A DNA stretch of 64,000 bases from an uncultured Kordiimonas sp. (GTDB taxonomy: Bacteria > Pseudomonadota > Alphaproteobacteria > Sphingomonadales > Kordiimonadaceae), in the NCBI GenBank assembly GCA_947503575.1, contig CANNDZ010000001.1:1178001-1242000 (forward strand), read 5' to 3'. Below the pieces are notes generated by a model, which was given only the letters and a program-made list of their open reading frames with translations, made no database searches and was not told the DNA's origin. The position numbers were made by a program, and so were the translations under genes. Positions 1 through 64,000 of the stretch are shown in pieces. The stretch's first letter is position 1, and every line of letters starts with the position of its first letter.

Positions 1-3000
1 CTAGGCCTTCAAGCCGGTCTTCAAGTTCGTCTGCGGCTTTTTCAAGTGCTTCTCTGGTTGCCTCGTCCGGCGTCCAGAAAGTGCGCTCGCATGCTTCGCG
101 TAGTCGGTTAGTAAGTTTTGAGGATGCTGCCGGATTCAACTCGGCAAGGCGCTGTCTCATCTCGTCGTCGAGCATGTAAACCTGCGCGATGTTTTCATAA
201 ACCCATGGTTCTACAGCGCCTGTGGTTGCAGACCAACCAAGCGTGTTGGTCACGGCGGCTTCAATATTGCGGACCCCTTCATAGCCATGAGCGAGCATGG
301 CATCATACCATTTGGGGTTCAGGGTACGGGTACGGGTTTCAAGCGCCACTTGTTGCTCCAGCGAGCGAACAGTTTCCTTGCCGGTGGTTTGATCCCCCAG
401 CAATACAGGCAGCTTTTCAACGCCGCGAACTTTGCTGACAGCTTTTGCGATACCGCCAAGCGTATCAAAATAATGGTCGATGGTTGTTACACCCAGCTCG
501 ACGCTGTCGATATTCTGGTATGCCGCTTCAACGGTACCAAGTGCGCTTTCCATAACGGCGCGCTGCTTGACAACATGGCCACTGCGGTTGATCGCGAAAC
601 ATTTGCGGTCGCCGTAACATTCGGCAATTTCATCGTCATTTTCCCACATGCCAGAATCGACCAGACGGTTGACATTAGCACCGTATGCGCCGTCGGAGTT
701 GGCGAAAACCCGCATGGCTGCATCATCAAACGTGCAACCAGCCTTTTCCATGTGGGCAAGGGTATTTGCTCGGATCGGGTTATCTTCCGGGCTTTCGTCT
801 TCTGCACTGGCTGCAAGCCATACAGCTTCGGCCAGCATGCGCGCCTGTTGCGGTAAAAGATCGCGGAAAATACCGGAGATAGTAAGCACCACATCGACCC
901 GAGGGCGGCCTAACTCTGCGACAGGTGTCAGGTTGGCACCACACAGGCGACCATATGAGTCCATCCTGGGTGTCGCGCCAATCAGGGCCAGCACCTGCGC
1001 GATGGGGTTGCCGCCGCTTTTGATATTGTCAGTGCCCCATAAAACAAAAGCGACAGACCGGGTGGGGTCCGCTTTGTCTTTATTCAACTGCTCTAGCAGG
1101 CAATTGGCTTGCCGGGTGCCAGTTGCCATGGCAAGCGGTGTTGGAATACGGAAAGGGTCAAATCCGTGGATATTACGACCGGTTGGCAGAATCTCAGGTG
1201 CGTGGATCAAATCACCTGATGGTGACGGCGCTACGTATCCGCCATCAAGGGCGTCAACGGTGGCCTCAAGCTCGACATTTGTCTGCAGGCCCTTCGCCAG
1301 ATGGGTCAACCGCGTTCCAGCCTCAAGGTCTATACCAAACTTGCTTGCCAGTGTTTTGTCTGTTGCGCCGTGCAGAAGCTGCTGCACCATCTCCGAACGA
1401 TCTGTCGCTTCCATAGTACGCGCCCGGCCTTGGCCGTCATCAGATGGCGCATCCATCATGCAATCCAGCGCAATAGACAGCGTTTCTTCCTGGCCTTCTG
1501 CCGTCATCGGCTCGCCCAAGATATGCAGACCGTCAGGTATCGCTGTTTCCTGAATTTCGCGCAGGTCGGTTTTAAGCTTACGGATCATGTCGCCTACCGA
1601 GAGGGTTTCGGCCGTTTTTTCATCCAGCAGATCCAGCGCGAGCGCTTCATCACGGATCAGATCGAACAATTCACCCTGTACTTTGTCCTCTCCGTGCTCC
1701 AGTGCGGATTGGCTCCATTGGTCGATCAGCTCATGCATCTTTGCAAAGCCTTTGTAGAGACCGGAACGCGCCAATGGCGGAGTCAGATAACTGATGATGG
1801 TGGCCGCAGAACGACGTTTTGCGATGGTGGCTTCTGACGGGTTGTTGGCTGCATACAAATAATAATGCGGGAAATCGCCAATAAGGCGTTCCGGCCAGCA
1901 CGCATCCGACAGGCCACTTTGCTTGCCGGGCATAAACTCGAGGCCGCCATGGGTGCCAAAATGCAAAAGGGCGTCAGCACCAAATGTTTTTCTGAGATAC
2001 CGGTAATAGGCGCTCATGGCATGAGTTGGGGCGTGATCTTTTTCAAACAAAAGGCGCATGGGGTCGTCTTCAATGCCAAGACCCGGCTGCAAACCAACAA
2101 AAACATTCCCAAACTGTTTGCCACAAATCAGAATGTTACGGCCATCAGTGCCGGTTTGGCCAGGTGCAGGACCCCAGGCTTTTTCAATATCTGCCAGGTA
2201 AATTTCATCACGGATATGATCATCTGCGCTGACCCGGTCATGGATGACAAAATCTGACAGTGCATCACTTGGGTCGGTTAGTAGCATCTCTTTCAATGCA
2301 TCAGAGGAGTCCGGCACTTCAACACTGTACCCGGCGTCTGCTAACGATATCAGCATATTATACAGTGATTTATAAACCGACAGATGTGCCGCTGTTCCGG
2401 CTGCACCGCTTCCCGGAGGGAAATTAAACAGTGTAATGGCAAGGCGGCGGTCCGCTCGGTCTTTCCGGCGCAGATCAATTGTTGCTTTAACCCTTGCTGC
2501 AAGACGCTCAACGCGCTCGGCGCAGGCAATCATGTTGGACGCCCCGTCACGACCCGCGTAAATCATCGGGTTTGTGCCGCCTTCCAGTTCAGGCAGGGCC
2601 ACCATCAACGTCGTTTCTACAGGCGATAAACCCTGATCGTTTGATGTCCATTCTGACAAAGACTGGAACTCAAGGCTGTGGACCGGCATGTAAGGTACAT
2701 CCAGGCTGGTCAAAACCTCTGTTGCGGCGGCGGAGTCGTTGTATGCTGGGCCACCAACCAGCGAAAAGCCGGTCAGGGAAACCAGGCAATCAATGGTTGG
2801 TTTGCCGGTCTTGTCTTTAAAAAACTGGTCTATGGCAGGGCGGGCATCAAGTCCGCTCGCGAAAGCAGGAACTGCCGTAATACCCCGCGCTTCAAAGGCG
2901 GCAATTACAGAATCGTAATGGGCGCAGTCCCCGGACAGCACATAAGACCGCATCAGCAGCAAACCAACGCGTGGGCTATTTTTGGTTTTGGCGTCTTTCA

Positions 3001-3724
3001 CCCGCGGCAGGCGGTCAGTTGTGTCCGCAAACCGACCTTCAATACCGGGATGATACAGACCAACATCAGGATATTCGATCGGCGCTGCCACTTTAAGGCT
3101 GTCACGCCATGCGAGCCTCGGGCCGCTTGCATACCGGTTGACCAGCATACGAACCATATTGGCAATGTTTACCTCTGAACCACTAAGCCAATAGCTCATG
3201 CTCAGGAAATAGCATCGCAGGTCCTGTGCGGTGCCCGGCACGAACCTTAGCAGTTTTGGCAAGCGCCGCAGCATCGCCATTTGACCGGCACCGCTGCTGT
3301 TTTTTTGTTTTTTACCACCGCGCAGCTTTTTCAGCAGGGCCAAGGGGCCTTTGGCTTCCTTGCCCATATTGAGCTGGCCCATACGGGTGCATTTGATAAC
3401 TTCACCCGCCGCCATGGTGCCAACAAAAACATCGCATTCCTCGCACCTGGCTTCCAGATCAGGCAGAACTGCTTTGATATGGTCTTCGATGAACAACATG
3501 TTCACGATCAGGATGTCAGCGCGGGCGATGTCGGCTTTAACCCGTTCCAGTTTGCTTTGGTCCCGTTGCCAGTCAACCGCAGCATGAAGCGACAGGGTCA
3601 GTCCGGGTGCATCCTCTGCAAGGTCGCGGCGCGCGCGCTCAACTGCTGACTCTATATGCCGGTCCAAAGTGATAAGCACAACGCGGACCGGCGGGTTTGT
3701 GAATGTCCCTTTAATGTCGTCCAT
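1..3724 (-). CDS. bchH: Magnesium chelatase subunit H, BchH (3' end cut by window)
   Basis: BchH is the large porphyrin-binding subunit that, with BchI and BchD, inserts Mg2+ into protoporphyrin IX, the first committed step of bacteriochlorophyll synthesis. The minus-strand frame stays open for 1241 codons from an ATG at 3724 to the window edge. It begins [16 protein letters not shown] and ends ELEDRLEGL, which matches the extreme C-terminus of the family, so only a few residues are missing. The start overlaps the bchB stop by 14 bp, so the two are translationally coupled in the bchFNBH operon. The frame has no start-to-stop pair inside the window, so the gene is easily overlooked; the plus-strand frames across it are shadows. 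Confidence 0.95.
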
Positions 3725-5303
3725 AGTGTGCCTTTGCGTCGTACAATACGTCCAGCGTCACCAGCGCGACGCCGCGTTCGACGGCATATTTTTCGGTATT
3801 TTTCCGTGCTTTGCCCCGCACGAAGAAGGGGATGCGGCTCAATTCCGCTTTTGCATCATCAGCCCAGGATAGATCGTCAGCCGTTACATCAGGTGAAGCA
3901 TCTGGTACAGACGCGTGGATTTCAGGGTTGTTTTCCATCACCGCTTCAGGGGCATGGGTACCGGTTGCAGGTTGGTGTCCCAGGTGCGATGGCACATCCT
4001 GAAACTCGAAGTCTTCCCTGAACATGCCAAGCAAGTGTTCTTCAAGGCCCATCATCAAAGGGTGGACGAGCGTATCGAACAACACGTTCGCACCTTCAAT
4101 GCCCATGTGCGGGCTGTAACGCGCCGGGAAGTCTTGCACATGGACTGGGGCGGAAATAACAGCACAACCAATACCAAGGCGCTTGCCGACATGGCGTTCC
4201 ATCTGCGTGCCCAAAATCAAGTCTGGCGCACTTTCGGAAATTGCTGCTTCAACATCCAGGTACTGATCAGTAATGAGTGCCTCGATACCCAGTTCTGCAG
4301 CTTTCGCTCGTACCGCTTTGGCAAAGCCTCGTTCGTAGGTGCCGAGGCCGACAACGTCGTAGCCCATTTCTTCCTTGGCTATTCTCGCTGCAGCAAGCGC
4401 GTGCATTGCATCAGCGAATATAAAGACACGTTTGCCGGTTAAATAACCTGAATCAACCGAACGACTGTACCAGGGCAGGCGGCTTTCGATCATTTGATCA
4501 ATTCGGGCTTCAATGCCCAACAGACCACAAAGCTCTTTCACAAAATCGATGGTTGCCCCAACACCCAGTGGCACTGTTTTGGTATAGGGCTGCCCAAGAT
4601 TGCGTTCCAGGAGGCGGGCAGCAGGAAGGGCCACTTCCGGGTACAGAACCACATTACAGTCTGCATCACCCAGGCGCGCAATATCCGATGGGCTGGCGCT
4701 CAGCGGCGCAACCACATTGACATCAACACCAATGCTTTCCAGAAGTCGCAGGATTTCCTGCAAATCGTCCCGGTTCCTGAAACCAAGCGACGTTGGCCCC
4801 AGAATATTGCAGGTTGGCCGGGTACCAGTTTTTTTGCCTTGCTCTGGTTGGTCTGGTTTGGTGCGCGGTGCCAAGTGCCGGACGATCTGATAAAATGTTT
4901 CCCCGGCTGCCCAGTTTTCGCGTTTGGAGTAGGCGGGCAAGTCAAGCGGTATCAGCGGCATGCCAATATCGAGGCGCTTGCCAAAGCCTGCAGTATCGTC
5001 CTGCAACAGTTCAGCCGTGCAGCTGGCCCCCACAAGCAGCAGGGACGGGGAATGCAGGTCGGCTGCTTTCTTGACCCTTGACTGGAAAAGTTCGGCTGTG
5101 TCACCGCCCAGGTGTTTTGCCTGGAACGTAGTGAATGTCACGGGCGGGCGCTGTTTGTCGCGCTGGATCATGGTGAACAGCAAATTGGCGTATGCGTCAC
5201 CCTGCGGCGCATGCAGAACCAGATGCACGTCGCGCATGGATGCAGCAATCCGCATTGCGCCAACGTGGGAAGGTCCTTCATATGTCCAGAGAGTGAGTTC
5301 CAT
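3711..5303 (-). CDS. bchB: Dark-operative protochlorophyllide reductase subunit B, BchB
   Basis: BchB pairs with BchN as the nitrogenase-like catalytic component of the light-independent protochlorophyllide oxidoreductase; BchL is the reductase and lies outside the window. The 530-aa length is typical. Asp36 and Cys95, both [4Fe-4S] ligands known for this family, are present at exactly those positions (QGDAYAN and GASCTAEL). The C-terminal part carries the usual small PCP-reductase-like domain. It lies 5 bp after bchN and overlaps bchH by 14 bp. The enzyme is oxygen sensitive, so its activity depends on the low-oxygen expression expected from PpsR control. Confidence 0.97.
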
Positions 5304-5308
5304 ATTGG

Positions 5309-6628
5309 TTAAACCGCCAGTCTGGTGCGCCGGTCGAGCGGCCGCACAAAAAGGTTGGCCAGGTCACAGGCTTGTTCAAAACCCTGGATTGGCGTGAAAA
5401 CAAGTTCGATGGACCACTTTGTGGTCAAGCCACGCGCTTCAAGCGGGTTGGCAAGGCCAAGGCCGCATACGGTTATGTCAGGCGAGCTTGCGACACAGCG
5501 ATCTGATTGCGCTTCAAGATCCTGGCCTTCCCGCAGTTCCACATCGGATGGCAACAGCTGCAGTTCAGACTGCATGATTTGCTGGTGAATGTAAGGAGAG
5601 CTGACTTCCTTAAGCGTCATGCCCAATTCCTGCGACAGAAAACGCGCAAGGGGTATTTCCAACTGTGAATCGGGAAAAAAGAAAATACTCTTTCCATCAA
5701 GCTCCTGGCGTGCCTTTTCCAAAGAGTAGCGGGCCCTGTCGTAAGCAGCCTTCAACATCGGATGATCGATCTGGTCTTGCTGATCCATCGCGGCAAGGCC
5801 TGCCGCAAACCAGGCACGGGTACCTTCTGCTCCCATCGGGAATAGGGCAGGGAAATGCTGTGCGCCCCGAACATTCAGGGCGGTCAGGGTTTCACCTAGA
5901 TAGGGCTGTGCCAGCAGAATTCTTGTATTGGGGCCAATCGCTGGTAATTCGCTTGTTGACTTGGATGGCAGAAAGTCCAGGCGCTTAACACCGCACGCAT
6001 GGAATGTGCGGCGCATCTGATCTTCGATGATGTCTGCCAGACAGCCAACAATCAGCAGGTTTGGCTCTGCGTTAGCGTCTGCTTCAGGGCAGGCTTCAAC
6101 CAGTGTCTTGAGGCATGCATCTTCGCCTTCGGTGAAGGTGGTTTCAATGCCGCTGCCGGAAAAGCTGAGAACCCGCACATTCTCATGACTGCGGTTCAGC
6201 CGGTCCGCCGCATTATCGAGGTCCAGCTTGATAACTTCTGATGGGCAGGACCCTACCAGGAAAAGCATTTTGATATCCGGGCGGCGATTGACCAGTTCAG
6301 CGACAACACGGTCTATTTCTTCGTGTGCGTCTGCCATGCCTGCAAGATCACGTTCGCCCAAAATTGCCGTTGCGAATCGTGGCTCAGCAAAAATCATCAC
6401 GCCTGCTGCCGATTGCAGCAGGTGCGCACAGGTTCTGGACCCGATCACCAAAAAGAAGGCATCCGGTATTTTTCTGTGCAGCCAGACAATGCTGGTCAGG
6501 CCGCAGAAAACGTCGCGCTGGCCTTCTTCCCGCTGAATAACCGGTGTGCTTGTTTTGCAGTCTGCACTTTGTGGCGCTGTTATCGGCTGTGAGCCCATGT
6601 TCATGCCGCTATCAAGAGGGGCGTTCAT
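5309..6628 (-). CDS. bchN: Dark-operative protochlorophyllide reductase subunit N, BchN
   Basis: BchN is the NifD-like subunit of the light-independent protochlorophyllide reductase and binds protochlorophyllide next to the NB cluster. It is 439 aa. The three cluster cysteines expected in this subunit are visible as Cys42 (VFCGLT), Cys67 (SRTCAH) and Cys128 (VGSCPS). The ATG overlaps the bchF stop by 4 bp (ATGA type) and bchB follows after 5 bp, so the three genes are one transcription unit. The N-terminal 35 residues are low in conservation and may include an alternative Met start at residue 9 or 11. Confidence 0.97.
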
Positions 6629-7233
6629 GAGCCAGCTCCCTGTCCAACAGCGTTGGCGGAGGGTAATGCGCCTGACGTTGCGGTGCTGATATTGCTTTCA
6701 TTAGCCTGGCCCTCATGGGCTTTGCGCGCCTGACGAAATTTCCACAGGAACTGCCCCGCGTTGACGACATAAGCAGCGTAAGCGGCCAAGATGATCAGCA
6801 TTTGCGTTCCCGCAGGCGCTAGATCAAAGGAGAAGGCGGCGACATACAATAAATGTAAGGTGATCACGAGGAACGAGACCACGTCTTCCCAAAAGAAGCT
6901 CGGTGCAAATAGATACTGGCCGAAGACAACTTTTTCCCAAATTGCCCCCGTTACCATAATCGTCAGCAGCAGGCCGGTTTTTACCAGAACAGACAAACTG
7001 GCGATCCAAAAACCGTCGCCGGTTGCCATAAACCGTACAACCAAAATCAGGCTGATGAAAAATACGATGAATTGTGCTGCTGCTAATACACCCTGAATTG
7101 GTGTCCAAATTGTTGAGTCGCGCATTGCGCGTTGCTCTGGCGTGTAGATATCAGTGCCCCGGTTGTCATCATGTCCAACCTGCCGAAATGGCTGCTGGTA
7201 AGCCCCTGATGACTTGTTGGTGCCCATTTTCAC
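6625..7233 (-). CDS. bchF: 3-vinyl bacteriochlorophyllide hydratase, BchF
   Basis: BchF hydrates the C3 vinyl group of chlorophyllide a to the 3-hydroxyethyl derivative on the route to bacteriochlorophyll a. It is 202 aa, slightly long for the family because of a polar tail after about residue 170. The core has several hydrophobic membrane segments (about residues 50-70, 78-98, 112-135 and 142-160) and the family-like stretch GAIWEKVVFGQYLFAP. It is the first gene of the bchFNBH operon; a sigma70-like promoter with a PpsR operator lies 60-100 bp upstream. An alternative Met start is at residue 3. Confidence 0.94.
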   Translation of the reverse strand: MKMGTNKSSGAYQQPFRQVGHDDNRGTDIYTPEQRAMRDSTIWTPIQGVLAAAQFIVFFISLILVVRFMATGDGFWIASLSVLVKTGLLLTIMVTGAIWEKVVFGQYLFAPSFFWEDVVSFLVITLHLLYVAAFSFDLAPAGTQMLIILAAYAAYVVNAGQFLWKFRQARKAHEGQANESNISTATSGALPSANAVGQGAGS

Positions 7234-7292
7234 GCTCTCCCTGCATTCCAGACCGATCCGATTGAAGGTGCCAACCCGCCGATCTATGCAGA

Positions 7293-7322
7293 ATTTTAGG
7301 GATGAAAATGATCAGGTGTCAA
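7293..7322 (-). promoter_or_regulatory. Sigma70-like promoter of the bchFNBH operon
   Basis: Read on the minus strand, TTGACA (7322-7317) is followed after 18 bp by TAAAAT (7298-7293), a good -35/-10 pair about 60 bp upstream of the bchF ATG. The -35 hexamer is the left arm of the PpsR operator, so bound PpsR would occlude RNA polymerase. This is inference from sequence. Confidence 0.6.
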
Positions 7323-7334
7323 CCTTAATTGACA
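7317..7334. promoter_or_regulatory. PpsR/CrtJ operator upstream of bchF
   Basis: TGTCAACCTTAATTGACA is an exact TGT-N12-ACA palindrome, the established PpsR/CrtJ recognition pattern of photosynthesis gene clusters. It overlaps the -35 box of the bchF promoter. The regulator itself, ppsR, is encoded 1.4 kb away. A second, weaker A/T-rich half-site array (TTTACA...TTTACA) follows at 7345-7373 but does not fit the consensus spacing. Confidence 0.8.
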
Positions 7335-7799
7335 TAAATAATAGTTTACATTTGTGAATATTTACAGACGCTCAGGATTTGGAAGTTGGCTATAACGTAA
7401 TAAAATTATAGAGATAGCCGATTTTTAATTATGAAATTGCAATTTTTGGCGAATCACGATAGATTTTTTTCTAGGGAAGCGAAGAAGATGTGTAAACATT
7501 GTCGACCAGTGAAGGAGCCATCTAGACACGACATATAGGGCAAGTGACCCCATTTTACGGGGTAAATGACCTCAGAATATGTCTTAAAAGCCCGCCAGAT
7601 AGAGCTTGTCCAGGATGGTGAATGCACGCAGTCGGTTGCGATGTTGCAAGGCGAGCGTTCATGTCTATTCAGCTATACAACCAGGTAGCAGGTTTGATCA
7701 TGCTCCGTGCGCCTCAGCTCACTTAGTAAGTGTTGCAAGTCAAGTGAATGTGCGTACCCGCAAGGTGGCTTCTCGAAGCTTGGAAGGGAAGGGTATAAA
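7335..7799. other. Divergent intergenic region between bchF and aerR
   Basis: About 465 bp without a credible gene. The left part is A/T-rich and contains an inverted pair GGCTAT (7388-7393) and ATAGCC (7414-7419). An open frame continuing upstream from aerR to 7707 lacks the family's sequence and a ribosome site, so I treat it as leader. A purine-rich GGAAGGGAAGGG at about 7781-7792 is the probable Shine-Dalgarno of aerR. I see no exact second PpsR site here. Confidence 0.5.
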
Positions 7800-8672
7800 A
7801 TGGAAAGTACAACGCTTGATGGGATACCCACCAAATCGGCAGACAAAAGAAACGACTTGCAGTCTGCTATTGTGGACTCTGTGGAGTCTGTCCTTATGAA
7901 GACAGTGGAAAAAGAGGTGCTGCCTCAACTCGTCGCAAAAAGCGAGATTGTTCCAGCATCAACACTGCCCCTGACGGACAGTCGTTCGTTTGTGGAAGCG
8001 GAGCAGATGATTGCTCTTAGTATAGACGCGTTGGTAAGCGCCGTTGTGCAAGACGACCGTAAATCTGCTGTTTCTACCATCCATGCCCTCATCCAGGCCG
8101 GGTTCAGCCAGGCCCGTATCATGTCTGACGTTTTTGCCGCTGCATCATCCCGCTTGGGGGACATGTGGATCGACGACGATGTCAGTTTCACGGATGTAAC
8201 CGTTGGTGTTGGTACGCTGACAATCCTGATGCGCGAGTTATGGAACGGCCAAACGCCAGAGGTGGCCAGCGAGCCAGCGAAAAATGCGCTGATACTCTCG
8301 TCACATGAAGAAGATCACCGCTTCGGTACGCAAATGTTTTGTGAGTTGCTTAGGCTTGAAGGCTGGCAGGCCAGGCACTTGGTTGTGCACAGGCTGGAGG
8401 AAGCAGAGCAGGCCGTCGCGACGACGCCTTATTGCTTTATTGGTGTTTCTATTGGTTTTGCCGACAATTGTGAGCAGTGGCGGTATTGGCTTAAACGGCT
8501 TCGCAGTCGGTCTTGCAACCCGCAGACAAAGGTTGTGGTTGGCGGCCCTGGTGTAAGCCGGTTGTCTGCACCGGCAAGGTCCCTTGACGCGGACGTCACT
8601 TTTTATAATGGTATGTCTGCATTACCTTACGTCGAAAATATTTTTCAAAAACAACAATTATTATCCCCATAG
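7800..8672 (+). CDS. aerR: AerR/PpaA-type cobalamin-binding antirepressor of PpsR
   Basis: AerR/PpaA proteins bind cobalamin (or heme) and modulate the repressor PpsR/CrtJ in response to light and oxygen. The ATG at 7800 is chosen over an in-frame upstream start (7707) because GGAAGGGAAGGG precedes it and the conserved region begins after it, giving 290 aa. Residues from about 100 on form a helical B12-binding cap followed by a Rossmann-like B12 domain. EDHRFG near residue 178 fits the (D/E)xHxxG cobalamin-ligand motif. It sits immediately upstream of ppsR, the usual arrangement. The first 60 residues are poorly conserved. Confidence 0.88.
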   Translation: MESTTLDGIPTKSADKRNDLQSAIVDSVESVLMKTVEKEVLPQLVAKSEIVPASTLPLTDSRSFVEAEQMIALSIDALVSAVVQDDRKSAVSTIHALIQAGFSQARIMSDVFAAASSRLGDMWIDDDVSFTDVTVGVGTLTILMRELWNGQTPEVASEPAKNALILSSHEEDHRFGTQMFCELLRLEGWQARHLVVHRLEEAEQAVATTPYCFIGVSIGFADNCEQWRYWLKRLRSRSCNPQTKVVVGGPGVSRLSAPARSLDADVTFYNGMSALPYVENIFQKQQLLSP

Positions 8673-8719
8673 TTCAAGAGTATTATTGTGCGCCCCTCTT
8701 ATATAGATAAATCAGTCCC

Positions 8720-10153
8720 GTGACCCATTCACCAGTAACCGCGTCTTTTACAGATACGCTTCCTGCCGAGGCAGCGCATATAGTTGAAACAGTGTGTGAC
8801 ATTGCTTTGCTGTTGAATGCAGATGGCGATATCATTGGGGCTCACCAAACCACAGAATATGATGAGCTTGATTGTTCAAAATGGATGGGCAAAAGCCTAG
8901 AAGCCTTTGTGACGACAGAAAGTGTCGAGAAGGTGCGGGCGCTGCGGTCTGATGCGCTGGATGACAAGCCAAAAAGATGGCGCCAGTTAAACCATCCGAT
9001 GCCCAGCCCGCGCGCTGACAGCAAAGCCAGCATTGCATTTGAATACCAGTCGTTGAAGGTTGGCGAAGAAGACGCTGTATTGTTGCTAGGGCGTGACCTG
9101 AAGCAGTTGGCTGCCTTGCAGGAGCGGTTGATCAGGGCGCAGCAAGCGCTGGAGCATGATTACGATCGGTTCCGCCAGACCGAGTCGCGTTACCGGCAGC
9201 TTTTCCAATTGGATACCCACGGTATTCTGGTCATTGATGCTGCCAATCTATCGATTGTTGACGCCAATAAAGCGTCGCGCGCCATTCTGGCGCCGCTTGG
9301 TGGGTTAAATGGTACGGATTTGATGGGGAAACTATTCCCGGCTGATTTCTCCGGACTGCTTGATGTTGACAGCGACAATGCCATCGAGACGCTGCTGCGC
9401 GAAGCAGTGTCAGGCCGGTTGATTACGAGAAAATCAGTGTCGGTGCCGCAGTCGGCAGAGGGCCTTAATGTCAGTTTTGAAGGACGCGATCAGGCAGGTA
9501 ATCTGATCCTGCGCCTGGGCGCCAGCCACTCAACCGAGCAAGCGCTGACCGCAAAAACCGACCCGATGCTTGAGCGCGTTCTGGAAGAACTGCCTGATGC
9601 GCTGGTCGTAACAGATGGTAACGGCGTCATTTTGAAATCCAATGAAAGCTTCTTCAAAATGACCGAGCTGGCATCGCGTGAAGCGATCCAGAATTCAACC
9701 GTTGATCGGTGGCTGAACTTTGGCGGGCTGAGCTTTTCAGCTCTCACGAAGACCATCAGCGCATCCAACGGTCTGCGCCTCATTCCGGCTGAAATGGTCG
9801 GTGAGTTTGGCACGTCCCGTGAAGTGGAAGTGTCTGTCACCTACCTGTCCAGGGGGGCAGAAACCCGAATCGGCCTTTTGCTGCGCGACATCAGCACGCG
9901 CACTACGTCGCAACCCAAGCCACTGCTGTCAGGGGACTCCACTTTTGACAATATTTCTGAGCTGATCGGCCAGATGGCCCTTAAGGACATCGTCAAAGAA
10001 ACCACGGATGTAATTGAGCGCATGTGCCTGGAGGCTGCCTTGTCCATGACGCAGGGAAACAGGGCGTCTGCGGCGGAAGTACTGGGGCTGAGTAGGCAAA
10101 GCCTTTATGTGAAAATGCGCCGGTTTGGCATTGATCGTTCGCAGGATAATTAG
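8720..10153 (+). CDS. ppsR: PpsR/CrtJ photosynthesis repressor
   Basis: PpsR represses bch, crt and light-harvesting genes aerobically. The 477-aa protein (GTG start) shows an N-terminal domain, a linker helix (about 135-160), PAS domains at about 165-265 and 285-395, and a Fis-type helix-turn-helix at the C-terminus (about 440-472, ending VKMRRFGIDRSQDN). Cys436, next to the HTH, corresponds to the redox cysteine of CrtJ/PpsR. The only other cysteines are Cys26 and Cys52, so the mid-protein cysteine reported as a disulfide partner in Rhodobacter PpsR is absent. It lies 47 bp after aerR and upstream of bchG. Confidence 0.93.
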   Translation: MTHSPVTASFTDTLPAEAAHIVETVCDIALLLNADGDIIGAHQTTEYDELDCSKWMGKSLEAFVTTESVEKVRALRSDALDDKPKRWRQLNHPMPSPRADSKASIAFEYQSLKVGEEDAVLLLGRDLKQLAALQERLIRAQQALEHDYDRFRQTESRYRQLFQLDTHGILVIDAANLSIVDANKASRAILAPLGGLNGTDLMGKLFPADFSGLLDVDSDNAIETLLREAVSGRLITRKSVSVPQSAEGLNVSFEGRDQAGNLILRLGASHSTEQALTAKTDPMLERVLEELPDALVVTDGNGVILKSNESFFKMTELASREAIQNSTVDRWLNFGGLSFSALTKTISASNGLRLIPAEMVGEFGTSREVEVSVTYLSRGAETRIGLLLRDISTRTTSQPKPLLSGDSTFDNISELIGQMALKDIVKETTDVIERMCLEAALSMTQGNRASAAEVLGLSRQSLYVKMRRFGIDRSQDN

Positions 10154-10158
10154 CCAAC

Positions 10159-10176
10159 TGTAAACAAAAATAGACA
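10159..10176. promoter_or_regulatory. PpsR operator 1 upstream of bchG
   Basis: TGTAAACAAAAATAGACA matches TGT-N12-ACA exactly. It lies 5 bp after the ppsR stop codon and 45 bp before the first possible bchG start, so it may control bchG and the genes downstream. Confidence 0.65.
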
Positions 10177-10200
10177 TCCCTTCTGCTAGCCGCTCAAAAG

Positions 10201-10218
10201 CGTCAATTTAAATTGACA
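10201..10218. promoter_or_regulatory. PpsR operator 2 upstream of bchG (one-base variant)
   Basis: CGTCAATTTAAATTGACA has CGT in place of TGT but its inner 16 bases (GTCAATTTAAATTGAC) are a perfect palindrome. Its start is 42 bp (four helical turns) downstream of operator 1, which fits cooperative PpsR tetramer binding. It ends 2 bp before the ATG at 10221, which leaves no room for a ribosome site for that start. Confidence 0.6.
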
Positions 10219-10220
10219 TA

Positions 10221-11261
10221 ATGACGGTGACGGCGTACCGTTTTCCGATGAACAACATGGCTTCAGCGTCGGAAAAAACCGGGCACCAGCAGTGGCAGGA
10301 GCCATCTGGTGAAGCTGATCCTACTGAGCCTTTAGGGCCATCTGGCGCGTCGTCAAACATAGCGCAAAACCACCGTAAATTCCCCGAGCCCAAGGCCCTT
10401 ATTGAGCTGACAAAGCCAATAACATGGTTCCCACCTGTCTGGGCCTATGGCTGCGGGTTGGTTGCCAGCGGGCTATCTTTCTCGGCTATTGTTGAACTGC
10501 GCGGTGTATGGGCCTTGCTTGGTTTGATGCTGGCGGGTCCAGCGGTTTGTGGCACAAGCCAAATCATCAATGATTGGTTTGACCGTCACGTCGATGCGAT
10601 CAATGAACCGGATCGCCCCATTCCGTCGGGGCGCGTGCCCGGTAACTGGGGATTGTATTGGGCACTAACCTGGATTTGTTTGTCCTTCGGTCTTGCACTG
10701 ATTATTGGCGGTTTTGCAATACCTGCGGCCATATTCGGCCTTGTGTGTGCCTGGGTTTACAGCGCACCGCCATTTCGCTTCAAGCGATCCGGTTGGCTTG
10801 GGCCGGCGACGGTCGCAATTTGTTACGAAGGCCTGCCATGGCTTACGGCAACGGCCATTGCCATCGCGGGTATGCCGTCCACCGAAGTCTGGATTATTGC
10901 TGTGCTTTACAGCATCGGCGCGCATGGCATCATGACATTGAACGATTTTAAGGCTGTCGAGGGCGACAAAATAATGGGCATCAAAAGCCTGCCGGCAACA
11001 CTGGGTGTTCGTCGCGCAAGCTATTGGGCCACGGGCGTTATGCTGTTTGCCCAAATCGGGGTCGTGGGTGTTTTGGTATCACTGGATGCTCTGCTCGCGT
11101 CTGTGTTGATTTCATGCAGTGTGCTTTTGCAGGTGCCACTAATGCGCAAGCTGTTTGAGGACCCGGCGCGTCTTGCGCCTTGGTACAGCTTGTGGGGTGT
11201 CAGCCTGTATGTACTTGGAATGATGGTGTCTGCTTTGGCAATTGGCGGCCACTTACCTTGA
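10221..11261 (+). CDS. bchG: Bacteriochlorophyll a synthase (prenyltransferase), BchG
   Basis: BchG esterifies bacteriochlorophyllide a with geranylgeranyl or phytyl diphosphate in the membrane (UbiA superfamily). The diphosphate/Mg2+ motif NDWFDRHVDAINEPDRP is at residues 117-133 and about eight hydrophobic segments follow residue 67. As written it is 346 aa, about 40 longer than usual. The extra N-terminal 55 residues are polar and unconserved, and the ATG at 10221 sits against a PpsR operator with no Shine-Dalgarno. In-frame ATGs at 10248 and 10257 are alternatives, so the true start is uncertain. Confidence 0.93.
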   Translation: MTVTAYRFPMNNMASASEKTGHQQWQEPSGEADPTEPLGPSGASSNIAQNHRKFPEPKALIELTKPITWFPPVWAYGCGLVASGLSFSAIVELRGVWALLGLMLAGPAVCGTSQIINDWFDRHVDAINEPDRPIPSGRVPGNWGLYWALTWICLSFGLALIIGGFAIPAAIFGLVCAWVYSAPPFRFKRSGWLGPATVAICYEGLPWLTATAIAIAGMPSTEVWIIAVLYSIGAHGIMTLNDFKAVEGDKIMGIKSLPATLGVRRASYWATGVMLFAQIGVVGVLVSLDALLASVLISCSVLLQVPLMRKLFEDPARLAPWYSLWGVSLYVLGMMVSALAIGGHLP

Positions 11262-11270
11262 CGAATGAGG

Positions 11271-11307
11271 AACCAGCCGCGGCGAATTGAGGACGCCGCG
11301 GCTGGTT
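11271..11307. other. Strong intercistronic hairpin between bchG and bch2
   Basis: A perfect 14-bp inverted repeat (AACCAGCCGCGGCG, nine-base loop, complementary arm) begins 9 bp after the bchG stop. It has no T-run on either side, so it is not a standard intrinsic terminator. It could stabilise the upstream mRNA 3' end, mark a processing site or lower read-through into bch2. Confidence 0.75.
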
Positions 11308-11359
11308 AACTGCCAACACAAAAAGCCTGTTCGCAGGAGCGCTAACCAGAGGGAAGTAT

Positions 11360-12838
11360 ATGGTAGCCAGGGAAGCCGATATCAGAGAGTCCGATATCAG
11401 GGAAGCTGATACGCAGGACGTGGAGGCAAATGAGCCATCGCTAAGCTGGCTCAGCATTGTGCGTCTGGGCATGGTTCAGGCGGCGCTTGGGGCCATCGTT
11501 GTTTTGTCTACGTCAACGCTCAACCGCGTTATGGTGGTGGAGCTCAATTTGGCGGCCATGCTGCCAGGTGTTTTGGTTGGCCTTCATTATGCGGTTCAGG
11601 TCAGCCGACCCTTAATGGGGCTGCGGGTCGATCTGTGGGGCCGCGCGACCCCTCTCATTCTTATCGGGATGTTCACCCTTGCAGCATCCAGCATTGCAGC
11701 TGCCGCGTCGGTGCAGGTTATGGCCTGGTCATCTTTGATCGGTATGGCGGTGTCTGCTGTTGCCTTTTTTGGTATTGGTGTCGGCGTCAGCGCATCTGGC
11801 ACGTCGTTGCTGGCATTACTGGCCCGCACGGTCAGCGCCGCGCGCCGCCCAGCCGCCGCAACAATAACCTGGGTCATGATGATCGTAGGCATCATCATCA
11901 GCGCCGCAACAGCCGCCAATACACTGGATCCCTACACCCACGAACGCCTGCTTTCTGTCACGGCGATGATCAGCCTAACGGCAGCTGTTCTGGCATCGCT
12001 GGCTGTTCTTGGCGTTGAAAAGCGCGCAATCCTTACTGTCGAAGATGAACCCGAACAATCAGATGAAGATCGGGGTCTTATTTCTGTGATGATGGATATC
12101 TGGCATGAAAAGACAGTACGTAATTTCGCGATTTTTGTTTTTGTGTCCATGCTGGCTTACAGCGCTCAGGACCTTATCCTTGAACCCTACGCCGGGTTGG
12201 TGTTTGGGCTTAGCGTCGGCGAATCCACTTCGCTATCGGCAATACAGCATCAGGGCGTTCTGCTGGGTATGGTTGCTGTCGGCCTGTTGGGCAGCTTGCC
12301 GGTACTGCGCCGGACGATGCCGATGGTGACCTGGACGCTACTGGGGTGCGTGCTGTCTGCCGCGGGCCTTGCCTTGCTGGCAACAGCTATCCACTGGGCG
12401 AGTGCCAGCAACTTGGGCCAGCTGGTATTCTTTCTTGGCCTGGGGAACGGTATTTTTGCAGTTGGTGCAATTGGCAGCATGTTCAGCTTTGCCCGGAACG
12501 GTATCGCCCGGCGCGAAGGAACCCGAGTCGGCATTTGGGGTGCTGCACAAGCTATTGCATTTGCTCTTGGCGGTGTCCTGGCAACGTCAGGCGTTGACCT
12601 GATCACGGTGCTTGGCGGTGGCCCCACCGTGGCCTACGGCAGTATTTTCGCAACAGAAGCTGTTTTGTTTCTGGTTGCGGCCATCCTTGCACTTCGCATC
12701 ATGACCGGACAGAGCAAGACGCCGTCCAGCGATGTGTCGCTAAGCAAGATGTTTTCAAGTGGCATCGCCACGTTTGAGGGGGTCGCACCCGTAGGTGCAG
12801 GCAATACCCACAAGATTCAGGAAAGGGGCACGTTGTGA
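11360..12838 (+). CDS. PucC-family (BCD) transporter-like protein of the bchG-bchP operon
   Basis: A 492-aa major-facilitator protein of the LhaA/PucC/bacteriochlorophyll-delivery family, which in most photosynthesis clusters lies between bchG and bchP (often called bch2 or orf428) and is thought to help pigment delivery or light-harvesting assembly. About twelve hydrophobic helices are visible. GAGGGAAG precedes the ATG. The N-terminus carries three near-identical five-residue repeats (EADIR, ESDIR, EADTQ) encoded by 15-bp units at 11372-11416. The stop overlaps the bchP GTG start by 4 bp. Its exact role is inferred from the family. Confidence 0.88.
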   Translation: MVAREADIRESDIREADTQDVEANEPSLSWLSIVRLGMVQAALGAIVVLSTSTLNRVMVVELNLAAMLPGVLVGLHYAVQVSRPLMGLRVDLWGRATPLILIGMFTLAASSIAAAASVQVMAWSSLIGMAVSAVAFFGIGVGVSASGTSLLALLARTVSAARRPAAATITWVMMIVGIIISAATAANTLDPYTHERLLSVTAMISLTAAVLASLAVLGVEKRAILTVEDEPEQSDEDRGLISVMMDIWHEKTVRNFAIFVFVSMLAYSAQDLILEPYAGLVFGLSVGESTSLSAIQHQGVLLGMVAVGLLGSLPVLRRTMPMVTWTLLGCVLSAAGLALLATAIHWASASNLGQLVFFLGLGNGIFAVGAIGSMFSFARNGIARREGTRVGIWGAAQAIAFALGGVLATSGVDLITVLGGGPTVAYGSIFATEAVLFLVAAILALRIMTGQSKTPSSDVSLSKMFSSGIATFEGVAPVGAGNTHKIQERGTL

Positions 12839-14112
12839 CCATACATGCGCACGTATCAGAGGCTGAGCCTATTGGGTCTCAGTCCAATCCAGTAGATGTC
12901 ATCGTTGTCGGTGGCGGACCGTCAGGGTCTACGGCGGCAGAAACGCTCGCTACTGCCGGGCATTCAGTTGTGTTGCTGGATAAGGCCGGTCGCATAAAAC
13001 CCTGTGGTGGCGCAGTGCCTCCGATACTGATCAGGGATTATCGCATTCCCAATGAGCAAATTGTCGCCCGTGTGCATGGTGCGCGCATTGTTTCGCCGTC
13101 CGGGCAGATTGTTGATATGCCTATTGAAAATGGCTATGTCGGCATGGTTGACCGCGACAAATTTGATGAATTCCTGCGGGAGCGGGCGGGCGAAGCCGGT
13201 GCTGTGCGCCATACCGGTAAAATGGTCGCAATTGATCGCTTGCAGGCTGATGTTAACGGCGAAACTGCCGATTTGTGCGGCGTGCGGTACGAAGCCAAAA
13301 ACAAATCCGAGCATACCATTTATGCGCGGCGGATCATCGGCGCAGACGGTGCCTTGTCAACCGTCCGTCGATTGGGTGCGCCCCAGCTTGGAACGCCCAA
13401 ATCGGTGTTTGCCTATCATGAAGTCATTGAAGCACCCGAAGATGATGGCATAGAGCGCCCGTATCAGGCTGACCGCTGCGATATTCATTATACTGGTAAA
13501 CTGTCGCCAGACTTTTACAGTTGGGTTTTCCCGCACGGCAAGTCTGTGTCGGTTGGCACAGGCACGGCAAAAAAGGGATTTTCTCTGAAGGACTCAGTCC
13601 GTGATTTGAGGGAAAAAGATGGCCTTCAAACCCGCACCATCCGCTGCGAAGGGGCGCCTATTCCGATGAAGCCTTTGAAGCGCTGGGATAATGGCAAAGA
13701 CCTTTTGTTGGCAGGTGATGCGGCAGGCGTTGTTGCGCCTGCCTCTGGCGAAGGGATTTATTACGCTATGTTATGCGGCGAAATGGCGGCGCAAGCCATG
13801 GCGGAAAGCCTGCAACAAAAAGATGTGAAGCTTATGAAGCAGGCGCGTGCGCGTTTCATGAAAGAACACGGTCGTGTTTTCTGGATACTCGGAATTTTGC
13901 AGCGTTTTTGGTACGGGTCAGACAGCATGCGTGAGCGGTTTACCACTATGTGTGGGGACCCGGATGTGCAGCGGTTGACCTGGCAAGCTTATATGGAGAA
14001 GAAACTGGTGCGGCAAAGTATTGGTGCCCATTTCAAGATTTTTGTCAAAGATGTCGCACATCTGTTGCAAATGGTTTCGCCGTATCATGATGCTGGTAAA
14101 CGTAAATCCTGA
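12835..14112 (+). CDS. bchP: Geranylgeranyl diphosphate/bacteriochlorophyll reductase, BchP
   Basis: BchP reduces the geranylgeranyl tail to phytyl, on the diphosphate or on the esterified pigment, using FAD and NADPH. It is 425 aa with a GTG start in a GTGA overlap with the preceding gene. The dinucleotide-binding motif GGGPSGS is at residues 26-32, and LLAGDAAGVVAPASGEG near residue 295 is the second FAD contact typical of the geranylgeranyl reductase family. CGG near residue 58 is also family-like. It completes the bchG-bch2-bchP block. Confidence 0.95.
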   Translation: MTIHAHVSEAEPIGSQSNPVDVIVVGGGPSGSTAAETLATAGHSVVLLDKAGRIKPCGGAVPPILIRDYRIPNEQIVARVHGARIVSPSGQIVDMPIENGYVGMVDRDKFDEFLRERAGEAGAVRHTGKMVAIDRLQADVNGETADLCGVRYEAKNKSEHTIYARRIIGADGALSTVRRLGAPQLGTPKSVFAYHEVIEAPEDDGIERPYQADRCDIHYTGKLSPDFYSWVFPHGKSVSVGTGTAKKGFSLKDSVRDLREKDGLQTRTIRCEGAPIPMKPLKRWDNGKDLLLAGDAAGVVAPASGEGIYYAMLCGEMAAQAMAESLQQKDVKLMKQARARFMKEHGRVFWILGILQRFWYGSDSMRERFTTMCGDPDVQRLTWQAYMEKKLVRQSIGAHFKIFVKDVAHLLQMVSPYHDAGKRKS

Positions 14113-14125
14113 TCAAGGAAATCTG

Positions 14126-14614
14126 TTGGCTGCAAAGATAGACTTGCCACGCTCGACGATCGTCATTGCGGGACTTGCTGTTCTGTTCCTTATTTTGGGC
14201 GGATTGGCGACACCTCTTGGCCCGTGGTATTATGCCCTTAATCAGCCGTCCTGGAAGCCGCCTGACTTTTTGTTTGGGCCGGTCTGGACAACCATTTTTG
14301 CATTGACCGGGTATGCCGCGGTTAAATGTTGGAATGCCAGCGAAACCAAACGCGAAAGGCAATTGATTGCCGGTTTGTTTATTGCAAACGGCGTCCTGAA
14401 TTTTTTGTGGAGTGTCCTGTTTTTCACGTTACAGCGCCCTGACTGGGCTCTGATTGAAGTGGGTTTTTTATGGGCTTCTATTGTTGCAATCGGCGTGTTT
14501 TTGCGGCCTATCGCGCCTGTTGTTGTGCCTGCGCTTGCACCCTACTTGCTGTGGGTCAGTTTCGCAGCCGCCCTGAATGCCTCAGTTGTGCAGCTTAACG
14601 CGCCGTTTGGATGA
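14126..14614 (+). CDS. tspO: Tryptophan-rich sensory protein TspO (mitochondrial benzodiazepine receptor homologue)
   Basis: TspO is a five-helix outer-membrane tetrapyrrole-binding protein that tunes photosynthesis gene expression in Rhodobacter. The conserved WYYALNQPSWKPPDFLFGP block, the tryptophans of helices 3-4 and five hydrophobic segments are all present. I place the start at a TTG at 14126 because AAGGAAATC precedes it and it yields the usual length (162 aa). In-frame ATGs at 14087 and 14090 would overlap bchP and add 12-13 residues. It lies 13 bp after bchP, so the two are probably co-transcribed. Confidence 0.85.
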   Translation: MAAKIDLPRSTIVIAGLAVLFLILGGLATPLGPWYYALNQPSWKPPDFLFGPVWTTIFALTGYAAVKCWNASETKRERQLIAGLFIANGVLNFLWSVLFFTLQRPDWALIEVGFLWASIVAIGVFLRPIAPVVVPALAPYLLWVSFAAALNASVVQLNAPFG

Positions 14615-14617
14615 CAG

Positions 14618-14929
14618 ATGAAAGATATCATCATGTCCGGCCAGATCGTTGATTTTATCCTGATTGTTTTCGGGGTCGAACTGTTGGTTCTGGGGTTTGC
14701 CGCCCGCGGAAAACAGGCTGGTTTAAAACTTGGTCGGTTGATCAGTGTTATCGTGCCCGGTCTATGTATTTTCCTGGCGCTCAGGGCTGCGCTTGTTGGC
14801 GCTGACTGGACTGTAATTGCCCTGTTTCTGGTTTTGTCCGGTATGGCGCATGCTTTTGATGTCTGGCTACGCTGGACAGAATTGTCGGCACATGATGAAC
14901 GGGCGCGCTCAAAAAGGGAGGCCACATAA
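14618..14929 (+). CDS. Small membrane protein between tspO and the IPP isomerase, function unknown
   Basis: A 103-aa protein with three hydrophobic segments (about residues 8-27, 40-58 and 64-84) and a charged C-terminal tail. I do not recognise the family. It begins 3 bp after the tspO stop and its own stop shares one base with the start of the next gene, so it is in the middle of a polycistronic unit. An in-frame ATG at 14633 is an alternative start. Position suggests a membrane-associated role in pigment or isoprenoid metabolism, but that is inference. Confidence 0.72.
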   Translation: MKDIIMSGQIVDFILIVFGVELLVLGFAARGKQAGLKLGRLISVIVPGLCIFLALRAALVGADWTVIALFLVLSGMAHAFDVWLRWTELSAHDERARSKREAT

Positions 14930-16005
14930 TGGACGGTGATAAAAAACCCTTTGACCAGCGGGACGATATCGTTGGCCGAAAAGAGGATCATATTGACCTG
15001 GTTCTTGCCCAGCGCGCAGAGGCGGAAACGCCGGTTGCTGTAGACCGATCACGCGGGAATAGTTGTTTTGATGCCGTTCAATTACAGCATTGTGCGATGC
15101 CAGAGGTTAATTATGGGGATATTGACCTGACTACCCGATTTTTGGGGCATACCCTTTCATATCCCTGTTTGATAAGCAGCATGACCGGCGGGCCAAAACG
15201 GGCGGAGGCGATCAACGCACATTTGGCAGAAGCAGCAGCAGAGCTTAACATTGCGATGGGCGTTGGGTCACAACGCGTGGCTTTGGAAGCAGGCGCAGAT
15301 GCGGGGCTTGCGGTATCTATCCGTAAACGTGCCCCCAAAATAGCCTTGTTCGCCAACATTGGCGCGGTTCAACTGATTGACGGCGTGGGCGTTGATGGTG
15401 CCCTAAGAGCTGTCGAGATGTTAGAGGCAAACGGACTGATTTTGCACTTTAACCCTTTGCAGGAACTTCTGCAGCCCGGGGGCGACCGGGATTGGGCCGG
15501 CATTCTGGATGCCGTAAGGCAGGTTGTTAAACGCTCCTCCGTTCCGGTTATTGCCAAAGAAGTTGGTTTCGGTATCGGTGCTGATGTCGCCCGGCAGTTG
15601 TTAAGCGCTGGGGTTCAGGCCATTGATGTGGCCGGACAGGGCGGTACCAATTTTGCCGATGTGGAACTTGCGCGCAATTCAACGCCTGCCGCACAAGAGC
15701 TTGGCAGGGCATTCGCGGGGTGGGGCCTGGATACGGTAACCTGCCTGCGCCAAATCAGCCACCATCGGTTGGAGTGTGCGGTTGTCGCGTCTGGCGGTAT
15801 TCGTCACGGTGTTGATGCCGCGAAGGCAATTGCGCTGGGGGCAACTATTGTTGCGCAGGCCGGGCCGGTGTTGCAGGCGGCGTTGCAATCAACCGATGCA
15901 GTATTAGACCATTTTGCGACGCTGACAGATACGATAAGGGCAGCCTGCCTTTTGACCGGAAGCCGGTCGCTGGCAGAACTGCCCAAAGCTGTTCTGAATA
16001 GCTGA
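14929..16005 (+). CDS. fni: Type 2 isopentenyl-diphosphate delta-isomerase (FMN-dependent)
   Basis: This enzyme interconverts isopentenyl and dimethylallyl diphosphate using reduced FMN, feeding the phytyl and carotenoid branches. It is 358 aa. The N-terminal RKEDHIDL motif, SSMTGG near residue 84 (FMN phosphate region), QRVALE, the FNPLQE stretch and the C-terminal VVASGGIRHG are all characteristic of Fni/IDI-2. The ATG overlaps the previous stop by one base (TAATG). It is the last gene of the run and converges on the cytochrome c gene with only a 10-bp gap. Confidence 0.95.
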   Translation: MDGDKKPFDQRDDIVGRKEDHIDLVLAQRAEAETPVAVDRSRGNSCFDAVQLQHCAMPEVNYGDIDLTTRFLGHTLSYPCLISSMTGGPKRAEAINAHLAEAAAELNIAMGVGSQRVALEAGADAGLAVSIRKRAPKIALFANIGAVQLIDGVGVDGALRAVEMLEANGLILHFNPLQELLQPGGDRDWAGILDAVRQVVKRSSVPVIAKEVGFGIGADVARQLLSAGVQAIDVAGQGGTNFADVELARNSTPAAQELGRAFAGWGLDTVTCLRQISHHRLECAVVASGGIRHGVDAAKAIALGATIVAQAGPVLQAALQSTDAVLDHFATLTDTIRAACLLTGSRSLAELPKAVLNS

Positions 16006-16015
16006 TGCCTGAGAT

Positions 16016-16408
16016 TTACTCGGCAGCTGTCGCCGTTTTGAGATAGGCGATAAGGTCAGCACGCTCATCAGCTTTTTTGATACCGACAAACGCCATGCGG
16101 TTACCTTTGATGTAGCCGCGTGGATTAGCAATATATTCGTCAATGGTTTCTTCTGACCAGACAACGCCTGCTTCTTGCATGGCTTTTGAATAGCGGAAAC
16201 CTTCAAGTGTACCCGACGTGCGGCCAAAAATGCCGTACAATGACGGACCAATTTTGCGGCCCCCTTCTTCGAGCACATGGCATGTTGCACATTTTCTGAA
16301 TATTTTTTCGCCGTTTGCTGCATCAGCGGCAGACGCTATTTGCGGTGCTGCGATAGCGGCAAATCCAAATGCACCAGCCAGTGCTGCGCGTCGAATAGTG
16401 TTAAACAT
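16016..16408 (-). CDS. Periplasmic class I cytochrome c (cytochrome c2/c550 type)
   Basis: A 130-aa secreted monoheme cytochrome c. The start at 16408 is chosen because GAGGAGGA precedes it and a signal peptide follows immediately (basic MFNTIRR, hydrophobic core, ASA cleavage near residue 27). The heme site is C40-A-T-C-H44; Met105 in KGNRMAF is the expected sixth ligand. In photosynthesis clusters this type of protein donates electrons to the reaction centre or links bc1 to oxidase, but the exact partner cannot be read from sequence. An in-frame upstream extension to 16465 is disfavoured. Confidence 0.92.
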   Translation of the reverse strand: MFNTIRRAALAGAFGFAAIAAPQIASAADAANGEKIFRKCATCHVLEEGGRKIGPSLYGIFGRTSGTLEGFRYSKAMQEAGVVWSEETIDEYIANPRGYIKGNRMAFVGIKKADERADLIAYLKTATAAE

Positions 16409-16507
16409 AGTCGTTCCTCCTCTGTCTGAACTATGGCCCTGGATGGTTACCAAGGCCCGGTTCACTTACCAGTCTATCTTCCCAATTTCACCCGTTAGCC
16501 CCGTTTG

Positions 16508-16524
16508 CCGTACGTATCGTACGG
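16508..16524. promoter_or_regulatory. Perfect palindrome between the cytochrome c and DUF3422 genes
   Basis: CCGTACGTATCGTACGG has two 7-bp arms around TAT, about 100 bp upstream of the cytochrome c start and 140 bp upstream of the DUF3422 start. A further copy of one arm, CCGTACG, occurs at 16636-16642 close to the DUF3422 gene. This looks like an operator for a dimeric regulator; I do not recognise which. Confidence 0.5.
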
Positions 16525-16665
16525 AAGGTGCTACGCGCACAATTAAGGTGTACGTTGTTGTATGTCTACTAGATGTTTCCTGAAGTCACGATTAACGGGA
16601 TTAATGGTGTTTAATCATCTAGGCAGGCATATTGACCGTACGAAATACATGTTTTTAGATGATGT

Positions 16666-17952
16666 GTGAAGGATGAACAGCCAGTGGTAGATGTGCTTGA
16701 TCACCCAATGAGGCAGACTATTGACGCCGAACTGCACAGCAGGCCACCGCTGGATGTGGCTGTGCCTGCCATGGTGTATCACTGCGCATTGATGTTGGAG
16801 GCCTCTGTACCTTTGCATGGTTTGATTTCGCCTATCTGCGCCGCGCTGGACATTGAACCACCGCATGAAGATGCGCGGCACATGATCAGCAAAACGTCCG
16901 AAGGGTTGCTGAAATGGGAACGTCACGGTGAATTTGAAACCCTGACATTTGTTGGCCCGGGTGGTTCAGGTGAACCGCAAAATTGCGCTTGGCAAAACAA
17001 AATAGAACCACTTATTGCTTCCAGTCACGACAGGGTTCGCATTTCGGCCAGTCGTATAACGGTTGGCTTGATGGACCAGGCCGACCCGGCGCCCCAGGAA
17101 GAACCTTCGCGCGCACTCCGTGAAGCGCCCGGTACCTATGTTGGTGCCCGTGTTAGCGGCGGTGACGCTTTCTTGTGGACGGACTATAAAATTGGGCCGG
17201 ATGGATACACACCATTTCGTCTGGATGCAGTGACTATGTCACCGCAGCGCGCCGGGCGTATTGTGCAACGGGTGCTTGAGATAGAGACCTACCGTTTTAT
17301 GGCGCTTTTAGGCTTTCCTGTGGCGCGGCAGGCGCAAGCTGACATTCGGGAAAAGAACCAGCAATTAGACTCTATCATTAGCGATCTGGACCCCGACATG
17401 GACCTGGCGGCGTGCCAGTCGCTTTTGGACCGGATACAAACCCTGTCGCATCAAACCAATATATTGTTTGGCAAAACCGCCTTCCGGTTTTCGGCCACCA
17501 AGGCCTACAGCGCGATTGTTGATAGCCGCCTAACCGAGCTTCGGGAACAGCGCATCAGCGGGTATTCCCGTGCCTCAACCTTTTTGAAACGCCGCATGAC
17601 CCCGGCGATTGACCATTGCATTGCCATCGAACGCCAGCGCGATACGTTGGAGCGGCGGCTTGCAGACACGTCTCAGATGTTGAGAACGAAGGTGGAGACG
17701 GGGCTCGCCGGTCAGAATAAGCAACTGCTGGAGCAAATTAAGGCCTCTACTCAATCACAAGTTAGACTTCAACGCGCCGTTGAAGGCTTTTCCGTGGTCG
17801 CCATCAGTTATTATATGGTCAGCATCCTTGCCATATTCTTGAAGGGCGGCGAAAAAGCCGGGTTGCTATCTGGATGGGAACTTTACGAGGCGGCGATCGC
17901 ACCAGTTGCAATTATTATTGTTTTCCTCTTGGTACGCCGCGTTCAGCGATAG
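16666..17952 (+). CDS. DUF3422 family membrane-anchored protein
   Basis: A 428-aa protein of the DUF3422 family, found mostly in alpha- and betaproteobacteria and without an assigned function. The diagnostic N-terminal block DHPMRQTIDAELHSRPPLD is at about residues 12-30. A long helical region (about 220-365) with coiled-coil character precedes two membrane helices at the C-terminus (about 375-395 and 405-425), so most of the protein is probably cytosolic. The GTG at 16666 is preferred because the DHP motif lies before the first internal Met. It is divergent from the cytochrome c gene. Confidence 0.8.
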   Translation: MKDEQPVVDVLDHPMRQTIDAELHSRPPLDVAVPAMVYHCALMLEASVPLHGLISPICAALDIEPPHEDARHMISKTSEGLLKWERHGEFETLTFVGPGGSGEPQNCAWQNKIEPLIASSHDRVRISASRITVGLMDQADPAPQEEPSRALREAPGTYVGARVSGGDAFLWTDYKIGPDGYTPFRLDAVTMSPQRAGRIVQRVLEIETYRFMALLGFPVARQAQADIREKNQQLDSIISDLDPDMDLAACQSLLDRIQTLSHQTNILFGKTAFRFSATKAYSAIVDSRLTELREQRISGYSRASTFLKRRMTPAIDHCIAIERQRDTLERRLADTSQMLRTKVETGLAGQNKQLLEQIKASTQSQVRLQRAVEGFSVVAISYYMVSILAIFLKGGEKAGLLSGWELYEAAIAPVAIIIVFLLVRRVQR

Positions 17953-17963
17953 CCATTGGCTAT
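17949..17963 (+). terminator. Weak hairpin at the end of the DUF3422 gene
   Basis: ATAGCC-ATT-GGCTAT overlaps the stop codon. The stem is 6 bp and there is no following T-run, so termination activity is doubtful. Confidence 0.25.
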
Positions 17964-18329
17964 ATACTTCAAACCACTTCCTCATGCCTGCGGAGCTAGA
18001 CGAAACGCCCCATTTTTGAGGTTTTTCGTAATTTTTTTGCCAAAAATTGTACTTTTTTGTTCAGTATTGGCGCTTTTTTTAAGCATCTTTATGTTTTTCC
18101 CTGACCCAGCAGGCTTGGCGGGTGCAGGCGAATAAGATTTCGACTAATGGGACTTGAACCCCCAGTTTGCCAAGAGTTTTACCAATCAGGCCAGTTTGAC
18201 GGTCAAATTCTCACACAAACAAAAGCATATAAAAAAAGGAAGAAAAAAATTAGTTTATTGAATTTTTTATATTAATTATTTCCCGCTAGGTTCAAGCCAG
18301 ATTTTATCCCCAAGGATATAGGCCTGAAT
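17964..18329. other. A/T-rich intergenic region with poly-T tracts
   Basis: About 365 bp without a credible protein gene. It contains repeated T-runs at 18013-18080, with a weak GCCAA...TTGGC pairing ahead of a seven-T run near 18074-18080. A tRNA-like segment lies at 18141-18206. A very A/T-rich stretch (18230-18285) could be the promoter region of the next gene. Confidence 0.5.
18141..18206 (-). pseudogene. tRNA-like relic
   Basis: On the minus strand, GGGGGTTCAAGTCCC (18163-18149) is a full T-arm (B-box) sequence. TGGCCTGATTGGT (18193-18181) resembles a D-arm (A-box). The distance between them is about 13 nt too short for an anticodon arm, so a functional tRNA cannot form. An 8-bp direct repeat (CAAACTGG) brackets the short interval. 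I read it as a decayed tRNA fragment; chance similarity is possible. Confidence 0.38.
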
Positions 18330-19409
18330 ATGTCTGCAAACGCAAAATTACGACTGATACCAAGTGTGGAAGCACGCCCTGAAGTCACGGTACATGCCAG
18401 TGACACCGTGGCGGCGCAGTCTGTTGAATGTGTATCGACAATCCTTCAGGCGGCATGTCCGGGTTTTCAGCTTCGTGACGTTGTTGACCCTACGAACATG
18501 GATCATGAGACGACCATGCAAAGATGGGATGACAACCTGGCTCGTACAGGGTTTGTCCGCACAGAGGATGACGTCTCTCAAATATCTCAGGATAATTCAA
18601 CGACCGATGCCATTACGCTTGCACCTTGTGTTTCGCTGGCACCATTTCAATCGCGCGTTAACGAAAATTTGGTCCTCTTGCCTGCGTCCTTGTCCTTGAA
18701 AAGTGCGTTGATCAACAACCGGAACGACGAAGACAGATTGGCAGAAAAGCTTTCCAGCTTTTTAAAGTTAAAGTCCTTCCTTGGGCTTGACGATATCACA
18801 ATTTTTTACGATGGCGCCGATGGCGTGCGCGGCAAACAAGCTGTTGACTGCGTATCGCTGTGCCTGAATAGCCTGGGCGAAACCGCAAACCGCATTATGG
18901 AGTTGCAAGAAGGCCTCGCCATGTTGGTCGCGTCCCCGCGCAAGTTTGGTTCCATTATCACAGTGTCTGATCGCGGATCATGGGTTCAGGGTATTGCACA
19001 ATCATTAACGGGCATGAGCGGCCAGCAAGTGATTGCGGACATTGGACACGGCAACAGCTTCTTTGGCTACAGCGGGCACCAAGGTACACGCGCCCCGAAA
19101 GATGAGGTAGCTGGTCCGTCATCTCTGTTCCTGGCGGCAGTCATGCTTTTGGTAGAACAAGGGAATAGCTACCAAGCAGCGCGGATTTATAATGCATGGC
19201 TGCGCAGTATCGAAGACGGCATTCATACACAAGAGTTGTTTCAGTTTTCACCGAACGCGCGCCGTGTTGATGCCGAAGAGTTTGCTGCCGCTGTGATAGA
19301 GCGCTTTGGCGATACGCCGCGCAAGATGCAAGCCCTTGCTGTTCAAGAGCGTGGTGCCGGTGTTCCAGATCAGCAGCAGCCAATCAACACCCTGAGGCTG
19401 GTCACGTAA
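18330..19409 (+). CDS. Divergent isocitrate/isopropylmalate dehydrogenase-like protein, probably non-catalytic
   Basis: A 359-aa protein whose C-terminal half follows the isocitrate/isopropylmalate dehydrogenase fold: an IAQSLTG helix, ADIGHGN, a degenerate HGTAP nucleotide loop (GHQGTRAP), then PSSLFLAAVMLL and NAWLRSIEDGIHTQELF. In active members a conserved Asp pair in the (N/D)LFGD-ISD motif binds Mg2+; here the aligned segment reads DRGSWVQGIA without the acidic residues. The N-terminal half is barely recognisable. It converges with cysD. I infer a structural or regulatory role rather than the dehydrogenase reaction; the family assignment itself rests on short motifs. Confidence 0.6.
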   Translation: MSANAKLRLIPSVEARPEVTVHASDTVAAQSVECVSTILQAACPGFQLRDVVDPTNMDHETTMQRWDDNLARTGFVRTEDDVSQISQDNSTTDAITLAPCVSLAPFQSRVNENLVLLPASLSLKSALINNRNDEDRLAEKLSSFLKLKSFLGLDDITIFYDGADGVRGKQAVDCVSLCLNSLGETANRIMELQEGLAMLVASPRKFGSIITVSDRGSWVQGIAQSLTGMSGQQVIADIGHGNSFFGYSGHQGTRAPKDEVAGPSSLFLAAVMLLVEQGNSYQAARIYNAWLRSIEDGIHTQELFQFSPNARRVDAEEFAAAVIERFGDTPRKMQALAVQERGAGVPDQQQPINTLRLVT

Positions 19410-19448
19410 AACTGACGTATTTTATCGAAAAAATAGTGTGGGAATGGC

Positions 19449-20342
19449 CTAGAAGTAGCCATTTCTTTTCTGATTTTCGAGCGAGCCTGAATCACTAACC
19501 CGGCCCAGCCTTTCAGATGTCTGCCCCAGCAGAACCTCCGCAGCAATATCGCGTGCGGTTTCTGCCGAAGATTCAATGGCGCAAGTCACCGGCCAACACC
19601 CCAGAGTGCGAAACCGCACCAGACGGTCCCGAACGGGTATGCCTTCAAACGCTCTCAGGCGGCCTTCTTCACTCACCACAATCAGGCCGTCATCTGTTTC
19701 AATAACAGGGCGTCGCTTTGCGTAATACAGCGGGGCAAGCTCTATATCCCTGTGAATGATGTAATTCCACAAATCTACCTCGGTCCAGTTGGACAAAGGA
19801 AACGCGCGCAGCGTCTGACCAGTGTTGCGATGCCAATTGAAATGAGACCATAACTCTGGCCGTTGGTAGCGGGGTTCCCACACATGATTACGTTCCCGCA
19901 CCGAAACAATCCGCTCTTTGGCGCGCGTTGCTTCTTCATCCCGGCGGGCACCACCAAAAATGACATCATACCCGCCATCATCAAGTGCTTTTTTTAGGGT
20001 TTCCGTGCGCATGAGGCTGGTATAGCGGTCGCCGTGATCAATCGGATTCAGGCCAACTGCCTTACCTTCTTCGTTAACGGTAACTTCCAGCTTGAGGTTG
20101 TTATCCGCTACAAATCGGTCCCTGAAGTCGACAAGCTCGGTAAATTCCCATGTCGAGTCCACATGCAACAGTGTTAGGGGTGGCGGCGATGGATAAAAGG
20201 CCCGTAACGCCAAGTGGGCAAGGACTGTTGAGTCCTTGCCCGCTGAGAAAAGTAACACAGGGTTTTCTGCTTCGGCTATACCGTCCCTGAGGATGTGGAT
20301 CGATTCCGCCTCAAGCTTGGCCAGGTATGTCGGCAAACTCAC
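19449..20342 (-). CDS. cysD: CysD-type sulfate adenylyltransferase subunit 2 / ATP pyrophosphatase
   Basis: CysD catalyses ATP + sulfate to APS, normally driven by the GTPase CysN. The protein is 297 aa, the usual length. The PP-loop is FSAGKDSTV at residues 32-40 (SGGKDS in most CysD), and the family C-terminus GQTSERLGRVSDSGSLE...KRNGYF is intact. RNHVWEPRYQRPELW is also CysD-like. Its ATG overlaps the dabA stop by 4 bp, so it is the last gene of dabB-dabA-cysD. No cysN, cysC or cysH is nearby, which is unusual. It may act with a CysN encoded elsewhere or have another role in this operon. Confidence 0.88.
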   Translation of the reverse strand: MSLPTYLAKLEAESIHILRDGIAEAENPVLLFSAGKDSTVLAHLALRAFYPSPPPLTLLHVDSTWEFTELVDFRDRFVADNNLKLEVTVNEEGKAVGLNPIDHGDRYTSLMRTETLKKALDDGGYDVIFGGARRDEEATRAKERIVSVRERNHVWEPRYQRPELWSHFNWHRNTGQTLRAFPLSNWTEVDLWNYIIHRDIELAPLYYAKRRPVIETDDGLIVVSEEGRLRAFEGIPVRDRLVRFRTLGCWPVTCAIESSAETARDIAAEVLLGQTSERLGRVSDSGSLENQKRNGYF

Positions 20343-22840
20343 GCAACTGTTCTCGACTCTGTTGTTTCTGTTTCACCGTAAGCCAGCCATTTGCCGCCGC
20401 CAGCATATTCATGCGATATGCCGCCATTTTCAGACATTGCATAAAGGTAAAGCCAGCCATTGTCGGCCAGTTCACGAACCATCTCATGTTTTTGAATGAT
20501 GGTGTTCATGGCTTCAATGGGTGCCCTGATGACAACCGACAGTTTTACCGGATCATGCATCCATTTTTCGCCGTCATGCAGGGATTGCATCGGCAATCCA
20601 ACACGTAGGTCACCGCCAGCGCCTTCCAGAACTCCGATCCGGCCCACAACATTGTGTAGCGTTTTGTTACCACTACCAAATACTGTGTTGTCGACGGTCG
20701 ACCCGAAATATTGCAGGTTGATCCAGCTCGCAACAATCATTGGGGCGGTCATAATCAGTTCCAGAACCTGGAAGTCTTCGTCGTTTTTGTAGTCATAAGA
20801 ATGCAGGAACGCATGCCCTTCAAGGTTCGCGTGACTTGAGTGGGTGCGCGGTGCCGCAATGAAGGCCTTACAACCGGCCAGGCCCCATTCCGGACGCACT
20901 TCGCTCCAGTCACTGCTTCTTGATATTACCTCTTTGTGGACGGCGTGTGACTGTGTCGTGCCTAACCGAAGCGCCCGCTCAGTACGCGTAATGTTGCTGG
21001 CAGTATCAAAGTATGCCCGCGCCTTCTGTAAATCATCCTGGTGACTATCCGGGACGTGAAGCGATTTGTAAAACTCAACATCATCGGTGGTGGTGTCGTG
21101 CTGCGCTGCTACAAACCAGCAGTCTTCTGGTATGACAACACCGCGGGCTTCAAGGTCCTCGCGAACTTGTGGGTCATTCAGCAAGTCTGCGGTCAACTGT
21201 GCATTGGGGGCCCCGGCGTTACCGCCACAAGCGCCGCAATCCAGCCCAGCAGCATGCGGGTTATTCACGCTGGTTGAGCCATGACCCACCAGGAAAACCA
21301 GCCGTGCAAAATCTGACTTCAGGCTCATGCCATTAAGGATGTTGCCTGCAATCGTTGCTTTTTCTTCGCGTGACACAGCTGTGCCGTCCAGATGCTTGAG
21401 TTCATAGCGTTGCGCGTTTTCAAGCTTTGGCCCGACAATGCCACGCTTGGCGGCAAGGGCTGCTGGCCGCGTAATCCGGGCCGCATCGGTTATGGCGCGC
21501 ACCAGATAGCCAAGCCCAAGGGCTTCGACAAACGCGAAGGAAGAAACAGCGCTGGATCGAAAGGCCTTGAAGGAAAACCAGTTTGCGGCAATTGCGGACT
21601 GTGTATTTTCTGCTTTCTCTGCACTTTTGTAAGCCGGCGTTTCACAGGCTGTATAGCCAGGTTTCAGCAGGACAGGGCAGTGCGCATTTTTGTCATGATG
21701 ACCAAAGTGCTGCACATCAACAGCAAGGCCAAAGAAACCGGCAAAACCGATGGTTTCAATGTTGGTGCTTTGTGTTTCAAAGGCGCGGCGCAGGATTTCT
21801 GACCGTACGTCAATGCAGAAGGCTGCCTGGATGGAAGCGCGCTCTGTTTTTGCAGTGGTCTTGTTGTCCTGGAAGTTGTTCAGCAACCGACCGCGAACAG
21901 ACGCTTCATAGGCTTCTTGTGCCAGCATCAAGTGGTCAGGTGTTGAAGGCGCCGGGGCGGCCAGCTGTCGCCGGAAGGTTTGGCGCAGAATGTCTGCCCC
22001 CATGTCTGCTGCCAAAGATTGGAAGCAATACCAATCATACGCAAGGCGAACCAGCAACAGCATATTGGCGTTATCGGATGTTTCACCGTCCAGTTCATAG
22101 CCCCAGTCCTGGTAGCGGGCATAGGCCATCCAGCCACCAATGCTGCGTGCAAGGCGGTGCAGATACATTGGAACGGCTTCATTGTCTAAGCCAATGTCTG
22201 CCAGAATGGTCCGCGCGGCTTCCTGCGGCTGATCGCTAAGCCGGGACAGGATATCATTCAAATCGGTCAACCCCATGACCCGCAAGGTCCGGTCAATCTT
22301 TTGATGCGTCAGCCACTGTGCAAAAAGCGTAGTGTCGCCCGATGACGTGCGGATGGTTGCCTGTCCCTTATCAAAATAGTCAGCACTCCATTTAGAGATT
22401 TGCTCAAGGATAAGGTCTGTGGTTTCAATTCCAGTCTGGTTGACGTGCAGGTTGGACATCAGAGCCAGCCTTGACGTGTCTTCGTTTTTATCTGCCAGCG
22501 TGGTAATAAACTCAGAGGCAGAGACTGACAGGCCATACTCCTGCAATGTTTTTTCTACATCGCTAGCGGCTAATTCACCGGCCTCAAACTTCTTTTGGTA
22601 GAAGTCCGCATCCATTGTGCTGCGAGCATTAGCAGAGGCTTTCATCTCTGCTGCGGCGTCGCGCCAGCTTTTGTCGGTAAGACCCAGGTATGGATTCACT
22701 GCAACAAAATTTTGCAGTGGCCACACAGGTGCGATCTTTGATGCTGCGGCTTTGATCTCAGTCCATGCGTCCAGTTGCTCAGCTTCGCCAAGGTTTGTCT
22801 GGCCACTTGTGATCGGAACGACTTTATCCTGAAGCATCAT
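20339..22840 (-). CDS. dabA: Inorganic carbon transporter subunit DabA (DUF2309)
   Basis: DabA is the carbonic-anhydrase-like subunit of the DAB inorganic-carbon pump, thought to hydrate CO2 to bicarbonate vectorially, powered by the ion flux through DabB. The 833-aa length is typical. The zinc site expected from studied DabA proteins is present: Cys342 and Asp344 (FCIDVRSE), His520 (LVGHGST) and Cys535 (GLDCGACGG). GFAGFFG near residue 366 and the region around PKLENAQRYEL are also characteristic. It overlaps both neighbours by 4 bp, which implies coupled translation with dabB and cysD. It could support anaplerotic CO2 fixation in a photoheterotroph. Confidence 0.95.
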   Translation of the reverse strand: MMLQDKVVPITSGQTNLGEAEQLDAWTEIKAAASKIAPVWPLQNFVAVNPYLGLTDKSWRDAAAEMKASANARSTMDADFYQKKFEAGELAASDVEKTLQEYGLSVSASEFITTLADKNEDTSRLALMSNLHVNQTGIETTDLILEQISKWSADYFDKGQATIRTSSGDTTLFAQWLTHQKIDRTLRVMGLTDLNDILSRLSDQPQEAARTILADIGLDNEAVPMYLHRLARSIGGWMAYARYQDWGYELDGETSDNANMLLLVRLAYDWYCFQSLAADMGADILRQTFRRQLAAPAPSTPDHLMLAQEAYEASVRGRLLNNFQDNKTTAKTERASIQAAFCIDVRSEILRRAFETQSTNIETIGFAGFFGLAVDVQHFGHHDKNAHCPVLLKPGYTACETPAYKSAEKAENTQSAIAANWFSFKAFRSSAVSSFAFVEALGLGYLVRAITDAARITRPAALAAKRGIVGPKLENAQRYELKHLDGTAVSREEKATIAGNILNGMSLKSDFARLVFLVGHGSTSVNNPHAAGLDCGACGGNAGAPNAQLTADLLNDPQVREDLEARGVVIPEDCWFVAAQHDTTTDDVEFYKSLHVPDSHQDDLQKARAYFDTASNITRTERALRLGTTQSHAVHKEVISRSSDWSEVRPEWGLAGCKAFIAAPRTHSSHANLEGHAFLHSYDYKNDEDFQVLELIMTAPMIVASWINLQYFGSTVDNTVFGSGNKTLHNVVGRIGVLEGAGGDLRVGLPMQSLHDGEKWMHDPVKLSVVIRAPIEAMNTIIQKHEMVRELADNGWLYLYAMSENGGISHEYAGGGKWLAYGETETTESRTVA

Positions 22841-24468
22841 GAATTCCTTGTGATTGCAGGTGAAGTAAGGGCAGGGCGCTGACGGTTTTGCAACAAACGA
22901 TCAGCATATGCGCTTGCGTAAAACCCGTTGGAGGCGTGGATCAGCAGGGTTTGTAACCAAACCGGGCGTGTTCCGGTGGCATTCATCCACTGGATAACCA
23001 TAACACCGGCCAGCGCCAGCACGATGGCAATTGTCCATGTGAATTTAGCAGATGTTGCTAGTGCCATGCTGGCGCTGCTCGCACCCAGCAAGGTTGGTGC
23101 AAAATGATGCAGTGCGCCGTATGAAACACTAACAACCAACAACATCACACCCAGACCGCCAATAGCGGCTGTATCGATTTTTTCCAGCATGAAGAAAGCG
23201 CTGATCAGGTGCATTGTGCCCAGAACGAACAGTCCGGTCAGCAGTACGCCACCAGGGTGCGCCAGCAAATCCAGGTTCACAACAGACGCCATGGTTACCA
23301 GCATAGATGCCGTGAGTATTAGCAGACCTGCGTAGAACGCAGGCGGCGTAGACCGCGCACTAGCAAACTTGAGCGGCATTTTGTCCTGGTCGATGGCAGA
23401 CCCTGCTGACAGAAAGGCATAAGCTTTATACAGCGAGTGAGCCACAATATGCAGGGCTGCGGCAGAGAAGGCTCCAAGACCGCACTGCAGGATCATCAGG
23501 CCCATTTGCGCAACCGTTGACCAGGCCAAGCCTACTTTTATGCTTGTTTGCGAGATCATGGCGATGGAGGCGATAACCGTTGTTGTTCCGCCAGCCAGGG
23601 CGAGCAGCCACATAGCTTCGGGTGACTGGAGCAGAAGGTCTGAAAAGCGGATAACCAGAAAGCCGCCTGCGTTCACAACACCGGCGTGCAACAGCGCAGA
23701 TACGGGTGTGGGTGTTTCCATAACTTCGACCAGCCATCCATTGAAGGGGAACTGTGCCGACTTCATGAGCGCTGCAACAACAATCAGGAAGGCAGCAAAT
23801 ACGGAACTGACACCAAAAACAGGTTGCGACTTGGCGAGGGTCATGATGGTGCTGATCTGGTCGGTGCCAAAGTCGATCACCAGCAATACTGCTGCAGCGA
23901 TCAGGCACAAATCGCCGATGCGGGCAGCAACGTATTTTTTAGACGCGGCGCGCTGGGCAGCGGCACGGTCGGGATAGAACAGCAGCAGCCGGTGCAAAGA
24001 GAGGCTCATGGCGACCCAGGCACACACTGTCAGGAACAATGTGTTCGACAGGATCAGCGTTGTTACACACCCGAGCGTTAGCAGCATGAATTTGAAGAAC
24101 CGTGCTTGGTGAGGGTCGCCTGCCATGTAGCGGCGGCTGAAGAGCAGGCAGATTGCTCCCACTGTTGTCACAAGAACTGCCATCACAGAAGCAAACAAGT
24201 CTGCTCTCAGGCCAACCGAGATATAGGTCATGGCAAAAGACCCAGTATCAACGGTGCCTGCGCTTGTTTGCAGTATCAGAAGCATAACGGCGGCAAACAC
24301 CGGAAGAAGAGCAAAAACCTTGGCCATGCCAAACATTTTTTGATTTACTTCGGCAAGGCTGTTTTCAGTTCCGCGCTCAGATGTTTTGCCAAAAGAGTGA
24401 AACCAGATAGCGCCCACTAAATATAGTAGAGGCAGCAGTAAGGGTAAAAATTGAGTTGCAGACAACAT
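22837..24468 (-). CDS. dabB: Inorganic carbon transporter membrane subunit DabB (NuoL/Mrp-like)
   Basis: A polytopic protein of the proton-conducting NuoL/MrpA family that partners DabA. Some thirteen to fourteen hydrophobic helices are visible in 543 aa. The conserved antiporter core is present, with LMKSAQFPFNGWLVEVMETPTPVSALLHAG around residue 245 and WSTVAQMGLM and HIVAHSLYKAYAFLSAG further on. The start at 24468 follows GAAGAGGA closely; in-frame ATG 24483 and TTG 24486 are alternatives. It is the first gene of dabB-dabA-cysD and is divergent from a LysR regulator, 110 bp away. Confidence 0.92.
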   Translation of the reverse strand: MLSATQFLPLLLPLLYLVGAIWFHSFGKTSERGTENSLAEVNQKMFGMAKVFALLPVFAAVMLLILQTSAGTVDTGSFAMTYISVGLRADLFASVMAVLVTTVGAICLLFSRRYMAGDPHQARFFKFMLLTLGCVTTLILSNTLFLTVCAWVAMSLSLHRLLLFYPDRAAAQRAASKKYVAARIGDLCLIAAAVLLVIDFGTDQISTIMTLAKSQPVFGVSSVFAAFLIVVAALMKSAQFPFNGWLVEVMETPTPVSALLHAGVVNAGGFLVIRFSDLLLQSPEAMWLLALAGGTTTVIASIAMISQTSIKVGLAWSTVAQMGLMILQCGLGAFSAAALHIVAHSLYKAYAFLSAGSAIDQDKMPLKFASARSTPPAFYAGLLILTASMLVTMASVVNLDLLAHPGGVLLTGLFVLGTMHLISAFFMLEKIDTAAIGGLGVMLLVVSVSYGALHHFAPTLLGASSASMALATSAKFTWTIAIVLALAGVMVIQWMNATGTRPVWLQTLLIHASNGFYASAYADRLLQNRQRPALTSPAITRNS

Positions 24469-24578
24469 CGTGTCCTCTTCCATCAACAGTGATTACGTTG
24501 CGCACCTTCTAGCAACTCTCTTGACCTTTAAAAAATTTAATGTTTCTATAGTTTCCATTCATAAAATATAATGATCAT

Positions 24579-25451
24579 ATGAAACATCTAAATTATAAAC
24601 ACCTCCATTATTTCTGGGCTGTCGCGCATGAGGGCAATCTGACGCGTACGGCAGAAAAGCTGAACATCTCTCAGTCAGCCTTGTCGATCCAGATTCAAAA
24701 ACTGGAAGATCAACTCGGGCATGCGCTGTTTGAACGGCGGGGGCGCCAATTGATCCTGACGGAAGTTGGATCGGTGGTTCTGGAACATGCGGATCAGATA
24801 TTCAACACGGGTGAGGAACTGTTGGTCGCTTTGCGTGACCGGATTTCCGGGTCAACGCCCACACTAAGGATCGGTGCCCGGGCCACTTTGTCTAGAAACT
24901 TTCAGATGAAGTTTGTCGAGCCGCTGTTATCCCGTGACAATGTGCGACTGATTATGAAATCAGGCAGCTTTAGTGATTTGATCGAGGCGCTGGAGACCCA
25001 CAAGATTGATGTGATTTTGTCCAACGTGCTGCCGCTCAGGGACGCCAACGCGACCTGGGTGCCTCATTTGATTGATGAACAGCATGTCAGCCTGATCGCG
25101 ACCCCCAAATACGAGAAGAAGTGGCAGACATGGGAAGAAGTGATTTCTGAGGCTCCGCTTATCCTGCCCTCTGTGGAAAGTGGCGTCCGATCCGGGTTCG
25201 ACTCTCTGGTGGAGCGCCATGGGCTAACACCCAACATACTGGCGGAAAGCGATGACATGGCCATGTTGAGGCTGTTGATCCGCGAAGGTGTGGGTGTTGG
25301 CGTTGTGCCACCGATTGTTGTGCGTCACGAGCTGAAAAAGCGTAATCTGGTCGAACTTTCTGAGGTGCCGGGGCTGATGGAAACCTTCTTTGCCATCACA
25401 CTCTCGCGGTTGTTCCCGAACGTCTTGTTGGGTGAACTTCTTACAACCTAG
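24579..25451 (+). CDS. LysR-family regulator (NhaR-like) divergent from the dab operon
   Basis: A 290-aa LysR-type regulator: N-terminal winged helix-turn-helix (residues 5-63, with HEGNLTRTAEKLNISQSALSIQIQKLE) and a periplasmic-binding-like effector domain (about 92-290). The HTH and the GRQLILTEVG stretch resemble the NhaR branch. Divergent placement 110 bp from dabB suggests that it controls the dab operon, as LysR proteins often do for carbon-concentrating genes. The shared gap is A/T-rich; I could not identify a convincing T-N11-A operator. The effector is unknown. Confidence 0.88.
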   Translation: MKHLNYKHLHYFWAVAHEGNLTRTAEKLNISQSALSIQIQKLEDQLGHALFERRGRQLILTEVGSVVLEHADQIFNTGEELLVALRDRISGSTPTLRIGARATLSRNFQMKFVEPLLSRDNVRLIMKSGSFSDLIEALETHKIDVILSNVLPLRDANATWVPHLIDEQHVSLIATPKYEKKWQTWEEVISEAPLILPSVESGVRSGFDSLVERHGLTPNILAESDDMAMLRLLIREGVGVGVVPPIVVRHELKKRNLVELSEVPGLMETFFAITLSRLFPNVLLGELLTT

Positions 25452-25490
25452 CCCACCCGACCTGCTGCACTTACGGTCGGACGAAGGCTA
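25449..25490. terminator. Bidirectional hairpin between the LysR gene and the coiled-coil gene
   Basis: Nested inverted repeats TAGCC...GGCTA (25449-25453 and 25486-25490) and CCGACC...GGTCGG (25457-25462 and 25475-25480) form a two-part stem around a 12-nt loop. It overlaps the end of the plus-strand LysR gene (stop 25449-25451) and lies just beyond the end of the minus-strand gene. This is the position of a shared terminator, with only a short T-rich tail (TAGTTTCTTG). Confidence 0.6.
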
Positions 25491-25506
25491 TAGTTTCTTG
25501 TACGTT

Positions 25507-25869
25507 TTAAGCAACCTGTTCGTCGTCCACAACATGTAGCTGGCTCGCGTCGGGCGCTGCCTGTTCTTTCAGTGCATGCACTTCCTGCTCCATGGAGCGC
25601 ATAACCGAAGCAATCAATTTACCATGCGCGGCCTGGCGTTCAATTTCGGCGTTCGCGTCAGGTGTGAACGAGTTAATCTCTGGTTTCGTTAGGATGCCTT
25701 TTTGCTCCAGCACGCGCTCCAGTGTATCAACGCGTTCGCGGGTTACAGCAAGTTCCTGCATTAATGCCATAGTCATGGACATCAAGTGCTCTTCCGCTTT
25801 GGTGCCGAGAAACTGAGGTCTACGGCCTTTGGCGTTTTTGTTGACTAAATGGTTCAAGTTTTCTGACAT
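25507..25869 (-). CDS. Small coiled-coil protein co-encoded with a methyltransferase, function unknown
   Basis: A 120-aa soluble protein without signal peptide or membrane segment. Residues about 24-55 (EEHLMSMTMALMQELAVTRERVDTLERVLEQKG) and about 70-100 have heptad-like helical character, which suggests oligomerisation or partner binding. I do not recognise the family. The start at 25869 follows AAAGGGG and lies one base from the stop of the methyltransferase gene (TAA-A-TG arrangement), so it is translated as the second cistron. An upstream in-frame extension overlapping the methyltransferase is disfavoured. It may be an accessory subunit of that enzyme. Confidence 0.7.
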   Translation of the reverse strand: MSENLNHLVNKNAKGRRPQFLGTKAEEHLMSMTMALMQELAVTRERVDTLERVLEQKGILTKPEINSFTPDANAEIERQAAHGKLIASVMRSMEQEVHALKEQAAPDASQLHVVDDEQVA

Positions 25870-25870
25870 T

Positions 25871-27049
25871 TTAAGCCCCTTTCCACGCGCCGTATGTATG
25901 CCATGCGGCACCTCGTCCATGGTCTTCCGGTCCATCAAGTTTACCTGCTGACGCGACTTGTGTAACGAATTGATTATCCGCTTCAAAACCGGCCTTTTGA
26001 ATTATGTCGCCGATATTGATGTCATGCAGGCGTGTCCAAAAGGGCTCATTGTTATTGTGAGCATCCCAGTCGCGAATGAATTGTTCATACAAAGGCATAT
26101 CATCTGTGTAGCTGGGTTGTTCCAGATGCAGTGTCAGGCCGCCAGGTGCCAGCACACGGCTCACTTCATTCATGATCTTCTGCATTGCTGAATTCGATGT
26201 TTCGTGCAGAAACATGGATGAATACACAAGATCGAAGCTGGCATCCTCAAATCGCGACAGGTCTTCGCCGTTCGCCTGAATAAAAGTCACGTTATCTGCC
26301 CCAAGTGATACGGCCCGCGCCGCCGCATAGCGCAGCACTGGTGCAGCCACATCAACGCCGATAACCTCGGCGTCGGGGAAGGCCTGGGCGATGGGCACAA
26401 GCGTGTGACCAATAGTGCAGCCGATATCAAGGATGCGTTTTGGGGCAAAGTCAGGGTAATTTGTTGTAAGCCAATCTACAACGGCGCGCCCGGCCATGTC
26501 ACTAAGGGCACCCATAGCACCGCCAGTGGTCGCGAATATACCAGAGTCGTAATTTGCCCCTGCCGACACATCGTTCGGGATTAATTCCGTGTGGTAGCTG
26601 CCCGGCATGCAGTGATGATCAACCGATGCAATATAGGCGGGAATGTCCAGGTCCGGGTCCAACTCAAGTGCCGATGTGGAGGCGAGTATGCCCTCTGCTT
26701 TTTTTGCCAGCTTTTCTGCTTGCGGCAAAACCATTGCCCGGCTCATTTGCTGGCGCTGTTCCATGGTATTGCGTTTCGCCGCGCTCCAGAAACTATGAAA
26801 CGGGTCGCGGTTCATCGCGGCGCGAATTTCATGGCGCGACTGGGGCTCGCGGTGCAATTCTTTTTGCAGCGCCGGAAGAACGCGCTTTTCATAAGCCAGT
26901 TGGTTGCCCTCACCTAGCGTTTGCGCCAGATATTTGTTCATTGATGCAATGAAATTGAAACGGGCGGTATCATCATGGTCCCTCTCAGGGAACATGTCAT
27001 GAGCTTCCACGTGGTGCCATGCTGGTGGCGTTGCGCTTGATTTGGTCAT
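25871..27049 (-). CDS. Class I SAM-dependent methyltransferase with an extended N-terminal domain
   Basis: A 392-aa protein. Residues about 205-310 are a class I methyltransferase Rossmann fold: motif I ILDIGCTIGHT (206-216), the acidic residue of motif II in EVIGVDVAAP, and DLVYSSMFLHET as the motif IV region. The first 200 residues form an uncharacterised helical domain with DHHCMPGSYH (about 144-153), which could bind metal or substrate. A small coiled-coil gene follows one base later. The substrate is unknown; small-molecule methylation fits the fold best. Confidence 0.85.
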   Translation of the reverse strand: MTKSSATPPAWHHVEAHDMFPERDHDDTARFNFIASMNKYLAQTLGEGNQLAYEKRVLPALQKELHREPQSRHEIRAAMNRDPFHSFWSAAKRNTMEQRQQMSRAMVLPQAEKLAKKAEGILASTSALELDPDLDIPAYIASVDHHCMPGSYHTELIPNDVSAGANYDSGIFATTGGAMGALSDMAGRAVVDWLTTNYPDFAPKRILDIGCTIGHTLVPIAQAFPDAEVIGVDVAAPVLRYAAARAVSLGADNVTFIQANGEDLSRFEDASFDLVYSSMFLHETSNSAMQKIMNEVSRVLAPGGLTLHLEQPSYTDDMPLYEQFIRDWDAHNNNEPFWTRLHDINIGDIIQKAGFEADNQFVTQVASAGKLDGPEDHGRGAAWHTYGAWKGA

Positions 27050-27118
27050 TTAGCTACTCTGGTCAGTTAATAAGTTGGTTCCTGTGTTACTTGAGTATAA
27101 AACCGGCGTTGTGGCGAC

Positions 27119-27134
27119 CATGACAAATGTCATG
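27119..27134. promoter_or_regulatory. Palindrome upstream of the methyltransferase gene
   Basis: CATGACAAATGTCATG has perfect 7-bp arms around AA, 70 bp upstream of the methyltransferase start. A looser copy (GACA-N6-TGTC) lies about 30 bp further upstream, within 27148-27165. A TATACT -10-like box on the minus strand lies at about 27095-27100. Together these suggest a regulated promoter for the methyltransferase pair; the regulator is unknown. The rest of 27050-27269 holds no credible gene. Confidence 0.45.
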
Positions 27135-27269
27135 CAGAATCACCTATTTCGACAAATGCCTGTCATCCCGTGCGATCAGCAGCGTTTTCCTAAGGTAAAA
27201 CGCGCCACGGCTTTCTACTCAGAAGCCTACTTGTCAGCTCCTACGTGGTTCTGGTGAGCTCTGGCCAGG

Positions 27270-28100
27270 TTAGTGAACCTCTTCCCCGCCCGAAACATTC
27301 AAGGCTTCTCCCGTGATATAGCCCGCCGCTTCTGATGCCAGGAACACCGCAGCGGCTGCCGTATCTGTTGGCAAGCCAGGTCGGCCCATGGGATTTGTCC
27401 GCCGCATATTGGCCAAATAGTCATCAACGCTTTCAAAGCCAAGCAGTTTGGAAAAATAGTCATTTTGCTTGGCACCAAGCCCGGTAGTGACATGGTTGGG
27501 GCATATGGCATTAACAGTGATGCCATACTGACCAAGTTCAACGGCGTTGGACCGTGTCAGCCCAATCATGCCATGCTTTGACGCGGTGTAGGGCGCCATG
27601 TGGGGAAAGCCTGTCTTTGCTGCCTGACTGGCGATGTTGATGATGCGCCCGCCATTGTCTTTCATGGCCAGGGCGGCGTGTTTGCTGCATAGAAACGCCC
27701 CTTTCAGGTTTACGTCGAGAACGGCGTCCCATTCATCAACCGCCAAATCAAACATGGGTTTCATAATGTAGCCAATGCCAGCGTTGTTCACCAGAATGTC
27801 AATTTTTCCGAAGGTGTCCACCGTTGTTTTAATCAGGTTTTGCACCTGCGTGTCATCCCGTATGTCGGCTGCAATCGTCAACACATCTGCACCCTTGCTG
27901 CGCAGGGTGGCGGCAATGTCTTCCATCTCGTTTGTGGTGCCAATGTCATCGGCATCCAAATGAGTGGCTGGTGTGCCCAAGTCCGTGATAACTATTTTCG
28001 CCCCTTCGGCTGCAAAAGCCGCGGCAATCGCTTCACCCAGACCTTTTTTTCGGCCTGACCCGGTGACAATGGCCACTTTTCCATTAAGCAAGTTTGCCAT
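27270..28100 (-). CDS. Short-chain dehydrogenase/reductase (SDR)
   Basis: A classical SDR of 276 aa: the NAD(P) glycine motif is TGSGRKKGLGEAIA (about 14-27, with a small insertion), NNAGIG near residue 107, and the catalytic Ser in NIASQAA followed by YTASKHG (Tyr and Lys). The C-terminal half ends GYITGEALNVSGGEEVH, typical of the family. An acidic ITDLGTP after strand beta-2 suggests NAD rather than NADP preference. It lies 5 bp after the HapK-like gene as the last gene of the MarR-PrpD-HapK-SDR unit. The substrate is not evident. Confidence 0.9.
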   Translation of the reverse strand: MANLLNGKVAIVTGSGRKKGLGEAIAAAFAAEGAKIVITDLGTPATHLDADDIGTTNEMEDIAATLRSKGADVLTIAADIRDDTQVQNLIKTTVDTFGKIDILVNNAGIGYIMKPMFDLAVDEWDAVLDVNLKGAFLCSKHAALAMKDNGGRIINIASQAAKTGFPHMAPYTASKHGMIGLTRSNAVELGQYGITVNAICPNHVTTGLGAKQNDYFSKLLGFESVDDYLANMRRTNPMGRPGLPTDTAAAAVFLASEAAGYITGEALNVSGGEEVH

Positions 28101-28105
28101 GATGC

Positions 28106-28420
28106 CTACCCTTCGATGCTTTCTGACATAATAAACATGGGATTATCGGCAAAAGACTGAAACTCGCCAGCCACCTTTTGCATAACATCAGTGCCAATTT
28201 CTTCGCCGAACTTTGCCATGTCACTTACGCTGATGATTTCTACATACTGATACGGGCTGGAATCATCACTGCCGAGCAAACCATTGGTGCGGAAAACCTC
28301 AAATCCGGATACTGATGACAGGCCCCGTACGGTTTTCAGGTCAGTTTCCCGTGCCCAGGTTTCGTATGTCTCAATGGAAGCACCGTCTTTCAGATTAAAA
28401 AGCACAATAATTGTAGTCAT
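28106..28420 (-). CDS. REDY-like protein (HapK/RedY family)
   Basis: A 104-aa protein beginning MTTIIVLFNLKDG, with YETWARETDLKTVRGLSSVSGFEVFR and a C-terminal FQSFADNPMFIM. This pattern matches the small dimeric alpha/beta-barrel family named after RedY and HapK of prodiginine gene clusters. Those proteins are implicated in pigment biosynthesis but have no established activity. The gene lies between an MmgE/PrpD-like gene (22 bp) and an SDR gene (5 bp). Many family members occur in catabolic or biosynthetic operons of proteobacteria. Confidence 0.75.
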   Translation of the reverse strand: MTTIIVLFNLKDGASIETYETWARETDLKTVRGLSSVSGFEVFRTNGLLGSDDSSPYQYVEIISVSDMAKFGEEIGTDVMQKVAGEFQSFADNPMFIMSESIEG

Positions 28421-28442
28421 GTGGGTCTCCTTTACTTTGGCG

Positions 28443-29822
28443 TTAATGAGGGAACAGAAGGCGGAAATTATCGAAGCAATTTTTGGCTATATCGAGGGAT
28501 CTTATTGCTGCAAAGATAGGTCTCGCTTGCTCAGGCGATAGCGGTGCGAATGCAATTGACGCCGCTAGCTGAAATTTAGCCAATAAGTCCTGGTCAGACA
28601 GCGGGTTGTCGGGCGCTCCCAATACTGCGGGCACGTTGATAGTGATTTTGTCGCCTTTTTGGCCCTGGATCTCTACTTTTTGCGGCGATAACGCGTTCTT
28701 ATCCGGGTTTTCATCGATAGTAATATCGACCTTTTGTGCAGTGGCGTGAATTGCTGGGTCCAAAAACCGCGCTGCGCGGAACTCACGTGGGTCAATTTTC
28801 CCGTCCTGCAACGCCAACCCCACCAAAAACGGCAAGCACAGGCGCGCATATGCGGGAGACATATCAGGCTTTAGGGGTCGCCCTACAAGCCTGTGAACAA
28901 GGGGTGGCACCGATGCCGTGAGGCCAGCAAGGGTCTCAGACGATACCGTTCCCTCAGTGATATTTTTCAGTAGCACCGATAACACACCATGACTGGCGCG
29001 GCCCGTGGGGTAAGGCTTGATCGACAGGTCATCAATTGCAAACCGGTCACCAAGGCCATCCAGCATCATACCAATATCGCCGGTTTCCTCGATCAAGGAA
29101 AAATAACCAAATGGGCCGGTGAAAATATCATGTGGCCCTGACAAGCCCGCACTAGCCATATCGCAGGCATTCAGGGCCGCGCGCGCCGACAAGGCAACCT
29201 GCACAGCAAGGGCGGGCGTGCCTTCCACATGCGCCTGCATGGTGCCCTGAACCTGACTGTAAGCTAGGCCAAGGGCATCTTTGGTTTCGCTTTCTCCCAG
29301 GTCGCGCATTCTTGCAATTGCTGCGGTTGCCCCGATAAGGCCTGCGGTTGCCGGTCGGAAAAAACGCAGCGGACTGTTTGTTGCGACCCCAAGGCGCGAT
29401 GCGATGTCGACACCAACAATCAGACATTCAAGGAACGTCCCGCCACTGATGCACTCATGAGACTGAACTTCTGCCCACAACGCGCCAGTTGTGACCGACA
29501 TAGCATGTACTACTGCCGGTTCATGTACGGCATCCCATTCAAGGCAGTGGATAGCATGGGCTGTCAAAACAGCGGCTGTATCGCGGGTTGCGGTCTCTGG
29601 TCGCCCGGGAATTCTGTATGGTCCATGGTCGCCAGCAAATGCATTGACCATCGAGGCGTTGGTTTCTGCCGCGCTGCCAGCCAGCGCACAGCCCAATGTA
29701 TCGACCAGAAACGCCTTGGCACTTTCTATGGTGTGTGAGGGTGCTGCCGCTGGCGTCGGACCAAGGGCAAACTGGACCAATGCGTCTATCGCGTTTTCGT
29801 GGATTTCAGGCGCTGTTGTCAT
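28443..29822 (-). CDS. MmgE/PrpD family protein
   Basis: A 459-aa member of the MmgE/PrpD superfamily, which includes 2-methylcitrate dehydratase, iminodisuccinate epimerase and cis-aconitate decarboxylase. N-terminal helices contain VDTLGCALAGS (about 51-61) and HCLEWDAVHEPAVVHAMSVTTGAL (about 95-118), the conserved DD/H region of the active site, here with Asp100 and His103 visible. KPYPTGRASHGVL near residue 262 is the second signature. The surroundings give no methylcitrate cycle genes (no prpB or prpC), so another substrate is likely. Confidence 0.85.
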   Translation of the reverse strand: MTTAPEIHENAIDALVQFALGPTPAAAPSHTIESAKAFLVDTLGCALAGSAAETNASMVNAFAGDHGPYRIPGRPETATRDTAAVLTAHAIHCLEWDAVHEPAVVHAMSVTTGALWAEVQSHECISGGTFLECLIVGVDIASRLGVATNSPLRFFRPATAGLIGATAAIARMRDLGESETKDALGLAYSQVQGTMQAHVEGTPALAVQVALSARAALNACDMASAGLSGPHDIFTGPFGYFSLIEETGDIGMMLDGLGDRFAIDDLSIKPYPTGRASHGVLSVLLKNITEGTVSSETLAGLTASVPPLVHRLVGRPLKPDMSPAYARLCLPFLVGLALQDGKIDPREFRAARFLDPAIHATAQKVDITIDENPDKNALSPQKVEIQGQKGDKITINVPAVLGAPDNPLSDQDLLAKFQLAASIAFAPLSPEQARPIFAAIRSLDIAKNCFDNFRLLFPH

Positions 29823-29833
29823 ACAGTTTCCCG

Positions 29834-30340
29834 CTACTCTTCTTCATCGATGCTAAGCAGGATTTTGCGTAAGATAGATGCCACTACCTCGCGTTCTTTA
29901 TCGTTGATATCGCCAAGCAGGCGATGTTCGATCTCGTTTTCTTTTGTAATAACCGCATCAAATGTTTCCAGCCCTAGCGGTGTGACCGAAACAATCACAC
30001 CCCGACCATCGTTTTTGTCTTTGCGTCTAAGGATCAGGCCTTTTCTCTCCATGCGGGTCAGGACATTGGTCATGCCGCCGGATGTCAGCAAATTGTGCCG
30101 GGAAATCGCGTTGGGTTTGGCTTCATAGGGCGGACCCGAAACAATCAGCGCCCCAAGTGTTTGCAGTTCGGAATACGACAGGCTGTGCTGGTTTAACACC
30201 CGACTTAGCCTTGCAAGGAAAATGTCGTTGATACGGGTGATGCGGCCCCAAACCTGCCAGGGGGATATATCCATATCGGTGCGCGTTTCCGACCATGCGC
30301 GGCTTAACCGATCCAGTCTATCTTCTTTCCCTACAGTCAT
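29834..30340 (-). CDS. MarR-family transcriptional regulator
   Basis: A 168-aa MarR-type winged-helix protein. The central region LSYSELQTLGALIVSG...SRHNLLTSGGMTNVLTRMERKGLILRRKDKNDGRGVIVSVTPLG carries the recognition helix and the beta-wing with the usual Asp-Arg region. It is the first gene of a four-gene unit with PrpD, HapK and SDR genes and is divergent from a flavoprotein gene. The 108-bp gap between them contains two palindromes that are good candidates for its operators, so it probably represses both units and responds to their substrate. Confidence 0.9.
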   Translation of the reverse strand: MTVGKEDRLDRLSRAWSETRTDMDISPWQVWGRITRINDIFLARLSRVLNQHSLSYSELQTLGALIVSGPPYEAKPNAISRHNLLTSGGMTNVLTRMERKGLILRRKDKNDGRGVIVSVTPLGLETFDAVITKENEIEHRLLGDINDKEREVVASILRKILLSIDEEE

Positions 30341-30381
30341 GCCTCACCGTTTTGATCTACCGCAGATACAAATCAATATAT

Positions 30382-30405
30382 CTTGACATAAAGCTTTTTA
30401 ACAAG
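30382..30405. promoter_or_regulatory. Imperfect palindrome over the flavoprotein promoter
   Basis: CTTG...AAAGCTTT...CAAG pairs at 9 of 12 positions across 24 bp. It contains TTGACA (30383-30388), a -35 box followed at 17 bp by TGAAAT (30406-30411). Binding of the divergently encoded MarR protein here would block transcription of the flavoprotein gene. Confidence 0.45.
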
Positions 30406-30410
30406 TGAAA

Positions 30411-30429
30411 TTGCCAGAAATACTGGCAA
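30411..30429. promoter_or_regulatory. Perfect palindrome upstream of the flavoprotein gene
   Basis: TTGCCAGAAATACTGGCAA has 7-bp perfect arms around five bases, ending 19 bp before the flavoprotein ATG. Size and position fit a MarR-type operator or, alternatively, a 5' untranslated hairpin. Confidence 0.5.
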
Positions 30430-30448
30430 GCATACGGATATAAAAACC

Positions 30449-31849
30449 ATGGGCATCATCAGAAAACCGGATTTCACGCCGGATTTCAGCATTCCTGTTG
30501 TTATTGCGGGGGGGGGTGCGTGTGGCCTCACGGCAGCGATTGCCGCCAAAAGACAGGGTGTCGATGTTGTGGTTCTGGAACGGGATGCCCACCCAGCCGG
30601 GTCTACGGCTATGTCATATGGTGGCATATGTGCCGCTGATACGGTTGCACAAAAAAAAGTAGGCTTGTCTGACACCCACGAGCAGTTTTTTGACGATATT
30701 CTAGCGATCACCAAGGGTCAGACCGACCCTGCGCATGCTCGCACAATCGCTGAAAATGCCGGACCAACACTGGATTGGTTAACAGAAGACCTGGGGTTCG
30801 ACCTTGACGTGGAAGTGCAGTGGGCAGGCTTGGGCCATAGCCAACTGCGCCTGCACGCCCCTCCTGGTCGGTCTGGCGAAGTGTTGATGGGCATGCTGTT
30901 ATCGGCAGTAGACCGCGAGGGCGTTGATGTTTTAACGCAGGCGCGTGTGACAGACCTGATTGTGGGCTTGGATGACCGTATTTTGGGTGTTCGTGTAGAA
31001 CGCCCTGACGGCATGGAAGAATTTGGCTGTGACCAGCTCATCCTTGCGACCTGTGGCTATGGTGGCAACGAAGACCTGATCCGACAGTATATGCCAGAAC
31101 TGGAAAATGCGCAGTATTATGGCCATGAAGGCAATGTTGGTGATGCCTTGTTATGGGGCCAGGAACTTGGGGCCGCCGTTGATGACCTGGGGGCTTATCA
31201 GGCACTTGGTTCGCTCAGCAGCCCCGGAAACCTCGTGATACCTCATACCCTATTGATTGGTGGCGGAGCGCAAATAAACAAAAATGGCGAGCGGTTTGAA
31301 AACGAACTGCACGATATTTCGGGGCAGGCGCTGACGATTTTGGAACAGCCAGACGGCGAAATCTGGGTTGTGTATGACCAAACCCTGCACGACGAAGCGC
31401 AAGATCGCTTCGAAGAATATAAAACCGCAGTTAGTTTGAACCTGTGTAAGTTTGCGTCAAACTGGGCAGACTTAGCGCAGCAGATGCGGGTGCCCGCCGA
31501 TGTGCTGGTGAGGACGATGGACTCTGTCACAAGGTATAAACAGGGCGACACCAGCGACCCGTTTGGCCGCCCATTCACCACAGATCGCCAATTGGAAGCG
31601 CCTTTTTATGCCATCAAAGTTACAGGCGCACTTTTCCATACGCAGGGTGGTTTGTGCGTGAACGGTGAAGCGCGCGTGGTGCGGGCTGATGGCTCCGCGT
31701 TCCCAAACCTTTTTGCAGGTGGTGGTGCGGCACGCAGTGTATCCGGCCCCTCGGTTTGGGGGTATCTGCCGGGTATGGGGATATGCACTGCAGTGACCCT
31801 GGGTAAACTGGCCGGCGAAACGGCAGCACGCTCTGCCAAGCTGGTTTAA
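30449..31849 (+). CDS. FAD-dependent oxidoreductase of the fumarate reductase/3-ketosteroid dehydrogenase flavoprotein family
   Basis: A 466-aa soluble flavoprotein. The FAD motif VVIAGGGACGLTAAIAAKR begins at about residue 17, with GSTAMSYGGICAA around residue 51. The C-terminal SGPSVWGYLPGMGICTAVTLGKLAGE matches the second FAD contact of this family. It could be a Delta1-dehydrogenase or an enoate/fumarate-type reductase; catalytic residues do not settle it. It is divergent from the MarR operon and its stop shares bases with the convergent phosphonopyruvate decarboxylase stop. Confidence 0.86.
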   Translation: MGIIRKPDFTPDFSIPVVIAGGGACGLTAAIAAKRQGVDVVVLERDAHPAGSTAMSYGGICAADTVAQKKVGLSDTHEQFFDDILAITKGQTDPAHARTIAENAGPTLDWLTEDLGFDLDVEVQWAGLGHSQLRLHAPPGRSGEVLMGMLLSAVDREGVDVLTQARVTDLIVGLDDRILGVRVERPDGMEEFGCDQLILATCGYGGNEDLIRQYMPELENAQYYGHEGNVGDALLWGQELGAAVDDLGAYQALGSLSSPGNLVIPHTLLIGGGAQINKNGERFENELHDISGQALTILEQPDGEIWVVYDQTLHDEAQDRFEEYKTAVSLNLCKFASNWADLAQQMRVPADVLVRTMDSVTRYKQGDTSDPFGRPFTTDRQLEAPFYAIKVTGALFHTQGGLCVNGEARVVRADGSAFPNLFAGGGAARSVSGPSVWGYLPGMGICTAVTLGKLAGETAARSAKLV

Positions 31850-32985
31850 TGGCTTAAAAACGCCATAAAACGCTGGGCAACCTCTGCTGGGGTAACCGTT
31901 GGTCGTGCAAGGTTTTCAAGCGAGCCAACCGCGATGCGCATATGGATCATATGGGGGCCACTTTCTGACACCGCATCGCTGATTATTTGCCGCACTGTGT
32001 TCGCGTCGTCGCAGCGCGTTGCAGTTTTGTATCCGCACGCTGCCGCGATAGCTGCAAAATCAACACTTTCAGACCCTGTGGGTTGGCCGCCGGTAGAATC
32101 GTGGGCGGCATTATCTAAAATGACATGAATCAAGTTGGCAGGGCGTTCCCGGCCAATGGTGGTAAGCGTACCAAGTCGCATGAGCGCCGCACCATCCCCA
32201 TCAAGAACGATGATAGGTTTATTAGGCCGGGCAAGCGCGATGCCAAGCCCAATGGCGCCCGCAGACCCCATGGACCCAACCATGTAAAAATTCTGAGGCC
32301 TGTGCCCCAGGGTAAACAGTTCACGGCTACATTTGCCGGTTGTGGCGACCACGGCTGCATCCTCTGGTATTACTGCGACAATCGCGCGCAAAGCGTCATA
32401 GCGCGACATTGCTGGTTTGTGGCGGCATTGATCCGTGGTGGATGTTGTACTGCGTTCCGGAATGATTTGGTTTTCCGCAGGATGCACTAAAGGCGCAAAA
32501 CTGTCAGGCTTGACGAGCAAGGCAACAGGCTTTTGCGTTTCCGTCATGGTGGAAAACGCCGTGTTCAGGCACGCACGCATTGCGGCTACGTCAGTTGGCA
32601 GCTCCAGGCTTTCAACACCCATTAATTTTAGCATATCGCGCGTGGTCTTGCCCATCAGGTGATGCTGGGGTTCGTCTTCAATACCTGGCGCCGCGCGCCA
32701 CCCGATCACCAGTAAAACCGGAATGCGGAATGGGTCATTCAAGGAACTGAGAGGATTGATCAGATTGCCAAGTCCGGAGTTTTGGCAGAAAACAGCTGGT
32801 GTTTTACCCGCAAGATACGCACCAGTGGCCATGGCCAGGGCATCGGTTTCGATGACGGCCCCTACATAGTCATCATCGTTTGCCAGCACCTGCATCGGGG
32901 CTTTCAGAAATGAGCAAGGCACACCAGAAAAGAAATTTGTTCCGTGCGACCGAAGCGCGTCAATAAACTCCGTCGCATCCAGCAC
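31846..32985 (-). CDS. Phosphonopyruvate decarboxylase (TPP-dependent)
   Basis: This enzyme decarboxylates phosphonopyruvate to phosphonoacetaldehyde, which pulls the unfavourable PEP mutase reaction forward. From the GTG at 32985 it is 379 aa; an in-frame TTG at 33018 would add 11 residues. The order is an N-terminal pyrimidine domain (FFSGVPCSFLKAP at 18-30, Glu46 as the TPP activating glutamate) and a C-terminal PP domain with LDGDGAALM (261-269). VPCS is typical of phosphonopyruvate decarboxylases. It starts about 5 bp beyond the PEP mutase stop (2 bp between stop codon and GTG), so they are coupled. Confidence 0.9.
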   Translation of the reverse strand: MLDATEFIDALRSHGTNFFSGVPCSFLKAPMQVLANDDDYVGAVIETDALAMATGAYLAGKTPAVFCQNSGLGNLINPLSSLNDPFRIPVLLVIGWRAAPGIEDEPQHHLMGKTTRDMLKLMGVESLELPTDVAAMRACLNTAFSTMTETQKPVALLVKPDSFAPLVHPAENQIIPERSTTSTTDQCRHKPAMSRYDALRAIVAVIPEDAAVVATTGKCSRELFTLGHRPQNFYMVGSMGSAGAIGLGIALARPNKPIIVLDGDGAALMRLGTLTTIGRERPANLIHVILDNAAHDSTGGQPTGSESVDFAAIAAACGYKTATRCDDANTVRQIISDAVSESGPHMIHMRIAVGSLENLARPTVTPAEVAQRFMAFLSH

Positions 32986-32989
32986 AAGC

Positions 32990-33955
32990 TTAACCCGAGT
33001 GTCTCTTGCGCGACGCAAGAGACACTGGCCCCTTCAACAGCCCTTCAGTGTCAGTCAGTGATAGAATGTCTTCAACTGATGCGATGAGAGGTTCAAGGGC
33101 GCTGACGCTGCGTTCGTCAAAAATGGTTTGATACGCTGATGCCATGCTTGTCATGGCCGCACGCAGCCCATGATTAGCCCAGATGACGGCGCTGATGCCA
33201 AGCCGTTCAAACACATCTGTTGGAGTGCCGGAGTAGGTTGTTGGCGCGATAATGATGGGGATTGTGCCTGTCCAGCTATCGCAGAAGGCTTCAATTTCAA
33301 ACGCGGTTTTCTGTTTTGAATGCACAAAAAGCGCATCGGCCCCTGCGGCCTCGTAGCGGTTGGCTCGCTCCAGCGCTTCGGGAAGGCCCGCACCAGCGAC
33401 CAACGCTTCGGTGCGGGCAACTACGCAAAAATCATCAGTTTTCTGATTATCCTTTGCAGCCATAATCATACTGGTGAAATCTGCAATATCAGCGAGTTGA
33501 TGCCTTGTGTTGGCAAATGAATTCCGCTTGGGAAAAGCCTTGTCTTCAATGCAAACACCAGCAACGCCTGTTTCGCAGGCTTTGCGAACAAAGCGCCCGA
33601 ATATGTTGAAGTCGCCGTAACCGCTGTCAGCATCCAGAAGAACTGGCCGGTCGACAAAATCTGTGATCGGATCAACCAGATTTAGGACATCTGTCCATGT
33701 TAGTTCGTTCGCGTCGCGCAGCCCCATCGAGGCCGATAGCGTTAGGCCAGATGCCCAAACGGCCTTAAACCCGGCATCAACGGCGAGTTTTGCCGCCATG
33801 GCGTTGTGCGCTTCCATGATGAAAGACAGGTCTTTTGAATCCAGAAGTGCCCGCAATTGTTTTCCGACAGATATCCCCACAGTTTCTGACGTCTTGATTG
33901 AATTGTCAGTCAATGTATTCCACCGGTTTGTTGCACTGTTGTCCTCCAAGGGCAT
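32990..33955 (-). CDS. Phosphoenolpyruvate mutase, PepM (C-P bond formation)
   Basis: PepM rearranges phosphoenolpyruvate to phosphonopyruvate, the entry step of nearly all natural phosphonates. The 321-aa protein has the diagnostic EDK-x5-NS motif at residues 137-146 (EDKAFPKRNS), which separates true mutases from isocitrate lyase-like hydrolases. The metal site DADSGYG is at 108-114. The first 30 residues are not conserved, so a later start is possible. The decarboxylase gene follows directly. It is divergent, over 131 bp, from a PLP aminotransferase gene. Confidence 0.94.
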   Translation of the reverse strand: MPLEDNSATNRWNTLTDNSIKTSETVGISVGKQLRALLDSKDLSFIMEAHNAMAAKLAVDAGFKAVWASGLTLSASMGLRDANELTWTDVLNLVDPITDFVDRPVLLDADSGYGDFNIFGRFVRKACETGVAGVCIEDKAFPKRNSFANTRHQLADIADFTSMIMAAKDNQKTDDFCVVARTEALVAGAGLPEALERANRYEAAGADALFVHSKQKTAFEIEAFCDSWTGTIPIIIAPTTYSGTPTDVFERLGISAVIWANHGLRAAMTSMASAYQTIFDERSVSALEPLIASVEDILSLTDTEGLLKGPVSLASRKRHSG

Positions 33956-34086
33956 ATTTGTAGATGCATACGGGTTCTTTGTAGCCTAGTCAGGTTGTTG
34001 ATGTCATGGCAAAAGAATCAAATACCAGATAGGTTTGGGCGTGATCATCCCGGCATGAATACGGGGCCAAAGCAGGAAAAATCACT

Positions 34087-35292
34087 ATGACATCTCCGAA
34101 GTTGGGCAATCAGGTGCAGGCGCTGGACGGCTACGCCACCAAAGCGATGGCAGAAAAAGCGCGCGCCACCGCCGGCGCGATTAATCTGGCGTTTGGTGAA
34201 CCCTCCTTTGGGCCGCCCAAAACCAGCCAGCAGGCAATAGAAGACAACGACCTGACCTGGGACGCGTTTTATACGTCCAGTAAGCGGTATGAAAAAAACC
34301 GGGGTATGCCGGAATTGCGGACGGCGATTGCCGATTATTATGCCCGAAGATACGATCTGAACGTTGACCCTGATAGCGAAATCCTGATCACACACGGCGG
34401 GGTGGAGGCAATCACGCTGGCCGCTCTTGTGACATCAGACCCGGGCGATACCATTCTGATAACAGACCCAACCTACATGCTGTACCAGCGGGCGATTAAA
34501 ACGCTTGGGCGTGAACCGGTGGCCGTGTCGCGACCTTGTGGTGGGCACGAATATGCGATTATGTCATCCACTAGCGAGCGCTTGCCATCAGCCCGCGCGA
34601 TGATTGTTAATTCGCCGGAAAACCCGAGCGGTTATGTCGCCAGCAACGATGATATGGCAGCCCTTGCGGATATCTCACGCAGCCAGGACATGTGGATCCT
34701 GCATGATGAGGTGTATGACAGCATGGTTTTCAAGCGCCCGCATGTGCCTGCACGCTGCGTGCCTGAATTGAAAGACCGCTCCATCCTGATCAATAGTTTT
34801 TCAAAAAAATACGGCGTGCCGGGGTTGCGCATTGGCTGGTTGTGTGCGCCGAAAGCTGTGATTGATTTGGCGGCAAAGCTGCATGACTTCATGTATTTAG
34901 GGGTTAATATTCTGTCAGAACGAATAGCAACCCGTATGATTGCTGACACCCGCGCCGACCCTTGGATGGATGAAACAGCTGAGGTGCTGGCCGCACGGGC
35001 GCTGCGGCTGCATGCAACCCTGTCGGCGGACAAAGGTTTTTCATGGCCGCGCGCGCCACAGGGCGCCATGTTCGCTTTCCCCAACGTGCGGGGTTTGGCT
35101 GAAAAACAGGGTTTGGCGGTAGACGAAGACGGTGCTGGAAAAGCCGTTGCTAACTGGTTGTTGGCGGAAAAGAAAATCGTCAGCATCCCCGGCCATGTTT
35201 ATGGCCCAACCAGTGAAGATTGTATCCGGTTGATTTTATGTTCTGATGCCGATGTGTTTGAACAGGGCCTGGCTGCACTGGACAGAATTTAA
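34087..35292 (+). CDS. Class I/II PLP-dependent aminotransferase of the phosphonate locus
   Basis: A 401-aa fold-type I aminotransferase. NSPENPSG (175-182), DEVY (207-210), the PLP lysine K240 in NSFSKKYG, and LRIGW with R248 are all in place. CAGGAAAA precedes the ATG. It is divergent from the PEP mutase/decarboxylase pair. It could aminate phosphonoacetaldehyde to 2-aminoethylphosphonate, although the classical enzyme (AepZ/PhnW) is a class V protein, or act on phosphonopyruvate to give phosphonoalanine. The substrate is therefore open. Its stop overlaps that of the convergent ATP-grasp gene by 4 bp. Confidence 0.88.
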   Translation: MTSPKLGNQVQALDGYATKAMAEKARATAGAINLAFGEPSFGPPKTSQQAIEDNDLTWDAFYTSSKRYEKNRGMPELRTAIADYYARRYDLNVDPDSEILITHGGVEAITLAALVTSDPGDTILITDPTYMLYQRAIKTLGREPVAVSRPCGGHEYAIMSSTSERLPSARAMIVNSPENPSGYVASNDDMAALADISRSQDMWILHDEVYDSMVFKRPHVPARCVPELKDRSILINSFSKKYGVPGLRIGWLCAPKAVIDLAAKLHDFMYLGVNILSERIATRMIADTRADPWMDETAEVLAARALRLHATLSADKGFSWPRAPQGAMFAFPNVRGLAEKQGLAVDEDGAGKAVANWLLAEKKIVSIPGHVYGPTSEDCIRLILCSDADVFEQGLAALDRI

Positions 35293-36800
35293 CGCCTGTT
35301 GTGCGCAATTTTCTGGTTCACCATTGTCGTAAAGGCATCACCGATCGCGTCCATATGCCGTTTCAGGTAGGGGAAGTTGTCTGCATGGGCATAACTATGG
35401 CGCATCGCCGGGTTCAGCTCAAAAATCAGGATCGTACCGTCCTCCAGCAGCGTGAAGTCGAAGCCAAAAAAGTCCAGGCCTATAATACCTGGCAGAGTTT
35501 CAAGCAGGGCATAAGCAGATTGCCCGATAACCGAGGCCGGGTCGTCCATAAACCGTCGTTCTTTTTCCAGCATCCAATCATGCTGCGCCATAAAGGTTTT
35601 GCGGTTGCCGCCGTGCACATTCCACACTTCGTCAATATGATGAACAACCGGGTATAGCCTGCCATCAATGGCAAAAAACCGCATTTTGGTATAATGGCCA
35701 GCATCCGATGCATTTTCCACAAATTCTATGACGTAAAAACTGTTGCCGGTGGCACCCGCCAGATATGCATCAAGAGCAGGACGATTTGTCACCAGTTCTG
35801 TCGTTATAGCGGTATGTGTGCCGGTTTGCCGAATAATTAAGGGGTATGAAAAACCTGCTGCTTCAATCTGGTTGGCAAGTCCCGTTGCTTCATTTTCCGC
35901 TAACGTGAAACGTTCGGTTCTGGGAAACCGGATACCGGCAATTTTATTGAGACGGTCACAATTGTTGTCCCGTGTTGTCGCTAGCACCTGCGTTGGGTGA
36001 TTAACGATGGGCGGGTGCGGTGTTTTGGCCAGGTAGGCTTCAAGCGACTTTAAAGAGTTATATTCTGTATCTGCATCCGCGATGATATTCAGGATCATGT
36101 CATGGGGCCCGGCGGGGGGCTGGTCGGCAATATTATCGCGGGCAACAACATAGGTATCGAGATCATAATCTGACAAATTCAACAGATATTGCGCCATAAA
36201 GTGGCCGCCACTGCGATAGTATTTGAAACTGCCGTCTTTGCGCGGTGCCATTTTATACTGGGTTTTGTCATAGCCGGTGAACCGCAAAATTTTACCCAGT
36301 GGCTCGGCATCTCGGTCAGAAGCGGTATGGGTTAATGGGTGTTTTTGGAAAAATTCCAAAAGAAAATCGCGCGATTGCTGCTTGCGGTCCAGAATGTAAT
36401 ACAAGCTGGCAAGACGGATATGATCATCATGGTCGTCTGGAACGGCTTCAATAATCCGCTCATAAATTTTTGCGGCATATTCAAAGCGCCCTGCCGTCAT
36501 CAGTATGGCACCCAGCGACCGCAGGTCTTCTATGTCTTTGCCTTCGCCCAGCGTTGCCGAGTCAAAGCCTGCTATGTGAGTTGCCAATTCATACAGGGTT
36601 GCAGATTCTTGTGGCTTACCGGATTGAGACAACAAATCGGCATGCCGGAACATCAGGGATATAAGTGTTTCCCGCGCAAGCCCCGCAGCCACAGGTGCAC
36701 CTTTATCCCGCCTGCCCATGGCAACAAACGCCTCGGCTACCTCTTTATCAAGGTCGGATGGGGCAGCATCATCGTCGGATGGTTTTTTAAAAAGGGCCAT
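35289..36800 (-). CDS. TPR domain fused to an ATP-grasp (RimK-like) ligase domain
   Basis: A 503-aa cytosolic protein. Residues about 40-170 form helical TPR-like repeats. Residues about 235-490 show an ATP-grasp fold: a pre-ATP-grasp region NHPTQVLATTRDNNCDRL, ATP-lid PLIIRQTGTHTA, YVIEFVENA, and the metal-binding C-terminal DFFGFDFTLLEDGTILIFELNPAM with Asp, Glu and Asn. Such domains usually form amide bonds by an acyl phosphate. Its place beside PEP mutase, decarboxylase and aminotransferase genes makes an aminophosphonate or phosphono-amino acid a possible substrate, but that is inference; a peptide or protein target is equally possible. Confidence 0.8.
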   Translation of the reverse strand: MALFKKPSDDDAAPSDLDKEVAEAFVAMGRRDKGAPVAAGLARETLISLMFRHADLLSQSGKPQESATLYELATHIAGFDSATLGEGKDIEDLRSLGAILMTAGRFEYAAKIYERIIEAVPDDHDDHIRLASLYYILDRKQQSRDFLLEFFQKHPLTHTASDRDAEPLGKILRFTGYDKTQYKMAPRKDGSFKYYRSGGHFMAQYLLNLSDYDLDTYVVARDNIADQPPAGPHDMILNIIADADTEYNSLKSLEAYLAKTPHPPIVNHPTQVLATTRDNNCDRLNKIAGIRFPRTERFTLAENEATGLANQIEAAGFSYPLIIRQTGTHTAITTELVTNRPALDAYLAGATGNSFYVIEFVENASDAGHYTKMRFFAIDGRLYPVVHHIDEVWNVHGGNRKTFMAQHDWMLEKERRFMDDPASVIGQSAYALLETLPGIIGLDFFGFDFTLLEDGTILIFELNPAMRHSYAHADNFPYLKRHMDAIGDAFTTMVNQKIAHNRR

Positions 36801-36915
36801 TTGGATAATCGGGTCTCTTCAACAGTTGCCACCAGCGCATCCCCAAATGCCTAGCACTAATCAGCGTCACTAACCGTGCATGCTAAGCGGGATAGAAGGT
36901 TTTGCAAGAGCTCCG

Positions 36916-37983
36916 TTATTTTACGGTGCTTTGGCAGGTGTTCACGGCGCTATCAAGTGCCGCCAACCACTGTTCACCATAGCGGTCTGCAAACCAGCGT
37001 CGCATGCCTGCTGTGGCATCTATAAATGTTTGCCGGTCGTCGATGGAGGGGCGGTAAATCGTTCCACCTGCTTGGGCGAATTCTTCAAGAGCGCTGGCTT
37101 CGCCCGCTTTTGTTACATCGCGTGTGACCTTTTGCAACTCGCTAAACGCTTCCTGGACGATGCTTTGTTGCGTCGGGGAAAGCTGTTGCCAACTGTTGTC
37201 ACTGTACCACCACATAGCCGCCATATAGGCATGGCCGTCCAACGTCAGATGTTTGATATGTTCATGAAACTTCATCCCCACGATGTCCTGCACACTGTTT
37301 TTAGTGCCTTCAACAACCCGTGTCGCCAGCGCGGAATACAGTTCTGACCAGGCAATTGGGGTGGCGCTGGCGTCCAGTTGGCGCATCATTTCCTGCTGGA
37401 TGGGTGCGGTAACTGTGCGCAATTTCAGGCCCTTCAGGTCACTTGCCTCTTTTACCGGTGTGCCAACGGTGGCGAAGTTACGCCAACCACCCGTGTTGGA
37501 TATGACGCCAAGCCTGATGCCAGTGCCCGCATCCAGCATTGCCTCGCGTAGCCGTTCAGCAAAAGGGCCATCAACAACGCATTCGGCAACGGCGTCGCCC
37601 TCAAACGCATAAGGCAAATCAAGCACTTGTATGGCACCAAACAGGCTGCCGGCACCGCCAGCCGTGGTCATGGTGACTTCCAGTGTGCCTGATTGCAGTG
37701 CTTCAAGGCATTCGCGGGCATTGCCGCAAAACTGCCCTGCCGGGAATATCTGTACGGTAACGGCACCTTGTGTGCGCGCCTCCACAGTTTTTTTGAAAGC
37801 CAGCGCGCCTGCATAGTCTTCGTCGTCTTTGGACCCCAGAAACGCAACCTTTATCACCTCGCCGCGATTAGCGCTAAAGCTGTAACTTAGTCCCACCAGG
37901 CACATGGCAATAAGGGCAAAGAACAGAATGCGGATGGCGCTAGTGCGGCGGTCGTTTGCTGGTTTGTGGTCTTGCTCCATCAT
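36916..37983 (-). CDS. TRAP transporter substrate-binding protein (DctP family)
   Basis: A 355-aa DctP-type periplasmic solute receptor. The N-terminal hydrophobic segment (about 17-37) acts as signal peptide or anchor. VTVQIFPAGQFCGNARECLEALQSGTLEVTM fits the family's early motif, and SELYSALATRVVEGTKNSV near residue 205 carries the conserved region after the carboxylate-binding arginine (LKGLKLRTV, about 170-178), so an organic anion is the expected ligand. It is the last gene of the DctQ-DctM-DctP unit. Confidence 0.9.
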   Translation of the reverse strand: MMEQDHKPANDRRTSAIRILFFALIAMCLVGLSYSFSANRGEVIKVAFLGSKDDEDYAGALAFKKTVEARTQGAVTVQIFPAGQFCGNARECLEALQSGTLEVTMTTAGGAGSLFGAIQVLDLPYAFEGDAVAECVVDGPFAERLREAMLDAGTGIRLGVISNTGGWRNFATVGTPVKEASDLKGLKLRTVTAPIQQEMMRQLDASATPIAWSELYSALATRVVEGTKNSVQDIVGMKFHEHIKHLTLDGHAYMAAMWWYSDNSWQQLSPTQQSIVQEAFSELQKVTRDVTKAGEASALEEFAQAGGTIYRPSIDDRQTFIDATAGMRRWFADRYGEQWLAALDSAVNTCQSTVK

Positions 37984-37991
37984 ACCCCCCC

Positions 37992-39278
37992 CTACAAAAA
38001 CCCGAGTGCTTTTGGGATGGTTAGTGACAGGGCTGGGAAGTAGGTGATTAGGAAAATTACACCGATTTCAACAGCCAGAAACGGCAGCATTTCCTGCGCG
38101 ATACGGTCAACTTTTTCACCTGAAATGGAAGAAGCAACAAACAGCACAAGCCCCATCGGCGGCGTTGCCAGTCCAACAGTAACATTGACGCACATGACGA
38201 TGGCAAAATGCAGCGGCTCCAACCCCAGCCCAATAAAAATGGGGCCAAGCACCGGCCCGAGAATAAGGATTGCAGGTCCTGCATCCAAAAACATACCGAC
38301 GATCAGCAAAAAGATGTTCACCAGAAACAGCAACAGCAACACATTATCAGTGATGCCGGTGAGTGCAGTAGCCAGCTGTTCGGCCATGCCAGACACCGTG
38401 ATGATCCAGGCAAAGGTAACGGCGGCTCCCACCAACAGCAGGATTACCCCCGACTGCGTTGCCACATTGCGGAAGATCAGCGGCAGGTCTTTGATATTCA
38501 AAGACCGCATGAAAAACAGCCCGACAACAAGCGCATAAAAAGCAGCAACGGCGGCTGCTTCCGTCGGCGTGAAAATGCCCAGTACAATACCACCCAGCAG
38601 GATAACCGGGGTGAGCAGTGCGAGGATGGTGCTTTTGAAGGCAGCGCCGCGTTCCCCCCAAGTTGCTTTGCGGTTGGCAACCGGATAGTCGCGTGCTTTT
38701 GATATGCGACTGGTCATCAGCATCAAACCAGCAGCAACAAGAAAGCCTGGCACGATACCCGCAGCAAACAGCCCCCCCACTGACACATTCATGATGAAGG
38801 CATAGATAATCATAATGCCAGACGGCGGAATGATTGGCCCGATCACGGAAGATGCCGCCGTTACCGCCGCCGAAAACCGTTTCGAGTATCCGGCTTCTTC
38901 CATCGCGGGTACCAGCATTTTACCAAGGGCTGATGTGTCCGCCACGGCGGAGCCTGAAAGTCCGGCAAACAGGATAGAGGACAGAATATTGATTTGTGCC
39001 AGGCCACCCCGTACATGGCCGATTAGTGTTTGGCTAAAGCGCACAATTGCGCGGGTAATGCCGCCTGAATTCATGAGCTCACCCGCCAGAATGAAAAACG
39101 GCACGGCCATCAGCGGAAAACTGTCCATGCCGTTATAAAGGCGGCTCAGGAGCGCTCGCACATATTGTGGCTGGCCATCAAGTGTCAGACTGAGGGCAGG
39201 GCCAATCAATAGGGCAAACACCACAGGGGCACCAATCACCATCAACAGAATGAATATCCAGAAGTACCCAAGCGACAT
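37992..39278 (-). CDS. TRAP transporter large membrane subunit (DctM family)
   Basis: A 428-aa membrane protein with about twelve hydrophobic helices. The DctM signatures FILAGELMNSGGITRAIVRF, SGSAVADTSALGKMLVPAM and IGPIIPPSG are visible. The start at 39278 is chosen because it lies 2 bp after the DctQ stop and gives the usual N-terminus; a longer frame to 39410 overlaps DctQ and is not credible. It provides the sodium-coupled transport channel for the DctP-bound solute. Confidence 0.92.
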   Translation of the reverse strand: MSLGYFWIFILLMVIGAPVVFALLIGPALSLTLDGQPQYVRALLSRLYNGMDSFPLMAVPFFILAGELMNSGGITRAIVRFSQTLIGHVRGGLAQINILSSILFAGLSGSAVADTSALGKMLVPAMEEAGYSKRFSAAVTAASSVIGPIIPPSGIMIIYAFIMNVSVGGLFAAGIVPGFLVAAGLMLMTSRISKARDYPVANRKATWGERGAAFKSTILALLTPVILLGGIVLGIFTPTEAAAVAAFYALVVGLFFMRSLNIKDLPLIFRNVATQSGVILLLVGAAVTFAWIITVSGMAEQLATALTGITDNVLLLLFLVNIFLLIVGMFLDAGPAILILGPVLGPIFIGLGLEPLHFAIVMCVNVTVGLATPPMGLVLFVASSISGEKVDRIAQEMLPFLAVEIGVIFLITYFPALSLTIPKALGFL

Positions 39279-39280
39279 GA

Positions 39281-39820
39281 TCAGTCGTTCCCTTCTGTGA
39301 TTAGGTATGATTTTCCCGATGATGTGAGGGTCAGCATGTAGCGCAACAATGTTTCGATACCAACCAGGAACAAGGCACAAAAGGCGATAGGTACAATGCT
39401 GTAAAACCAAGCCAACTTAACCGGCACGGTTGCCGCAAAGGTCGCACGGCCTTGCTGCCAGAAATCAATGCTTTCGATGAAAAAGACATATAGCGACCAC
39501 AGAATAAGCGTGTGCACAACGAGGCCAAGCCATAGCCTGAAACGGCTTGAAAAGGGTTCAATGAACATATCAACCGATACAAAAGCACCGTATCGGTACG
39601 CCCAGGGGCTAACCAAAAAAGTAACCCAAACCATCATCACTTTGGCGATTTCTTCGCTCCAGCTAAAGGCAGCGTTCAAGCCGTAGCGGTAAAAAACCTG
39701 TGCCAGGACAATGCTAACCATCGCAGCCAGCATAACGGCGGCAATATTGCACCCGGTTTTGGCGATTGTTCCGTTCACAGAACCCAAACCAGCTGCCAGA
39801 TTTTCAAAGAAACGTCGCAA
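39281..39820 (-). CDS. TRAP transporter small membrane subunit (DctQ family)
   Basis: A 179-aa protein with four hydrophobic helices, YRYGLNAAFSWSEEIAKVMMVWVTFLVSPWAYRYGAFVSVDMF being the characteristic DctQ stretch. It is the first gene of the DctQ-DctM-DctP operon. About 105 bp separate it from the TonB receptor gene, which is in the same orientation upstream, so the receptor and the TRAP system may share expression. Confidence 0.9.
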   Translation of the reverse strand: MRRFFENLAAGLGSVNGTIAKTGCNIAAVMLAAMVSIVLAQVFYRYGLNAAFSWSEEIAKVMMVWVTFLVSPWAYRYGAFVSVDMFIEPFSSRFRLWLGLVVHTLILWSLYVFFIESIDFWQQGRATFAATVPVKLAWFYSIVPIAFCALFLVGIETLLRYMLTLTSSGKSYLITEGND

Positions 39821-39865
39821 AGCCTCTCCCCTTGGCTGTGAGCGCGACCAGTCCCTAAAAGGGGT

Positions 39866-39890
39866 GGCGCACCGCCGTAAGCGATGCGCC
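39866..39890 (-). terminator. Hairpin between the TonB receptor and TRAP genes
   Basis: GGCGCA and TGCGCC pair around a 13-nt loop, 36 bp beyond the receptor stop codon on the minus strand, followed by ACCCCTTTTAGGG. The T-run is short, so termination may be partial. Confidence 0.35.
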
Positions 39891-39925
39891 GATAGTGCGA
39901 TCAGGATATCGCTTTTGGCAACTTC

Positions 39926-42313
39926 TTAGTTGAAGTTTGCCCGGAAGTTGATGCCAAAGTAACGGTCTGCTTCCCGTGGTATTTGATACCGGAAGCCATC
40001 GCCGCTGTATGTGGTGACAAAGCTTTCGTCGAATAGATTGCGGACGAAGCCGGTAAACAGATACTGACCATCATTCATTGAGAAGGTGATGCTGGCATCC
40101 ACTTTGTCATAGCCCGGCAACAGGCCAACAGGGTTAAATGAACCATCCGTGTTGGGCAGCAGAGATTGCTGCTCGTCGATACGGGCCCAGTTGGCATTCA
40201 GCACAACTTCTGTGCCGTCGCTAACCGGAATGACATATTCACCGCCAATATTGAAGTTGAAGTCCGGCGAGAACAACAGATCAAGTCCTGAACGATCTGA
40301 GCAGTTGGCAGGGGGTTGGCCTGACAGCGGATCAACCGGGCAGTTGAACTCTTCGATCTGAGCATCATTCAACGCAGCAGACGCCGTCAGCGTGAAGTTG
40401 GCTGTTGGGTTCCAGAGCATGTCCAGCTCGATACCCTTGGTGGAAACATCGCCCGCGTTGGTTAGCCGCGTGATGGTGACACCGGTTGAATTGTCAAAGT
40501 TGTTGGCTTGGAAGCCACTGATTTCAGTGTAGTAGGCGGCCAAGTTCACAACAAGATCGCTGGACGCATATTTGTAGCCAACTTCAAACGAGTCTGACGA
40601 CTCTTCAGCAATCGGAAGTTCGTCGTTGCGGCCCATGTTGTAAAACACGTTAAAGGCTGGTCCTTTATACCCTTGGGCGTAGGTGGCATAGACCACGCCA
40701 GCGTCCCCCATATTATACTGCAGACCGGCCTGAACCGAGAAGTCCGTGTTGCTGCTTTGGTTCGCGAAATCGGTGGCAAAACCGCCGGATGCTTCGCTGA
40801 ATTGGCTGTTGGGTAGTTCGGGCCGAACGCCCACACCCTGGCGACCGAAGGTGTCAAGGCTGACCCTGCGGTGATTGAACGACACGGTGTCGTCTGTGTA
40901 ACGTGCGCCGAAAATCAAGGTCAGCTCATCTTCGATCAGCTCATAGCTACCTTGACCAAAGAAAGCCCAGTTTTCGATATCCACATTGCTGAAGCCGGTG
41001 GCCGCAACAATGTCATTGGCGTTACAGGTCAAACCAGGGTTTGCATCCAGAATGGCTTGGTTTTGGCCGCCATTGTTTTGGCAGCTCGCGTTGCGGGTAA
41101 AGTCCGCTTCCTGGTCTTGATTAAAGTAGTAGAAGCCGACCTGATAAAACAGCCGCTCGCCTTCGGGGCCAGACAGTCTGATTTCCTGGGACACCTGATC
41201 CCATTCCCGAGTGCCGTCATCATGCAGTTGGAACGGAACACCGAAAACCGGCTGGTCTGACGTGCCACCGATGGAGGTAAAGTCTCCTTCGCGGAATTCA
41301 GTGTTTGACCAGTTTCTGTAAGCGGTGATGGATGTAAGGGTAAAGTTTTCAAAATCCTTGTTGATTTCAACGGACCAGGCATCGGTGTTATCAAGGGTTC
41401 TGGTCTCGAAATCATGGTCGATACGCCGCTGACCCAAATCAAGGTCTGCAACACCGTTAACAATGCCGTTGCTGTTTGGGGCCGCTGGTGATGCCGGGTT
41501 ACGGCCACTTGGCAGCACCTCAAGGTCGGCGCAGCAATCATCGTCGGCTTCTGAATGTTCATAGATCGCGAGGATCGACAGCGTATCAGACGGCATATAC
41601 TCCACCATCGCCCGGAAGCCATAGCGGTCGTATCCATTAACGGTCCGGTTGTTGAATTCGTTTGTGATGTAGCCTGCGAACTCGGATTTGGTGACCGTCA
41701 GGCTAGCGTTCAGGTTATCCGCCAGGGGGCCGGAAATGCGCCCGCGCACCCGCCATTCATTGTCTTCTGCGAGCATGGCATCCACGTAACCTTCCAGCTC
41801 GCTGGTTGGACGTTTGGTTGTGATGTTGACAACACCCGCCGATGCATTTTTGCCAAACAGTGTCCCCTGTGGCCCGCGCAGCACCTCTAATCGGTCAATG
41901 TCATATAAGTCTGCAAATGCCTGACCGGAACGCGCGAGGACAACACCGTCAACAACAGTTGAAACGCTGGGTTCTGCCGCGCCGCTGAAAGAGATCGTGC
42001 CAATACCCCGGATTGTGATCGCAGAGTTGGCATTTGTTGTCCCTTTCCTGAAGCTCACAGATGGTATCAGGGTTTGCAGGGCTTCGATATTCGGTGCTTG
42101 CGCGCGGTCAATCGCACCTGAGTCGAGCACGCTAACGGCAATCGGCACTTCACTCAGTCGTTGTTCGCGCTTTTGCGACGTGACAACAATTTCTTCAAAA
42201 ACACCATCATCGCTTGCTGCGTCTTGCGCTGCGGCTGTCGCTGTGCAGGCGAGGGCGGCAATAATCGACACGCTGGACAACGCTGTCATTTTACTGCGAA
42301 TATATCTGGACAT
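39926..42313 (-). CDS. TonB-dependent outer-membrane receptor
   Basis: A 795-aa outer-membrane receptor. A signal peptide (MSRYIRSKMTALS... to ATAAAQD) is followed by a TonB-box-like EEIVVTSQKREQRL, a plug domain (about 45-150 with IRGIGTISFSG and DRLEVLRGPQGTLFGKNASAGVVNI) and a 22-strand barrel ending in an aromatic-rich RYFGINFRANFN. The start follows GGAGGA; the longer frame to 42388 lacks a signal peptide at its start. Such receptors import siderophores, B12, oligosaccharides or other large solutes; the ligand here is unknown, and the neighbouring TRAP genes suggest an organic acid compound. Confidence 0.93.
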   Translation of the reverse strand: MSRYIRSKMTALSSVSIIAALACTATAAAQDAASDDGVFEEIVVTSQKREQRLSEVPIAVSVLDSGAIDRAQAPNIEALQTLIPSVSFRKGTTNANSAITIRGIGTISFSGAAEPSVSTVVDGVVLARSGQAFADLYDIDRLEVLRGPQGTLFGKNASAGVVNITTKRPTSELEGYVDAMLAEDNEWRVRGRISGPLADNLNASLTVTKSEFAGYITNEFNNRTVNGYDRYGFRAMVEYMPSDTLSILAIYEHSEADDDCCADLEVLPSGRNPASPAAPNSNGIVNGVADLDLGQRRIDHDFETRTLDNTDAWSVEINKDFENFTLTSITAYRNWSNTEFREGDFTSIGGTSDQPVFGVPFQLHDDGTREWDQVSQEIRLSGPEGERLFYQVGFYYFNQDQEADFTRNASCQNNGGQNQAILDANPGLTCNANDIVAATGFSNVDIENWAFFGQGSYELIEDELTLIFGARYTDDTVSFNHRRVSLDTFGRQGVGVRPELPNSQFSEASGGFATDFANQSSNTDFSVQAGLQYNMGDAGVVYATYAQGYKGPAFNVFYNMGRNDELPIAEESSDSFEVGYKYASSDLVVNLAAYYTEISGFQANNFDNSTGVTITRLTNAGDVSTKGIELDMLWNPTANFTLTASAALNDAQIEEFNCPVDPLSGQPPANCSDRSGLDLLFSPDFNFNIGGEYVIPVSDGTEVVLNANWARIDEQQSLLPNTDGSFNPVGLLPGYDKVDASITFSMNDGQYLFTGFVRNLFDESFVTTYSGDGFRYQIPREADRYFGINFRANFN

Positions 42314-42700
42314 GTATTCCTCCGGCTTTATGTATGGTTGGTAAACTAAACACCAAAACGCACGGGAGAGGTGGTTCTGCGGACGCAAAACTCAGGGTAG
42401 TACTGTCTCCCCAGCTGCAACTTTTTGTTTCTCGAACAGGCCAAAAAGGTACAACTTATTATCTTCCCGAGGACCATTGGATAACATTTGAAATATAAAT
42501 GCAACTTTTTGTCGAACAGGGTGGGGACGTCATCGCGTATAATTTTTCACTTGATGCGAAGAAGTCACTATCCATACTTTTGGCCAAAATCTGATGAGAA
42601 ACCACTCTGAAAGCAGGCAGAAACCAGCGAAAAACAATCAAGGTCTGTCTATTATATCAACAGCGGCACGTATCTGCCGCCGCATACCAGGGCCCGTTTG
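42314..42700. other. Divergent intergenic region between the TonB receptor and Gfo/Idh/MocA genes
   Basis: Holds no credible gene. It contains a direct repeat with one 4-base gap, at 42416-42440 (TGCAACTTTTTGTTTC...) and 42500-42520 (TGCAACTTTTTGTCGAAC...), both ending CGAACAGG. Two copies 84 bp apart in a divergent promoter region suggest binding sites for a regulator. On the minus strand each copy places a TTGCA box where a -35 element of the receptor gene might lie. Confidence 0.5.
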
Positions 42701-43930
42701 ATGGCGACAAAAAAAGAACTCCGTCTCCGACATATGGAAGAAGCACCGTTTTTCGATTTTGTCGAACCGAAAGACCGTTACCTTTTTGAAGCGTCCGCGC
42801 CGCGTTATCGGTTTAATGTTATCGGCACAGGCACAATTGGGCAGGAACATATGCGTGTGACCGAACTGGAAGGCCGCGCGCAAATCCATGGTTTGTTTGA
42901 TAGCAGCAAAAAAAGCCTGTCGGTTGCGCAGCATATTTTCAAGGACCACTCGGACCGCGCACTCGTATGCTATGACACGCTTGAGAAGGCCTGCACCGAC
43001 CCGGCCGCCGACGCCCTTATCATCTGCACGCCTAATCATACTCACCTTGATGTCCTGCAGGTGGCGGTTCGGTCCGGCAAACCAATCCTTTTGGAAAAGC
43101 CGATGGCCCCCACCATCGAAGACGCTAAGGCAATTGCAGAAATCGCCCGCGATTACAGCGCGCCCATTCAGGTTGGCCTGCAGTACCGTTACAAAGCAAC
43201 ATATGCGGAAGCGCTCTATGAAATACTAACGCGCGGCGTGCTGGGTTCGGTCAAAAATGTGTCGATGGCAGAGCACCGCCCGCCGTTTCTGGATAAAGTT
43301 GGCCAATGGAACAAATTTGCCGCGAAATCCGGCGGTACGCTGGTTGAAAAATGCTGCCACTATTTTGACCTGATGAATCGAGTGGCAGGGGCGCGGCCTG
43401 CGCGTGTGTTCGCCACAGGGTCCCAGGCGGTCAATTTCACTGATTTTGAGCAGGACGGTCAACGCTCTGACATTTTGGACAATGCCTTTGTCACCATTGA
43501 CTACGCAAATGGTGTGCGTGGGTCTTTTGCCCTCAATATGTTCTCTCCGTCTTTTTACGAGGAGCTGATTGTTATCGGCGATGAAGGGCGACTGAAGGCT
43601 TTTGAGGAAATCAACACATTTCAGGATGACACCCTCTCAACGGGCATTGATATCCTGCATGGGGAAACCGGCATTTCGCGCCAGATTTCGCCTAGATATG
43701 TTGACCGCATTGAGCGCAGCGGCCACAGCGGCGCCACCTACATTGAGCATGAAAAATTTGTTGATCTTCTGGATGGCAAAACAACCGATGCGGCAGACTG
43801 CGCGCAGGGTTTGCTGTCTGTTCTGGTCGGTGCCGCGGCAGAAATGTCTGTCAAAAGCGGTCAGCCCGTCGATGTCAGCAAACTGATCCAGGACCATAAG
43901 CTTGAAGACCTGCTGCCTGAAGAAAAGTAG
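42701..43930 (+). CDS. Gfo/Idh/MocA-family NAD(P)-dependent oxidoreductase
   Basis: A 409-aa oxidoreductase. VIGTGTIGQEHMRV near residue 40 is the Rossmann glycine motif; LLEKPMAPT near residue 131 holds the catalytic lysine of the EKP motif, and GGTLVEKCCHYFDLMN near residue 211 holds the second family signature with the conserved His. The family oxidises sugars, inositols and related polyols or amino-sugar acids. The first 35 residues form a non-standard extension. The ATG at 42701 is preferred to the TTG at 42698. It is followed after 39 bp by a Fe/2OG oxygenase gene in the same direction. Confidence 0.9.
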   Translation: MATKKELRLRHMEEAPFFDFVEPKDRYLFEASAPRYRFNVIGTGTIGQEHMRVTELEGRAQIHGLFDSSKKSLSVAQHIFKDHSDRALVCYDTLEKACTDPAADALIICTPNHTHLDVLQVAVRSGKPILLEKPMAPTIEDAKAIAEIARDYSAPIQVGLQYRYKATYAEALYEILTRGVLGSVKNVSMAEHRPPFLDKVGQWNKFAAKSGGTLVEKCCHYFDLMNRVAGARPARVFATGSQAVNFTDFEQDGQRSDILDNAFVTIDYANGVRGSFALNMFSPSFYEELIVIGDEGRLKAFEEINTFQDDTLSTGIDILHGETGISRQISPRYVDRIERSGHSGATYIEHEKFVDLLDGKTTDAADCAQGLLSVLVGAAAEMSVKSGQPVDVSKLIQDHKLEDLLPEEK

Positions 43931-43969
43931 CAGAGGGTTATCAATGCATAGCAAGAGTGGGGGTACATT

Positions 43970-44950
43970 ATGAACAATCCGAGCATCCAAAGCCAAAGCG
44001 CTGAATTCCAACAACAGTATCAGGACGGCCCGTTCCCGGCGCTGATTGTCAACGCCGACAAAGATCTTGATCTTGACGGCACCGTTGCATGGGCCAGGGA
44101 AAACAAAGAACATTTGTTCAAGGCCTTGTCAGACAGCGGAACAGTTCTGTTTCGCGACTTTCCCCTTTCGTCGCCGGAAGACTTTGATGCCTTTATCGGT
44201 GCTTTTGGCGAGTCTGGTTTTACCTATAAAGAGTCGCTCTCGAACGCGGTGCGCGTAAACCTGACAGAGCGCGTTTTCACTGCCAACGAGGCACCGCCGG
44301 AAGTGGGCATTTACCTGCATCATGAAATGGCACAAACCCCGCTTTTCCCCTCCAAACTGTATTTTTTCTGTCAGATCGCAGCAGATAAACGCGGTCAAAC
44401 GCCCGTGTGCCGGTCAGACGTGCTGCTGGACCGCATGAAAGAAACCATGCCGGAATTTGTGCAAAACTGCCGTGATAAACTGGTGAAATACAGCCTGATC
44501 ATGCCAGCAAGTGATGACCCGGAATCAGGGCAGGGCCGAGGCTGGCAAAGTACACTTGGCGTTGAAACCCGGCAGGAAGCCGAGGCTCGGCTTGCAAAAC
44601 TGGGCTACAGTTGGGCGTGGCTTGACGACGGCAGCCTGCGCACAACCACGCCAGCGTTACCAGCCATCCGGGAAGCGACCAATGGCCGGGAAGCCTTCTT
44701 CAATCAGTTAATCGCGGCGTTTCTGGGATGGGCCGACGTTAGCCATGCAGGTGTCCACAAAATCGCTTTTGGTGACGGTACACCGATCCCTGCAGATGAT
44801 ATGCAGCGCATTTGCGACATGGCCGAAGACCTCATCGTTGACCTGCCATGGCAAGCGGGTGATGTGGCGCTGGTCGACAATTATCAGGTCATGCATGGTC
44901 GTCGTTCATTTGAAGGCAAGCGCCGCGTGCTTGCAGCGCTTATCTCCTAA
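43970..44950 (+). CDS. TauD/TfdA (SyrP-like) Fe(II)/2-oxoglutarate-dependent oxygenase
   Basis: A 326-aa member of the clavaminate synthase/TauD family. The iron triad is visible as H117-x-E119 (LHHEMAQ), a HxE variant as in SyrP-like hydroxylases, and H309 in VDNYQVMHGRRSFEGKRRVL, with the arginines that bind 2-oxoglutarate just after it. The acidic ligand means hydroxylase rather than halogenase. Related oxygenases hydroxylate amino acids, taurine or phosphonates; the substrate is unknown. It follows the oxidoreductase gene and its stop overlaps that of the convergent RND gene by 4 bp. Confidence 0.88.
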   Translation: MNNPSIQSQSAEFQQQYQDGPFPALIVNADKDLDLDGTVAWARENKEHLFKALSDSGTVLFRDFPLSSPEDFDAFIGAFGESGFTYKESLSNAVRVNLTERVFTANEAPPEVGIYLHHEMAQTPLFPSKLYFFCQIAADKRGQTPVCRSDVLLDRMKETMPEFVQNCRDKLVKYSLIMPASDDPESGQGRGWQSTLGVETRQEAEARLAKLGYSWAWLDDGSLRTTTPALPAIREATNGREAFFNQLIAAFLGWADVSHAGVHKIAFGDGTPIPADDMQRICDMAEDLIVDLPWQAGDVALVDNYQVMHGRRSFEGKRRVLAALIS

Positions 44951-47900
44951 GTCGATGTGGCGGCAGAACGCCTGAACAGTAACATGTAAGCGGCCGGTAC
45001 AAACACCAGCGTCAGCGCCGAGGCAAACGCCAACCCAAACATCATCACGGCTGCCAGCGGTGACCAAAGATTGCCACCAAAGAAATACAGCGGCGCAAGA
45101 CCAACCACCGTCGTGATGGACGTGAGTAGAATGGGCCGCAGTCGCTTCATACCTGCAAGGGTTATGGCCTGATCAATAGGGTTGCTGTCCAGTTCAATAT
45201 CAATCTGGTCCACCAGAACAATGGCGTTATTGATAATGATACCTGCTAGACTGATGATGCCCAGCATCGCGAAAAATGACATGGGTTCGCCGGTCACCCA
45301 CAGCCCGATGGGAACGCCGACAAGTGCCAATGGCACGGTCATGAAAATAACCAATCCGCGTCTCAGCGAATTAAACTGAAACACCACCGCCAGGATCATC
45401 AGCAGAAATGCGTACGGCAATCCGTTGCCAAGCTTGGTGTATATTTCCTGGCTGTCTTCCATCTCTCCAGCGATTTTAACGCTGAAGTCGTCTGGCATCT
45501 CAAGTGCATCCAACCCCGGCTTGATATGCGCATACAGTTCATCTGCCGTCATCTCAGAACTTTTGCCGGTGATTGTAATGGTGCGAACTTGGTCTTTCCG
45601 TCTTATTTGCGAATTTTCAAGCTGAGGTTTTAAAACCGCCAGTTGTTCCAGCGGGGTCAGGTTTTCGCCGTCAGCGCTTGGCAGAATAATATCAAGCAGG
45701 TCGCCAATGCTGTTTCTGTCTCGCTCCGCAGACCGCATCATGATCGGGATCGTTTGGTCTGCGTCGCGGAACTCCGAAATTTCAAACCCATCGAAATACG
45801 CGCTCAGGATTTGAGCCATGTCCTGCGAACTCAGGTTCAACCGGCGCGCTCTGTCCTGGTCAACATCAATCACGAATTTCACCAGCTTTTCGCCCCAGTC
45901 GTGTTTGTTGTCCTGTATGCCGGGTGCAGTGGCGAATAATTGTTCAACCTCGCCCCCTAACGTCAGCAGCTTCTCGAGGCCGCTGCCTGATATTTCAACG
46001 TCAACAAAACCAGACTCGCTCGCCCCCATCGAAAGACGTTTGATGGTAAAGCGGCCCTCTGGCTGATTTTCAAACAAGTGCCGCTTTGCGCGTGCTGCAA
46101 AAATATCGGCTTCTGGACTGCTGTGAGTGTTCACCAGGAAAAAGGCGCTGGCGGGGTCCGGGTCTTCCGGGTTCAGGCTCAGGTAAAACCGCGGTCCGCC
46201 AGACCCTACATACAGAATATGATCCCGGACTTCAGGGTTGGTCTCATCGTCGCTAATCCAGCCAGAAACTTGCTTTGCTATTTGCTCCGTCGCGGAAATA
46301 TGGGCGCCTTTGGGCAGGTCCATATAGATTAGCACCTCGCCGCGTTCACTTGTTGGGAACATCTCGTTCGGGACAGATGAAAACAATTGCACGGTGCCAA
46401 ATATCAGGCCGTAGCTGGCAATGATCACCCAGCCTGCACGTTTTACGGCCACAGGTACGATACGGCCATAGGTGCGGGTCAGGCTATTTTCTCTCTCCTC
46501 AGGAGACTTGGCGTCCCCGTTGCTGCGGCGTCTAAGGAAGTTGGCAGCAATCAGCGGCAGGAAATACATCGCTGAAAGCCACGACCCGATCAGGGTAAGG
46601 GCAACGACCGACCCAAGAGAAAAGGCATACTCCCCTTCCGCGCCGACCAGCAGGAAAAACGGGGTGAAAGCAAAAATAGTAGTTAACGAGGAAATGAGGA
46701 GCGGCATGGCAAACTGTTTACCGGCGGCAGTGGCCGCTGCGTGCCGGGTAGACCCTTCGTCGATACGGCGCAGGATGTCCTCAACAATCACAACTCCATT
46801 ATCGACCAGCAACCCAAGCGATATGATAACTGCGGCGATCGATACCTGCTCCAGCGCCAGGCCCAGAACACTCATGCCAAGTAGCGTGAACATAACGGCA
46901 AACGGCACGATAGATGCGATAACCAGACCAGACCTCAAGCCCAGGAAGCCGAGCACGACGATCAGCACAACAATAAAAGTTTGTGCCACATTTGACAGGG
47001 CATCGTTGATGGCACGCGAAACATCATCTGGTTGGAACGTCGCAAATTCAAATGCATAACCGATGGGTTGAGCCTGCTCAAAAGCGCGTACTTTTTCACG
47101 GACATCAAGCCCCACATCCTGCACATCAAAAGTTGGTTGCATCTGGACAGACACCACCAAAGCGGGGCGACCATTATAGAAAGCAGGCTGTTCCTTTGGT
47201 GACACAATGCCCCGGCGCACGGTGACAATATCGCTCAGGCGCACAAAATCACCGCTATCGGACACCTGTGTCAGCATTGTTTCGATTTCTTCTACGCTTT
47301 TGAAATCGCCGCTCGCTTCCAGTAAAATGGAGCTGCCGTCGGCATTAAGTTTACCGGCAGGCAAAATGATATTTTGCGTTTGTAGGTCGTTAATCAGCGT
47401 GTTTAATTGCGCCCCGATGGTGCCAAATCGGCGTGTATCCAGTTCAAGCCAGATGCGTTCTTCCTGTTCTCCCGATATTTCAACTTTGGATACGCCTTCA
47501 ACGGTGTAAAGCTGGCGTTGCAGTTCTTTCGCCGTTACCTCCATCTCGCGGTAGGTGAAGCCCTCTGCGGTCATTGCGATGGTTGCGATGGCCACTTCCC
47601 CGAAGTCTGTGTTGACGAAAGGACCAAATGTTCCTTCGGGTACTTCGCGTTCCATATCGCCCATCTTGTCCCGCAATTCCTGCCAGATGGGGTCAAGGTC
47701 GGTTACCTCATCTTTGAGGTTCACATACGTCCGCATGCTGCCAGTTTTCAGGACCGTATTGATTTCATCCACTTCTTTGATTTCGCGGATTTTGCGTTCA
47801 ATTTTTTCCGCAATCAGGTTTTCAACGCGTTCCGGTGTCATGCCGGGATACCGGGCATCAACAATCGCGGTGCGGATCAGGATTTGAGGGTCTTCGCGCT

Positions 47901-48003
47901 TGGGGAAATCGACATACAAAAGTATGCCTGAGATCACCAGTGAGACCATCAATAGCATTGTGAAGCGGGCTTTGTTCAGGCCAAGCTCTGTCAGGGATGT
48001 CAT
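44947..48003 (-). CDS. RND efflux pump inner-membrane transporter (AcrB/HAE1-like)
   Basis: A 1018-aa resistance-nodulation-division transporter with two sets of six membrane helices and two large periplasmic loops. The N-terminus GLNKARFTMLLMVSLVISGILLY, the duplicated transmembrane region with LGLLVDNGVVIVEDILRR (about residue 400), and LAGIIINNAIVLVDQID near the C-terminus are characteristic. It is encoded directly after its membrane-fusion partner (12 bp). No outer-membrane TolC gene is adjacent. Substrates cannot be predicted; export of a product of the region or of toxic organic acids is possible. Confidence 0.95.
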   Translation of the reverse strand: MTSLTELGLNKARFTMLLMVSLVISGILLYVDFPKREDPQILIRTAIVDARYPGMTPERVENLIAEKIERKIREIKEVDEINTVLKTGSMRTYVNLKDEVTDLDPIWQELRDKMGDMEREVPEGTFGPFVNTDFGEVAIATIAMTAEGFTYREMEVTAKELQRQLYTVEGVSKVEISGEQEERIWLELDTRRFGTIGAQLNTLINDLQTQNIILPAGKLNADGSSILLEASGDFKSVEEIETMLTQVSDSGDFVRLSDIVTVRRGIVSPKEQPAFYNGRPALVVSVQMQPTFDVQDVGLDVREKVRAFEQAQPIGYAFEFATFQPDDVSRAINDALSNVAQTFIVVLIVVLGFLGLRSGLVIASIVPFAVMFTLLGMSVLGLALEQVSIAAVIISLGLLVDNGVVIVEDILRRIDEGSTRHAAATAAGKQFAMPLLISSLTTIFAFTPFFLLVGAEGEYAFSLGSVVALTLIGSWLSAMYFLPLIAANFLRRRSNGDAKSPEERENSLTRTYGRIVPVAVKRAGWVIIASYGLIFGTVQLFSSVPNEMFPTSERGEVLIYMDLPKGAHISATEQIAKQVSGWISDDETNPEVRDHILYVGSGGPRFYLSLNPEDPDPASAFFLVNTHSSPEADIFAARAKRHLFENQPEGRFTIKRLSMGASESGFVDVEISGSGLEKLLTLGGEVEQLFATAPGIQDNKHDWGEKLVKFVIDVDQDRARRLNLSSQDMAQILSAYFDGFEISEFRDADQTIPIMMRSAERDRNSIGDLLDIILPSADGENLTPLEQLAVLKPQLENSQIRRKDQVRTITITGKSSEMTADELYAHIKPGLDALEMPDDFSVKIAGEMEDSQEIYTKLGNGLPYAFLLMILAVVFQFNSLRRGLVIFMTVPLALVGVPIGLWVTGEPMSFFAMLGIISLAGIIINNAIVLVDQIDIELDSNPIDQAITLAGMKRLRPILLTSITTVVGLAPLYFFGGNLWSPLAAVMMFGLAFASALTLVFVPAAYMLLFRRSAATST

Positions 48004-48015
48004 GATACGGGGCCC

Positions 48016-49161
48016 CTAGCGCGCAGACGGCAGACGGCGTACTTTTTGCCCGTCCGACAAGTAGGAAACGCCGGCAGATGCGATCAGATCGCCTTCATTC
48101 AGGCCACCGACAACGATCACCTGGTTTTCCTTTACGCCGGCAGTGTAAACAGTTTGGCGGTGCACGGTTGATGTATCGGGTTTGAAGACAAATACTTCGG
48201 CTTGGCCGCCGCCATCCCTGATGGATTGACCTTCCCGCAACGATGTTGACCCTGACAGAGAAAAACACTGCAGCGGCACCAGAAAGCCAAAATCCCCTTC
48301 CAGCAAATTGACAGTGATGGCCACATCAGCAGACATGCCGGCTTTCAGGCCGGGCAGGTCTTCCTCTAATGCGACAACAACCGGAAAGGCTGACACCTGA
48401 CCTGCGCGGGAGCCCAGTTCCTTAATGCGGCCTCGGACTGTGCGATTGGATAAGTCAGCGAGTTCAACCTGCGCGGGGTCCCCGACCTTCAGGTCATTGA
48501 TAACCGTTGCGGGCACCGTGAACTCTACTTCAAACGCATTTTCGCTGTAGAGCGATATGATCGTCTGGCCTGCGTTGACGTTAGAATAAGACCGCGCATC
48601 AACCTTCGAGATGATGCCATCGAACGGCGCTTTTAAAATGGCTTTGTCCAGGCGTTCGGCGACAATGGCATACTGTTGAAGCGCTTGGTCTTGCTGCGAA
48701 TCGGCACTTTTGAGGTTGGTTTCGGATGTGTCATACGCCGCCTGCGTTACGTTGCCTGACTTAAGCAGCTCTGCTTTGCGTTCAAAATCAGTTTGGGCGT
48801 TTTCATACGTGGCTTCTGCCTGCTCAAGCGCGGCGCGCGCCTGTTGCAGTTCCAGCCGCAGCGTGGTTTCGTCAATCGTTGTCAGGATATCGCCTGCTTT
48901 CACGCGTTTGCCGACTTCTAGGTCTACTTGCGTAAGTTGGCCAGAAATCTCGAATGACAAAGGCGTTTCATCGGCGGGCTGGATCAGGCTTGGGAAGCGT
49001 CGTTCCATGTTTTGCGCTTGAGCAGACACCTCAAAAACCCGCAAGCCCCTAACGGGCGGTTCTTCTGGCGTTTGTTGTGTGTCACTGCAGCCAGCGGTAG
49101 CAAGAACAGCGACTGCAGAAAATAAATAGACTGTGATTTTTGAAACAAAACGACCAATCAT
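48016..49161 (-). CDS. RND efflux membrane-fusion lipoprotein
   Basis: A 381-aa periplasmic adaptor. The N-terminus (hydrophobic ITVYLFSAVAVLATAGC) ends in a lipobox with the cysteine at residue 25. It is followed by the lipoyl half-motif, a coiled-coil hairpin (about 95-175, rich in Gln, Ala and Glu), the second lipoyl half (LKAPFDGIISKVDARSYSNVNAGQ) and beta-barrel domains. It precedes the RND transporter and forms its inner-membrane to outer-membrane link. Confidence 0.93.
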   Translation of the reverse strand: MIGRFVSKITVYLFSAVAVLATAGCSDTQQTPEEPPVRGLRVFEVSAQAQNMERRFPSLIQPADETPLSFEISGQLTQVDLEVGKRVKAGDILTTIDETTLRLELQQARAALEQAEATYENAQTDFERKAELLKSGNVTQAAYDTSETNLKSADSQQDQALQQYAIVAERLDKAILKAPFDGIISKVDARSYSNVNAGQTIISLYSENAFEVEFTVPATVINDLKVGDPAQVELADLSNRTVRGRIKELGSRAGQVSAFPVVVALEEDLPGLKAGMSADVAITVNLLEGDFGFLVPLQCFSLSGSTSLREGQSIRDGGGQAEVFVFKPDTSTVHRQTVYTAGVKENQVIVVGGLNEGDLIASAGVSYLSDGQKVRRLPSAR

Positions 49162-49324
49162 GCTTTGACCCCGGATAACGACGTAAAATTAAAGACTATG
49201 GGAGACAGGTGTGACTGTCACGTACCATCTTGTACCTGCGGCGTAATGAACTGCTATTATTGTATGGCCGTTTTGCGGCATAGTTTTTTGAGTTCCAGCG
49301 GATCTTCGCCAGCACTTGCAAGCG

Positions 49325-50614
49325 TCAATATAAACTGCCGCAGTCTGGTTGGTTGATGGCTGCTGCGTTGCCGCGATGATCAACCACAGGATTGCCGCCT
49401 TTGATCACCACAGTGACGCCTGAAATCAGGGCATTGATGTCCGCTAGCGGATCGCCTGCGACAGCGACAATGTCAGCGGTAAAACCTGTGGCAATCCGCC
49501 CAAGGCTTTGTTCTTTTCCCAGTAATAGCGCGCCGTTGACGGTTGCGGTTTGAATTGCTTCTGCGGGCGTTAAACCAGCGGCGATAAAAGCGCGCAGTTC
49601 GCAGGTATTTTGTCCAAAACCGGTCATCACGGCATCAGACCCCATGGCGATTGTTACCTCGGCGGCATGAGCCTGGCGAACGCTTTCAATGTTACGCCCA
49701 ATAAAAACATGCAGGTTTGCCTGAGTTTTTTCGTTATAGCCATATTCGTGGCCGTGGTGCGCATAATACCGGTTGTGGTCAATTGTCGGCACGTAAATAA
49801 TGCCCTTTTCCCGCATGGCGGATAATTGCTCGAGGGACATTCCGACTGGGTGGTCTAGCGAGGTGACGCCCGCTGCAATGGCGCCATCAACCGCTTGTGG
49901 GCCATAAGAATGTAAGGTGACGCGCTTGCCGGCTGCGGTTGCAACCTCGACAGCACCCTTGATAGCATCAGCTGTGTAGAACGCGCGGCTGGTCAGGTCT
50001 GACGCACTGCCGCTGGTGCCAAAAATCTTGATCCAGTCTGCGCCCGCATCAATACGTCGCTGGGCTGCAGCCCGCAGAAATTCTGGTGTTGCGGTTTTCA
50101 TGCCTTCAGGCAACGGATCATTAAACGGGTGAATACCGGGCCCGGACGCAAAAATGCGCGGTCCCGGCAGGTTGCCCTGATTTATCGCATCCCGCAGGTC
50201 AAAGTCGAGGTTCTGGTCAGCATTCAAATCCCGCACGCTTGTAACCCCGGAAGCCAGGGTGAGCAAGGCATTGCGCTTCGCGGCATTAAACCTTTCGTCG
50301 CGGCTTGTAGTGCTCAATTCTGCCCAGGCATCACCTTTGGGTGGTCCGGCGAGGCCATAAGTAATGTGGGTGTGAGCGTCAATCAGTCCGGGTAGAGCGG
50401 TCAGGCCGTTCATCAGTTCCAGCGTGCCACCCAGGGAGGTATCAAGACCAATGCCAACGGCCAGGATCTCGCCATTTTCAACAGCAATATCAGTGGCTTG
50501 AAGCCGTTCGCCTGTGCCGTCTATAATGCTGTCAAAGCGGTATACCACAGGATCGGCACCCGCTGCCGCCGTGATCATGAACAAGGCGATTGCCGCTGAA
50601 AAGCTGATCTTCAT
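49325..50614 (-). CDS. Exported amidohydrolase (imidazolonepropionase-like, M38 type)
   Basis: A 429-aa metal-dependent amidohydrolase with a signal peptide (MKISFSAAIALFMITAAAGADP). GGAGGCAAGAT precedes the ATG at 50614, which supports this start over an upstream frame. Metal ligands are visible: HTH (LIDAHTHI), the bridging lysine in DWIKIFGTSG, His in TLHSYG and DHPVG, and Asp in MGSDAV. The family hydrolyses cyclic amides, dipeptides or carbamates; substrate unknown. Secretion suggests a periplasmic peptide or imide substrate. It is divergent from the acyl-CoA synthetase gene. Confidence 0.88.
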   Translation of the reverse strand: MKISFSAAIALFMITAAAGADPVVYRFDSIIDGTGERLQATDIAVENGEILAVGIGLDTSLGGTLELMNGLTALPGLIDAHTHITYGLAGPPKGDAWAELSTTSRDERFNAAKRNALLTLASGVTSVRDLNADQNLDFDLRDAINQGNLPGPRIFASGPGIHPFNDPLPEGMKTATPEFLRAAAQRRIDAGADWIKIFGTSGSASDLTSRAFYTADAIKGAVEVATAAGKRVTLHSYGPQAVDGAIAAGVTSLDHPVGMSLEQLSAMREKGIIYVPTIDHNRYYAHHGHEYGYNEKTQANLHVFIGRNIESVRQAHAAEVTIAMGSDAVMTGFGQNTCELRAFIAAGLTPAEAIQTATVNGALLLGKEQSLGRIATGFTADIVAVAGDPLADINALISGVTVVIKGGNPVVDHRGNAAAINQPDCGSLY

Positions 50615-50708
50615 ATCTTGCCTCCGTTGCTGGCAGCAGCATGCGCCAGAGCGTATGTTATGGCAACGAAAGTTACGACATTGCTTATATTGGCCCGACT
50701 GTGCGGTC

Positions 50709-50756
50709 AAAAAAGTCAGAATTTTCGCAAAAAAATTACGAAAAACCGTAAAAAAG
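50709..50756. promoter_or_regulatory. Phased A-tracts (curved DNA) in the divergent promoter region
   Basis: A-runs start at 50709, 50729, 50741 and 50750, roughly one to two helical turns apart, a pattern that bends DNA. It lies in the 289-bp gap between the amidohydrolase and acyl-CoA synthetase genes, which otherwise shows no gene. A role in promoter architecture is inference. Confidence 0.35.
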
Positions 50757-50903
50757 GGATAATTTCGACCACAAAAAGCGTCCTCTGCAGACGGTTCTGA
50801 TCGACGTTTCCTATCAAGGCATGGATAAGATTTTTATTGCCAATTGTATCTCATGCGACACAAGCTACCCGCATACAAAGGTCGTCTTCTGGGGAGAGAA
50901 AAT

Positions 50904-52457
50904 ATGACCACCGGCAATGCACCACTGGCGACCGACTGGGCCGCCCATTTCACGTATGTCACACCTGACAAAACAGCGACAATTGATCTGGCGAGTGGTC
51001 GCCGTCAAACCTATGCGCAAATGCATGACCGGGTTGGCCGGTTGGCGGCATTTCTGCAAAGCAAAGGTGTCGGTGTTGGTGACCGGGTTGGTTTTCTGGC
51101 GCTGAATTCGACCGATATTATCGACCTCGTGCTGGCCATCTGGCGCATCGGCGGGTCGGCGTTGGCGCTCAACTACCGCCTGACCGCGCCAGAGCTGGAA
51201 TATATCATTGGCGACGCCGCACCTAAGGTGATGGTATTTGACAAAGAATTCACCGCCGTTGTTGATGAACTCAAGACCCTGATCGATATCGATCATTACA
51301 TTGATATGGACGGTCTTGGCGGCCCAACAACCTTTGAGGCAGGCATCAAGGCAAGCCCCCCTATTCTGGAGCGGGTCGAGCAACCCATCACAGATCAGGC
51401 AATGCTGATGTATTCCTCGGGCACAACTGGCAAGCCCAAGGGTGTCATCATCACGCACGAAATGCTGCGCTATTCTCACTTCAACGGCATTGCACCAACT
51501 GCGGCAACGTCAAATGACGTATGGCTGACTCTGATGCCGCAATTCCATATCGGCGGGCTGAATGTAACCAGCTTGCCTGCCATTTCCATTGGCGGCACAG
51601 CGGTGGTGATGCGCATGTTTGACCCGGAGGCAACGCTTGATGTCATCAATGACCCGGAGCTGAACATCAATCACACGCTGGGTGTGCCTGCGATGTTTAA
51701 TGCCATGCGCATGTCGCCCAAAGCCGCCACCACCGACTATTCGCGCCTCAAGGCAACGCTGGCGGGCGGTGCAAGTGTGCCTAAAGAGCTGGTGGAATGG
51801 TGGTACGAGCGCGGCCTGATCATTCAGGATGGGTACGGCATGACCGAATCTGCCGCCAGCAATTGCATGACATCCCGCGCTGATGTGCCGCGTATCATCG
51901 GCACATCGGGCAAGGCGCTGCAATATACGGAAATGAAGATCGTCGACGCGCACGGCAACCGCGTAGCGCAAGGCGAGGTCGGCGAAATCTGGATGCGCGG
52001 CCCGGTAATCACCCCTGGCTACTGGAACAATGACAGCGCAAACGCAGAGTCGTTTGAGGATGGCTGGTTCAAGTCCGGCGACATCGCGCGCCAGGACGAT
52101 GAGGGCAACTTCATCCTGCAGGACCGCGCGAAAGATATGTACATCTCGGGCGGTGAAAATGTCTATCCGGCAGAAGTGGAGGGCGTGCTCTTTGAAATGG
52201 AACAAATCCTCGATGTTGCCGTGATCGGCATGGCCGATGAAAAATGGGGCGAAACCGGCTGTGCTGTTGTGGTATTGGGCGATGGTCACAACCTGACCAT
52301 TGAGGCTGTTCGCAGCCACTGTGATGCCAAACTGGCGCGCTACAAACACCCCATGCATTTGGTCATGATGGACGTTTTGCCAAGGAACGCTACGGGCAAG
52401 GTGAAGAAATTTGAGTTGCGGGAAATTGTACCCAATCTGATGCAAAAACAGGGGTAA
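50904..52457 (+). CDS. Acyl-CoA synthetase (AMP-forming, class I adenylate-forming enzyme)
   Basis: A 517-aa fatty acid or aromatic acid-CoA ligase. The P-loop MYSSGTTGKPKG is at residues 169-180; QDGYGMTESAASN and GWFKSGDIARQDDEGNF are further core motifs, and the C-terminal PRNATGKVKKFELRE holds the catalytic lysine. The ATG at 50904 follows GGGGAGAG; the frame upstream to 50844 is leader. It begins the plus-strand catabolic run and presumably activates its entry substrate. Confidence 0.93.
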   Translation: MTTGNAPLATDWAAHFTYVTPDKTATIDLASGRRQTYAQMHDRVGRLAAFLQSKGVGVGDRVGFLALNSTDIIDLVLAIWRIGGSALALNYRLTAPELEYIIGDAAPKVMVFDKEFTAVVDELKTLIDIDHYIDMDGLGGPTTFEAGIKASPPILERVEQPITDQAMLMYSSGTTGKPKGVIITHEMLRYSHFNGIAPTAATSNDVWLTLMPQFHIGGLNVTSLPAISIGGTAVVMRMFDPEATLDVINDPELNINHTLGVPAMFNAMRMSPKAATTDYSRLKATLAGGASVPKELVEWWYERGLIIQDGYGMTESAASNCMTSRADVPRIIGTSGKALQYTEMKIVDAHGNRVAQGEVGEIWMRGPVITPGYWNNDSANAESFEDGWFKSGDIARQDDEGNFILQDRAKDMYISGGENVYPAEVEGVLFEMEQILDVAVIGMADEKWGETGCAVVVLGDGHNLTIEAVRSHCDAKLARYKHPMHLVMMDVLPRNATGKVKKFELREIVPNLMQKQG

Positions 52458-52533
52458 ATTCATCAGCGATCGCGCAAAATCAACGGGCGCTCCCAGCGAC
52501 TGGAGCGTTTACGCTGCACCGGTAAACTCTCTG

Positions 52534-53505
52534 TTGCTGGCGGCAGAACAGCTTGGTGCCAAACGCACTGAATTGGTGGCCGCAGCGGGCATCAATCCGC
52601 TGTGGCTTGAAGACCCAGAACACCGCATACCGGTTGCCCACTATTTTCGTTTGTTTGAAGCAGCGGAAAAGGCCACCGCCTGCCCGAACATCGGCCTGTA
52701 TGCCGGTCGAATTAGTTATCTGACTGGTCTGAACTTGCAGCTTTATATGGCAACCATCTGCCATACCTTCCGGGACTATCTGAACCTGATGCCCAGTGTG
52801 CTGAAAATGTGGGGTGATATTGGCGAGGTGAAAATTAAGGCAGACGGTGATTTCATTCGACTTGATTGGCTGCCGCTGGAGGCAGGCACCGGCGCGCAGC
52901 GCTATCTAACCGACGTTATGTTGGCCGCCAGCGCCATGATTGTCGACAGCCTGTGCGTGATGCCCAACCCGGTTTTGAGAGCGCAGGTAACCTATGCACG
53001 CCCCACAGATGAAACACTTCTCAAAAATATGCTGAGTAAGGACATCACTTTTGATGCGCCGGCCAGTTGTCTGTATTTTGAACGGGCGTCGCTCAGGTTA
53101 CCATTGGTCCAGCAAAGCTATCGCGGGGCCCAGGGGGGTGTTATTCCGTTTGCCGATCTGTTTGACGGCAAAGACCCCAGCGACAAATTCTGGTCCCGGC
53201 TGCGCCAATCTATCGTGCGCTTGTTGCCTCTTGGTGACTTGTCTGTCGATATGGTCGCTGCTGACATGAACATGTCTGCCCGCACTTTGCAGCGGTCGTT
53301 AAAGCAGCGCACAACGAGTTTTCGGGACGAAGTGCGAGACATCCGTTCGCAGCTTGCGGTGCGTTACCTAAGTGACCCGACCGTGACGGTCACCGACACT
53401 GCTTTTATGCTGGGCTACAGTGACCAGGCCGCATTTTCCAGCGCCTTCAAAACATGGCATGCGTGTGCCCCCAGCGACTATCGTCAAAAAGCTGGTTTGG
53501 CGTAA
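52534..53505 (+). CDS. AraC-family transcriptional regulator
   Basis: At least 323 aa: an N-terminal Arabinose_bd-type domain of the OruR/ArgR-like family (about 1-190) and a C-terminal AraC double helix-turn-helix (about 225-320, with MNMSARTLQRSLKQRTTSFRDEVRD and AFMLGYSDQAAFSSAFKTW). The first standard start is TTG at 52534, but the frame is open back to 52441 and encodes plausible N-terminal sequence (SDWSVYAAPVNSLL). An ATC at 52462 preceded by AGGGG is a possible non-canonical start. It lies within the operon and likely controls it. Confidence 0.85.
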   Translation: MLAAEQLGAKRTELVAAAGINPLWLEDPEHRIPVAHYFRLFEAAEKATACPNIGLYAGRISYLTGLNLQLYMATICHTFRDYLNLMPSVLKMWGDIGEVKIKADGDFIRLDWLPLEAGTGAQRYLTDVMLAASAMIVDSLCVMPNPVLRAQVTYARPTDETLLKNMLSKDITFDAPASCLYFERASLRLPLVQQSYRGAQGGVIPFADLFDGKDPSDKFWSRLRQSIVRLLPLGDLSVDMVAADMNMSARTLQRSLKQRTTSFRDEVRDIRSQLAVRYLSDPTVTVTDTAFMLGYSDQAAFSSAFKTWHACAPSDYRQKAGLA

Positions 53506-53594
53506 AATAAATATAAAATGGCGTAAAATCGCATGAATATCCCTTCATTTTGACGTAGTCTTTCGCTCTGCCACTTGCTTATGGGGAGAGAGCC

Positions 53595-54767
53595 ATGGCT
53601 TTGGATTTTGATAGCGCGCGCCTGCCTAACCCGTATCTGACGGAAGATCATCACGCGTGGCGCGATCAGCTCAGGCGGTTCATTGACAAGGAAATCATGC
53701 CGTTCGCGGACGAGTGGGACGAGGATGGTCATATCCCGGACGCCCTGTGGCCCAAAGCAGCAGACCTTGGCTTGCTGGGGCTTGGTTACCCGGAAGAATT
53801 TGGCGGCGTGTCCGAGGGCATCAGCATTTGGCACAAAAACATTGTTAACGAGGAGCTGGCCCGCATCGGTGCGGGCGGTATCCCGGCCTCCCTAATGGTG
53901 CATGGCATTGGCTTGCCACCCGTGATCAATTTTGCCCAGGACCATATCAAAGAGATGGTGGCACCACCGGTTTTACAGGGTCAGAAAAACATCTCGCTTG
54001 GCATTACTGAACCCGGCGCTGGTTCCGATGTGGCGCAGCTTTCCACGACGGCAGTGCGCGACGGCGATCATTATGTGGTCAACGGCTCCAAAACCTACAT
54101 CACGGGTGGGATGCGGGCCGATTGGGTAACAACCGCTGTGCGCACCGGCGGCGCAGGGGCGGGCGGCGTGTCGACGCTATTGATCCCGACCGACAGCAAG
54201 GGTTTTTCGCGCACACCTTTGGACAAAAAACAGGGCTGGTGGGCGTCCGATACCGCAACGCTGTATTTCGATAATGTGCGCGTGCCGGTGGATCACCTTA
54301 TCGGCTCTGAAAATCAGGGTTTTGCTGTGATCATGCGCAACTTCAACTTTGAACGCATGGCCATGAGCGTGTCTATGGCCGCATCTGCGCGGGTATGCCT
54401 AGAGGAAGCGGTCAATTGGGCGCGGGACCGCAAAACTTTTGGCAAGCGGCTCGCCGACCATCAGGTGATCCGACATAAAATTGCTGACATGAAAATGCGC
54501 ATCAATGCCACCGAAGCCTATATCCAGATCATTTCCAAACAGATGGAAGACGGCGTTGAACCGGCAGGCGATATCGCCTTGTTGAAAGTGCAATGCAGCC
54601 AGACCATGGAATATTGCGCCCGCGAAGCGATGCAGATTCTAGGCGGTATTGGCTACATGCGCGGCAACCGTGTTGAACGTATCTACCGGGAAGTGCGCGT
54701 GAATGCCATTGGTGGTGGCTCGGAAGAAGTTATGCGTGATCTGGCGTCGCGCCAATACGGCCTTTAG
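53595..54767 (+). CDS. Acyl-CoA dehydrogenase 1 (citronellyl/isovaleryl-type)
   Basis: A 390-aa FAD-dependent acyl-CoA dehydrogenase. ITEPGAGSDVAQLSTTA (about 138-154) and YITGGMRADWVTT are the first signature, and the C-terminal GGIGYMRGNRVERIYREVRVNAIGGGSEEVM the second. The catalytic base of the family would sit near the C-terminal helix; position of Glu is not certain from sequence alone. A ribosome site (GGGGAGAG) precedes the ATG. It lies in the unit of CoA-thioester genes and may act on the first desaturation step. Confidence 0.93.
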   Translation: MALDFDSARLPNPYLTEDHHAWRDQLRRFIDKEIMPFADEWDEDGHIPDALWPKAADLGLLGLGYPEEFGGVSEGISIWHKNIVNEELARIGAGGIPASLMVHGIGLPPVINFAQDHIKEMVAPPVLQGQKNISLGITEPGAGSDVAQLSTTAVRDGDHYVVNGSKTYITGGMRADWVTTAVRTGGAGAGGVSTLLIPTDSKGFSRTPLDKKQGWWASDTATLYFDNVRVPVDHLIGSENQGFAVIMRNFNFERMAMSVSMAASARVCLEEAVNWARDRKTFGKRLADHQVIRHKIADMKMRINATEAYIQIISKQMEDGVEPAGDIALLKVQCSQTMEYCAREAMQILGGIGYMRGNRVERIYREVRVNAIGGGSEEVMRDLASRQYGL

Positions 54768-54777
54768 GGAGGTATCC

Positions 54778-55407
54778 ATGAAGCTTTGGCACTGTCACAA
54801 TGCCCGGTCGCTCCGGCCACTTTGGGCGTTGGAAGAAATGGGTCTTGAGTATGAGCTTGAGGTGCTGCCGTTTCCGCCGCGCATTTTCAAAAAAGAGTTC
54901 CTCGGCGAGAACGTTCTTGGCACCGTACCGTACTTTGTGGACGGCGACATGACGATGACGGAATCTTCAGGCATTTGCCACTATCTGGTGGAAAAGTATG
55001 ATCAACGCGTCTTTGGGCTGACGCCGAAGGATGCAGAGTACGGCGATTATCTGAACTGGCTGTATCACAGTGATGCGACGCTGACGTTTCCGCAAACCAT
55101 TGTGCTGCGTTACACGATGCTGGAGCAGGGCGACCGGCGCTTGCCGCAGGCGGCAGAAGACTATGCCGCATGGTATATCGCGCGCTTGCGCAGGCTGGAT
55201 GCCCATATCGAGACGCGCGAATTTTTGTGCGATGGCCGCTTTACCATCGCCGATATTGCTGTTGGCTATGCCTTGCATCTGGGGCAATCGCTTGGCCTTG
55301 ATGACCGCTATACCCCGCAGGTTAAAGACTATCTTGCCCGCTTGCAGGCGCGGCCTGCGTTCAAACGCGCCGCCGCACTCGGCGCAGAGACAAGTGTATT
55401 CAAGTAG
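54778..55407 (+). CDS. Glutathione S-transferase-like protein
   Basis: A 209-aa GST: thioredoxin-like N-terminal domain (MKLWHCHNARSLRPLWALEEMG, with GTVPYFVDGDMTMTESSGICHYL at about 50-72, the glutathione contact) and an all-helical C-terminal domain ending with a RFTIADIAVGYAL motif. The ATG at 54778 follows GGGAGG; a frame upstream within the dehydrogenase gene is not real. Between two acyl-CoA dehydrogenase genes it may protect from reactive enoyl-CoA intermediates, but its substrate is unknown. Confidence 0.9.
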   Translation: MKLWHCHNARSLRPLWALEEMGLEYELEVLPFPPRIFKKEFLGENVLGTVPYFVDGDMTMTESSGICHYLVEKYDQRVFGLTPKDAEYGDYLNWLYHSDATLTFPQTIVLRYTMLEQGDRRLPQAAEDYAAWYIARLRRLDAHIETREFLCDGRFTIADIAVGYALHLGQSLGLDDRYTPQVKDYLARLQARPAFKRAAALGAETSVFK

Positions 55408-55415
55408 GAGTTCCC

Positions 55416-56576
55416 ATGCGTTTTACCGAAGAACATAATGCCATCCGCAACACGGTGGCGCAGTTTGTTGAAAAAGAGATCAACCCTCATGTGGATGAAT
55501 GGGAGGCCGCAGGCATTTTCCCCGCCCATGAAGTTTTCAAAAAACTGGGTGATCTGGGCATGCTGGGTATCCACAAGCCGGTTGAGTATGGCGGCCTTGG
55601 CCTTGATTACAGCTACCAAACCGTGTTTGCCGAAGAAATTGGCGCTATCCGCTGTGGCGGCGTGCCCATGGGCATTGGCGTGCAGACGGACATGGCGACG
55701 CCTGCGCTCGCTCGATTTGGTAGTGATGAATTGAAACGCGATTTCCTGGCACCGTCCATCACCGGGGAGGCGGTGTTTTCCATTGGAGTCAGCGAACCGC
55801 ACGCCGGGTCTGATGTGGCGGCTATTAAAACGTCCGCCCGTAAGGACGGCGACGATTACGTGATCAACGGCACCAAAATGTGGATTACCAACTCGACTCA
55901 GGCGGATTATCTATGTCTTCTGGTGAACACCAGCGATGACCCGATGCACAAAAATAAATCTCTGGTGATTGTGCCGACAAACACCCCCGGCGTCAGCTTT
56001 TCGGAACCTCTTAACAAGCTCGGCATGCGTTCGAGCGATACCGCGCAGATTTTCTTTGATGATGTGCGGGTGCCGCAGCGCTACCGCATTGGTGCGGAAG
56101 GCGCAGGCTTCACCTACCAGATGGTGCAGTTTCAGGAAGAGCGGGTTTTTGCCGCCGCCAACACCCTGAAGGGGATGGAGAACAGCATCAATGACACGAT
56201 TGAGTACACCCGCGACCGCAAGGCGTTTGGGCAATCCATTCTGGACAATCAGGTCGTGCATTTTCGGCTGGCGGAACTGCAAACTGAAGTCGAGATGCTG
56301 CGGGCGCTCACTTATGATGCGGTCGAGGGATATATCCACGGCGATGATGTAACCTTGAAGGCATCTATGGCGAAGCTGAAAGCGGGTCGGTTGGCGCGTG
56401 AAGTGAACGACGCCTGCCTGCAGTATTGGGGCGGTCAGGGCTTTATGTGGGACAGCGGTATTGCCCGCGCCTACCGCGACAGCCGCCTTGGTTCCATCGG
56501 CGGCGGTGCGGACGAGGTGATGCTGGGCATCATTTGCAAATATATGGGCACGCTACCGGCGCGTCGCCGGGATTAG
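55416..56576 (+). CDS. Acyl-CoA dehydrogenase 2 (citronellyl/isovaleryl-type)
   Basis: A 386-aa FAD-dependent acyl-CoA dehydrogenase distinct from the first one. VSEPHAGSDVAAIKTSA (about 125-141) and WITNSTQADYLCLLVNT are the first family signature; YWGGQGFMWDSGIARAYRDSRLGSIGGGADEVM is the second. It lies 8 bp after the GST gene. In Atu-like pathways an enzyme like this oxidises citronellyl-CoA to geranyl-CoA; here only the family is certain. Confidence 0.93.
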   Translation: MRFTEEHNAIRNTVAQFVEKEINPHVDEWEAAGIFPAHEVFKKLGDLGMLGIHKPVEYGGLGLDYSYQTVFAEEIGAIRCGGVPMGIGVQTDMATPALARFGSDELKRDFLAPSITGEAVFSIGVSEPHAGSDVAAIKTSARKDGDDYVINGTKMWITNSTQADYLCLLVNTSDDPMHKNKSLVIVPTNTPGVSFSEPLNKLGMRSSDTAQIFFDDVRVPQRYRIGAEGAGFTYQMVQFQEERVFAAANTLKGMENSINDTIEYTRDRKAFGQSILDNQVVHFRLAELQTEVEMLRALTYDAVEGYIHGDDVTLKASMAKLKAGRLAREVNDACLQYWGGQGFMWDSGIARAYRDSRLGSIGGGADEVMLGIICKYMGTLPARRRD

Positions 56577-56585
56577 AGGCGCGTC

Positions 56586-58199
56586 ATGGCCATTTTAGAA
56601 ACACAGTTGGCTTCCAATACGGACGCTTACCGCGAAAACCACGCCACCATGCTGGCTGCGGTTGAGGAATTTCGTGCCATCGAGCGGCTGGTGATTGAAA
56701 AGGCAGAGGAAAAAGCCCCGCGTTACATCAAACGCGGGTTTTTGCCGCCGCGTGAGCGGCTGAATTTGCTGCTGGACCCCGGCGCACCGTTTCTGGAGCT
56801 GTCGACATTGTGTGGTTATATGCAGCAGGGCGACCGTGACGGCAGTGGTGCCGGTGGAAGCTGTATCGCGGGCATTGGTTTCGTTGGCGGCGTGCGTGTG
56901 ATGGTAATGGCGGATGATTATCTGACCAAAGGCGGAACGATCACGGAGCTGGCGGGCAAAAAACGCCGTCGCATGCTGGATTTGGCGCTTGAAAACAAAC
57001 TGCCGCTCATCACGCTGGCGCAATCAGGTGGCGGCGACTTGAAGTCCCTCGGTGATTTTTTTGGGCCGTCTGGCGGCGGGTTTGCCATGCAGTCGCGCCT
57101 TTCGGCGGCGGGTATTCCGCAAATAACGGTGGTGCATGGCAGCGCCACGGCAGGCGGGGCGTATCAGCCCGGTCTGTCGGATTATGTGGTGATGATCCGC
57201 AAGCAATCGACCGTATATCTTGCGGGGCCACCACTTCTGAAGGCTGCGACCGGCGAGATTGCCACCGACGAAGAAATTGGTGGTGCTGAAATGCACGCCG
57301 AAGTCGCTGGAACGGCCGATTATCTGGCGGAAAATGATGCGGACGGTGTGCGCATTGCGCGGGAGATTGTGGGCAAGCTGGGCTGGAACGAAGACCAGCC
57401 GACGCCGCCAAAGCGCACGTTTAAAGACCCGCTCTACCCTGCCGAAGACCTTTTGGGCCTGGTGCCGGTGGACCCAAAAACGCCCTACGATGTGCGGGAG
57501 ATAACCGCGCGCATCGCAGACGGCTCTGACTTTCTTGAGTTTAAGGCAGATTTTGACGCAGGCACCGTGTGCGGCCAGGTTGAAATTGAAGGCATGGCCT
57601 GTGGTGTGATTGGCAATAATGCGCCGATCACGGCACGGGGCGCTGCCAAGGCGGCGCAGTTTATCCAGCTTTGTGAGCAGGCGGGCTCGCCGATCCTGTT
57701 TTTGCACAACACCACCGGCTTTCTGGTGGGCACCGAAGCCGAGCAGGCGGGCATCATCAAACACGGGGCCAAGCTTATTCAGGCGGTGACCAATGCGCGG
57801 GTGCCAAAGGTCAGCGTGGTGGTTGGCGGGTCATACGGCGCGGGCAACTATGCCATGTGCGGGCGCGGCATGGACCCGCGGTTTATGTTTGCCTGGCCCA
57901 GAAGCGTTGTGTCTGTCATGGGCCCGGCGCAGGCGGGTAGTGTGATGCGCCAGGTTGGGGAAGCCAAAATGGCGCGCCACGGTGCCGTGAACCATGAGCT
58001 GCTGGACGCGATGGAAAAGGACGTGGTGGACACAATGGAGGCCAAGTCCCGCGCGCTCGCCAACACAGCGCGCCTGTGGGATGATGGCATGATTGACCCG
58101 CGTGACACCCGCGCGGTGGTTGCGTTTGCCCTGTCGGTTTGCCGGGAAGCAGACCGCAGGCAGTTGAACAGCAACACGTTCGGCGTGGCGCGGCTTTAG
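56586..58199 (+). CDS. Acyl-CoA carboxylase carboxyltransferase (beta) subunit
   Basis: A 537-aa carboxyltransferase of biotin-dependent acyl-CoA carboxylases, with two crotonase-like halves. The N-terminal half has GGGSCIAGIGFV-like (GAGGSCIAGI) and GSATAGGAYQPGLSDYVVM stretches; the C-terminal half has NNTTGFLVGTEAEQAGIIKHGAKL-like and VVGGSYGAGNYAMCGRG motifs. It is nearest to methylcrotonyl-CoA and geranyl-CoA carboxylases; the two cannot be told apart by eye. It is paired with the biotin carboxylase subunit encoded two genes on. Confidence 0.93.
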   Translation: MAILETQLASNTDAYRENHATMLAAVEEFRAIERLVIEKAEEKAPRYIKRGFLPPRERLNLLLDPGAPFLELSTLCGYMQQGDRDGSGAGGSCIAGIGFVGGVRVMVMADDYLTKGGTITELAGKKRRRMLDLALENKLPLITLAQSGGGDLKSLGDFFGPSGGGFAMQSRLSAAGIPQITVVHGSATAGGAYQPGLSDYVVMIRKQSTVYLAGPPLLKAATGEIATDEEIGGAEMHAEVAGTADYLAENDADGVRIAREIVGKLGWNEDQPTPPKRTFKDPLYPAEDLLGLVPVDPKTPYDVREITARIADGSDFLEFKADFDAGTVCGQVEIEGMACGVIGNNAPITARGAAKAAQFIQLCEQAGSPILFLHNTTGFLVGTEAEQAGIIKHGAKLIQAVTNARVPKVSVVVGGSYGAGNYAMCGRGMDPRFMFAWPRSVVSVMGPAQAGSVMRQVGEAKMARHGAVNHELLDAMEKDVVDTMEAKSRALANTARLWDDGMIDPRDTRAVVAFALSVCREADRRQLNSNTFGVARL

Positions 58200-58208
58200 G
58201 GGGTAGAT

Positions 58209-59018
58209 ATGACATTACCAGAGTGTGAAACCCTTATAGTAAAGCGCGATGGCGGCGTGCTGCACATCACGCTAAACCGGCCAGAAAAGCGCAACGCCAT
58301 GAATGACACGATGGTGCACGAACTGCGCGGCGTGTTCGCCAGCATTCATGATGACCGGACGGTGCGTGCTGTCGTGCTCAGAGGCGCGGAAGGCAATTTT
58401 TGTTCAGGTGGCGATATTTCGGGCATGAATGACCGGTCCGCCCCCGGCGCGGACGCGAAAACTGTGATGTGGGACTTTAACCGCAGTTTTGGCCGCATGA
58501 TCACGGAAGTGAACGCCGCCCCGCAGGTGGTGATTGCCTGCCTTGAAGGGGCTGTGCTGGGCGGCGGTTTTGGCCTTGCCTGCATTTCTGATGTGGCGAT
58601 TGCTGACGCGGCGGCCAGGTTCGGCATGCCGGAAACCGGGCTGGGCATTATCCCGGCGCAGATCGCGCCGTTTGTGGTCAAGCGTATTGGTCTGACGCAG
58701 GCGCGCAAGCTGGCGCTGCTGGGGGATTGGGTAACAGGTGCGCAGGCAGAAGGGCTGGGCCTTGTGCATCTGGTGGCAGACGGTGCAGAGGCAATGGAAT
58801 TGGCGCTTGCACGCGTGCTGAAGGGTGTAAAGCGCACGGCGCCTGGCGCCAACGCGCTCACGAAAAAACTGCTGTTGGCGGTGGATGAAATGGAACATGA
58901 AGCCCTGCTTGATCAGGCTGCGGACTGGTTCGCCGACGCGCTGGGCAGTGATGAGGGGGCGGAAGGCACGCGCGCCTTTGTTGAAAAACGCAAACCGAAC
59001 TGGGCGCAGGAGGACTGA
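58209..59018 (+). CDS. Enoyl-CoA hydratase/isomerase family protein
   Basis: A 269-aa crotonase-fold protein. LNRPEKRNAMNDTM at about 17-30 and the oxyanion segments GAEGNFCSGGDISGM (about 57-71) and GAVLGGGFGLACISDVAIAD (about 115-134) are visible. FGMPETGLGIIPAQIAPFVVKRIG holds the region of the second acidic residue. Its place between the two carboxylase subunits mirrors AtuE or LiuC, which hydrate the product of carboxylation. It lies 9 bp after the beta subunit and 3 bp before the alpha subunit. Confidence 0.92.
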   Translation: MTLPECETLIVKRDGGVLHITLNRPEKRNAMNDTMVHELRGVFASIHDDRTVRAVVLRGAEGNFCSGGDISGMNDRSAPGADAKTVMWDFNRSFGRMITEVNAAPQVVIACLEGAVLGGGFGLACISDVAIADAAARFGMPETGLGIIPAQIAPFVVKRIGLTQARKLALLGDWVTGAQAEGLGLVHLVADGAEAMELALARVLKGVKRTAPGANALTKKLLLAVDEMEHEALLDQAADWFADALGSDEGAEGTRAFVEKRKPNWAQED

Positions 59019-59021
59019 CAC

Positions 59022-60977
59022 ATGGAAAAGATCCTGATTGCCAACCGGGGCGAAATTGCCGTTCGGATTATCAAAACCGCACGGAGCGAAGGCTACCGCA
59101 CCGTTGCGGTGTATAGCGAAGCAGATGCGGGGGCTTTGCATGTAAAGATGGCGGATGAAGCGGTGTGCATCGGCCCCGCGCCTGTGGGGAAAAGCTATCT
59201 GTGCGGCGACAAAATCATTGATGCAGCTAAGCGCACAGGCGCGGATGGCATTCATCCGGGCTATGGATTTCTGTCTGAAAACGCGGGGTTTGCCCGCGCT
59301 TGCGCCGAGGCGGGCATCACTTTTATTGGTCCGTCGCCAGACGCCATTGAACTGATGGGCAGCAAGCGCCTGTCGAAGCTCGCGATGATTGAGGCCGATG
59401 TGCCTTGCGTGCCTGGTTACAGCGGGGCGGACCAGGCTGATGAAACGCTGGTAGTGGAGGCCGATAAAATCGGCTACCCGCTGATGATCAAGGCGTCGGC
59501 TGGCGGTGGTGGGCGCGGTATGCGGCTCGTGGAACGCGCGGATGATCTTTTGGCCGGTCTTTCAACCGCGCGGTCCGAAGCACAAAATGCCTTCGGTAGC
59601 GGCGAACTGATCCTTGAAAAAGCAGTCATCGAGCCGCGCCACATTGAAATTCAGGTGTTTGGCGACAGCCATGGCACCATCGTGCATTTGTTTGAGCGGG
59701 ACTGCTCGATCCAGCGCCGCCACCAAAAGGTGGTTGAGGAAGCTCCAAGCCCCTTTATGACGGATGAGCTGCGCGCCGCGATGACCGAAGCCGCGATTAA
59801 TGCAGCCAAGGCCTGCAACTATGTGGGGGCTGGCACGGTCGAATTTCTGGTGGATGCCGACCGCAATTTCTATTTCCTGGAGATGAATACCCGCCTGCAG
59901 GTAGAGCACCCGGTGACAGAGCTGGTGACAGGCGTTGACCTTGTCGCCTGGCAGCTTGCTGTTGCCCAAGGGGAGCCGCTGCCGCTCAGCCAGGAGCAGA
60001 TAACCCTGTCCGGTCATGCGATAGAGGTTCGGCTTTATGCCGAAGACCCGGCGGATGGTTTCCTGCCACAAACGGGCACTGTTCATCATTGGTCTGTGCC
60101 ACAGCGAACAGGTGTGAGGGTGGACACGGGTATTGAGACAGGAGCCACCGTTTCCGCCAACTATGACCCGATGCTGGCAAAAATTATCGGGTATGGGGAT
60201 AGCCGCGCAGCAGCCCTCAGGCGGATCAAGTCCGGGCTGGATGATACCCTTTTGCTAGGTGTCACCCACAACCGGGCTTTTCTCAAACACACCGTGTCGA
60301 TCCCGGCATTTGCAAACGGGCAGGCCACAACTGCCTTTTTGCATGAGCACGCAGAAACCTTCAAGCAGCAGCAAAATACAGCACATACTTTTGCCTGTGC
60401 GGCGCTTGTATTGTTTGCAGGCAATTCTGCCCCGGCTGCAACACGTTGGGATAGCGCGGCAGGAAGCAGCGCACAGTTTGCGTTTGATAATGGCGATGAA
60501 CCGGTTGCCGTTTCGGTGGTGCAGCGCGGTGCGGACTATACGGTCACCGTTGGTGAACAAAGCATTCACTTTTCGGGTCCCGTATTCAGCGCCAACCATT
60601 GCACCGTTGAGGAAGAGGGCATCAGGCTAACATTTGCCTTTGCGCGTGATGGTCAAACCGTTTTTCTGGATGGTTCAGCCGGCCACCTTGCGCTGCGCAA
60701 CATCACGCATGACCCGGCGTCAGCCAGTGGCGGCGCGGCGGATGGTCAGATCAAAGCCCCGATGGACGGCGCGATCGTTAACGTGAAAGTCGCGGTGGGC
60801 GATACAGTCAAAAAAGGCGATGTGTTGATCATTATGGAAGCCATGAAAATGGAACATTCTATGAAAGCGATGATGGACGGTGTTGTCGAGGCCGTTGGTG
60901 CCCAACAAGGCGATCAGGTCAAAAGCAAACAGATACTTGCCACAATCAAGAGCGATGAGGGGGCAGATGATGTCTGA
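59022..60977 (+). CDS. Acyl-CoA carboxylase biotin carboxylase/BCCP (alpha) subunit
   Basis: A 651-aa alpha subunit: biotin carboxylase (about 1-445; ATP-grasp loop KASAGGGGRGMRLVE near residue 163, EMNTRLQVEHPVTE near 290), a less conserved BT linker and a C-terminal biotinyl domain (about 575-645) with the biotin lysine K609 in EAMKMEH. It supplies carboxybiotin to the carboxyltransferase. The stop overlaps the next gene by about 11 bp. With the beta subunit and hydratase it forms a methylcrotonyl- or geranyl-CoA carboxylase module. Confidence 0.94.
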   Translation: MEKILIANRGEIAVRIIKTARSEGYRTVAVYSEADAGALHVKMADEAVCIGPAPVGKSYLCGDKIIDAAKRTGADGIHPGYGFLSENAGFARACAEAGITFIGPSPDAIELMGSKRLSKLAMIEADVPCVPGYSGADQADETLVVEADKIGYPLMIKASAGGGGRGMRLVERADDLLAGLSTARSEAQNAFGSGELILEKAVIEPRHIEIQVFGDSHGTIVHLFERDCSIQRRHQKVVEEAPSPFMTDELRAAMTEAAINAAKACNYVGAGTVEFLVDADRNFYFLEMNTRLQVEHPVTELVTGVDLVAWQLAVAQGEPLPLSQEQITLSGHAIEVRLYAEDPADGFLPQTGTVHHWSVPQRTGVRVDTGIETGATVSANYDPMLAKIIGYGDSRAAALRRIKSGLDDTLLLGVTHNRAFLKHTVSIPAFANGQATTAFLHEHAETFKQQQNTAHTFACAALVLFAGNSAPAATRWDSAAGSSAQFAFDNGDEPVAVSVVQRGADYTVTVGEQSIHFSGPVFSANHCTVEEEGIRLTFAFARDGQTVFLDGSAGHLALRNITHDPASASGGAADGQIKAPMDGAIVNVKVAVGDTVKKGDVLIIMEAMKMEHSMKAMMDGVVEAVGAQQGDQVKSKQILATIKSDEGADDV

Positions 60978-62754
60978 CAAAATTATACGCATCGGCGGCG
61001 CGTCCGCCTTTTACGGTGACAGCCAGCTTGCCGCCCGGCAGCTCGTGGACAAGGGTGACGTGGACTATCTGATTTTTGACTATCTGGCCGAAGTGACGAT
61101 GGCCATTCTGGCACGCGCTCACATGCGCGACCCCAACTTTGGCTATGCTGTAGATTTTGTTACTGTAGCCATGAAAGACGTGCTGGCGGACTGTGCAAAA
61201 AAAGGCATCAAGGTTGTCGCAAACGCGGGCGGCGTGAATGTACCAGGTTGCATTAAGGCACTGGAAGAATTGTGCACAGCACAATGCCTTAACCTTACAA
61301 TCGCAGGTGTTTACGGTGATGACGTATCAGACCGTGCGCCTGAAATGGTGCAAGCCGGCATGCCGGATATCGACACCGGTAAGTCGCTGCCTGATAAGCT
61401 TGCAAGCGCAAACGCCTACCTGGGTGCGCAGCCAATTGCGGATGCCTTGGCGGCTGGTGCCAATGTGGTGGTGACAGGCCGGGTCGTGGACAGTGCGCTG
61501 GTGTTAGGGCCGCTTGTCCATGAATTTGGCTGGTCGATGACCGACTATGACAAGCTGGCGCAAGGCTCGCTTGCGGGCCATGTGCTTGAGTGCGGCGCAC
61601 AGTGTGCGGGTGGCAATTTCACGGACTGGCACTTGGTACCCGACTATGCCGATATCAGCTACCCGGTTGCGGCGATAGAGGCAGACGGCAGCTTTACAGT
61701 TGGCATTCCGCCAGAAACCGGCGGGCTCGTGAGCCGGGGCACCGTCGGCGAACAGATACTCTATGAAATTGGCGATCCTGCCAATTACCTGCTGCCGGAT
61801 GTTGCGTGCGATTTCACGGGTGTTGAGCTGAGCGAAGTTGGCAAAGACCGCGTGCGCGTTTCGGGTGCAAAAGGCCGGGCACCGGGCCTGGACTACAAAG
61901 TCTGCGCGACGTATGTGGATGGTTTTCGCCTGATGGGGTGTTATTTCCTGGCAGGGCCGCGTAGTGCAGAAAAGGCGCGCACAGGCGCAGATGCCTGGAT
62001 CAGACGCGTGCGTAAGGCTTTTGAGGAACGCGGCATACAAGACTTCCGTGACGTGTCCATTGAGGTTGTCGGTGCAGAAGCCGTCTATGGCCCCCATGCA
62101 CAGGCGAACGACACTCGGGAAGTCATGTGCAAATTTGGCCTGCATCACGATGATCCGAAGGCACTGGCGTTTGCATCGGCGGAGCTGGCATATCTGGGCA
62201 CATCTGGCACACCGGGCATGAGCGGCCTTGGCGGCGGGCGGTTCAAGCCGCAGCCTCTGATGCGCATCCATTCCGGCCTGATGAAAAAGTCAACCGTGCC
62301 AGTAAAGGTTCAGGTGGGGGACGCGATCATTGCAGAAGAACCGTATGACGTGGGCGAAACGTCCGACCTGGCAAATGGTCCGGCGATGCCCATTGCGCCC
62401 GCTGATGTTCAACCCGATTGGGTGGAAGTACCGCTGGAAAAACTGTGTTATGCGCGCAGCGGCGACAAAGGCAACAAAGCCAACGTGGGACTGATGGTGC
62501 GCGATCCTAAATATCTGCCTATTTTGGAAGGGCAGGTCACAGCAGACGCTGTTTCCACCTATTTTAGCCATTTGGTATACGGAAGTGTATCGCGCTATGC
62601 CTTGCCCGGATTTGGGGCCTATAATTTCCTGATGACCGAAGCGCTGGGCGGCGGCGCAACGGCCTCTATCCGCATGGATAGCCAAGGCAAGGCTTATGGT
62701 CAGATGCTGCTGTCGATGCCTGTGAAAGTGCCGCCGGAGTGGGGCCTCGCTTAA
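60967..62754 (+). CDS. AtuA-like protein (DUF1446 with C-terminal ferredoxin-like domain)
   Basis: A 595-aa protein of the acyclic-terpene-utilisation AtuA family. Residues about 5-450 form DUF1446 (IRIGGASAFYGDS, NAGGVNVPGC, GRVVDSALVLGPLVHEFGW, GTSGTPGMSGL), and residues about 480-590 the C-terminal AtuA-like domain (VPLEKLCYARSGDKGNKANVGL). The biochemical function of AtuA is not established. It starts 10 bp before the end of the carboxylase alpha gene, supporting one operon. Its presence is the best hint that the substrate is an isoprenoid or branched acid. Confidence 0.9.
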   Translation: MMSDKIIRIGGASAFYGDSQLAARQLVDKGDVDYLIFDYLAEVTMAILARAHMRDPNFGYAVDFVTVAMKDVLADCAKKGIKVVANAGGVNVPGCIKALEELCTAQCLNLTIAGVYGDDVSDRAPEMVQAGMPDIDTGKSLPDKLASANAYLGAQPIADALAAGANVVVTGRVVDSALVLGPLVHEFGWSMTDYDKLAQGSLAGHVLECGAQCAGGNFTDWHLVPDYADISYPVAAIEADGSFTVGIPPETGGLVSRGTVGEQILYEIGDPANYLLPDVACDFTGVELSEVGKDRVRVSGAKGRAPGLDYKVCATYVDGFRLMGCYFLAGPRSAEKARTGADAWIRRVRKAFEERGIQDFRDVSIEVVGAEAVYGPHAQANDTREVMCKFGLHHDDPKALAFASAELAYLGTSGTPGMSGLGGGRFKPQPLMRIHSGLMKKSTVPVKVQVGDAIIAEEPYDVGETSDLANGPAMPIAPADVQPDWVEVPLEKLCYARSGDKGNKANVGLMVRDPKYLPILEGQVTADAVSTYFSHLVYGSVSRYALPGFGAYNFLMTEALGGGATASIRMDSQGKAYGQMLLSMPVKVPPEWGLA

Positions 62755-63752
62755 TCAAAGACTGGTTTGCCAAACAGGCGCAGACGGCTGATGCCCCCGT
62801 CCGGGAAGATATTGATCCGTACATGTGTGATGGGTGCGCCGTCTGCCGTAGGCTTGAAGCTATGTTCGGCGTCCGGGCCCAACTCGTTTTTTTCCAGCAA
62901 TAGTGGCCAGCTTTCGCTGTCTTTCAAAATTGCATCTGTGTCGGTGGTCGTAACGCTCGTGCCTTGAAGCGATACCGCCGCCGGGTAATTGCCCTTGAAG
63001 TAAGCTGTATCGACCAGAATGTCTTCAATGACGCCCCGATGACCCAGCGCGACGACCGCCCAATCATTGCCGGGTTCGCGGCGGCGGCGGGTTTCCCAGC
63101 CATCGCCCATGTTGATGCCCTTGCCCGGTGCCATCAGGTTGGCGAGCGTGCCAAAATGTTCATCATTTGCGAAAATGGGCCTGCCGCCATTTTTTGCGGC
63201 CAGTAGATCGACAGTTTTTGAAGCATCTTCCGGCAGCCAACCCCGGTGCACCTGACCGTACACTCGCAGCCGGGCAATGCCGCCATCAGGGTACATATGC
63301 AGCCGCAAATGCGTGTAAGGCTGTTGCGCATCAACATCAATTAGGTGCTGGCTGTTACCGTTTAGAGCGCGGCGGCTGACAATTTCTGTCCATATGGCCT
63401 TTTCTCCCGGCATTTCATTGGGTGTTTCACTGTGCCACACGCAGGCTTCCAGCGACGCTTCGGGTGGGTAGTTGCCCGTAAAATGGCGCGTGTCTATATC
63501 GACAGCCGCGATGATGCCGGGCTGCCCCAGCCACACTATACAGTAATCATGACCGGGGGTGCGTTTACGGCGCGATTCCCATCCGTCCATCCATTTGCCG
63601 TGATCGTCATATTTACCAGGAATAAAGACCGGGTCTTCCGGTTTGATGAGCCGTTCCTTGGGTGCAAAAAAATCATCTGTTGCATAAATCACCGCAGCGC
63701 CAAGACGCGGATCGGCAAGGTTGATATTGGTTTTGGATTTATCGGTAGACAT
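62751..63752 (-). CDS. alc: Allantoicase
   Basis: Allantoicase hydrolyses allantoate to ureidoglycolate and urea. The 333-aa protein has the family's two tandem domains: YDDHGKWMDGWESRRKRTPGHDYCIV with IDTRHFTGNYPPEAS in the first half, and GDGWETRRRREPGNDWAVV with VDTAYFKGNYPAAVS in the second. The ATG at 63752 is preferred to a TTG at 63773. Its stop overlaps that of the AtuA-like gene by 4 bp, tail to tail. The uraD end upstream makes this part of a urate-degradation locus. Confidence 0.94.
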   Translation of the reverse strand: MSTDKSKTNINLADPRLGAAVIYATDDFFAPKERLIKPEDPVFIPGKYDDHGKWMDGWESRRKRTPGHDYCIVWLGQPGIIAAVDIDTRHFTGNYPPEASLEACVWHSETPNEMPGEKAIWTEIVSRRALNGNSQHLIDVDAQQPYTHLRLHMYPDGGIARLRVYGQVHRGWLPEDASKTVDLLAAKNGGRPIFANDEHFGTLANLMAPGKGINMGDGWETRRRREPGNDWAVVALGHRGVIEDILVDTAYFKGNYPAAVSLQGTSVTTTDTDAILKDSESWPLLLEKNELGPDAEHSFKPTADGAPITHVRINIFPDGGISRLRLFGKPVFD

Positions 63753-63809
63753 GAGGATACTCTGTACTTTCAAAAATATTCAGGCCAAGTCAGGCCAGTT
63801 CAGATGATG

Positions 63810-64000
63810 TCAGGTCAGGTCAGCAAGGCGGAAGCCAGCGATTTTATGAATCTCATCCATGGCAGTGCGGAACTCGCGTTCCCGATCATTGTTCAGGCGG
63901 GCGCGAAATGCCGCCAGGATACTGTGCCGGTCATGACCCTTAACCGCAATGATGAAGGGGAAACCAAACTTCTGTTTGTAAGCAGCATTTAGTGTTTGGA
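63810..64000 (-). CDS. uraD: OHCU decarboxylase, UraD (C-terminal fragment, cut by window)
   Basis: The minus-strand frame enters from the right edge and ends at a TGA at 63810-63812. Its readable part includes LNAAYKQKFGFPFIIAVKG and ends HKIAGFRLADLT, the conserved C-terminus of 2-oxo-4-hydroxy-4-carboxy-5-ureidoimidazoline decarboxylase, which produces (S)-allantoin from urate. It lies 57 bp upstream of the allantoicase gene. Only about 63 residues are in the window. Confidence 0.88.
   Translation of the reverse strand, partial: QTLNAAYKQKFGFPFIIAVKGHDRHSILAAFRARLNNDREREFRTAMDEIHKIAGFRLADLT

Follow-up and report, generated by a model that had tools for sequence, protein, structure and literature searches.

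A four-gene locus of marine Kordiimonas that may specify a conjugated aminophosphonate

A marine Kordiimonas bacterium carries a compact, evolutionarily conserved set of four genes that very probably yields a small carbon-phosphorus compound: ppd, pepM, an aminotransferase gene and a TPR/ATP-grasp gene. In the window (the whole 64-kb stretch of DNA analyzed here), ppd/aepY (phosphonopyruvate decarboxylase, 31846..33018) and pepM/aepX (phosphoenolpyruvate mutase, 32990..33955) are encoded on the minus strand. pepM overlaps or abuts the start of ppd, whose true start is possibly a GTG at 32994. The aminotransferase gene (34087..35292, plus strand) is divergent from pepM-ppd and does not form one operon with them, and the ATP-grasp gene (35289..36800, minus strand) lies tail to tail with it. 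Gene calls agree with the positions of pepM, ppd and the aminotransferase gene in the original prediction. The compact core described there holds up as a conserved pepM-ppd-aminotransferase unit, but not as a set of three genes, since the ATP-grasp gene, which it overlooked, is a fourth member.

PepM scores 333.9 bits against TIGR02320 (cut-off 319.55), whereas its score against the phosphonopyruvate hydrolase model TIGR02321 is 197.3 bits (cut-off 374.4). The best PDB match is the mussel PEP mutase 1m1b (E = 2.4e-87). The loop motif EDK-x5-NS, which is diagnostic of PEP mutase, reads EDKAFPKRNS in the window and occurs in all nine PepMs of the genus cassettes, as well as in a PepM from Azospirillum. 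Ppd passes TIGR03297 with 425.6 bits (cut-off 312.5) and has orthologues in 9/9 cassette genomes.

The aminotransferase is a class I/II (fold type I) PLP enzyme with an Aminotran_1_2 domain (PF00155, E = 2.8e-51) and is not a class V protein of the PhnW type. K240, R381 and V106, which we take to be the PLP lysine, the alpha-carboxylate arginine and the distal-acid position, respectively, are invariant over eight Kordiimonas aminotransferases and remain so with the Azospirillum enzyme included. K169 of Arabidopsis prephenate aminotransferase aligns with V106. The best NCBIfam score was obtained with the GntC model NF041364 (230.6 bits, cut-off 415). With 263.2 and 237.7 bits, two AAT-like enzymes outscore the window enzyme on this model, which is therefore not specific, and identity with the GntC cyclodehydratase was rejected on both grounds. 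A search of phage sequences with the aminotransferase gave 119 records, the best of the rows listed at 27-29%, and no relatives were found in viral contigs. None of the 29 family genomes has a protein above the cut-off of the PhnW model TIGR02326; the genome-wide search used this model, not the broader TIGR03301. A Pfam scan of 49 window proteins, which represent most, not all, of the likely genes, revealed no NTP-transferase or CDP-alcohol phosphotransferase domain. The original prediction of a true PEP mutase with the EDK-x5-NS motif, a coupled decarboxylase and a fold-type I aminotransferase instead of the usual class V enzyme, with no cytidylyltransferase or phosphonolipid transferase gene following, is borne out by these results.

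The fourth gene encodes a predicted amide ligase, assigned from its AF2 fold and its adjacency, with a TPR-like domain (residues ~1-165) and a RimK/LysX/GshB/Ddl-like ATP-grasp domain (~166-503). Residues 169-503 of the model (mean pLDDT 83.7) align with RimK (PDB: 7qyr, Z = 18.0, RMSD = 4.1, 271 aligned), and in a Foldseek search the top hits are D-Ala-D-Ala ligases (E = 9.2e-10); the modeled protein has the ATP-grasp fold of this group. The Pfam RimK model gives 13.7 bits (gathering score 21), four of seven members match it at E up to 1, and neither direct comparison with E. coli RimK nor a RimK profile comparison is significant. RimK-like ATP-grasp ligases possess metal-binding Asp/Glu/Asn residues and an ATP-binding Lys. 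D448 and N463 are present in 22/22 and E461 in 21/22 of the relatives compared; Arg324 occupies the RimK Lys position in an alignment that is itself not significant. The ligase gene tree differs from those of the other three cassette genes, and in the ligase-family tree the cassette ligases form no supported clade apart from stand-alone relatives. No pepM or ppd accompanies the latter in the DNA fetched around them, which comprises 14 regions plus loci L038 and L040. A plasmid search with the ligase returned seven records with 25.5-28.0% identity.

The four-gene block occurs together in 9 of 19 Kordiimonas genomes, and its flanking genes differ between groups of these nine. Ppd adjoins pepM in all nine cassettes, and the ligase gene likewise adjoins the aminotransferase gene in all nine, in G010 as far as the contig reaches. 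The aminotransferase clade was found in exactly the nine cassette genomes among the 29 of the family (E up to 1e-60). It was detected in none of 397 other genomes of the phylum at 1e-75 and none of 384 other genomes of the class at 1e-60, with at most four candidates scored per genome, so that copies may be missed. In G014 the aminotransferase and ligase genes are frameshifted. With this genome left out, pN (0.16-0.38) is below pS (0.71-0.83) in all 27 pairs compared; raw proportions are given rather than dN/dS because synonymous sites are saturated in most pairs. A link to phototrophy, suggested by the original wording "in a phototroph", was rejected: the PCP_red domain of dark protochlorophyllide reductase (PF08369) occurs in 1/29 family genomes versus 9/29 for the cassette. 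In four genomes, genes for a TRAP transporter and a TonB receptor lie next to the cassette. The TRAP permease is present in 8/29 genomes (four beside the cassette, two with the cassette on another contig, two without the cassette), and in three cassette genomes no orthologue was found. This distribution led us to reject the two as core parts; adjacency was judged outside G005 and G010, whose contigs end beside the ligase gene.

More distant relatives of the aminotransferase occur on plasmids. Azospirillum thermophilum plasmid NZ_CP029358 carries pepM, ppd and an aminotransferase (49.7% identical) in a row, but the 19.2 kb fetched around this cluster contain no match to the ligase family. The cluster also encodes a second related aminotransferase, a PhyH domain fused to a partial PhnW-like domain and a GNAT/FemAB-like protein. 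Given this fusion, 2-aminoethylphosphonate (AEP) is not necessarily the product of the Azospirillum class I/II enzyme. A further member of the aminotransferase family, with 34.9% identity and 362.6 bits against the clade profile, is a Piscirickettsia salmonis plasmid protein. It lies beside a 2OG-Fe(II) oxygenase, and the 15.4 kb fetched there gave no match to pepM or ppd; the family is therefore not bound to phosphonates.

We surveyed 22 other pepM neighborhoods (20 from 18 genomes and two others; L154 scores under the cut-off for PEP mutase, and six weaker matches were left out). Loci L149, L150 and L153 come from members of the same class as Kordiimonas. A class I/II aminotransferase scoring >60 bits to the clade profile is encoded in three of the 22, and ppd is absent from each of these three; the 15 neighborhoods with ppd have no such aminotransferase. 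Because the survey profiles respond only to this ligase family and to aminotransferases >60 bits, further ATP-grasp or class I/II genes may have escaped detection. Two of the three aminotransferases were scored against asp_aminotase_Arch and reach 311.6 and 305.2 bits, versus 157.7 for the window enzyme; both keep a lysine at the Val106 position. The class I/II-aminotransferase pepM loci without ppd also carry nucleotidyltransferase and CDP-alcohol transferase genes, a combination that predicts phosphonoalanine-based lipids.

By the curated models, the first two steps almost certainly run from PEP to phosphonopyruvate (PepM) and, by decarboxylation, on to phosphonoacetaldehyde (Ppd), the decarboxylation pulling the unfavorable mutase step. 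The amination of phosphonoacetaldehyde to AEP, with an alpha-amino acid supplying the amino group, would then fall to the class I/II aminotransferase instead of PhnW. We consider this assignment probable from the gene linkage, the absence of PhnW above cut-off and the loss of the distal-acid lysine. The TPR/RimK-like ATP-grasp enzyme would activate a carboxylate as an acyl phosphate and join it to the AEP amine, yielding an aminoacyl- or peptidyl-AEP amide; its fold and conserved linkage give this step about an even chance. Taken together, the four genes would constitute a minimal cassette for making a conjugated aminophosphonate, which is the best reading of the locus and has similarly even odds. 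A more specific version, in which the TPR domain recognizes a peptide or protein whose carboxylate is joined to AEP as a C-terminal phosphonate cap, would constitute an undescribed conjugate class in Alphaproteobacteria and is doubtful. No conserved small peptide or carrier gene is apparent by eye in the cassette gaps (25 small open frames in 8/9 genomes).

The closest known systems are the argolaphos and phosphonoalamide pathways; the kind of pathway is recognizable and the set of parts is unusual. According to the account of the argolaphos alp cluster of Streptomyces monomycini, AlpH is the pepM product, AlpI the ppd product and AlpC an ATP-grasp protein, while AlpL, a PRK05764-type aminotransferase, aminates phosphonoformaldehyde (PMC8976061). 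The same account attributes AEP formed from AlpH and AlpI in Streptomyces to host aminotransferases (PMC8976061), and a dedicated AEP aminotransferase is thus not strictly needed. As described, the cluster shares pepM, ppd, a PRK05764-type aminotransferase and an ATP-grasp gene with Kordiimonas, but adds AlpJ, AlpG and AlpK to reach phosphonoformaldehyde, plus a GNAT and other genes. In Kordiimonas the cassette is limited to four genes, laid out in divergent and convergent pairs, and includes no equivalents of the AlpJ reductase, AlpG dioxygenase and AlpK dehydrogenase. The phosphonoalamide core pnaABCD of Streptomyces is reported to comprise four genes with pepM, an aspartate-aminotransferase-type transaminase (PnaA, of the AAT superfamily) and ATP-grasp ligases that couple its product (PMC11867202). 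In that description the minimal set has no Ppd, a transaminase acting on phosphonopyruvate and two ligases, with no mention of a TPR domain, whereas Kordiimonas has Ppd and one TPR-ligase. The classical AEP pathway is outlined as pepM, ppd, a class V AEP transaminase and often PntC (PMC6697681). Kordiimonas shares pepM and ppd with it but has a class I/II aminotransferase, and no nucleotidyltransferase among the 49 window proteins.

An alternative is that the aminotransferase acts, like PnaA, on phosphonopyruvate to give phosphonoalanine, which the ligase would link through its carboxylate to an amino acid or peptide, with Ppd serving a second product or a branch. The invariant R381 and the ligase coupling described for PnaA (PMC11867202) agree with this, but Ppd, adjoining pepM in every cassette, would compete irreversibly, the three survey loci with class I/II aminotransferases all lack ppd, and the distal lysine of AAT-type enzymes is Val106 here. 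A PnaA-type enzyme is a pepM partner in a cluster without ppd, which does not describe the Kordiimonas locus, PnaA being compared by its description. We regard this alternative as unlikely. It is also improbable that AEP is placed on a cell-surface glycan or lipid by enzymes encoded elsewhere while the ATP-grasp neighbor does something else. Surface tailoring, with nucleotidyl activation, is said to account for most of the phosphonate capacity of bacteria (PMC6697681), yet the scan of 49 window proteins found neither nucleotidyltransferase nor CDP-alcohol transferase, and the ligase adjacency is kept in all nine cassettes. The best NCBIfam score and the 35% identical relative beside a 2OG-Fe(II) oxygenase without pepM might suggest a cyclodehydratase of the GntC/VioD type, or else an ordinary amino-acid aminotransferase merely sitting there; given the low and unspecific GntC score, the exact co-occurrence with the cassette and the pepM-ppd linkage in Azospirillum, this is very improbable. 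Least probable of all is phosphonate degradation, with the aminotransferase turning phosphonoalanine or AEP into a keto compound and PepM running toward PEP, the side its equilibrium is reported to favor (PMC12871164): the transporter and receptor genes beside four cassettes would fit, but Ppd has no role in it, PhnX (TIGR01422) is above cut-off in 0/29 family genomes (the search covered PhnX and not C-P lyase, PhnA, PhnZ or PalA), and TRAP permease orthologues lie on other contigs in two cassette genomes, are not found in three and occur in two genomes without the cassette.

With no PhnW above cut-off and no nucleotidyl- or phospholipid transferase in the window, a free or conjugated phosphonate is a better guess than the standard surface head group. 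The product may be new, as originally proposed, although the combination of PepM, Ppd, an aminotransferase of the PRK05764 type and an ATP-grasp ligase, along with further enzymes, is also described for argolaphos (PMC8976061). If AEP formation and ligation are assigned correctly, the AEP-forming aminotransferases would gain a family that is not PhnW, and marine Alphaproteobacteria would have a compact four-gene route, ready for expression, to a soluble phosphonate amide. Where a pepM cassette includes a ligase but lacks nucleotidyl activation, the predicted fate of the phosphonate is other than surface tailoring. The four genes are few enough for a test in E. coli.

The divergent spacer between pepM and the aminotransferase gene contains a 13-nt candidate operator, ATGTCATGGCAAA (34001..34013, plus strand). 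It is the single exact site in its own 3.6-Mb genome, which is chance level for any 13-mer, and with two mismatches allowed there are five sites in the window versus 3.1 expected, not above chance. Only recurrence between species speaks for function: the element is found in the same spacer in five of the nine cassette genomes, and the G010 spacer carries three tandem copies.

The window encodes a predicted phosphonopyruvate decarboxylase (Ppd, 31846-33018), a PEP mutase (PepM, 32990-33955) and an aminotransferase (34087-35292), and gene calls place all three where the original prediction had put them. The PepM and Ppd assignments rest on curated models and bear out the claim of a true PEP mutase with a coupled decarboxylase. 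PepM scores 333.9 against a cut-off of 319.55 and fails the cut-off for phosphonopyruvate hydrolase, and Ppd scores 425.6 against a cut-off of 312.5. The closest solved structure to PepM is that of the mussel PEP mutase (E 2.4e-87). The proposed three-gene core had left out a fourth gene (35289-36800), which lies on the minus strand with a 4-nt overlap at the aminotransferase stop and encodes a TPR and ATP-grasp protein that is a predicted ligase.

The cassette is conserved, its genes are linked, and their products have predicted folds. A close pepM orthologue (at least 335.9 bits) occurs in 9 of 19 same-genus genomes, namely the window's own 3.6 Mb genome (G000) and G003, G005, G006, G010, G014, G015, G017 and G018. 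In all nine, ppd, the aminotransferase and the ligase adjoin pepM in an unchanged layout, the G010 ligase being cut by a contig end, and among the 29 genomes of the family the aminotransferase clade occurs in exactly these nine. A genome matching K. aquimaris JCM 16665 carries the cassette and one matching K. laminariae lacks it. The orthologues are 45-78% identical to the window proteins. With G014 excluded and G010 compared without its ligase, synonymous sites are saturated in most cassette pairs and nonsynonymous change is lower in 27 of 27. The aminotransferase and ligase genes of G014 are frameshifted (locus L026, 10617-13355), through either assembly error or decay.

Gene trees were built for seven of the nine genomes. 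The G005/G017 pair is common to the pepM, ppd and aminotransferase trees (support 1.00, 0.998 and 0.97), with agreement at some but not all of the deeper splits. The ligase tree groups different genomes (G015/G017, support 0.96), and the case for its co-evolution with the other three genes is thus weaker than their constant adjacency suggests.

TRAP, TonB and GFO genes flank the cassette in G000, G003, G006 and G018; in the window, the TRAP transporter and TonB receptor lie at 36916-42388. Three relatives have TRAP permeases of 93-97% identity and cassette proteins of 56-78%, which points to a separate function for the transporter genes. On the other side is a perhaps catabolic block of SDR, HapK-like, MmgE/PrpD, MarR and FAD_binding_2 genes (27270-31849), matched only in G006 among the fetched cassette regions. 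By eye, a different set of flanking genes seems to be partly common to G010, G014 and G015. In G018, the gene immediately after ppd, in the same orientation, encodes a radical SAM C-methyltransferase of RiPP maturation (TIGR03975, 529 bits; L022, 11656-13557).

Within the pepM/aminotransferase spacer is a 13-nt element, ATGTCATGGCAAA, which occurs once in the window's own genome (reversed control, 0). It was found in 24 of 160 loci examined, all overlapping copies of one spacer from G000, G006, G010, G014 and G015, and is present three times in tandem in G010. The exact element is absent from G003, G005, G017 and G018, and with mismatches allowed, similar sites in the window are no more frequent than chance. 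The recurrence of ATGTCATGGCAAA between species with saturated synonymous sites suggests a candidate element for joint control of the divergent halves of the cassette.

The aminotransferase belongs to class I/II (PF00155), as predicted, and passes no NCBIfam cut-off among the best 25 of 73 matches. Its predicted model has a mean pLDDT of only 73.6 and looks like an ordinary fold-type I aminotransferase, the best match being 2o0r (Z 37.7, rmsd 3.0, 372 aligned). Arg381, which we take to be the α-carboxylate ligand, is invariant in the clade. Val106 lines up with Lys169 in the prephenate aminotransferase of Arabidopsis, a position at which one solved variant carries valine and whose lysine presumably binds the distal acid group. 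This lysine is kept in two AAT-like enzymes encoded beside pepM in other genomes, which score 311.6 and 305.2 bits with asp_aminotase_Arch versus 157.7 for the window enzyme. Given Val106 in place of the AAT-type lysine, it is unlikely that the Kordiimonas enzyme holds phosphonopyruvate as aspartate aminotransferase holds oxaloacetate.

These AAT-like enzymes belong to a wider comparison of pepM loci. In a survey of 398 genomes sampled from the phylum, 19 exceeded the TIGR02320 cut-off. Among 22 pepM neighbourhoods (20 from this survey and two from the order), 15 have ppd and three have a class I/II aminotransferase; none combines the two, and none encodes the Kordiimonas ligase family. The three, which come from the same class as Kordiimonas and have no ppd (L149 7246-10978, L150 7429-11229 and L153 2737-8192), encode PepM followed by a PF00155 aminotransferase, an NTP transferase and a CDP-alcohol phosphatidyltransferase. 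Two of their aminotransferases were scored, and by gene content the loci look like a phosphonoalanine-based phospholipid pathway.

Outside Kordiimonas, the aminotransferase family is tied to pepM-ppd by plasmid unnamed3 of Azospirillum thermophilum (L156, 6844-15454), where three genes occur in succession: pepM (TIGR02320, 385 bits), ppd and that of an aminotransferase sharing 49.7% identity with the window enzyme. Further on, a PhyH domain is joined to a partial PhnW-like one; the cluster also encodes a GNAT/FemAB-like protein and a second aminotransferase (47% identical), followed by DUF47 and a phosphate transporter. Given the PhnW-like fragment, the class I/II aminotransferase's step there could differ from AEP formation. 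The next plasmid match, with 34.9% identity and a clade-profile score of 362.6 bits, is from Piscirickettsia salmonis; it adjoins a 2OG-Fe(II) oxygenase and lies near a peptide MFS transporter (L157, 5651-8315). The 15.4 kb fetched there contain no match to pepM or ppd, which counts against the tie to phosphonates.

The product of the fourth gene has weak TPR matches and no family in an NCBIfam search. Its AlphaFold model (pLDDT 83.7, built from 9 sequences) has N-terminal helices and an ATP-grasp fold over residues 169-503. Structural relatives include RimK (Z 18.0, rmsd 4.1, 271 aligned), ArgX, LysX, glutathione synthetase and D-Ala-D-Ala ligases, all ATP-driven amide-bond formers, and Foldseek ranks D-Ala-D-Ala ligases first. 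Inositol phosphate kinases and synapsins come next (Z ~15), and the ATP-grasp fold alone is therefore no proof of ligation. Asp448, Asn463 and Arg324 are present in all 22 members compared and Glu461 in 21; Arg324 corresponds to a lysine in RimK, in an alignment that is itself not significant. Long relatives carry a TauD dioxygenase domain ahead of the TPR-ATP-grasp part (Pfam, 5 of 5 scanned: L084 7095-9293, L085 8716-10821, L086 7627-9771, L088 8171-10474 and L092 8213-10525), with no pepM or ppd match within the stretches fetched.

We infer that the aminotransferase would convert phosphonoacetaldehyde to AEP by transamination, and that the ligase may use AEP as the amine in ATP-dependent amide formation. 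The class V AEP transaminase PhnW (TIGR02326) and phosphonatase (TIGR01422) are over cut-off in none of the 29 family genomes. Sub-cut-off matches occur in 29/29 family and 14/14 control genomes for TIGR02326, and in 24/29 and 5/14 for TIGR01422. The PepM equilibrium is reported to favour PEP >500-fold (PMC12871164). Phosphonoalamides are made by PnaA, PnaB, PnaC and PnaD (PMC11867202). Argolaphos involves AlpH, AlpI, AlpL and AlpC, to which genes for a reductase, a dioxygenase and a dehydrogenase are added, and AlpL aminates phosphonoformaldehyde (PMC8976061). By one account, surface tailoring that proceeds through nucleotidyl activation predominates (PMC6697681). Within a partial coverage of the literature, titles and abstract openings held no description of a Kordiimonas-type cassette. 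The cassette is clear and cheap to test; its aminotransferase and ligase are unexpected, and its overall kind is recognisable.

The original prediction had placed the core in a phototroph because the window holds genes for protochlorophyllide reductase subunits, BchF and a PucC protein (3711-7233 and 11360-12838). This association did not hold up: PF08369 was found in only one of 29 family genomes, and phototrophy looks rare in the family. At 20339-24486 the window also carries genes for a DabA inorganic-carbon transporter subunit and a proton-antiporter-type partner, and then a divergently oriented LysR gene.
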